Part shown: one piece after another, positions 1 to 32,692 of the stretch
Position numbering within the stretch: position 1 is the stretch's first letter
Layout of the letters: each line of letters begins with the position of its first letter
Origin: Microcaldota archaeon
Lineage (GTDB): Archaea > Micrarchaeota > Micrarchaeia > Norongarragalinales > UBA8480
Direction of reading: 5' to 3'
Length of the DNA stretch: 32,692 nt
Assembly (NCBI GenBank): GCA_013425325.1
Contig: JACCLL010000041.1
Span: 1-32,692 of the forward strand
Translations under genes and position numbers: made by a program
The notes under the pieces: generated by a model
What the model was told of the DNA's origin: nothing
The model's input: the letters and a program-made list of their open reading frames with translations, nothing else
The model's database searches: none

Positions 1-1
1 T

Positions 2-457
2 TCGCTCTCACAGAAATACGCGGTAATCCTTTTTCCGTCGCAGTGGCAGTACGACTGGGTTGAAGCCTTTTTCTCGCCTTACGGCAACGACGAATCAACC
101 GTGTTCGGCGACGGCGAAGGCTACGACAAGAAAAAAGAGTATTCAAGCGTCGGCGGATGCTACTACTCCACGCGGCTCGCGCTTGCGGAGAAAATGCGGG
201 AAGAAAAACAGCAAGGCGGCGCAATCGTCTTGCGAGAGTGCTACGGCGACTACATTCCGTTAGGAGTGTGGAACGTGCGCGAAAACGTGCGCGCCGCGCT
301 GGCGCAAAAACCGGTTTGTTTCAACGACTATTCGCAAGCGGTTTGCTACGCGTTCAGCCGCTTCAAGCTCGACCCCCGCCACTGGGTTAGAAACAGCAGA
401 ATACTGCGGGAAGGGCCGAAGGCCCAGCCCGTGCAAAAGAAACTCGCGGCGTTCTAG
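2..457 (+). CDS. NreA-like (archaeal Nre family DNA repair) protein, C-terminal part, 5' truncated by window edge
   Basis: Frame is open from base 2 (SLSQKYAVILFPSQWQYDWVEAFFSPYGN...). Contains GGCYYSTRLALAEKM...VLRECYGDYIPLGVWNVRENVRAA, resembling the Nre C-terminal domain, and ends in QKKLAAF (PIP-box-like). Confidence 0.72.
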   Translation, partial: SLSQKYAVILFPSQWQYDWVEAFFSPYGNDESTVFGDGEGYDKKKEYSSVGGCYYSTRLALAEKMREEKQQGGAIVLRECYGDYIPLGVWNVRENVRAALAQKPVCFNDYSQAVCYAFSRFKLDPRHWVRNSRILREGPKAQPVQKKLAAF

Positions 458-759
458 TGCTTTTGAGTCGCGTCTTCCTTTATCATCATCTTGACCATGA
501 GGAATACGACTAACGCGATTATCATGAAGTCAATCAAAGCACCGACGAAGTCGCCGAGCAGAAGCTTTACCGGCCCCGCTTGGAACACGGCGCTCCTCCA
601 GTCGCCTCCTGGAATCACTACTGCAACAACGGGCATTACTACGTCGTTCACCAACGCAGTGACTAACTTGGTTGAAGCCGCGCCTATGACGAACGCGATG
701 GCCAAACCCAGTACCTTGTATTTGTCGAGAAATTCCCTGAACTCTGTCACGAAACCCAA
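454..759 (-). CDS. mscL: Large-conductance mechanosensitive channel MscL
   Basis: 101 aa, MGFVTEFREFLDKYKVLGLAIAFVIGAASTKLVTALVNDVVMPVV...; typical MscL N-terminus, TM1 and TM2. Confidence 0.93.
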   Translation of the reverse strand: MGFVTEFREFLDKYKVLGLAIAFVIGAASTKLVTALVNDVVMPVVAVVIPGGDWRSAVFQAGPVKLLLGDFVGALIDFMIIALVVFLMVKMMIKEDATQKH

Positions 760-866
760 CTCGAAAACCTCCTTTGCTGCACAAACAACGCCAATGCGCT
801 TAATAATTTTTGAGGGCGCTGCAAATCGTTAAAAACAACGGAACTCGTTCTTTCTACGGGAAAAAA

Positions 867-1412
867 ATGGATTCAAGCATACTGCAAAAGGAAGTGGCAT
901 TCGTAAAAGCACGGCAGGAAAAAGCATTGGAAGCGCTGAAGCAGGGCTTCGTGCGCGAGTACGTCGCAATAACCGACGCGTCCATAGACAAGCTGCTCGT
1001 GCTGGCGTTCTCGGAAGCGGGCGGACTCGACAAGTACTTTTCCGACACGCTGTACCAAACGGGGACAATCGAGGGCTCGAAACTAGCGGAATTCCTCTAC
1101 CAAGTCGGTATCATTGACAACGAAACCAAAGACCGGGTCCGCGCATTCAAGAACTACCGTAACTTCGTGTTACACCAGGAAGCGGGCGAGTGGAGCGCGC
1201 TGATGATGAAAAGCGCGAAGTTCCGCGACTTCCGAGTCAAAATCACCAGAGGCGAAGGCGATTCGGCGAAAGACATAGAGCAAACCCTTCACGAACTGGC
1301 GTCAATGAAGCTCGCGACAAAAGACTTTGCCGAGCACTCCGCCAAAAACCTGCAGGCAGGAAGCGACCTGGTCGCATTACTATGCGAAAACGCGCTCGCG
1401 CTAGCAAAGTGA
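867..1412 (+). CDS. Hypothetical protein, helical, function unknown
   Basis: ORF 810..1412; the internal ATG at 867 (MDSSILQKEVAFVKARQEKALEALKQ) is the more likely start. No family recognised. Confidence 0.7.
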   Translation: MDSSILQKEVAFVKARQEKALEALKQGFVREYVAITDASIDKLLVLAFSEAGGLDKYFSDTLYQTGTIEGSKLAEFLYQVGIIDNETKDRVRAFKNYRNFVLHQEAGEWSALMMKSAKFRDFRVKITRGEGDSAKDIEQTLHELASMKLATKDFAEHSAKNLQAGSDLVALLCENALALAK

Positions 1413-2512
1413 TTCAAATGGAAGAAAAACCGCGCCTCAAACTCGTTGGACTCAACGGCGAACTCGAAGACAAGGAAATAGTCCTCGACCGCGCGACTTC
1501 CACCATCGGCTCCAGAAAAGGCATTCACGTCACGCTCGCGCGCGACAAAACAGTGGTTCCGTCGCACGCGGTGATAGAAAACAGGGAAGGAACCTACCGC
1601 GTTTCGCCAATGGGCGGGCAAGTATTCGTCAACGGAAAACCAGCGGGCAAAAACACGCAGATAAAACACGGCGACCACCTGCGCTTCGGAGAAACCGAGT
1701 TCATCGTACGCGATCACTACCCGCTTGAAGAAAGGGCGGAAGCGCTGTTCAAGGAAGCCCTCGGGCCGGCGCACGTCCTCTTTCCCGGCGGCGTGAAAAC
1801 AAAATTATTCGAAGCGCCGTTCACCGACGAACACGTCCTTCAAGGAACAACCGGGGAAATAAACTTGAAGACCGCCGCACAGGCGGCGCAGCAGATAATA
1901 GCCAAATTGCGCGAAGCAGGCTTGGAAAAACACGGCAAAACAATTGTCGCCGAAGCAATGCAAGCAGCGGAAAAAGCTCCCGACTCCTGGGAGGCAGTCG
2001 ACGCAGTAAGCCACTTGTACCCCGTCGCGCGCCAAGTGGAACAAATTCTCGAAACCAACCCCGACGCCGAAACCGCGGAAGCGCAAGTAAAAAAACTAAC
2101 CGGCTTCTTCAAACAGGACATCCGCAGCGCCACGTCCCTCAAGCTGGCCGACTTTCTTGAAAAACTTCCCCTCAAGGCAGCCATGGCGACAACCGCCGGA
2201 GAAGAAAAGCGGCTGCTCGTGCTGGCGCTGCCCCCCATAACCGACGCGGACCTCCGCGCGGCAGCCGAGGACGGAAAAAAACCGACTCACGAACAGTACG
2301 CAAAACGCGTTGCAGTCAACGCCACCACTGAATTGTTTTCAAAAGCGTTGGACGCCAGGCACTTCAAGTGGGAACTCGACCACCCGTTCACCCTAACTAC
2401 GTCCCTTGACGCGGCCGGAAGAAACTGGCGGGTGGCAATAAGTCCGGAAAGCGACGAAGCCAGGCAGCTCCTGGAAAAACTTTCGCTCGAACTCGCGAAA
2501 AGACGGCTCTAA
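1409..2512 (+). CDS. FHA-domain protein with uncharacterised C-terminal region
   Basis: N-terminal LDRATSTIGSRKGIHVTLARDKTVVPSHAVIENREGTYRVSPMGGQVFVNGKPAGKNTQIKHGDHLRFGETEFIV matches the FHA pattern (GS/R...SH...N/G). Start is GTG 1409 (overlapping the upstream TGA) or ATG 1418; the ORF-track start at 1190 is probably too long. Confidence 0.85.
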   Translation: MIQMEEKPRLKLVGLNGELEDKEIVLDRATSTIGSRKGIHVTLARDKTVVPSHAVIENREGTYRVSPMGGQVFVNGKPAGKNTQIKHGDHLRFGETEFIVRDHYPLEERAEALFKEALGPAHVLFPGGVKTKLFEAPFTDEHVLQGTTGEINLKTAAQAAQQIIAKLREAGLEKHGKTIVAEAMQAAEKAPDSWEAVDAVSHLYPVARQVEQILETNPDAETAEAQVKKLTGFFKQDIRSATSLKLADFLEKLPLKAAMATTAGEEKRLLVLALPPITDADLRAAAEDGKKPTHEQYAKRVAVNATTELFSKALDARHFKWELDHPFTLTTSLDAAGRNWRVAISPESDEARQLLEKLSLELAKRRL

Positions 2513-2904
2513 GGCGGCGAAGTTCTCTTGCGCAGTTCGCGCCGCAACTTGTTCACTAACGCCCTGGCGCCTGCCTCGTCGAGTTTCTTGTCCAAAGCAG
2601 CGCGCAGCGCCCCGCTTACGACCGAGTGGTGCTCGTGCTCCGAAAAATGAGAACCGACCAACTGCAGCGCCCTCGCCTCCTCGCCCTCAACTTCCACTCC
2701 CTTCAGTTCACGACCGATGTCGCGCAAAGCAAGCAAGGCAATCAACTTCACTTGAACATGGCGATCGTTGAAAGCAACTTTAGCCAGGCGAGGCACGGCT
2801 CCATGCCCGAGTTTGCCTAGAGCCTCGACCCCCATCAACCGGGTACGCCAGTCCGAACTCTCCAGCAACCTCGCAAAGTCCGCAACCTTGTTTTCTTCAG
2901 GCAA
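2509..2904 (-). CDS. HEAT-repeat-like small protein
   Basis: 131 aa with helical repeats (LLESSDWRTRLMGVEALGKLGHGAVPRLAKVAFNDRHVQVKLIALLALRDIG). Confidence 0.7.
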   Translation of the reverse strand: MPEENKVADFARLLESSDWRTRLMGVEALGKLGHGAVPRLAKVAFNDRHVQVKLIALLALRDIGRELKGVEVEGEEARALQLVGSHFSEHEHHSVVSGALRAALDKKLDEAGARALVNKLRRELRKRTSPP

Positions 2905-2946
2905 TCAAACCATCTTTTTCAACATTTTCCCAGGCAGTGCTTCCTT

Positions 2947-4701
2947 CTAATGCGACGGATTGTAGTGGAACGTCGGGTCTCCGAAGACGACTATAGTGCT
3001 TCCGGTATGGCTTACTGGATAAAAGACCGCCACCCGCGACCCCCAGAGGGCTTCGGCGAGCGGCTTTCCCGCGGCAAGTCTGGGAACCGCGTATGAAATG
3101 ACGCTGGCAGGGTCGGGATCAATTTCGAGAGAGCTTCTGACCAGGGGCGAACCGGCTATTACCGCGCGAACGTAATTACTTTCCGTGACGAGGTCTCCGA
3201 ACCACTGGTTTACCGGCGTCGACATGCCCGGCGCATGAAACCACGCGGCAGTGTCGCAGCCGGACAAAATGACTAACGGAACATTCACGCCTTTAATATC
3301 CAAGTAATTAACTTGCCCCGGGGGAATGGATACTGTCCCGGGATTGCCGTGGCCGTCTGCAACAAGCATGGCAAGCTGGGGACAAGCTTCAGCGGAACAC
3401 GAAACGTACGCGAGAGCAGAACCGCTTACGCTGGTGTGTTCGGAAACATTTTCAAAAGCATCAAGCCCGTCCAAATCCGGAGTAAAAGAGGGGTCGCGAA
3501 ACAATTCAACTCGGGAGCCGTAGTCGACGGTGCGGTTGGCGGCAAATTTCCTCAGCACCGCCGCTGCCTTGGCTTGTTTGGTGGGACAGTACGGCGCGCA
3601 CGTAGAAGTGGGAACAACTAGGGAAACAACTACGTCCCAGTCAACCCACTCGGCCACGCTCGTGTTAAGAATGCGGAGGTAAGCATCACTCGGGCGCGTC
3701 GTGTTGCTCCAGCCGTCCAGCATCGGAGTAACATACGAAACTTCCACTCTCGGGAAAGCAAGGTCGTCGCCAACCGCTACGACGGCCAGAACATTGTTTT
3801 CCGAATGCATTCGGGTTATAACTTCGTCAATGTAAGCGGCATTGTTCGTGGAAGCATTGAGCCCGAGAAAATAGCCCTGCCACCTCAAGTCAAAGAACAC
3901 GGCCGTCAAATAATTCCCGGCCGCGACCTGAACTTCCGAGTCGTTTGCAAAATCCGGCGAAAGAACAAGCAGAAGACCCGGACGGGGCGTGTCAAAGCTC
4001 AGTCTGGAACTTACGGCGGCCGCGGCCCGAGTGCTCCAGAAACGTGCTTCACAGTTGTTTCCCACGTGCAGCCGGCTGGCGGCTATCTCGTGCGAGGTAG
4101 TAAGCGAGTCATCCGACTTGTTTTCGTACAAGCCCCCGTTGCACCAGAACTCCGCGCCGGAAGTCGAAAGACGGCTCGTCTGCCACCTCAGCACGGCCTC
4201 CGTGCCGAACGGCGATACTTCCACCGACTCGTTGAAAATCCTGAGGGATTCAGGCGTAGTGAACTGCCTCGTATCCGAAATGGCGGCCGGCCAGCCCGAC
4301 GCCGAGCTTTGCACGTAAAAGCGGTAAGTCGTATTCGGAGCAAAAGACTCCAACCTAAACGAGTGACTCAAGTTCATTGAAGAATCGAAGTAAGGCCTGA
4401 CTCCCCCGACGCCCTCCTGCCAGAGAACAAGATAGGACGACGAAGGGCGGTTTGTCCGCCAGGACACGGTGACGGAATCGTCGAATTCCGAGGCGTTTAC
4501 GGACAAGCCGAGTATCAGGATTGACGACGCAGCCAGCGCCTGCTCGCACTTCGGACACCGCGGCACGAAATGGCGATAAGGAAAGGCGAGCGCGCACGCC
4601 TGCTGCACGATAAGAACTAAGAAAAATACTGCGAGCAGCCTCCTCATGAAGTAGAACATCTTTTTCAGTGAATTAATTCCTTTCCGTCTAAACGAGCGCA
4701 C
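2947..4701 (-). CDS. Secreted protein with N-terminal signal, two FN3-like modules and a C-terminal gingipain (C25)/caspase-fold-like domain
   Basis: Hydrophobic leader MRRLLAVFFLVLIVQQACALA. FN3-like TVSWRTNRPSS...LESFAPNTTYRFYV...RQFTTPE. Candidate dyad LAMLVADGHGNPG and VPLVILSGCDTAAWF, C-terminal IVVFGDPTFHY (compare LLGDPTL in C25 proteins). Confidence 0.68.
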   Translation of the reverse strand: MRSFRRKGINSLKKMFYFMRRLLAVFFLVLIVQQACALAFPYRHFVPRCPKCEQALAASSILILGLSVNASEFDDSVTVSWRTNRPSSSYLVLWQEGVGGVRPYFDSSMNLSHSFRLESFAPNTTYRFYVQSSASGWPAAISDTRQFTTPESLRIFNESVEVSPFGTEAVLRWQTSRLSTSGAEFWCNGGLYENKSDDSLTTSHEIAASRLHVGNNCEARFWSTRAAAAVSSRLSFDTPRPGLLLVLSPDFANDSEVQVAAGNYLTAVFFDLRWQGYFLGLNASTNNAAYIDEVITRMHSENNVLAVVAVGDDLAFPRVEVSYVTPMLDGWSNTTRPSDAYLRILNTSVAEWVDWDVVVSLVVPTSTCAPYCPTKQAKAAAVLRKFAANRTVDYGSRVELFRDPSFTPDLDGLDAFENVSEHTSVSGSALAYVSCSAEACPQLAMLVADGHGNPGTVSIPPGQVNYLDIKGVNVPLVILSGCDTAAWFHAPGMSTPVNQWFGDLVTESNYVRAVIAGSPLVRSSLEIDPDPASVISYAVPRLAAGKPLAEALWGSRVAVFYPVSHTGSTIVVFGDPTFHYNPSH

Positions 4702-4843
4702 ATGCTATGCCGCACTTTCTCCGACTCCATCACTTCCAAAAGCGTTTTCAGAACTCAAGATCTTCGTCATCGCGCAAGCGCTAGGAACTCATTGTAGTTC
4801 ATCACTAAACAAACTGGAAGAACGAAAGTAGTTAATTGTTTGG

Positions 4844-7579
4844 CTAGCGATTCGGTTCCGCGAAGGTAACCCGCGCATCTTTTTCAAGCAGCCACGAGAG
4901 CTTGGCCTCGCTTCCGCGTACTACCGAAGCAACTAGCCTCCTTTGCGCGGCCCAAAGCGAAGAATCCAAGACGCTTGCGTTAGCCGCTCTAATTATTGAG
5001 GTAGCGCTCGCCAGCGAAACGCCTGCGCGGAACTCCGCGAGAACCTGTCCTTCCCTGAAGTCGGCGCCGGCAGTCCAGTTGACGCAAGGCAACGGAGACG
5101 CTTTGTTTCCGCAGTAAGGAAGGACATACGAGGTAGTTGCGGGAGTGAACGGCTCGAGCGCAGCCAGCAGGGCCTCTCTCTGCAGCAAGGAAAAGTATTC
5201 CGCAGAGCCCGCCAGCCGCATTGCGCTCGCCGCAGTGGAGCGAAACAGGAGAAGGTCTCCGGCAGTCCAGTAGCAACCCGTTCCAGGCCTGCAGCCTACG
5301 CCGAAATCGCATTCTTCGGCAACGTCTCCGTACATTAAGTCGGCGCGCCAGCACTCGACGGGGTCTGTTCCCGCGAGCAGACAAGATTTTATTGCGGAGT
5401 AATAGTAGTAGCACGTCTTGTTGCTATAGTCCGCTGCCACGCGGACGGTGCGATTCATTTCTCCCGAGCACCACGTGGGACATCCTTCCATGTCGACGTT
5501 TACTTTGGCAAAAATGTCCGTAAAATTCGCGCCCGCCGCGCGCAAAGTTATGTACTCATCGTAATTGCTTCCGCCGAGTGCCGTGTGGCCGAATTCGTGG
5601 ACGAAATCGGCTTTGATGGCGTCCCAAAAAAAGGGGTTGGGGTAAGTGCCGCGGTATCTCGACTTAAGGAAGAGGTCGCCTCCGCCGGCGCACGGAGGGT
5701 TGTTTACCTCCTCGTTGTTGTAGAAATCAACTACCAGTTCGGCGCTGGAGCCGTTGAGTCCAGCGCACTTTGAACGGATTAATTCACTCATCCACGGCTG
5801 GTGGTTGATCCAGTAACCGCTTCCTCCGCTGTACAAGGCGTAGACGTTGAATTTTGCGGTGTTGTTCGACAAAGGCACGACCGAAAAAAGCCCGCGCGAT
5901 CCAAAAACTGCGTCCGACGCGTCGGAAAAGAACGGCTCCCGCAAGTCGTTGTCGTAGTTGTCCGAAACAATGACGACGTCCGCCTTTTCCGAGGGAGAGC
6001 CGCTGAGCAACAGGGACCTGCATTCAGAAAGTCCGCCGAAAGCATAAACTTTCGAGTCCAACGAGCCGACAACGACGAGGCCGTCATAAACCGCCGGGGA
6101 AGAGGTTACCCAGCTTTCAGCGGCGTACCTCCACTTCAAGCGGCCGCTTACCAAATCCAACGCATAAAAATAATTGTCGTCAGAGCCGACGAATACTACT
6201 CCTTGGGCAACGGCAGGCGAAGAAAGCACTATGCCTCCTGTGCTGAAATTCCACGACAACAAACCCGTGTTCTTGTCCACCGCGTAAACGCTGCCGTCGT
6301 AGTCGCCGAACACGAGCAGACCGCCGGCCAACGCCGGAGAAGAACTGACGCCCACTCCCCTCCTGAAACGCCAGTGCTCGGCTCCGGTCAGACTCGAAAC
6401 GCGGTAAACAAAGCCGTCGTCCGAGCCGAAGAAAACAGGACAATCAGAAAAACAACCGTCACCGTCCGTGGAAGCAGTTGACCTCACGCTGCTAGCGGCG
6501 GCAAACCGCCACTGCACAACTCCCGTCAGTTCGTCAAGCGCGTACAAATTTCGGTCGTAAGAACCGACGAACACCTTTCCGTAGGCAACCAAAGGAGACG
6601 AGTCCGGCCAGGGCGAATCGTCGTAAATGCCTGAAACCATTGAAGGCGTCCAGATGCGAGTGCTCCACAACAATTCCGACGAAGACGCATTAACCGCGTA
6701 AGCAAAGCCGTCGCGCGCCGTGAAGAAAACCAGGTTTCCCGAAACAGTCGGAGAAGAATGAATGGGCTTGGTTGCGTTGAACACCCAATTCCGCGCTCCG
6801 GAAACGGCGTCAACGGAGTATAAAGCTCCGCCGGCAGTTCCGAAGAAAAGCCGCCCGCCCGAAACCGCGGGGGTGGACCACACCGCGCTGCCCGCGTCAA
6901 AAACCCATTTACGCGCTCCAGTCACCGCGTCGGCGGCGTAAACTTTTCCGTCCAGTGAACCAACGAACACCGTTCCGTTCCACACTACCGGAGAAGAAGC
7001 GACGCCGTAATCAGTGTCTAAAATCCAGGCCGTCATGACGTCGTTAGGCGCCCAAGAAACGTTATCCGGAGCAAACGAGAAAGCAAATCCCGTCTTATCC
7101 CACCCGCCATGGAACGAAGTCCAACCATCTTCACGGCCGCCTTCAACCGAAAAAACAATGCGGGACGAATTCGATTTAGAACCGTTAAAAGCACGCACTT
7201 CAACCGCGTGCGAACCCGGCGAAAGCACGGGAAGCGCGCGAGAGTAAAGCGAGTTGTTTGAAATCGCTCCGCTTTCCGTCAGAGAACCGTCGACAAAAAC
7301 CTGGATGGAGTAACCGGAAAAAGACCCGATTGCAACGAACTCGAGCGAAAGCGGCTGCGAAGAATTTTCGTAAGAGGCGTTAACGGGAGAAGTTATTGCA
7401 GGCGCGTTCACGTACTGCGAAGGCGGGTCGTGCAGGAAACGGCAGAGCCACGGCTTCGCGAGACACGGGCTCTTCAGCATTTCGGCGCGTTCCCGGTTAA
7501 TGGGAAGGTAAAGCGCGGTTACTGAAGCGAGAAAGAAAACACTGAACACTAGCGCTATGCAAAATAGCCTTGCCTTCAT
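4844..7579 (-). CDS. Secreted PQQ/BamB-like beta-propeller fused to an M64-like zinc metallopeptidase domain, with a C-terminal I9/subtilase-propeptide-like module
   Basis: Repeats of VYALDxxTGxxxWxF...SSPAVxxGxVFVGSxD. HEFGHTALGGSNYDEY (HExxH...DEY as in M64). C-terminal GQVLAEFRAGVS...LLEKDARVTFAEPN. ATG 7579 is preceded by GGTGGGAGGC and followed by signal peptide MKARLFCIALVFSVFFLASVTA; the ORF-track start 7798 is too long. Confidence 0.8.
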   Translation of the reverse strand: MKARLFCIALVFSVFFLASVTALYLPINRERAEMLKSPCLAKPWLCRFLHDPPSQYVNAPAITSPVNASYENSSQPLSLEFVAIGSFSGYSIQVFVDGSLTESGAISNNSLYSRALPVLSPGSHAVEVRAFNGSKSNSSRIVFSVEGGREDGWTSFHGGWDKTGFAFSFAPDNVSWAPNDVMTAWILDTDYGVASSPVVWNGTVFVGSLDGKVYAADAVTGARKWVFDAGSAVWSTPAVSGGRLFFGTAGGALYSVDAVSGARNWVFNATKPIHSSPTVSGNLVFFTARDGFAYAVNASSSELLWSTRIWTPSMVSGIYDDSPWPDSSPLVAYGKVFVGSYDRNLYALDELTGVVQWRFAAASSVRSTASTDGDGCFSDCPVFFGSDDGFVYRVSSLTGAEHWRFRRGVGVSSSPALAGGLLVFGDYDGSVYAVDKNTGLLSWNFSTGGIVLSSPAVAQGVVFVGSDDNYFYALDLVSGRLKWRYAAESWVTSSPAVYDGLVVVGSLDSKVYAFGGLSECRSLLLSGSPSEKADVVIVSDNYDNDLREPFFSDASDAVFGSRGLFSVVPLSNNTAKFNVYALYSGGSGYWINHQPWMSELIRSKCAGLNGSSAELVVDFYNNEEVNNPPCAGGGDLFLKSRYRGTYPNPFFWDAIKADFVHEFGHTALGGSNYDEYITLRAAGANFTDIFAKVNVDMEGCPTWCSGEMNRTVRVAADYSNKTCYYYYSAIKSCLLAGTDPVECWRADLMYGDVAEECDFGVGCRPGTGCYWTAGDLLLFRSTAASAMRLAGSAEYFSLLQREALLAALEPFTPATTSYVLPYCGNKASPLPCVNWTAGADFREGQVLAEFRAGVSLASATSIIRAANASVLDSSLWAAQRRLVASVVRGSEAKLSWLLEKDARVTFAEPNR

Positions 7580-7614
7580 GCCTCCCACCTGAAAGACTCT
7601 GTGAATCAAGGTCG

Positions 7615-8862
7615 TTAAAACGCTTTCGGAGGCCTGCCTGCAAAGCCCACTATACGCGGGCGCTGCGACGCCGGAGCGGCGCGCACGGGCTTGGCTGGAG
7701 AAGAGTGGTGCAAGTAGACCGCAATCGCGGTTACGACGTTCGTGAAGACGACTATGAACAAAACGACTTGCGTAATTCCAGGAATCGAAACTCCCCACGC
7801 GGAAGGCAGGAAGGAAAGCACGACGGCCGACAGTCCAGTTGGAATGACGAACGCCTGCAGCAAGTAATCCTGGGCGTTAGGCGACAAAAACTTCATTGAC
7901 ACGACGCGCGCGCACAAAATGCAGGCAAGCGCGGCCACCGACAGAAGAAAGATTGCGAGCGGAACGTTGAATTGAAACACTATTCCGACGTAGACGAAGA
8001 AGAAAGTGCGCACGAAGAAAACCACTTCATCCTGAAACACGTACTGCGCCTTCTGCTGAACTTGTTTTCCCCCGTGAATTATGCGCGAGAGTTCGCCGTA
8101 GCTTCCAAGCACTACTCCGAACGAAAGCACTGAAATGGCTCCGTTGCCGCCTATGAACTCGACTGCGGCGTAAAGAATCAACGCGGCCGCCAGCGTCAAA
8201 ACGTATTCGAATGACTTGTCGTCCAGCGCCTGCACGAGCTTGTTCCACGCAAAACCCGCTATGACTCCGGCAACCACTGCAATGGTAAACGCGGCCGCCA
8301 GCGTGTGCAGCGCGCCGGAAGCGTCGAGCGACTGCGCGGAAAGAAAGCGGAGCACGAGGATGGCGCAAACGCTGCTCAACGCGCCGCTGATGCTTGCCTC
8401 CAAGCTGACCGATATTTTAGTCGACTCGCTTGCCCTAAGCCTGTCGACCAACGCGCCGACTACGGTGGGGCACGTGTCGCTCAAAATGAACGCCAGAAAA
8501 GCCGCGTGAAGCAATGGCCAGCCGAAAACAAAGTAAGCGACGACGGTAATCAACGCGGAAGTAAAGAAGTACGCCAAAACCGAGAAAACCGAGTTCGAAG
8601 GAAGAATCGAAATGACGCGCGAGAAGTTGAAGCGCTGTCCAGCCATGAGCATTATCACGACCAGCGCGAGGGCGGCGAAGAAAGGCATTGCAGCAGTTAG
8701 GGAAGAAGAGTCGACGAAGCCCAGCACCGGCCCGACGATTATTCCGAGCGCAATGAGCATGAGAATGTCGGGAACGTCGGTTACCTCGAAGATTTTAGCC
8801 GCCAGGTAGCCGGCTACTATTATCAAGCCGGACAACGCGATTCCGAAAAGCAAGTCAACCAT
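7615..8862 (-). CDS. Monovalent cation:proton antiporter (CPA family)
   Basis: 415 aa polytopic protein, DVPDILMLIALGIIVGPVLGFVD...AFLAFILSDTCPTVVGALVDRL, typical Na+/H+ exchanger domain. Confidence 0.85.
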   Translation of the reverse strand: MVDLLFGIALSGLIIVAGYLAAKIFEVTDVPDILMLIALGIIVGPVLGFVDSSSLTAAMPFFAALALVVIMLMAGQRFNFSRVISILPSNSVFSVLAYFFTSALITVVAYFVFGWPLLHAAFLAFILSDTCPTVVGALVDRLRASESTKISVSLEASISGALSSVCAILVLRFLSAQSLDASGALHTLAAAFTIAVVAGVIAGFAWNKLVQALDDKSFEYVLTLAAALILYAAVEFIGGNGAISVLSFGVVLGSYGELSRIIHGGKQVQQKAQYVFQDEVVFFVRTFFFVYVGIVFQFNVPLAIFLLSVAALACILCARVVSMKFLSPNAQDYLLQAFVIPTGLSAVVLSFLPSAWGVSIPGITQVVLFIVVFTNVVTAIAVYLHHSSPAKPVRAAPASQRPRIVGFAGRPPKAF

Positions 8863-8866
8863 TTTC

Positions 8867-9964
8867 TCAACGCGTCACTTCAAAGCCCCTTACCTGCGAA
8901 TACAATTCCGCGGCGGCCTTGTTTTTCTCGAAGTGCAAGCGAATCGGTGCAATCAACGCGTCCAGTTCGGTTGCAACCGCGTTCTTCAAGTCAGGCGCTT
9001 TCAGCTTGTCTGCCACGAAGTCCTTTTCGAGAGCAGAGTAAGAGTCGTAGTCAAGCGGGCCCCCGAACTTAGCGGGCCGTTCGACGTGCACTGCCGGCTT
9101 GGCGCGGAAAACGATTTCGCGCGCGTACTCGAGAACAGGATTGCCTTCAACCTGCTTCGGGGGGCAAAAGGCCTTGTTTATCTTGCGCGCTATTTCCTGC
9201 GCCGAGTCGTGGACGAAAATGCATGTTTCGGGCTTGCTCTTGCTCATCTTGGCGTCTATTTCCAAGTCCGCCGCGCTTTCGTCGGACTGGCTTGCGCTGC
9301 CCATTCCCGAAAGCGAGAGAAGCATGCGGTGGTGGACTGCAACCGGCTTCTTGAAACCTATTGAATCCGCGACGTCGCGCGCCAGCATGTTCGCCTTGCG
9401 CTGGTCCATTCCAAGCTGGCAGATGTCCACGCCCATGTGAAAAATGTCGGCGGCCTGCATTGACGGGTAAAACAGTTGCGCGACCTGCTTCACGTCGCCC
9501 TCTTTTCTTCCGGCGATTTGCAGGCACTTCGTCGTCCGCGCCAGAGTGTGGTGCTTGGCGACCAAGATGACTTTCTTCCAGTACTCGCCGTCGTCGAAGT
9601 AGTCCTTGTGCCAGACTACGTTGACTTTGCTCAAATCCACTCCCGCGGCCTTCCAGACTTCCAGAAAGTATTTTCCCACGAGCCGCACGCGCTCGAGGTC
9701 GCCGCCCATTTTGTTGTTTATCCACGCAAACGAGTCGGCCAAAAGCAGGTTGAACTTCACTCCCGCTTTAAGCAAATCCTTGACAAGAAGCGGGCGGTAT
9801 ACGCCGACGGGCAAGTGCGCGACGCCGGATGGCTCGAAGCCGTCGTACGCCAGCGGGTGGTCGTTGGTTTCCAGCAGCGCGCGCAGCTCTTCCTCGGTAA
9901 CCACTTCTTCCGCAATTCCCTTTATGAGTTGAAAACGAGTTTCGACGTCCATAACGCTTCGCAC
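8867..9964 (-). CDS. tyrS: Tyrosyl-tRNA synthetase, archaeal type
   Basis: YDGFEPSGVAHLPVGVYR (HIGH region), FYPSMQAADIFHMGVDICQLGMDQRKANMLARD, KMSKSKPE. The ATG ending at 9952 is an alternative start. Confidence 0.93.
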   Translation of the reverse strand: MRSVMDVETRFQLIKGIAEEVVTEEELRALLETNDHPLAYDGFEPSGVAHLPVGVYRPLLVKDLLKAGVKFNLLLADSFAWINNKMGGDLERVRLVGKYFLEVWKAAGVDLSKVNVVWHKDYFDDGEYWKKVILVAKHHTLARTTKCLQIAGRKEGDVKQVAQLFYPSMQAADIFHMGVDICQLGMDQRKANMLARDVADSIGFKKPVAVHHRMLLSLSGMGSASQSDESAADLEIDAKMSKSKPETCIFVHDSAQEIARKINKAFCPPKQVEGNPVLEYAREIVFRAKPAVHVERPAKFGGPLDYDSYSALEKDFVADKLKAPDLKNAVATELDALIAPIRLHFEKNKAAAELYSQVRGFEVTR

Positions 9965-10045
9965 CCTCGGAATTTAAGAGGGAAAAGAGTTTTAAATAAG
10001 GTTCGCAAAATTAATTGCAACTCATTTTCTTAAAATGGGGAGTTG

Positions 10046-10090
10046 ACCCTTCGCGGGAAGGGTAGAGAACCATGAGAGCGTCTCGCTTTC
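10046..10090 (+). promoter_or_regulatory. Two hairpins in the putative rpl30e mRNA leader
   Basis: ACCCTTC-GCGG-GAAGGGT (10046-10063, perfect 7-bp stem), then GAGAGCG-TCT-CGCTTTC (about 10074-10090, 7 bp with one G-U). Confidence 0.5.
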
Positions 10091-10118
10091 TAGGGAATAC
10101 TGAAAAGGTGCATTTAAC

Positions 10119-10421
10119 ATGGACTTGAACAAGTCGATCCGCATGGCAGTCGACACCGGCAAAGTCGTGCTTGGCAGCGACAAGACGACCAAGGCGGCGT
10201 TGAGCGGAAACGCGAAAATGATCATAGTAGCCGCAAACTGTCCTGCCGAGCGCAAGCAGGACTTGAAGCACTACAGCCAGTTGTCCGACGTTCCCGTGCT
10301 GGAATACATTGGAAGCGCGATTGAACTGGGAAACGTGTGCGGAAAACCATTTCCAGTAGCTGCAATGACGGTTCTCGACGCGGGAAACTCGGACTTGCTC
10401 GACGCAGTGAAGAAACAGTGA
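10119..10421 (+). CDS. rpl30e: Ribosomal protein L30e
   Basis: MDLNKSIRMAVDTGKVVLGSDKTTKAALSGNAKMIIVAANCPAERKQDLKHYSQLSDVPVLEYIGSAIELGNVCGKPFPVAAMTVLD; next to nusA/rps12 as in archaea. Confidence 0.95.
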   Translation: MDLNKSIRMAVDTGKVVLGSDKTTKAALSGNAKMIIVAANCPAERKQDLKHYSQLSDVPVLEYIGSAIELGNVCGKPFPVAAMTVLDAGNSDLLDAVKKQ

Positions 10422-10428
10422 TTTTGTA

Positions 10429-10848
10429 ATGCCGACGCTTTCCCTGGAAGACATTCAGCTCATGAACTTCATTGAGACGAGCACCGGCGCCAAGGCCAAC
10501 GACCTGGTGCGCGAAGACGACACCCTGATAATAGTCGTCCAAAAAGGCGACTTGGGAAAAGCAATAGGCAAAGGCGGCGCAAACGCGCAGAAGCTCAAGC
10601 AGAAAATCGGGAAGGAAATTGCGGTAATCGAAGACGCGGACGACCCCAAGACTTTCGTCGCAAACGCCCTGGCACCCGCGGTGCTGCGCAGCGTCGACAT
10701 CTCCGAAGAAGGGGGAAGGAAAGTCGCGGTCGTAAGCGTTGACGCAAAGAACAAGGGAAGCGCAATAGGAAGAGGCGGCGAGAAAATCAAGAGAGCCCGC
10801 ATTCTGATGCAAAGAAAATTCGGTTTTGACGACGTGAAAATACGCTGA
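10429..10848 (+). CDS. nusA: Archaeal NusA-like KH-domain transcription factor
   Basis: Two KH GxxG motifs (GKAIGKGGANAQKLKQKIGKEI; GSAIGRGGEKIKRARIL) and synteny between rpl30e and rps12. Confidence 0.94.
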   Translation: MPTLSLEDIQLMNFIETSTGAKANDLVREDDTLIIVVQKGDLGKAIGKGGANAQKLKQKIGKEIAVIEDADDPKTFVANALAPAVLRSVDISEEGGRKVAVVSVDAKNKGSAIGRGGEKIKRARILMQRKFGFDDVKIR

Positions 10849-10861
10849 AAAGGTGAATTGA

Positions 10862-11290
10862 TTGGGAAAGGGATTGTTCGCGGGAAGACAGCTTGAACGC
10901 AACCGCAAGAGAATGCGGTGGAAGAAAAAGCCGTGGAAGCGAAAAGCGCTCGGCCTCAAGTTCAAGTACGACCCGCTCGAAGGAGCGCCCCAAGCCAAGG
11001 GAATAGTCATAAAGAAGGAAGGCAAGGAACAAAAACAGCCTCACTCGGGAATCATCAAATGCGTGCGCGTTCAATTAATCAAGAACGGAAAGAAAGTCAG
11101 CGCACACTGCCCGCGAGACAAGGCAATCGATTTCATTGACGAGCACGACGAAGTCACCATCGCGGGACTCGGAGGCTCGCAGAGAGGACAAATGGGCTCG
11201 ATTCCCGGAGTCCGCTACAAAGTAGTCGCAGTAAACGGCATCGACCTCGACCAACTGAGGACGAAGAAGAAAGAAAAGCCCAAGAGGTAA
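10862..11290 (+). CDS. rps12: Ribosomal protein S12 (S23e), TTG start
   Basis: [52 protein letters not shown]...[31 protein letters not shown]. Confidence 0.96.
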
Positions 11291-11296
11291 GTCTGC

Positions 11297-11899
11297 ATGG
11301 AAAAACTGTTCGGAAAATACTCGTACGAAGGAATAGTCGTAAACGACCCCAGCTTGGCTCCATACGTTTCGCTGAAGCCGCTGGAATACCCGCACACTTA
11401 CGCGCGGCACGCCAACAAACAATTCGCGAAAGCAAAAGTCAACCTCGTAGAGAGGCTGGCGAACAAGCTCATGCGCGGCGGAACAGGAGAAAAGCTTGGA
11501 GGAAAAGTCATTCGCACGCACGGAAAACTCCAGGGCAAGAAAACCAAGGTCCTGCGCATAGTCGAAGAAGCTTTTGCGAAAGTCTCGGACGAAACCAAGC
11601 AAAACCCGATACAGCTCCTCGTACGCGCAGTCGAAAACTCGGCTCCCCGCGAAGACGTCACGAGAGTGCGCATGGGAGGAATCGCCTACCAAGTCGCGAC
11701 CGACGTCGGCGCACAACGACGCCTGGACATGGCGTTGCGCAACATCGCGCTGTCCGCAATCACGGGTTCGTTCGGAAAGCCGACTAACCTCGCGCAAGCC
11801 CTCGCCAAGGAAATCATTCTTGCGGGCTCGGGAAGCGCGGACAGTTACGCAATAAAACGCAGGAACGACACCGAACGCATGGCAAAGTCGGCGAGGTAA
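11297..11899 (+). CDS. rps7: Ribosomal protein S7
   Basis: KVNLVERLANKLMRGGTGEKLGGKVIRTHGKLQGKKTKVLRIVEEAF...NPIQLLVRAVENSAPREDVTRVRMGGIAYQVATDVGAQRRLDMALRNIA. Confidence 0.96.
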   Translation: MEKLFGKYSYEGIVVNDPSLAPYVSLKPLEYPHTYARHANKQFAKAKVNLVERLANKLMRGGTGEKLGGKVIRTHGKLQGKKTKVLRIVEEAFAKVSDETKQNPIQLLVRAVENSAPREDVTRVRMGGIAYQVATDVGAQRRLDMALRNIALSAITGSFGKPTNLAQALAKEIILAGSGSADSYAIKRRNDTERMAKSAR

Positions 11900-11919
11900 A
11901 AAATTTTCAAAGAGAGTGA

Positions 11920-14115
11920 GTGAAAATGGCGAAGAAAGAAGTAGTCGCAGAACACGTAGCACAACTCATGAAAAACCGCGAAAACATCCGCAACATCGGC
12001 ATCGTGGCACACGTGGACCACGGCAAGTCCACTTTAAGCGACACGCTGGTGGCAAGAGCGGGACTGATTTCCCAGGAACTCGCCGGAGAACAGAGAGTCC
12101 TCGACTTCGAAGAACTCGAGCAACAACGCGGAATCACCATCAAAGCAGCCAACATCTCGATTCCCGTCAACTTCAGGGAAAAAGACTACCTCATCAACCT
12201 CATCGACACGCCGGGGCACGTGGACTTCGGAGGACACGTCACGCGAGCGCTCCGCGCCGTCGACGGATGCATCCTCGTAGTCGACTGCGTCGAAGGAATC
12301 ATGCCCCAAACCGAAACCGTGCTGCGCCAGGCGCTGAAAGAAAAAGTCAAGCCCGTCCTCTTCATAAACAAGATAGACCGCTTCATCAACGAACTCAAGC
12401 TCGACTCGAACGCAATGCAGCAAAAGTTCCTGCGCATAATCACGGGCGTAAACAAGTTGATCAACAACTACGGCCCCGCCGAGTTCAAGGAAGCCTGGCA
12501 AATCAAAGTAGAGTCAGGCAACGTCGCATTCGGAACCGCGTTCAACAAATGGGCCATTTCCTACCCCGTAATGAAGGAAAAGAACGTCAGCTTCAAGAAA
12601 ATGTACGAACTCTGCGCAGCCGGACAGCACAAGGAACTCCAGCAAATAGCGCCGCTCGCCGACGTAATACTCGAGTTGATTCTAGACCAGCTGCCAAACC
12701 CCCTGATTGCGCAGAAGTACCGCGTTCCAACCCTCTGGCACGGCGACTTGACCACCGAAGAAGGAAAAGGAATGATGGAATGCAACCCCAAAGCCAAAGT
12801 CTGCTTCGCAGTCACCGCAATCCAGATGGACCCCCACGCAGGAGAAGTCGCAGTCGGACGACTCTTCTCAGGAACCCTGCGCAAAGGAAGCGAACTCTAC
12901 GTCGCCTCCCAGTACAAGACGGAAAAACTCCAGCAAGTCGCGATTTACATGGGACCCGACCGAGTCATTCTCGACGAAGTGCCGGCAGGCAACATCGTCG
13001 CCCTAGTCGGGTTGAAGGAAGTCTACGCAGGAGAAACAATCAGCGAAGGCGAAATGGCCCACACTTTCGAAAAAATCAAGCACCACAGCGAACCAGTAGT
13101 CACGAAATCAATTGAAGCCAAGAACCCGAAGGACCTCGTCCGCCTGACTGACGTGTTGCACAAGATGGCGAAGGAAGACCCGACTATAAGAGTAGAACTC
13201 AACCAAGCCACGGGAGAACACTTACTCAGCGGAATGGGAGAACTGCACCTGGAAATCATCGAGTACAAAATCCGCAAGGAAAAAGGCATTGAAATCATCA
13301 CCACGCCGCCGATCGTCGTCTACCACGAAACCATTTTCGGAAAAGGACCCGTGCTGGAAGGCAAGTCGCCCAACAAGCACAACAAGTTCAAGATAAGCGT
13401 CGAACCCCTCGAAGAAACCGTGTTGAAGGCCTTCAACGAAGGAGAAATCGACGAAAAAATGAAGGGCAAAGACCTCCAAGAACGCCTGCTAAAAGCCGGC
13501 TTGCCGCGCGAAGAATCAAAGAAAGTGCTGGCAATACACGAAAACAACATTTTCATCGACGCAACCAAAGGCGTGCAATACCTGCAGGACATCATGGAAC
13601 TGATGATCGAAGCATTCGAGGAAGCAGTCGAACAAGGACCACTAGCGAAAGAAAAATGCATCGGAGTCAAAGTCAAGCTAACCGACGCGACGATCCACGT
13701 CGACCCCGCCCACCGCGGACCAGCGCAAATCATGCCGGCGGTAAAACGCCCGATTTACGCGGGAATGCTGCAGGCGCAGTGCGCGCTGCTCGAACCCAAG
13801 CAAAAGCTCGTCGTAAACAGCCCCAGCGAGTACATGAGCGGAATAATCAACCAAATCCAAGGACGCCGCGGACAAATCCAGGACATGATCCAAGAAGGAG
13901 AAGCAGTCACCATCGAAGCCAAGGTCCCGGTTGCTGAAATGTTCGGATTCGCCTCCGAAATCCGCAGCGCATCGCAGGGACGAGCCGTTTGGTACACGGA
14001 GTACGCCGGATACGAAAAACTTCCGACCGAACTCCAGAACCGCGTCGTCACGCAAATCCGCAAGCGCAAAGGCGAGCCCGAAAACCCGCCGACGCCAAGC
14101 GACTTCCTCGACTGA
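11920..14115 (+). CDS. fusA: Translation elongation factor EF-2
   Basis: GTPase motifs GIVAHVDHGKSTLSD, QRGITIKAANIS, IDTPGHVDFGGHV, INKIDRF; diphthamide-loop region VDPAHRGPAQIMP. Start could also be the ATG at 11926. Confidence 0.97.
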   Translation: MKMAKKEVVAEHVAQLMKNRENIRNIGIVAHVDHGKSTLSDTLVARAGLISQELAGEQRVLDFEELEQQRGITIKAANISIPVNFREKDYLINLIDTPGHVDFGGHVTRALRAVDGCILVVDCVEGIMPQTETVLRQALKEKVKPVLFINKIDRFINELKLDSNAMQQKFLRIITGVNKLINNYGPAEFKEAWQIKVESGNVAFGTAFNKWAISYPVMKEKNVSFKKMYELCAAGQHKELQQIAPLADVILELILDQLPNPLIAQKYRVPTLWHGDLTTEEGKGMMECNPKAKVCFAVTAIQMDPHAGEVAVGRLFSGTLRKGSELYVASQYKTEKLQQVAIYMGPDRVILDEVPAGNIVALVGLKEVYAGETISEGEMAHTFEKIKHHSEPVVTKSIEAKNPKDLVRLTDVLHKMAKEDPTIRVELNQATGEHLLSGMGELHLEIIEYKIRKEKGIEIITTPPIVVYHETIFGKGPVLEGKSPNKHNKFKISVEPLEETVLKAFNEGEIDEKMKGKDLQERLLKAGLPREESKKVLAIHENNIFIDATKGVQYLQDIMELMIEAFEEAVEQGPLAKEKCIGVKVKLTDATIHVDPAHRGPAQIMPAVKRPIYAGMLQAQCALLEPKQKLVVNSPSEYMSGIINQIQGRRGQIQDMIQEGEAVTIEAKVPVAEMFGFASEIRSASQGRAVWYTEYAGYEKLPTELQNRVVTQIRKRKGEPENPPTPSDFLD

Positions 14116-14163
14116 GGAAGCCCTTCCTTTTCTTTATTTTTTACCCGGAGGACCGCATAAACC

Positions 14164-14215
14164 TTACCCCTACAATTTAACAAAAATAGCAACTTTTATA
14201 AATAAGTAGGGGTAA
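14164..14215. promoter_or_regulatory. fic promoter: TATA box flanked by a perfect 10-bp inverted repeat
   Basis: TTACCCCTAC (14164-14173) and GTAGGGGTAA (14206-14215) flank TTTTATAAAT (about 14194-14203); ATG at 14225. Confidence 0.75.
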
Positions 14216-14224
14216 AACTTTTTC

Positions 14225-15124
14225 ATGGCTTCGATTCGGAAAAGGAAAGTGGGAAAGCACACATACTACTACTTGGAACACGCGCTGCGCAGGAACGGAA
14301 AAGTGGAAAAGCGCGAGCTCTACCTAGGCAAGACTCTTCCCAAAAACCTTAACGAAATCAAAAGCAACTTTCTCGGTCAGGTCTACAAAGAAAAATGGTT
14401 TTCCGCCCTGGAAAAAATAAGGAACGCCGCCGCAAAAGAAAACCGCGTCACCCCGCCGTCCGCGCGCGAACAGGAACTGGAAAAGTTTTCCATAAAATTC
14501 ACTTACGACACGCAGCGTATCGAAGGCTCTACGTTGACGCTTCGCGAAACGGCAGACTTGCTCGAGAAAGGCATTTCCCCCCGCGCGAAACCAGTCCGCG
14601 ACGCAAAGGAAGCCGAAGCACACCAAAAACTATTTTACGAAATGCTTGAAACTAAGAAGAATCCTTCGCTCCAACTGGTTTTGGAATGGCACCACAAACT
14701 CTTTTCAGAAACCAAGCCGGACCTCGCAGGCAAAGTGAGACAACACCAGGTAGCAATTGCGGGAAGCAGGTTCATGCCGCCTTCGCCGGCCGAAGTACCG
14801 CCGTTGCTCGGCGAGTTTTTCAAGTGGTATGCGCGGAGCAAGGACAAGACGCATCCCGTCGAACTAGCTGCGCTCGCGCACTTGAAGTTCGTCACAATTC
14901 ATCCCTTCGCAGACGGCAACGGCAGAGTCTCAAGGCTTTTGATGAACTTTGTGCTATATCGCAACGGATTCCCAATGCTGAACATTCCTTACGAAGGAAG
15001 AAGCGGTTACTACCGCGCGCTTGAACGCGCGCAAACCAAGCGCTTAGACGCCACGTTCGTCCAATGGCTCTTCAAACGATACCTAAAGGAATACGCGCGC
15101 TACCTGAAGGTCAAACAAAAATGA
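14225..15124 (+). CDS. Fic/DOC-family protein (putative AMPylator) with N-terminal YYYLEHALRRNGKVEKRELYLGK module
   Basis: Fic motif HPFADGNGRVSRLL (HPFADGNGR at 14900-14926). Inhibitory-helix-like TQRIEGS ([S/T]xxxEG). Confidence 0.93.
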   Translation: MASIRKRKVGKHTYYYLEHALRRNGKVEKRELYLGKTLPKNLNEIKSNFLGQVYKEKWFSALEKIRNAAAKENRVTPPSAREQELEKFSIKFTYDTQRIEGSTLTLRETADLLEKGISPRAKPVRDAKEAEAHQKLFYEMLETKKNPSLQLVLEWHHKLFSETKPDLAGKVRQHQVAIAGSRFMPPSPAEVPPLLGEFFKWYARSKDKTHPVELAALAHLKFVTIHPFADGNGRVSRLLMNFVLYRNGFPMLNIPYEGRSGYYRALERAQTKRLDATFVQWLFKRYLKEYARYLKVKQK

Positions 15125-15939
15125 AGAAGATTCGCGCGCCGCCGTTCAGCCTATGCAACTCGCTCGAGTGCGGGCAAGTCTTCGGCTGGAAAAAGCACGG
15201 CGACGGCTACGCAGGCGTACTAAGAGGCAAAAAAGTTTTCGTCCGACAGCGCAGCTCCCTGCTGGAATTCCAAGGCGCTTCCGTGAAAGAAATGCGAAAC
15301 TACTTTGCCTTAGACCACGACTTGAACGCAGTCTACCGCGAAATCTCGGTAGACGACAACCTCCGCAAAGCAGTCAAAGAATTCAGAGGACTCAGGATTT
15401 TGAGGCAGGAACCGTGGGAATGCGCCGTCTCGTTCCTCTGCAGCCAGAACTCCAACATTCCGCGAATCGAAAAAATGCTTTACAACCTCCGCAAGCGGTT
15501 TGGAACGCCGTTGGACAAAGACACGAGGGCATTTCCGACTCCCGCGCAGCTTTCGAAAGCAACTGAAAAACAGTTGAAACAATGCGGGCTGGGATACCGC
15601 GCGAAGTACGTCAAAAAGTTTGCGGACCACATCGCGCGGCACAAAGACGACTTTCTTGCTCTGAAGAAACTTTCTTACGAAAAAGCACGGGAAAAGCTGA
15701 TGAACCACTTGGGAATCGGGCCGAAAGTAGCGGACTGCGTCTGCTTGTACGCCCTGGAAAAGCTGGAAGCGTTCCCGATCGACGCGTGGATGAAGAAAGT
15801 GCTTGAAAAAAAATACGGGAAAAAAGAGGGGTACGCGAAATCGGCCGAGTTCGCTCGAAAGCGCTTCGGCCGCTTCGCGGGATACGCCCAACTCTACTTG
15901 TTCGCGTGGGCGCGCTCAAAACGTCATTCTCTCAAGTAA
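15121..15939 (+). CDS. 8-oxoguanine DNA glycosylase (OGG1-type, HhH-GPD)
   Basis: Start ATG overlaps the fic stop (ATGA); ORF-track start 15064 is too long. HhH with catalytic Lys HLGIGPKVADCVCLYALEKLEAFPIDAWMKK; CGQVFGWKK and SFLCSQNSNIPRIEKM motifs. Confidence 0.92.
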   Translation: MKKIRAPPFSLCNSLECGQVFGWKKHGDGYAGVLRGKKVFVRQRSSLLEFQGASVKEMRNYFALDHDLNAVYREISVDDNLRKAVKEFRGLRILRQEPWECAVSFLCSQNSNIPRIEKMLYNLRKRFGTPLDKDTRAFPTPAQLSKATEKQLKQCGLGYRAKYVKKFADHIARHKDDFLALKKLSYEKAREKLMNHLGIGPKVADCVCLYALEKLEAFPIDAWMKKVLEKKYGKKEGYAKSAEFARKRFGRFAGYAQLYLFAWARSKRHSLK

Positions 15940-16325
15940 GGCTTGAGCAACTGCCTGGCGGTGCCGTAGTTGTCCACCCTCATTGCGAGAACCGAGCTGC
16001 CTGTTTCCTTGGAGAGCAGGTAGACGTTCTCGATGTTCACGCCTCGCTCGCCTAGGGTAGTGCTTATTCTCGCGAGTTCACCCGGCCTGTCCTGCAGTCT
16101 CAGCATGAGAATGTCGGAATCCACCACGTTGTAGCCGAGTTTTTCAAGCACGGTACGCGCTTTCGAGGCGTTCCGGGTGATCAGGCGGATGACTCCGCTG
16201 TCTCCCATCGCCTCCGCTGCAAGAGCCTCTATGTTTATGTGGTTTCTGCCTAGCGCCTCCGAAATGCCTGCCAGTACGCCTGGCTGGTTCGGGGCAATCA
16301 CGTGCAGTTCTTTCACGTCGGCCAC
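15924..16325 (-). CDS. Tandem ACT-domain protein
   Basis: KELHVIAPNQPGVLAGISEALGRNHINIEALAAEAMG and ILMLRLQDRPGELARISTTLGERGVNIENVYLLS: two ACT repeats. Confidence 0.9.
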   Translation of the reverse strand: MADVKELHVIAPNQPGVLAGISEALGRNHINIEALAAEAMGDSGVIRLITRNASKARTVLEKLGYNVVDSDILMLRLQDRPGELARISTTLGERGVNIENVYLLSKETGSSVLAMRVDNYGTARQLLKPYLRE

Positions 16326-16433
16326 CTCCTGTTTCTTCTGGGGTTTCAGTTATTCTGGGCAACAGGGTTATTAAGTGTTGCCGCGTCAGTCTTACAGAAA
16401 ACGAATTTTACGGCTTTACAAGAGGTGTCTCGA

Positions 16434-17483
16434 ATGGTTGAGGCAAGGGATTATTTAAAGAAACTCAGCGAAATGCACGCACCGTCAGGCATGGAAGACG
16501 AAGTAGCCGACTTCATGCAAAAAGAATTCGAGAAACACGGCTTCAACACCGAGCGCGACGTCCTCGGAAACGTCATAGCACGAAAAGGCAAGGGCAAGAA
16601 AGTACTTGTCGCCGCGCACATGGACGAACCCGCCTTCGCCGTTTCCAGCGTAACTAAAGAAGGCTTCCTAAAGTTCGTTAAAGTAGGGGGATTGTACGAC
16701 GGAATCCTGCCCACCAGCCGCGTGGCAGTGCACGCAAAAGAAAGAATTACGGGAGTAATCGGAGCAAAGCCACCCCACCTCATGAAAGACGAGGAAGAAA
16801 AAAAACTAATTGAATTCGAGCAAATGTTCGTAGACATAGGAGCTTCAAGCGCAACCGAAACCGCAAAACTGGGAATCCGACCCGGAACCTTCATCACCTT
16901 CGACTCGCCCTACCGCGAACTGAGGAACGGACTCGCGTTAGGCAAGGCATTCGACGACAGAAGCGGCTGCGCCGCCCTCCTCTCGCTGGCAAGCAGGCTA
17001 AAGAACTTCGACGGCTGCGAAGCCTGCCTCGTCGGAACCATCCGGGAGGAAACGGGGTTGTTCGGAGCCGCCATGGCCGCCTTCAAGCTCGAACCCGACT
17101 TCGCGATTTCGTTGGACGTAACCCTCGCAGGAGGAACGCCGGACGTCACGGAAGAAAAAATTCCAGTAAAACTCGGCGCGGGCCCGGCGCTGGGAGTAAT
17201 AGAAGGCGGAGGCAGGGGCCTGATAATGAGCAACAAGCTCATCCAATGGGCAGAAAAAACCGCTGCCGCGAAAAAAATTCCCATGCAGTTCGAAGTAAGC
17301 GACAGGGGACGGAGCGACGCGTCAAGCATGCAGTACTCCCGCGCGGGAGTCCTCGCCGCAAGCATAGGCATTCCCTCGCGCTACATCCACTCGCCAAACG
17401 AAATGGTCGACTTAAAAGACGTCGAAAACTCGACGTTACTGGTTGAAGCCCTGTTGAAAGAATTTCCGTCGTTCAAGCCCTAG
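16434..17483 (+). CDS. M42-family aminopeptidase/endoglucanase-like metallopeptidase
   Basis: LSEMHAPSGMEDEVADFMQKEF...VLVAAHMDEPAFAV...GKAFDDRSGCAALL...GTIREETGLFGAAMAAF...HSPNEMVDLKDVEN. Internal ATG 16434 preferred over ORF start 16302. Confidence 0.92.
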   Translation: MVEARDYLKKLSEMHAPSGMEDEVADFMQKEFEKHGFNTERDVLGNVIARKGKGKKVLVAAHMDEPAFAVSSVTKEGFLKFVKVGGLYDGILPTSRVAVHAKERITGVIGAKPPHLMKDEEEKKLIEFEQMFVDIGASSATETAKLGIRPGTFITFDSPYRELRNGLALGKAFDDRSGCAALLSLASRLKNFDGCEACLVGTIREETGLFGAAMAAFKLEPDFAISLDVTLAGGTPDVTEEKIPVKLGAGPALGVIEGGGRGLIMSNKLIQWAEKTAAAKKIPMQFEVSDRGRSDASSMQYSRAGVLAASIGIPSRYIHSPNEMVDLKDVENSTLLVEALLKEFPSFKP

Positions 17484-20320
17484 GCAAGGACTATCGACGG
17501 CTTGAAAGGCATTGCGCGAACCCTCTTTTCTTCCACGGAGTCTTCCTCGCGCTCGACTTTCACTTCCAAACCACTTTCCTTCGACAGGAACGCCGTCGCC
17601 TGCTTGAGCGCGCCGAACTCGTCCAACTGTTTTCTGCCGCGCAGTTCAAAGAAATTCCGCGACGCGTACTGCTTCAGCGCTTCGTCGGTCAAAACAAGTT
17701 CTTCCGGCTTCGCCGCTTTTTCGAGCGCTTTAGACAACGCGTCCGCCTTGGCCTTCGAACCGATTATTACGGTTGCCTTGGTTGCCTTGATTTTCACGAG
17801 TTCCTTGACTTTCCTCAAGTCCGCAAAAACCGCTGCAACGTAGTCTTCCGCCTCCTCGATTTCGAGCGCAATCCTTTCTTCGCGGACTTCCGGCCACGCG
17901 GCGTGCGAAGCAAAGCCCTTGCCCCCCGATTGTTCCCACAGTTCTTCGCAAACGTGCGGAACCATTGGGCAAAGCAATAGAATCCATCTCTCCGCAATTT
18001 CCTTTGCGACAAACGCCTTCTCGTCTTCAGTCGAGCGGCGCGAGAAGTAATCCCACGCGTTCAACAAGCTGTAGAACGAGCTCTGGACGTAGTTGCGCAA
18101 CGAAAACTCTTCAAGCGCCTTCGTCGATTCCAGCACCGACGTTTCGAACTTGCTGAGCATCCACTTTACTGCAATCGAGTCCGGCTGCTTCTTAGGCGCC
18201 TTCTCCGACAACTCGGTCAACAAAAGCACTAGCTCCGCCCATTTGACGAAACTCCTCCGAGTGGCTTCGAGGTCCCTGTCCCTGAAGTCGAGCACTGAAC
18301 CGAATTCGGCGGCGGCCGAAACGTAGAGCCTGAACAAGTCGGCGCCGTACTTTTCCTTAATGCTTGAAAGAATGATCACGTTGCCTTTGCTCTTGCTCAT
18401 CTTCGCTCCCTCGCGGACGAGCATTTCGTTCAACGACAACGCACGCGGCCAGTGCTTCGGCCCGAAGACTGCCGTGTGGGCGAAAATGAAGAAACTCAAG
18501 TGGTTCGTAATGTGCGCCACCGCAGTGTGCCTCAAGTCGTTCGGATACCAGTACTCGAACTCCTTGCGAATCGACTTCAGCACAAGCGGTTGCACTCCAC
18601 AGGTTTTTGCAACCGTTTCCGCAGTTCCTTCGCCGAGGAAGACGAAGTCGAAGAATTCCTCGCGCAGTTGCTCGGGCTTCAAACCAAAACGCCGAATCTG
18701 CTTGATTACGGTGTAGAACGCCATGTAAATCGTCGAGTCGCTCAACGACTCGATTATCCACTCGTTCGCAAAAGGCAGCTGCGTTCCCAGCCCCCTCCTC
18801 CTTGCGCACGGGCGTTTGTCGAGCCAGGCGAAAATGTCTTCGAACTGCTTCTTGTAATTCGACGGGAAAATGAACATTCTTTCCAGGCAGTCGTTCGCGC
18901 GGTCCTTCCAGCCATGCGCGTTGAAGTCGATGAACCACTGGTTCTCCATAACTGCGGCAATGACCTGGCCGCCGCACCTGCACTTTGCGGGCCTCGTCGT
19001 TTCGTAGAAATCGGCGGCGACCTTCTTTTTCTTCAGCCACGCGATTACGTCGTCCTTTGCTTCGTCGATTTTTCTTCCCGCGAACTCGCCGCAGTTCCTT
19101 CCGAGAGTTCCCTCGTAGAACTCTTTCTTGTACAACTCGGCGGTTGCCTTGTCCAGCTTCGGCTTTTCACGCGCGTTCGCGATTTTCATGCGCTCGCAAA
19201 TCTCGACCGCCGGCAGTTCTCCGTAGCCCGGCGACGAAATCAATGGAATGGGCTTGATTGCATTAACCGCCTCGGCAATCCCGTATTTCTGCAGCGTCTT
19301 CTCGTCTTTCTTCAAGTCAGCCAACGCCATCCAATCGTACGGCGCGTGCGCGGGAACGCTGTGCACGAACCCGCTCGCGTTTTCCGGATCCACGAAGGAC
19401 GCGGGAAGCACTGTGACCTTTGTTCCAAGCGGCGAGACAAGCGTTTTTCCAATGAATTTTTCTCCCGAAATTTTTTCCAGAACCCTAACGGAATGGTTTT
19501 GCAGCGCCAGTTTTTCCGCAGCCGGCTGGCTGACGTACCACGTTTCGCCGTCCACGGTCGCCTTAACGTACTCGACTGACGGGTTGACGAACATGTTAGT
19601 TATTCCGAACACTGTTTCGGGACGCAGCGTGCTGGAGACAATAAAAGCGTTTTCGCCTTCGACTTTGAACTTCAAGGCAATGAACGTCTGCAGGTCAACA
19701 GGGTTCGTGTCCCCGTCTTGAATGTCATCTTCGCCCGCCGCATTTGCGCACGACTTGCAGTAAAGCAACGGGTAAGCGGCTTGCTTGAGGTAGCCTTTTT
19801 TCTTGTACTTGTGGAACTGCCATTCCACGAACTTGTTGTACTCCCTGTCGCCGGTAGTGAACTGCCTGCTCAAGTCAAGCGAGTAGCCGAGGCTCTTGAA
19901 GTCCTCGATTATCTTAGAAGAAAAGTATTCAACGACTTTCTTCGGGTCCGCGAAGCTCTTCACGATTTTTTCAACTGTCTTCGCGTCTTTCTCGTAAGTG
20001 CCGACGTAATCTTTGTACAGTTTTAGCGCTTCCAGGTCGCCGGCAGCGATTTTCGCGCTCACCGCAAGCACGGGAGTTCCCGTAATGTGGAAAGCCATTG
20101 GCCACAGCAGGTTGAATCCCTGCATGCGCTTGAAACGCGCTATAACGTCGCCATAAGTGTAAGTCCTTCCGTGCCCGACGTGCAGCGTTCCGCTCACGTA
20201 CGGATAGGGAACGGTGAAAAAGAACTTGGGCTTGCGCTCGTCGGGCGCGGGCTCGAAAGCCTTTTCCGAGTACCAGCGCCGCTGCCACTTGTCTTCAATA
20301 GCCCTGAAATCAAGTGCCAA
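17480..20320 (-). CDS. leuS: Leucyl-tRNA synthetase, archaeal type
   Basis: FFFTVPYPYVSGTLHVGHGRTYTYGDVIARFKRMQGFNLLWPMAFHITGTP (HIGH) and GAKMSKSKGNVI (KMSKS). Confidence 0.96.
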   Translation of the reverse strand: MALDFRAIEDKWQRRWYSEKAFEPAPDERKPKFFFTVPYPYVSGTLHVGHGRTYTYGDVIARFKRMQGFNLLWPMAFHITGTPVLAVSAKIAAGDLEALKLYKDYVGTYEKDAKTVEKIVKSFADPKKVVEYFSSKIIEDFKSLGYSLDLSRQFTTGDREYNKFVEWQFHKYKKKGYLKQAAYPLLYCKSCANAAGEDDIQDGDTNPVDLQTFIALKFKVEGENAFIVSSTLRPETVFGITNMFVNPSVEYVKATVDGETWYVSQPAAEKLALQNHSVRVLEKISGEKFIGKTLVSPLGTKVTVLPASFVDPENASGFVHSVPAHAPYDWMALADLKKDEKTLQKYGIAEAVNAIKPIPLISSPGYGELPAVEICERMKIANAREKPKLDKATAELYKKEFYEGTLGRNCGEFAGRKIDEAKDDVIAWLKKKKVAADFYETTRPAKCRCGGQVIAAVMENQWFIDFNAHGWKDRANDCLERMFIFPSNYKKQFEDIFAWLDKRPCARRRGLGTQLPFANEWIIESLSDSTIYMAFYTVIKQIRRFGLKPEQLREEFFDFVFLGEGTAETVAKTCGVQPLVLKSIRKEFEYWYPNDLRHTAVAHITNHLSFFIFAHTAVFGPKHWPRALSLNEMLVREGAKMSKSKGNVIILSSIKEKYGADLFRLYVSAAAEFGSVLDFRDRDLEATRRSFVKWAELVLLLTELSEKAPKKQPDSIAVKWMLSKFETSVLESTKALEEFSLRNYVQSSFYSLLNAWDYFSRRSTEDEKAFVAKEIAERWILLLCPMVPHVCEELWEQSGGKGFASHAAWPEVREERIALEIEEAEDYVAAVFADLRKVKELVKIKATKATVIIGSKAKADALSKALEKAAKPEELVLTDEALKQYASRNFFELRGRKQLDEFGALKQATAFLSKESGLEVKVEREEDSVEEKRVRAMPFKPSIVLA

Positions 20321-20370
20321 AAACAGTCACCGATTGGAAAATAATTGCGGCGCCAAAGTTATTAATTGTT

Positions 20371-20799
20371 TTAGGAGCGCTTGATGAACAAGCCGCACCA
20401 GCACCGGCCTTCGGTTCTCCAAATTCCTTGCGCCTCGAAGTTACACGGACACAACAGCGAGGAGTCAAGTTTCGCGGCGGAAGCCGAGATCCGGCACGGG
20501 CAGTACTTCAAGCCCTTCTTCTCCAAGTTGGCGTAAACGCCGTCCACTACGCGGTCGACGTGCACTTTCTCCGGGTTCAACGCGAAGGCGTTGTTGTCGC
20601 AGTATTTCTCGATTGCCGCACGGAATTCTTGTTTTGGCATCGGGTCGGCGGAAGCGTTTTCGAACAAAAGCTTCTTCGCCTCGTCGGCGTCGACTTCAAC
20701 GTACTTGTTCAACTGCATGCAAGTCGGACACTTTTCGGGCGCGTTAACTCCCCAGTGCACGTCGCCGCAGACGGTGCACCGGAAAAACTTTTTCGCCAC
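20371..20799 (-). CDS. Rubredoxin-domain ferredoxin-thioredoxin/disulfide reductase catalytic-subunit-like protein
   Basis: N-terminal rubredoxin-like FRCTVCGDVHWGVNAPEKCPTC. C-terminal YCPCR...LLCPCNFEAQGIWRTEGRCWCGLF, the FTR catalytic CPC..CPC..CxC arrangement. Confidence 0.87.
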   Translation of the reverse strand: MAKKFFRCTVCGDVHWGVNAPEKCPTCMQLNKYVEVDADEAKKLLFENASADPMPKQEFRAAIEKYCDNNAFALNPEKVHVDRVVDGVYANLEKKGLKYCPCRISASAAKLDSSLLCPCNFEAQGIWRTEGRCWCGLFIKRS

Positions 20800-20809
20800 G
20801 CCAAAACCT

Positions 20810-21253
20810 TCAAGTTATTTCCAGCCGGCCTTCCATTCCGAATTCCCTGTGCCCCGGCGCCGAGCAGTAGAACGGGAAGGTTCCGGACTGGTTTGCCAAA
20901 AACTCTATTGACTCGGTTCCGCCCGGCGAAAGCAAGTGCGTCGACTTGAATCCCTCGACAACCAGGCTGTGGGCGGTAGTGCCGGCGTTCCTGAAAATGA
21001 TTCGCACGATGTCGCCGCGTTCCACTGAAATAACGTCGGGAGTGAAGTTGAATTCGCGGCTTTCAACAGTGAATTCCTTGACCGGACTCTGCTGCCTCGG
21101 CAATACGGTAATCGGGGGCGGGCTTACGCCCGGCGTTGTTTGAACGGAGGGCGTGGGAGTGGCAGTCACCTGAGGAGCGGGTTGCGAGGTAGTGCAGCCC
21201 GCAAGCAAAACCGCCGCGAACAGGCACAGAACGCCTAAGAACTTGAAATCCAT
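20810..21253 (-). CDS. Cupredoxin-domain lipoprotein
   Basis: Lipobox VLLAGC, Pro/Thr-rich linker, type-1 copper ligand pattern HS...YCSAPGHREFGM. Confidence 0.88.
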   Translation of the reverse strand: MDFKFLGVLCLFAAVLLAGCTTSQPAPQVTATPTPSVQTTPGVSPPPITVLPRQQSPVKEFTVESREFNFTPDVISVERGDIVRIIFRNAGTTAHSLVVEGFKSTHLLSPGGTESIEFLANQSGTFPFYCSAPGHREFGMEGRLEIT

Positions 21254-21319
21254 TTTTCAAACCGACCTCTCTATAACGACTCCAAAATTCCGAAGGCGTT
21301 CGCGCTATTAAAAGTTGCG

Positions 21320-21682
21320 TTAATTCCGCGGGCAGTCCTGCGGACAAGAAGAAACCGTTTCAGCACACGGACACCCGATTGCCATACAGACTATTTCCTG
21401 GCAGACTCCGTCGCCGCACAAGTTCCTACAATTTTCGGCAGGATGAACGAGTTTCCACCTGTCTTCTGGAGGAATTTCCTGCACGAAAGTCCTGCCGTCC
21501 GGCGCCCTGCACTGCACGGGATAAGTCTCCATCACGGGGTTGCCTGCCGCGGCGCATTCGTCGAAGTTGTTTACCCGTTCCGTGGTCTGCGTGAGTACCG
21601 AAGCAAAGTAAACTATTACTAGTATTGCCGCCAGCAAAATAACCGCAACTGCAAACGAAGGCATGCTTTGTTTTTTCATCAC
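21320..21682 (-). CDS. Small membrane-anchored Cys-rich protein
   Basis: N-terminal TM helix; NNFDECAAAGNPVMETYPVQCRAPDGRTFVQEI module and CGDGVCQEIVCMAIGCPCAETVSSCPQDC Cys motif. GTG start, with ATG immediately after. Confidence 0.75.
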   Translation of the reverse strand: MMKKQSMPSFAVAVILLAAILVIVYFASVLTQTTERVNNFDECAAAGNPVMETYPVQCRAPDGRTFVQEIPPEDRWKLVHPAENCRNLCGDGVCQEIVCMAIGCPCAETVSSCPQDCPRN

Positions 21683-21720
21683 AACCGTATTCGAAGCGAT
21701 TTAATAAAAGTCCACGCCTT

Positions 21721-21740
21721 TCGTTAGGCCGGGCTAACGA
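21721..21740. promoter_or_regulatory. Near-perfect 20-bp palindrome (operator-like) between divergent promoters
   Basis: TCGTTAG-GCCGGG-CTAACGA: 9 of 10 half-site positions pair. Lies between TATA-like sequences of the 21682(-) and 21781(+) genes. Confidence 0.6.
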
Positions 21741-21747
21741 GCGAAGG

Positions 21748-21759
21748 CAAATAAATACC
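21748..21759 (+). promoter_or_regulatory. TATA-like element upstream of class III signal peptide protein
   Basis: CAAATAAATACC, about 28 nt before ATG 21781, suggesting a near-leaderless transcript. Confidence 0.5.
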
Positions 21760-21780
21760 TAAAGGCGTTAAGCGTTGTTC

Positions 21781-22641
21781 ATGGCGAGAAAAGCCCAGGG
21801 GTCGCTCGAGTATATAGTACTGATCGGCGCCGTACTGTTCTTCATCGTACTGGTTGTAGTGGTGACGAAAACCAACGTATTATCCGGCGGCAGCGAAACG
21901 ACTCAAACCAACATGCAGCAGTGGAACACGACCGTAAACGCCGCGTGCGACATAGGCATTCCCTGTCCCTCCGGCTACGAGTGCGCGGCAAACGGAAGCT
22001 GCGTAATTCCGCTCGCACCGTCTTGCACGGTTAACATTACAGCGGCGGACCTTCCGTATACTACTACTCCCGGGCCGGGCGTTTATTGCCTGACTGAAGA
22101 TGCTGCGTTACCCGTCGGCAACGCGATTACAATTACTTCCTCGGACGTCGAACTGAATTGTTTTAACCACGTGCTTAGCGGCGCTGGTCCCGTTTGCGGA
22201 GCCATGCAGGTGGGCGTTTTTGTAGGTCCTGCGCTGCCGGCGTTGTCGAACGTGACTGTAAAGAACTGCAACTTGCACGACTTCTGCGGAGCAATGTACC
22301 TCGCCAACATGACTAGTGGAAACGTTTCATACAACGACGCTCACGACAACTATTATGGACTAGTGGTGGCTGGCAATGGCACTACTTACTCTTCGAACAA
22401 CGTTTCCTCTAACTTGTTCAGGGGCTTTGCTATCCTCAGCCAATCTTTTTCAAACATTTTCTCAAGTAACCGCGCTTGCGACAACAACTGCTCTGGTGGA
22501 ACATGTCAAGACTTTCGTTTCGGCAACGAGCAAACAAGTATTGACAGCACTTGCGGCACAGGCGGCTGCTATCAAAGCGCCGCCTGGCCGATGTGTTCCA
22601 GCGGCTTGGGCGGTTACAGCAACTGCAACTTCACCTGCTGA
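21781..22641 (+). CDS. Class III signal peptide (pilin-like) protein with short beta-helix and Cys-rich C-terminal cap
   Basis: MARKAQGSLEYIVLIGAVLFFIVLVVVV (archaellin/pilin-type leader), CDIGIPCPSGYECAANGSC module, beta-helix repeats (VTVKNCNLHDFCGAMYLANMTSGNVSYNDAHDNYYGLVV), cap CGTGGCYQ...NCNFTC. Confidence 0.85.
   Translation: MARKAQGSLEYIVLIGAVLFFIVLVVVVTKTNVLSGGSETTQTNMQQWNTTVNAACDIGIPCPSGYECAANGSCVIPLAPSCTVNITAADLPYTTTPGPGVYCLTEDAALPVGNAITITSSDVELNCFNHVLSGAGPVCGAMQVGVFVGPALPALSNVTVKNCNLHDFCGAMYLANMTSGNVSYNDAHDNYYGLVVAGNGTTYSSNNVSSNLFRGFAILSQSFSNIFSSNRACDNNCSGGTCQDFRFGNEQTSIDSTCGTGGCYQSAAWPMCSSGLGGYSNCNFTC
22477..22638 (+). repeat. Cys-rich beta-helix cap, copy 1
   Basis: CDNNCSGGTCQDFRFGNEQTSIDSTCGTGGCYQSAAWPMCSSGLGGYSNCNFTC. 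Confidence 0.75.
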
Positions 22642-22672
22642 AGCAAAAACGGGCTCGACGGCAAGGCCAAAG

Positions 22673-22683
22673 CAAATAAATCC
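22673..22683 (+). promoter_or_regulatory. TATA-like element
   Basis: CAAATAAATCC about 25 nt before ATG 22703; nearly the same sequence as upstream of 21781. Confidence 0.45.
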
Positions 22684-22702
22684 GATAGCGGTAAGCTCTC
22701 TC

Positions 22703-25507
22703 ATGCCAAGAAAAGCACAGGCCTCGCTCGAACACGTCATACTGATAGGAGCCCTCCTGTTTTTCGTCGCAATAATAATAGTAATCACCAAAACCAACGT
22801 CTTGTACGGCGGCAGCGAAACGACGAAAACCAACGTCCAGCAACTCAGCACGGCGATAAACGCAGTGTGCGACCTCGGCATACCCTGCCCGACTGGCTAC
22901 GACTGCGCGGCAAACGGAAGCTGCATTGCCGGCTGCATCGGCACGACCGTCACTTCGTGCATAACAATCAGTTCCCCCGGCAGTTACTGCGTGGAAAGCA
23001 ACCTCTCCAGCTCCGGCACCTGCATCACCATTTCCGCCAACGACGTTTCCTTCGACTGCCACAACCACGCCATAACCGGCCCCACCGGCTCGGGCTACGG
23101 CGTTTCATTATGGCACGTGAACAACGCGACCGTCAAACGATGCACGGTCAAACAATTTGCCACCGGCGTGTACTTGTACGATTCCGCGACCAACAATTTG
23201 ATTGAAGACAATTTGCTGACCGGCAACAACATCGGAGCGCAGACGGGCGCCATGGGAAGCAATTCGGGCAACAACTTTTCTTACAACAACATTTCAAGCA
23301 ACACCCAATTGGGACTGGACATATCTTATGCTCTCAACGGCGCAATAGAACAGAACGAGATACGCTACAATTCAATGGGAGGAATATCGTCTTACTGGGG
23401 TGGCGGCCACTTCATTGCAAACAATGAAATAACGGACAACGGCGGATACGGCATTAACTTCTTCACGCCCTCGTCGAAAAGCACGATTTACTCCAACAAC
23501 CTGTCCGCCAACAACAACTGCGGAATATACTTGTACGGCCCCGGCGCGCCCGGCCACAACATTTCCTACAACGAAATTTCCTACACCTCCGGCAGCCCCG
23601 GAGCAATATGCGGCACTACGTGGGCGCCCGACACGATAATAGAACACAATACAATGAACAACAACCTGTACGGCGTTTACTTAACGGGCGGCTTGATGTC
23701 GCAGTTCAACTACAACACCCTGTGCGACAACACCAACTACGACGTCTACGTTTCTAACGCACAAGTCGCTTCAGTTGCGGGCAACACCTGCGGCGCGGGC
23801 AAGTGCTACCAAGGAGGAGTGTGGGGTATCTGCATGCCGAACGTCGCGGGAGCCGGCAACTGCAATCACTGCTGCAGCGGAAACTGTCTGCCGGCCGTGT
23901 CGCTCAACGAGCCGACGAACGGCGCGACACTCGCAAAAGGAGAGGTCGTTTCGTTCAACTATACTCCTTCCGACGAAGTGGGCTTTAAGAACGCCACGCT
24001 GTACACGGACGAGGACGGCACGTGGAAAGCATACGAATCCAATTCAACGCCTATCACGAACGGCGCGAAAAACACGATAGCCCACACGATTACCACCACG
24101 TCCGGAACCTACGCCTGGAACGTCCTCGCCTGCGACACCGACGACGCGTGCAGCTGGGCTGCTTCAAACTATTCCTTCACAATACCCTGCGACCCCGGAG
24201 AAATCTGTTACTGCGGCTACTCCGTAGGCTCGCCGGGAAACTATTACTTGAGCGAAAACCTCAGCTGCGTCGTAAGCGGCATTGCGGTAAACGCGAACGA
24301 CGTTCGCATTGACTGCAACGGGCACGAAATAAGCGGTCCGGGAGGCTTCACGGGAATCGCTACGGCCGCGCTGGCGTCGAACATCACGGTCTTCAACTGC
24401 ACCATAAAAAACTACAATTACGCCATCCGATACGTCTCTAACACGGACAGCCGAATAATCGAAAACCGGCTTGAAAACAACTGGGCGGGCGTATGGCTTT
24501 CCGAATGGTACGGCATAGCCATGCAAACGTTAATTGAAAACAACACAATAGACAACACAAACTACGCCGTCTACTTGGAATCCAGTAGTTTGGAAAACCA
24601 GTCGAACATCATGAGAAACAACACTTTAACCAACGGCGCAACCTCCTGGGCTTCCGGAATTGAGGTTCACTCGGGAAACAACACAATAGAAAACAACCGA
24701 GTATCAAACTATTACTACGGCATCATCGTGGGGGCGGCGTACACTCAAATAAAAAATAATTTCATTTCCTCCAGCGCGGAAGGAATCATATTCTACAACA
24801 TCAACTACTCGCTTGTCTACGGCAACGCCATAACTAACGCCTCGTTCGCCGGCGTATACACTTCCGACGGTTCCAACGCCAACATTTCCTACAATGAAAT
24901 AAACGACTCCAACTACGGCATTATGGCACAACTTGGAGTACCCCTTCAAAACAGTAACATCTCATACAACAAGATAACCAACACAACCAGTTCCGGAATT
25001 TGGCTGTACGGCTCGCAGTACAACACCGTTTCCTACAACAACGTTTCATACAACCAAGGGTACGGCGCCGAGTTTTTTGACGTGAGCAACAACACAATAG
25101 CATACAACAACATAACCAGAAACGGCTACACCGGACTCTACTTCGCAACCTACACGATTTCTACAGAGTACAACACCGCGCTAGGCAACACCATAACCAA
25201 CAACAGCAACGGCATTTTTTTCGCCGGCTACAACGATACCCTGCGAACGCGGTACAACAACGTTTCCTCGAACACCATAGACGACAACAGCGCGGTCGGC
25301 GTGCACGTCTACGACTCCTACAGCGACTCAAACTACTTTACAGACAACCAGATTTGCGGAAGCACCAGCACTGCGTTCGCCGTGTACGCGTCTCAAAACC
25401 CTGCTTCAGGCAACAAGTGCGACGCAGGCAAGTGCTACCAAACCGACGCGCACAACGTGTGCGTGCCCAACGTCGCGGGATATGGCAACTGCAACAACGC
25501 GTGCTGA
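22703..25507 (+). CDS. Class III signal peptide protein with two right-handed beta-helix (NosD/CASH-like) domains separated by an Ig-like module
   Basis: MPRKAQASLEHVILIGALLFFVAIIIVI leader, CDLGIPCPTGYDCAANGSC module, many NxSYNxI/NxTI beta-helix repeats, Ig-like PAVSLNEPTNGATLAKGEVVSFNYTPSD, two Cys-rich caps. ORF-track start 22376 overlaps the upstream CDS out of frame and is not supported. Confidence 0.88.
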   Translation: MPRKAQASLEHVILIGALLFFVAIIIVITKTNVLYGGSETTKTNVQQLSTAINAVCDLGIPCPTGYDCAANGSCIAGCIGTTVTSCITISSPGSYCVESNLSSSGTCITISANDVSFDCHNHAITGPTGSGYGVSLWHVNNATVKRCTVKQFATGVYLYDSATNNLIEDNLLTGNNIGAQTGAMGSNSGNNFSYNNISSNTQLGLDISYALNGAIEQNEIRYNSMGGISSYWGGGHFIANNEITDNGGYGINFFTPSSKSTIYSNNLSANNNCGIYLYGPGAPGHNISYNEISYTSGSPGAICGTTWAPDTIIEHNTMNNNLYGVYLTGGLMSQFNYNTLCDNTNYDVYVSNAQVASVAGNTCGAGKCYQGGVWGICMPNVAGAGNCNHCCSGNCLPAVSLNEPTNGATLAKGEVVSFNYTPSDEVGFKNATLYTDEDGTWKAYESNSTPITNGAKNTIAHTITTTSGTYAWNVLACDTDDACSWAASNYSFTIPCDPGEICYCGYSVGSPGNYYLSENLSCVVSGIAVNANDVRIDCNGHEISGPGGFTGIATAALASNITVFNCTIKNYNYAIRYVSNTDSRIIENRLENNWAGVWLSEWYGIAMQTLIENNTIDNTNYAVYLESSSLENQSNIMRNNTLTNGATSWASGIEVHSGNNTIENNRVSNYYYGIIVGAAYTQIKNNFISSSAEGIIFYNINYSLVYGNAITNASFAGVYTSDGSNANISYNEINDSNYGIMAQLGVPLQNSNISYNKITNTTSSGIWLYGSQYNTVSYNNVSYNQGYGAEFFDVSNNTIAYNNITRNGYTGLYFATYTISTEYNTALGNTITNNSNGIFFAGYNDTLRTRYNNVSSNTIDDNSAVGVHVYDSYSDSNYFTDNQICGSTSTAFAVYASQNPASGNKCDAGKCYQTDAHNVCVPNVAGYGNCNNAC
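23723..23875 (+). repeat. Cys-rich beta-helix cap, copy 2
   Basis: CDNTNYDVYVSNAQVASVAGNTCGAGKCYQGGVWGICMPNVAGAGNCNHCC. Confidence 0.8.
25355..25504 (+). repeat. Cys-rich beta-helix cap, copy 3
   Basis: CGSTSTAFAVYASQNPASGNKCDAGKCYQTDAHNVCVPNVAGYGNCNNAC. Confidence 0.8.
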
Positions 25508-25591
25508 AGCGAAAACGGGTTCGGCAGCCGCCGAAGACAATGCTTTGTTTTTAATCCGCCTTAACCTAACTTCCCTACAACCTGATGCAAA

Positions 25592-26911
25592 ATGAGTCTT
25601 GAAATAAGCGCGGGAAAACCCCGGCCAATAGTCACGGCATTAGTAGTAGTGGCCATCGCGGCAATCATTTTCTTCTCCATCTCGCGAATCGGATACTTCT
25701 GGGTAATGCTCGCCCCCAACCTAGTCCTGCTTCTAGTGACTCTAGTAATGCTGTTCGCCTTCTTCGAAAAAAAACCCGAGAAAAAAATGGCGCCAAAAGA
25801 CTATCCCCGCCTCACCGTAATCCTGCCAGTGCACAACGCGCAGGAAACAATTGAGAAAGCAATCGAGCGCGTGCGCAACTCAGACTACCCCTACGGAATT
25901 GAAGTGATCGCGGTTGACGACGCAAGCACCGACTCCTCGCCCCAGATACTTGCGAAGCTCAAGGGCGTGAAAGTGCTGACAATGAAGAAAAACGTGGGAA
26001 AAGCCGCTGCGTTGAACGCCGGCGCCAAGCTCGCGAAAGGAGAAGTAATTGCGTTCGTGGACGCGGATTCTTACGTTGAAAAAACTGCGTTCAAGCACGC
26101 GGTCGAAGCGATTCTGGAAGACGACGAAATAGGCGCCGCAACCTGCTTCATCCGAGTAGCTGACGCAAACAAGTCGATTCTCAGGAAAGTACAGGAAATC
26201 GAGTACTACACGGGATTCGGGTTCGCGGCGCTGGCCAGCCACTTGCTGGACGCCATTTTCGTCACCCCCGGCCCGACTACGGTGTTCAGGAAAACGGCGT
26301 TCGAGAAAATACACGGCTTCGACGAACACAATATTACTGAAGACCTGGAAATGGCGTGGCGGTTGAGGCGCCACGGCTTCGGAATAGCCTACTCACCGGA
26401 CTCGATTGTCTACACCGAAGTTCCCGACACGATAAAGGCGTTGTACCGCCAGCGGCTCAGGTGGTACCGCGGAAAATTGTTTAACGTACGCAAGTACTCG
26501 GACATGCTGTTCAACAAGAAGTACGGCAACTTCGGCTTGTTCATGCTCCCCGGCTCTTTTTCCGCCGAGTTCGCCGGAATAGTCCTCAGCTTCTCGTTCG
26601 TCTACCTACTGTTCAGACAAGCGGCTTGGCTGGCGTCCTACCTGGCTTCAAGCCTCGCAGTCGGAACGCTTTCGCTTGACTTGAGCGGATTCGCGTTAGT
26701 CGGCACGTCGGCAATAGCAATGGGAGCGGTAATAGTCATTCCGTGGATTTTCGCGCTCTACTTGAGTTACGGCATGGCGGGAAGAAAATTCGGGTTGCGC
26801 CAAGTGCCCCAACTCTTTCTCTTCCTCTTCTTCTACGGAACAGTAGTGTCGTTCTTTTACTGCGCAAGCTTCATTAAGGAAGTAAACAGAAGTGATTACA
26901 AATGGAAGTAA
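25592..26911 (+). CDS. Membrane-bound processive family 2 glycosyltransferase
   Basis: LTVILPVHNAQETIEKAIERV, VIAVDDASTDSS, FVDADSY, ITEDLEMAWRLRRHG, QRLRWYRG (QxxRW); flanking TM helices. Confidence 0.92.
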   Translation: MSLEISAGKPRPIVTALVVVAIAAIIFFSISRIGYFWVMLAPNLVLLLVTLVMLFAFFEKKPEKKMAPKDYPRLTVILPVHNAQETIEKAIERVRNSDYPYGIEVIAVDDASTDSSPQILAKLKGVKVLTMKKNVGKAAALNAGAKLAKGEVIAFVDADSYVEKTAFKHAVEAILEDDEIGAATCFIRVADANKSILRKVQEIEYYTGFGFAALASHLLDAIFVTPGPTTVFRKTAFEKIHGFDEHNITEDLEMAWRLRRHGFGIAYSPDSIVYTEVPDTIKALYRQRLRWYRGKLFNVRKYSDMLFNKKYGNFGLFMLPGSFSAEFAGIVLSFSFVYLLFRQAAWLASYLASSLAVGTLSLDLSGFALVGTSAIAMGAVIVIPWIFALYLSYGMAGRKFGLRQVPQLFLFLFFYGTVVSFFYCASFIKEVNRSDYKWK

Positions 26912-27561
26912 AGAAAGGACTGTACTTGAAGGCGGCGCTTGCGGCGCTCGCGCTTTTCATAATATCCGTTTCAGTCGGCTACTATGTAGAAGCACAGAAT
27001 TACTCCGCGCTTGAAACAAAGCTGGCCGACATCGAAGACAGCACGCAGACGGCCCTGCTGGTCAACCTGTTCATGCAAACCCACAATGCTTCCTCGATGT
27101 GCAGCGCGCTTGAAACGGAGTTGAGCGACGTCGAACGCGAAACTTACTCGGTCTACACGCAGCTCGAGCAAAACAAGGGAATGAACATACTCACGAACTA
27201 CGATTCCCTGCGCAAGAAATACTTCCTGATGAACATGCGGTTTTACCTGACCCTCCGCGCGTACAAGCAAAGCTGCGGCGACCCGACGCTTCAACCAATT
27301 CTCTTCTTCTACAACTCGCAAAACGAATGCCCCGAATGCGCGGCTCAAGGAAAAGTCCTCGACTCGCTGCGCCAACGCTGCTCGAATTACCGCGTTTACG
27401 CGTTTCCGAACGACGTCGAGCAAATCAGCATGATAAAAACATTCAAGGCCTACTACCACGTGGCAACCGCCCCGTCGCTAGTAGTGAACGACGAGACTCT
27501 AACGGGAATACAGGGCGAGCCACAGGTAATGGCGCGCGCTCCCTGCGTGCAAACTACATAA
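26902..27561 (+). CDS. Membrane-anchored thioredoxin-fold-like protein
   Basis: N-terminal TM (AALAALALFIISVSVGYYV), CPEC redox-type motif (27328-27339) after PILFFYNSQNE, and TAPSLVVN resembling the thioredoxin cis-Pro loop. Overlaps the GT2 stop. Confidence 0.7.
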   Translation: MEVKKGLYLKAALAALALFIISVSVGYYVEAQNYSALETKLADIEDSTQTALLVNLFMQTHNASSMCSALETELSDVERETYSVYTQLEQNKGMNILTNYDSLRKKYFLMNMRFYLTLRAYKQSCGDPTLQPILFFYNSQNECPECAAQGKVLDSLRQRCSNYRVYAFPNDVEQISMIKTFKAYYHVATAPSLVVNDETLTGIQGEPQVMARAPCVQTT

Positions 27562-27570
27562 AAGAAGAAA

Positions 27571-27654
27571 CGCGGGGAGGGGGATTTGAACCCCCGAGGC
27601 GCAAAGCGCCACCAGCTTAGCAGGCTGGCGCCATAGCCACTAGGCGACCCCCGC
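27571..27654 (-). tRNA. tRNA-Ser (anticodon GCU)
   Basis: Reverse complement GCGGGGGTCGCCTAGTGGCTATGGCGCCAGCCTGCTAAGCTGGTGGCGCTTTGCGCCTCGGGGGTTCAAATCCCCCTCCCCGCG: anticodon stem CCAGC/GCTGG with loop CTGCTAA, long class II variable arm, T-loop TTCAAAT, 7-bp acceptor, discriminator G. No intron, CCA not encoded. Confidence 0.96.
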
Positions 27655-27693
27655 ACTAGAGAAAATTATTTTGGCGCACTGCGTTATTAACGA

Positions 27694-28314
27694 TTACGAC
27701 AACAGCGTCTTTGCCGCTTGGGAAACATCCTGCGCCCTCACTACCGTGACGCCGAGGGAGGCAAGCGCGGCTTCGTCTTTAATGGACTGATTTTCCGCGA
27801 CTACGACTACATTCTTTCCTGCGCCAACTGAAGCAAGGATTTTTTCCTCGATTCCGTCGACTTCCAGCAGCGTCCCGTTTTCGTCAATGGCCGCGCTGAC
27901 TGCAGTTCCTTCCCGCAGCGTTCTTCCGCTGGCGAGCGAAGCAATCGCCATTGTAAATGCCGTGCCTGCGCTTTCGCCGCTCACTGCCTCGTGGCCACCG
28001 GTTGTTTCAAGAACAAGGTCCACTGAAGAAAGCGAGCGGCCGACAACGCGTTCGGCGTTGAGCCTTGCCTTGCGCAACGAGTTCTCCACGTCGTCGGTAA
28101 AACTGGTGCCGGCTACGTTTACGAGAATGCGTCCGCTTCCCTGAAGCAAGTAAAGCCGGAACGGAACTACTACGCCGCGGCCGTCTTCGGTTATTGCCAG
28201 TGCATTGAAGTCAATGCTCGGGCTCTGCGACGGCGCGTTATAGTAAGCAGCAAAGAAAGCGGTTGCCCCCGCGACGAACGCGATTGCTAGCACGAGCAAC
28301 AAGTTGGACTTCAC
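27694..28314 (-). CDS. Membrane-anchored Lon/S16-like serine protease domain protein (no AAA+ domain)
   Basis: N-terminal TM; GESAGTAFTMAIASLASGRTL (candidate Ser 27970-27972) and DGIEEKILASVGAG (candidate Lys 27841-27843). Confidence 0.8.
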   Translation of the reverse strand: MKSNLLLVLAIAFVAGATAFFAAYYNAPSQSPSIDFNALAITEDGRGVVVPFRLYLLQGSGRILVNVAGTSFTDDVENSLRKARLNAERVVGRSLSSVDLVLETTGGHEAVSGESAGTAFTMAIASLASGRTLREGTAVSAAIDENGTLLEVDGIEEKILASVGAGKNVVVVAENQSIKDEAALASLGVTVVRAQDVSQAAKTLLS

Positions 28315-29189
28315 TGCAAATCAACCCGCATTATTTCATAGGCTTGCGAAACGTTTGCCACTTCAATTAGTTGAACGCCCGTTTCTTCCGAGACATTCAC
28401 CGACTCTATTACCGTAACGCTTTGCGTGCGGCAGCTCGTGAACGGCGTTCCTCCGACGTACTCAGTAGTACAGGATTGGTTTTGCATCGTCCGCGAAACC
28501 GAATCAATCGACTCGCCCACCGGAACCAGGAAAAGCAAGTAACCGGCTTCCTTTACTGCACGCGCCTTGTCCAGGATTCTGCCCACGCGCGTAATCCTTC
28601 CATCCGGCTCGAGCGCGCCGGTGATCAGCGTGTCGTTGCGCAATTTTCCTTCAAGCAGCGCCAGTCCCGCAATCGCCGCGGCCGCCCCGGCGCTCCTGCC
28701 GCCCACTGCAACCGAAGGCGCGGTCAAAGAATAAAACAAGTCAAACGCGGACGCGTTGCCATCGGCGAAAGCGCGCGCGTACTCGGCGGCAACACTCAAA
28801 GAAACCTGGGTGTCGTTGTTCACAATAGGGTTCGCGGGGTCCGGAACTGGAATCCAGTTGCGCGGGCTTCCGGCAACTGCGGCAGGCCTCGCGACGACAG
28901 TCAGTTCCGCCAGAACCCCTCCTTCGGAAGCTGCTGCGGGAAGCTTTAGTTTAATCACGCGCTCTTCCGCTTGCGCAATGGGTTCAACCGAAGGACTGGC
29001 GAACGGAGCTTCTGAAGGAGTTGAAACAAAACCCGTGTTTTGAAGAGGCCGCGGAGTCGGCGAAGCAGCGGCTTGCTGGAATTCAGCAGAGTAACCCAAG
29101 TAAACAGCCATTACCGCCGCGACGGCGACCAAGAACAGCAACAACGCCTTCAAACCCAACACCTTTACGAAAGAAATTAGCTTACGCAC
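28311..29189 (-). CDS. Membrane-anchored Lon/S16-like serine protease domain protein (no AAA+ domain), second paralogue
   Basis: N-terminal TM; GGRSAGAAAAIAGLALLEGKL (candidate Ser 28692-28694) and VGRILDKARAVKEAGYLLFLVP (candidate Lys 28566-28568). Stop overlaps the next gene's start. Confidence 0.78.
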   Translation of the reverse strand: MRKLISFVKVLGLKALLLFLVAVAAVMAVYLGYSAEFQQAAASPTPRPLQNTGFVSTPSEAPFASPSVEPIAQAEERVIKLKLPAAASEGGVLAELTVVARPAAVAGSPRNWIPVPDPANPIVNNDTQVSLSVAAEYARAFADGNASAFDLFYSLTAPSVAVGGRSAGAAAAIAGLALLEGKLRNDTLITGALEPDGRITRVGRILDKARAVKEAGYLLFLVPVGESIDSVSRTMQNQSCTTEYVGGTPFTSCRTQSVTVIESVNVSEETGVQLIEVANVSQAYEIMRVDLQ

Positions 29190-29279
29190 TAATAAAAAGT
29201 CGTTTTGGGCGCTTTTTTGAAAAGCCGCTTTTTAGTGCAGGTCTTTCGAGGCGCCGGAGCGAAGGCGGAGACGCCGAAG

Positions 29280-29285
29280 AAAAAA
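29280..29285 (-). terminator. T-run 3' of SRP RNA
   Basis: A6 on the + strand (T6 on the transcript strand) directly after the closing helix of the SRP RNA. Confidence 0.5.
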
Positions 29286-29291
29286 GTGCAG

Positions 29292-29566
29292 TGCAGTTCC
29301 GGCTCCGCGGGTTGAAAACGCTGGGCCGCTTCCGGTTTGCCGAGGCTTGCCTCGTCCTTGTTTTCTGCGAGCACGCGCCAAAGGGCTTAGAGTTGCTCCT
29401 TCCGGCCTGGCTCGTTTTGCTCTTCGCCGCGTAACGCAGGGCAAGGAGTCTACGGCAGTGTCCCGGGCCGGATTCGGTCAACGAGTCCGTCCCTCGGTTT
29501 CGCCGCGCCGTAAAGGGGATTTGCGTCTGCAGGGAACCCCTAGCTCCCCAGCTAGCCGAAACTGCA
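29292..29566 (-). ncRNA. Signal recognition particle RNA (archaeal 7S RNA)
   Basis: Ends pair (helix 1): 5' TGCAGTTTCGGCT (29554-29566) with 3' AGCCGGAACTGCA (29292-29304). Alu-domain-like GGCTAGCTGGGGAGCTAGGGGTTCCCTGCAGACGCAAATCCCC. Helix 8/SRP54 site GCCAGGCCGGAAGGAGCAAC (29392-29411). TATA upstream and T-run downstream. Confidence 0.93.
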
Positions 29567-29587
29567 AACGTATTTTGGTTTCCCGCT

Positions 29588-29597
29588 TATTTAAGGC
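29588..29597 (-). promoter_or_regulatory. TATA box for SRP RNA gene
   Basis: CCTTAAATAA (minus strand), about 26 nt upstream of the inferred RNA 5' end. Confidence 0.55.
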
Positions 29598-29642
29598 AAG
29601 AGGCCAACGGGATTTTATACTCTTGATTCTTTGGTTTTGTTC

Positions 29643-29876
29643 ATGCGCGCGCAAATCGCTCTGGAGTACTTGATTCTAGCCGCGGCAGTGGTAGTGTTCG
29701 CGGCCGCAATCTACTTTTTCATCAGTGGATACGCGTACGCGCCGTCCGTCAACAAGTCGCTTACTCCTTTGTTCGGGTCAAGCGAGGGCTATAATCCGTT
29801 GAACCAGAGCGTCCCGACGCGCGGCGGCTTCTACGGATTCGTGCGAAACTGGACTACTCCAACGGTTCCTCCGTGA
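29643..29876 (+). CDS. Small class III signal peptide (pilin-like) protein
   Basis: MRAQIALEYLILAAAVVVFAAAIYFFISGYAYAPS; TATA-like TTTTATACT about 27 nt upstream of ATG 29643. Confidence 0.8.
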   Translation: MRAQIALEYLILAAAVVVFAAAIYFFISGYAYAPSVNKSLTPLFGSSEGYNPLNQSVPTRGGFYGFVRNWTTPTVPP

Positions 29877-29911
29877 AAACCGTTTTAAAGCAAAAAGCGC
29901 TTTCGTTCCTC

Positions 29912-32692
29912 ATGCGCAAGCCACGAAAAGCACAGACTGCAATCGAATACCTGCTGATGATCGGCGCAGTAATCATCTTCGTTATCGGCATAAACTACCT
30001 GGTTTCATACTACGTGTACGCGCCGAGCGAAAGCCAGGCCAACGTGGTAAGCGCAGGCATCCAACAGTTTTTGGAAGGCCTGAGGTTCGTGCCCACTGCC
30101 ACGCCGCCAGCGCCTCCATCGCTTTCATGCGGCACGACTATAAACGCGTCAGGAACTTATTCGCTCTCAAGCGACTTGGTTTGCCCGCAATACGGCTTGC
30201 TCATCAACGCGTCAAGCGTCGTCCTCGACTGCCAGCACTACACTATAACCGGCCCAATGACCGATTGTTCCTCGCCATATAGCGGAATAGCAGTCATCGG
30301 CAGCCAAACCGGAGTAACGATTCAAAACTGCATCGTAACCAATTTTTGTTACTGCATAACCGCGGGAACCGCCTGGTGGTTTGGAGAACTGTCTAACGGA
30401 ATCATAAGAGACAACTACGCCAACGCCTGCTACTACGGGTTAACCGGCTCCATGTCAAGCACTTCCTTCACAGACAACAACGCCAGCAACAACGTGTTTG
30501 CCGGAGTATACTTTGCAATCCCAAACAACGACTTTAGCAACACGCGCGCCTGCGACAACGCCGTCTTCGACTTCGATTTCGTTGCGTCTCAAGCAAGCAA
30601 CACCAACAGTTACTGCGGCAACAACTACTGCTACCAAACCGACGCCTGGAACCTCTGCACTCCCAACAACCCAACGTACGGCAACTGCCAGCACTGCTGC
30701 GGTAGGTGCCCGCCGGCAGTAACGCTGGACGCGCCGAACGGCGCTTCCTTCGCAAGACACGACGTCGTCGCCTTCAACTACACGCCTTCCGACGACGAAG
30801 CGTTCGCCAACGCAACGCTGTACACCAACGAGAGCGGAACTTGGGCAGAACGCGCCTACAACGCAAGCCCGCTGACCAACGACACGCTGAACACCATCTA
30901 CTACCAAGTCGACAACACCGGAACATTCGAGTGGAACGTCTTGGTCTGCGACGACGACGCCTGCGGCTGGGCTGCTTCAAACTATTCCTTCACAGTAACC
31001 TGCGCAGTCGGAGAAATTTGTTACTGCCCGTACGCCATTTCGCTCGCGGGAAGCTACCTGGTAACAACCGACTTGACGTCCTCGTCCGGCACCTGCATAT
31101 TCATACACGCTTCCAGCGTGAACTTGGACTGCCAGAACCACGTAATCACCGGCCCAGGAAGCGGCGAGGGAATACAAATGTATGACGGAAACTACGTTAA
31201 CGTAACGAACTGCACGATCAAAAACTTCCTGTACGGAATCCTAGCCGGCAATAACACTTATGCAAGAATAACAAACAACACGCTTTACTCTAACACCTAC
31301 GGCTTCATAGTAATAGGCAGTTTAAACAACAGTTTGTTGCAGTCCAACAACGTTTCCAACAACACACAGGACGGAGTATACTTTACGACGGGCGCCAGCG
31401 AGAACAATGATCTTACCGAAAACGTGCTCTCCAGCAATGGATACTACGGCCTGAGATCTACGTTCGCTACTTTAAGAAACTGGACTATTGCAAACAACCG
31501 GATAACATCCAACGTCTACTCGGGAATAACCTCCTACTACGAATCAGACCGGATGCTATACCTGAATATCTCGCACAACAACGTTTCTTACAACGGAAAC
31601 AATGGCTTAGTCTTGTACAACTTCGCGAACGGAACCATTTTCAACAACACGATATTCAACAACACCGGCTACGGCTTATTCCTGGGCGCCTACACTCCTG
31701 GCGACGCGGCGTACAACAACATCACCAACAACACGATAAACAACAACACAGCATACGGCGTTTACTTAGACGGATACAACGCGACGATGAAAGTCAGCGA
31801 CAACAACTTCTCTTACAACACAATCAATTACAATGCCCAATACGGCCTTTACTTCCGAAACGACTTGTACACCGGCCCAAACACTCTGTACTACAACAAC
31901 CTATGCAACAACGGAGCGTCTTACTACGACATTTACTCGCCGGCGACAGGCAGCGCGCAGACGGGCTCAACTGGCGACATGTGCGGCGCGGGCAAGTGCT
32001 ACCAGGGCGGTGTCTACAACGTGTGCGTGCCGAACGTCGGCGGCGCGGGAAATTGCCAGCAAAACTGTCCGACAGCGGCAACGCCGATTTCCTCGTGTCC
32101 ATACACTATTTCGCTCGCGGGAAGCTACGCGGTAACAACCGACTTGTCTTGCGCAGGCAACGGAATAACCGTAAGCGCTTCCAACGTCAACCTCGACTGC
32201 CAGAACCACGTGCTCACCGGACCGGGAAGCAGTACGGGAATAGGCATATCAGCAACGTACAACTACGTCAACGTCACGAACTGCACGGTCAAAAACTTCC
32301 AGAACGGAATTTCGATGAACAACAACGACTACTCCAGGCTAATCAACAACACGGCGTACTCCAACACCAACAACGGCATTTACATCCAGTCGACGAGCGA
32401 CTCAAACACTTTCCAAAACAACAACGCGTCGTACAACACGCAGCACGGAATATACTTGTACGGCGACGCGAACAGCAACCAGTTCGTCACAAACATCGCG
32501 CGCAAGAACGGTTACAGCGGAATAAACTTCAACAGCGCCAGCGGCTATCCAGGAAGCAACAACGTTTCCGGAAACACGGTTGAAAACAACACGCAATACG
32601 GCTTCTACTGCTCCGGCTGGTGCGACCCCAATTACTTCTCGAACAACCGCTTCTGCTTCAACGGCGCGTCGTACTACGACTTTTACGCGGCA
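29912..32692 (+). CDS. Class III signal peptide protein with at least three beta-helix domains, 3' truncated by window edge
   Basis: Missing from the ORF track because no stop occurs in the window. MRKPRKAQTAIEYLLMIGAVIIFVIGINYLVSYYVYAPSESQ leader; frame open for 927 codons to 32692; NosD-like repeats, Ig-like PAVTLDAPNGASFARHDVVAFNYTPSD, repeated Cys-rich caps. Confidence 0.9.
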   Translation, partial: MRKPRKAQTAIEYLLMIGAVIIFVIGINYLVSYYVYAPSESQANVVSAGIQQFLEGLRFVPTATPPAPPSLSCGTTINASGTYSLSSDLVCPQYGLLINASSVVLDCQHYTITGPMTDCSSPYSGIAVIGSQTGVTIQNCIVTNFCYCITAGTAWWFGELSNGIIRDNYANACYYGLTGSMSSTSFTDNNASNNVFAGVYFAIPNNDFSNTRACDNAVFDFDFVASQASNTNSYCGNNYCYQTDAWNLCTPNNPTYGNCQHCCGRCPPAVTLDAPNGASFARHDVVAFNYTPSDDEAFANATLYTNESGTWAERAYNASPLTNDTLNTIYYQVDNTGTFEWNVLVCDDDACGWAASNYSFTVTCAVGEICYCPYAISLAGSYLVTTDLTSSSGTCIFIHASSVNLDCQNHVITGPGSGEGIQMYDGNYVNVTNCTIKNFLYGILAGNNTYARITNNTLYSNTYGFIVIGSLNNSLLQSNNVSNNTQDGVYFTTGASENNDLTENVLSSNGYYGLRSTFATLRNWTIANNRITSNVYSGITSYYESDRMLYLNISHNNVSYNGNNGLVLYNFANGTIFNNTIFNNTGYGLFLGAYTPGDAAYNNITNNTINNNTAYGVYLDGYNATMKVSDNNFSYNTINYNAQYGLYFRNDLYTGPNTLYYNNLCNNGASYYDIYSPATGSAQTGSTGDMCGAGKCYQGGVYNVCVPNVGGAGNCQQNCPTAATPISSCPYTISLAGSYAVTTDLSCAGNGITVSASNVNLDCQNHVLTGPGSSTGIGISATYNYVNVTNCTVKNFQNGISMNNNDYSRLINNTAYSNTNNGIYIQSTSDSNTFQNNNASYNTQHGIYLYGDANSNQFVTNIARKNGYSGINFNSASGYPGSNNVSGNTVENNTQYGFYCSGWCDPNYFSNNRFCFNGASYYDFYAA
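30551..30700 (+). repeat. Cys-rich beta-helix cap, copy 4
   Basis: CDNAVFDFDFVASQASNTNSYCGNNYCYQTDAWNLCTPNNPTYGNCQHCC. Confidence 0.8.
31904..32068 (+). repeat. Cys-rich beta-helix cap, copy 5
   Basis: CNNGASYYDIYSPATGSAQTGSTGDMCGAGKCYQGGVYNVCVPNVGGAGNCQQNC. Confidence 0.8.

Follow-up and report, generated by a model that had tools for sequence, protein, structure and literature searches.

Modular pilins number more than 1,200 proteins in 264 architectures in bacteria, those of Streptococcus sanguinis including PilB, with a vWA domain, and PilC, with a lectin domain (PMC8179133, PMC9934059). ComZ of Thermus thermophilus is a pilin-like protein with a large beta-solenoid, which binds DNA and has been proposed to act as a receptor at the pilus tip (PMC6561018). 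In archaea, the EppA/Epd pilus of Methanococcus maripaludis is described as comprising proteins with Q+1/E+5 leaders, a pilin-dedicated A24 peptidase and two membrane platform proteins, with a major pilin (MMP1685) of 74 aa and other class III proteins of 200–299 aa (PMC3875500). The bindosome of Saccharolobus (Sulfolobus) solfataricus consists of sugar-binding proteins cut by PibD, with BasEF needed for function and no pili seen (PMC2910488). Our literature search for class III leaders combined with a beta-helix found no paper in the collection searched. Here we analyse a 32,692-nt stretch of DNA (the window) from a Micrarchaeota genome, the nearest named relative being CG1_02_51_15, in which such a combination occurs.

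Leaders and ectodomains of A, B, C and pil

The class III leaders of the original prediction were confirmed at the starts of A (21781..22641, plus strand, 286 aa; ATG at 21781, MARKA/QGSLEY, the slash marking the predicted cut), B (22703..25507, plus strand, 934 aa; ATG at 22703, MPRKA/QASLEH), the class III mini-pilin pil (29643..29876, plus strand, 77–78 aa; ATG at 29643, MRA/QIALEY) and C (29912..32692, plus strand; ATG at 29912, MRKPRKA/QTAIEY). The short pilin-like protein expected beside the largest reading frame is pil, which at 78 aa precedes C and has the start of the module in common with it. A cleavage site, E+5 and a hydrophobic alpha1 are present in these leaders, in B through homology to A. 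The Pfam Class_IIIsignal model matched A (6.5e-5), pil (3.7e-4) and C (3.8e-4), with B, which has H at +6, falling under its threshold; because B is homologous to A (68% identity across the first 68 mature residues), we count it as a class III-leader protein. The helix is followed in A and B by ~40 residues with conserved Cys and in C by a Pro-rich linker, the structural model of B being of low confidence in this region.

Grafted after the pilin part is an extra module with no specific tie to pilus biology, identified as Beta_helix/NosD in B (E=3e-51) and C (E=2e-43) and more weakly in A (NosD 1.3e-4). Large beta-helix ectodomains behind pilin-type leaders had been anticipated, and we found one short right-handed domain in A, behind its Cys-containing pilin module, two in B, separated by an Ig/PKD-like linker (~residues 400–480), and at least three in C, with one Ig-like linker, the number in C being a minimum since the gene runs off the contig end. 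The beta-helices lie C-terminal to the helix or linker and are not inserted in a pilin beta-sheet, and no Pfam match to an ABC-type solute-binding protein domain was obtained in A, B or C. The ectodomains had also been called sequon-rich, a description that composition explains in part, with z=3.1 for A, z=2.1 for C and z=1.4 for B over shuffled sequences. Asn richness is a property of the beta-helix itself, and as a sign of dedicated glycosylation sequon richness proved weak once compared with shuffles.

The pilus machine and the modular genes of relatives

A prepilin peptidase and an assembly ATPase, sought elsewhere in the genome, were both found on contig C32, where a single cluster encodes an ATPase (T2SSE 2.5e-46), two platform proteins (T2SSF) and four small class III pilins, together with an A24 peptidase that carries the C-terminal domain PF06819. 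That domain, which we take to be the mark of EppA, passed the cut-off in one of 14 control genomes, that of Methanocaldococcus jannaschii. C32 encodes a complete type IV pilus machine with an EppA-type peptidase, and the EppA/Epd-type features that we tested (an ATPase, two platform proteins and pilins of ~70 aa) were present. A 304-aa frame at C32 holds only a ~40-aa mini class III protein. The leaders of A, B and C, which lie on a different contig from the machine, can be aligned with the leaders found on the C32 pilins and on C45.

The leader and beta-helix architecture recurred in the order when sought in relatives. Large fusions of leader and ectodomain occur in five of nine genomes of the same order versus two of 88 elsewhere in the class, a census that leaves out one hit, in G010, whose 253-aa frame is a 111-aa protein read in a longer frame. 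Class III fusion proteins in the order reach ~1,750 aa, and ectodomain types among relatives include NosD (7), Beta_helix (6) and LamG_3 (6), together with GH114, DUF285, PEGA, GH130 and sialidase. In a comparison of 38 large class III proteins, identity was 41.9% in the TM part (16.5% when shuffled) and 24.0% in the ectodomains, against a background of 22.8%. Q+1 and E+5 were found in all 38 and Y+6 in 36, the search pattern itself having demanded Q and E/D. At A's place, the sister genome G001 has a gene (L044:7868-8713, minus strand) that keeps the pilin module (44% identical) with a different ectodomain, for which Pfam and PDB sequence searches gave no match; a carbohydrate-binding jelly roll considered for it is unproven, the single-sequence fold (mean pLDDT 33) being unusable. 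In one relative the architecture lies within a pilus operon (G027:C102), whose genes share a strand and encode an ATPase, a platform protein, two mini class III proteins, a 308-aa protein and a class III protein of 1,246 aa. Judged from these comparisons, a single order of Micrarchaeota shows an expansion of the large modular form, with domains apparently swapped among close relatives.

Proposed display of A, B and C, and alternatives

We favour, with moderate confidence, a reading of A, B and C as archaeal modular pilins, which would undergo EppA-type processing and be displayed by the pilus machine with their ectodomains as binding modules. Its observed basis is the architecture, the homology of the leaders to those of the machine's pilins, the presence of that machine, the recurrence in the order, the congener's differing ectodomain at the same locus and one relative's modular gene in a pilus operon. 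The EppA-type A24 peptidase of C32 would cut the short charged leader (MARKA, MPRKA or MRKPRKA) before Q+1, and the C32 ATPase and two platform proteins would extract the mature hydrophobic helix with its E+5 and pack it into a thin pilus of mini-pilins (the C32 pilins, C45 and pil) or a short surface assembly. Because a rigid 900-aa protein fits doubtfully within the filament body, placement at the tip or near the cell is likelier. Exposed outside the cell, the beta-helix ectodomains would bind, most likely, carbohydrates or glycoproteins, and would probably serve as carbohydrate-binding adhesins; their exchange on a conserved pilin module would diversify surface binding. We infer a role in cell contact for A, B and C, which could include host attachment. 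More tentatively, and short of being probable, the order may have turned the EppA-type pilus into a general surface-display platform, in which a near-invariant helix tag carries swapped giant modules (beta-helix, LamG, GH114-like and others) as lineage-specific, fibre-borne adhesins for partner cells.

Alternatively, cleavage of the leader may leave the helix membrane-bound or lodged in a short pseudopilus, in which case A, B and C would make up a bindosome-like array or a coat on the cell surface instead of fibre-borne adhesins. We give this membrane-proximal display a lesser, still appreciable, probability, given the Sulfolobus precedent of large extracellular proteins, other than pilins, that bear class III leaders (PMC2910488), the carbohydrate-binding or carbohydrate-active types (LamG, GH114) among the relatives' ectodomains and the poor fit of huge rigid ectodomains to a filament body, as argued for ComZ (PMC6561018). 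Against it stand the mini-pilins, sized like M. maripaludis major pilins, at the machine locus and beside C, and the modular gene in the G027 pilus operon.

It is unlikely that the beta-helices are enzymatic, as putative polysaccharide lyases or epimerases remodelling surface glycans of the cell itself or of a neighbour. The model of B, of modest confidence (mean pLDDT 58, alignment of 3 sequences), comprises an N-terminal helix (5–35), a beta-helix, an Ig/PKD-like domain and a second beta-helix, and in Foldseek it mainly matches polysaccharide lyases, alginate epimerases and tailspikes, at fold level (10–14% identity). Moreover, the neighbouring GT2 membrane glycosyltransferase (25592..26911, plus strand) resembles, far under the cut-off, processive polysaccharide synthases of the PgaC/IcaA/NodC type rather than an N-glycosylation enzyme. 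However, B matched no PDB sequence, and hence no solved enzyme, repeated beta-helices joined through an Ig-like linker typify proteins with a binding or structural role, and the linkage of GT2 to class III genes is not conserved.

Still less likely are plain, uncut TM signal anchors whose likeness to pilin leaders is due to chance or descent, as the single TM segment and the failure of the B leader in the Pfam model might suggest. Against them speak a charged E+5 within the helix, K-A/Q at the cut site, leaders of 3–7 residues homologous to those of the machine's own pilins, and retention of the leader across unrelated ectodomains. Only one further beta-helix protein was found in the genome (on C11); its TM anchor is an ordinary one that lacks the K-A/Q...E5 motif, and the leader on A, B and C is thus a specific feature rather than chance.

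The remaining genes had been tentatively joined with A, B and C into a coordinated system for secretion, disulfide bonding, glycosylation and turnover. Besides GT2, whose membership in such a system is unsupported, they encode a membrane protein with a CPEC thioredoxin-like domain (26902..27561, plus strand), a membrane S16/Lon_C-like protease (27694..28314, minus strand), a membrane S16-like protein with weak Lon-family matches (28311..29189, minus strand) and SRP RNA (29298..29560, minus strand; 63.2 bits). All are present as predicted, with the qualification that thioredoxin models matched the CPEC protein below cut-off only and that the second S16-like protein had no Pfam match. The window also contains tRNA-Ser(GCT) (27570..27655, minus strand), absent from the original list; it and SRP RNA are housekeeping genes. 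GT2 and CPEC are conserved partners: of 60 genomes in the class, ~40 have them side by side, for the most part next to GT4-type and housekeeping genes, and the pair touches a class III gene solely in this genus; neither conserved synteny with class III genes outside the genus nor the coordinated system was borne out. A dedicated maturation locus for fibre adhesins, with GT2, CPEC and S16 proteins serving A, B and C, is therefore very unlikely despite the tight gene spacing in the window, the fact that G001, too, has GT2, CPEC, the S16 pair and a class III gene on a single contig and the many Cys of A (18) and B (34), since elsewhere in the class the pair lacks class III neighbours, strands differ and the tRNA and SRP RNA genes intervene.

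Comparison with known systems

If an N-terminal tag does mark an exchangeable adhesin repertoire, candidate attachment proteins, through which DPANN archaea may recognize and hold partner cells, could be listed directly from genomes, and the modular-pilin principle, so far described in bacteria, would extend to archaea with much larger, multi-domain modules.

Among described systems, the bindosome likewise combines large extracellular proteins bearing class III leaders with a pilus-type ATPase and platform pair, but its cargo consists of ABC-type sugar-binding proteins, a domain that A, B and C lack. With the M. maripaludis pilus the locus shares the size of pil (77–78 versus 74 aa in MMP1685); Y+6, present here, is absent from the M. 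maripaludis pilins, and beta-helix or other giant modules are not mentioned in the consulted passages of that account (PMC3875500). Like comZ, which lies by pilA2, C is encoded beside a partner pilin, pil, although the ComZ solenoid is inserted in the pilin beta-sheet whereas multiple beta-helices here follow the helix. The bacterial modular pilins also have a class III leader and a pilin helix bearing a bulky, exchangeable non-pilin module, and LamG_3 (PF13385) is common to both sets. Unlike them, the archaeal proteins have leaders of the family PF04021, with Q+1 (IPR012902 in bacteria), no evident globular head between helix and module (in a low-confidence model), and multi-domain modules of up to ~1,750 aa; their occurrence is concentrated in a single order. 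The modular-pilin principle is already known from bacteria, and it is the large form, expanded in one order of Micrarchaeota, that differs.

Leaders and domain architecture

The window comprises contig C86 in full. A sequence check bore out the positions originally predicted for the three large ORFs, A (21781..22641, +), B (22703..25507, +) and C (29912..32692, +), and for a 78-aa pilin-like ORF, pil (29643..29876, +); the gap between A and B, which share a strand, is 61 bases, and that between pil and C is 35 bases. In searches with the Pfam Class III model, A, pil and C give E values of 6e-5 to 4e-4 and B no match, but the first 68 mature residues of B are 68% identical to A; the mature leaders of A, B and C align with those of the pilins in the genome's own pilus locus. 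Beyond the leader, a single short beta-helix domain is present in A, two occur in B, and C, which runs off the contig end, has at least three; in B as in C, the first beta-helix is followed by an Ig/PKD-like linker. A structure model of B, built from three window sequences and of good confidence in its second half only, predicts a long N-terminal helix (residues 5–35) and beta-helix coils with a sandwich domain between them; Foldseek matched the model to right-handed beta-helices (polysaccharide lyases, alginate epimerases and phage tailspikes) and its linker to a PKD domain. We regard this architecture as virtually certain. Only one further beta-helix protein, besides B and C, was found in the genome (863 kb, 88.6% completeness): a 288-aa protein on contig C11 with an ordinary N-terminal TM anchor, a Pro/Thr-rich linker and no leader features. 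A pilin leader is therefore not required by a beta-helix protein in this genome.

A pilus machine and proposed modular pilins

The ATPase and prepilin peptidase sought elsewhere in the genome are present on contig C32, where one strand encodes a T2SSE ATPase, two T2SSF platform proteins, an A24 peptidase with PF06819 and four small class III proteins (about 40, 72, 133 and 145 aa). This set is alike in kind to the Methanococcus maripaludis EppA/Epd pilus, whose parts are a single ATPase, a pair of membrane components, a major pilin of 74 aa and further, larger class III proteins (200–299 aa) (PMC3875500). A second A24 peptidase, lacking PF06819, is on C53.

In our judgement, the C32 peptidase would cut the leaders of A, B and C, a prediction we consider probable, and the C32 machine would handle the three proteins, which is somewhat less assured. 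A modular-pilin reading is favoured by the sister genome G001 and by gene order in the relative G027. The G001 gene at A's position, flanked by leuS and GT2, retains the pilin module (44% identical, including a CDLGIPCPNGY-type Cys segment), and its ectodomain has no resemblance to a beta-helix. In G027, genes for the ATPase, one platform protein and two mini class III proteins are followed downstream, on the same strand, by that of a 1,246-aa class III protein. G024 has a 1,595-aa class III protein in the same orientation as, and ~8 kb downstream of, small class III genes and one for a platform protein, with unrelated genes in the interval. Also in G001, ~4 kb downstream of the pilus machine on C20, is a 542-aa beta-helix protein (L046:12085-13748) with a degenerate leader, KARSSLEYLLILVG, in which R replaces Q+1, and no clear start codon. 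The chances appear evenly balanced that A, B and C are displayed on the pilus or at its tip and not at the membrane; they may or may not bind glycans or glycoproteins, and a putative role in partner-cell contact is more doubtful.

Neighbouring genes in the window

The original prediction of a dedicated system with GT2 (25592..26911, +) and CPEC (26902..27561, +) found no support, class III synteny being limited to G000, the source genome, and G001, the only genomes with a class III gene before GT2–CPEC. The two genes adjoin in nearly all genomes having both (about 40/60), usually amid GT4-type glycosyltransferases or unrelated housekeeping genes; the GT2 and thioredoxin-like CPEC (25592..27561) are a conserved pair among the 60 Micrarchaeota genomes searched, often beside a GT4-type gene (MRIAFFTDTYLPNVDGVV). 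The QRLRW motif of GT2 and its top NCBIfam match, PgaC/IcaA, well below cut-off, point to a polysaccharide-type synthase. Since an STT3-type oligosaccharyltransferase occurs on C47, N-glycosylation is possible without this GT2. The S16-like pair (27694..29189, −) and the SRP RNA (29298..29560, −), also proposed as parts of the system, are separate minus-strand units, as is the tRNA; the SRP RNA scores 63.2 bits under the model for bacterial large SRP RNA, narrowly above the cut-off of 60, with no archaeal SRP match listed.

Three small genes separate leuS from A in the source genome, and this stretch differs between the congeners because the G001 counterpart of A adjoins leuS directly. Between leuS and A lies a lipoprotein-like cupredoxin (20810..21253, −; Cupredoxin_1, 3e-12). 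The LeuS proteins of the source genome and Candidatus Micrarchaeota archaeon CG1_02_51_15 share 79% identity. Toward the opposite contig end are two more large secreted proteins (2947..4701, −, and 4844..7798, −), one with a caspase/gingipain-like 'ADGHGN...SGCDTAAW' region and the other resembling PQQ-type beta-propeller repeats, both by eye only.

Class III proteins in relatives and known precedents

Class III leaders occur in 56 of 60 relatives. Among 38 proteins from 14 genomes (window included) that join a leader to a long frame, the leader TM part has a mean identity of 41.9% versus 16.5% when shuffled, whereas ectodomains are at background (24.0% versus 22.8%); invariance of the Q and E/D positions is partly imposed, because the search motif required them. 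Domains in this set include NosD/Beta_helix, LamG_3, DUF285, GH114, GH130, PEGA and sialidase-like, and G024 alone contributes six large class III proteins. The class III proteins at L067:3467-7204 (−), L063, L064, L065 and L066 (1,246 to 1,749 aa) differ in their ectodomains but share a nearly identical leader (RGQGTFEYVLLLGGVLLIVVLA). A second census over a complete list, in which genuine leaders in frames of 250 aa or more were counted, was positive for 5/9 genomes in the order versus 2/88 in the rest of the class, both from one genus (Fisher p about 4e-5, a guide only because genomes are not independent).

A search of literature outside subscription journals returned no paper that combines class III leaders with beta-helices. 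Modular pilins have been described in bacteria (PMC8179133), as has a pilin with a beta-solenoid, ComZ (PMC6561018). For archaea, the bindosome provides a precedent for large extracellular proteins with class III leaders (PMC2910488). What appears to be new is a multi-module archaeal form that includes beta-helices and is concentrated in one order, together with the ectodomain difference between close relatives.
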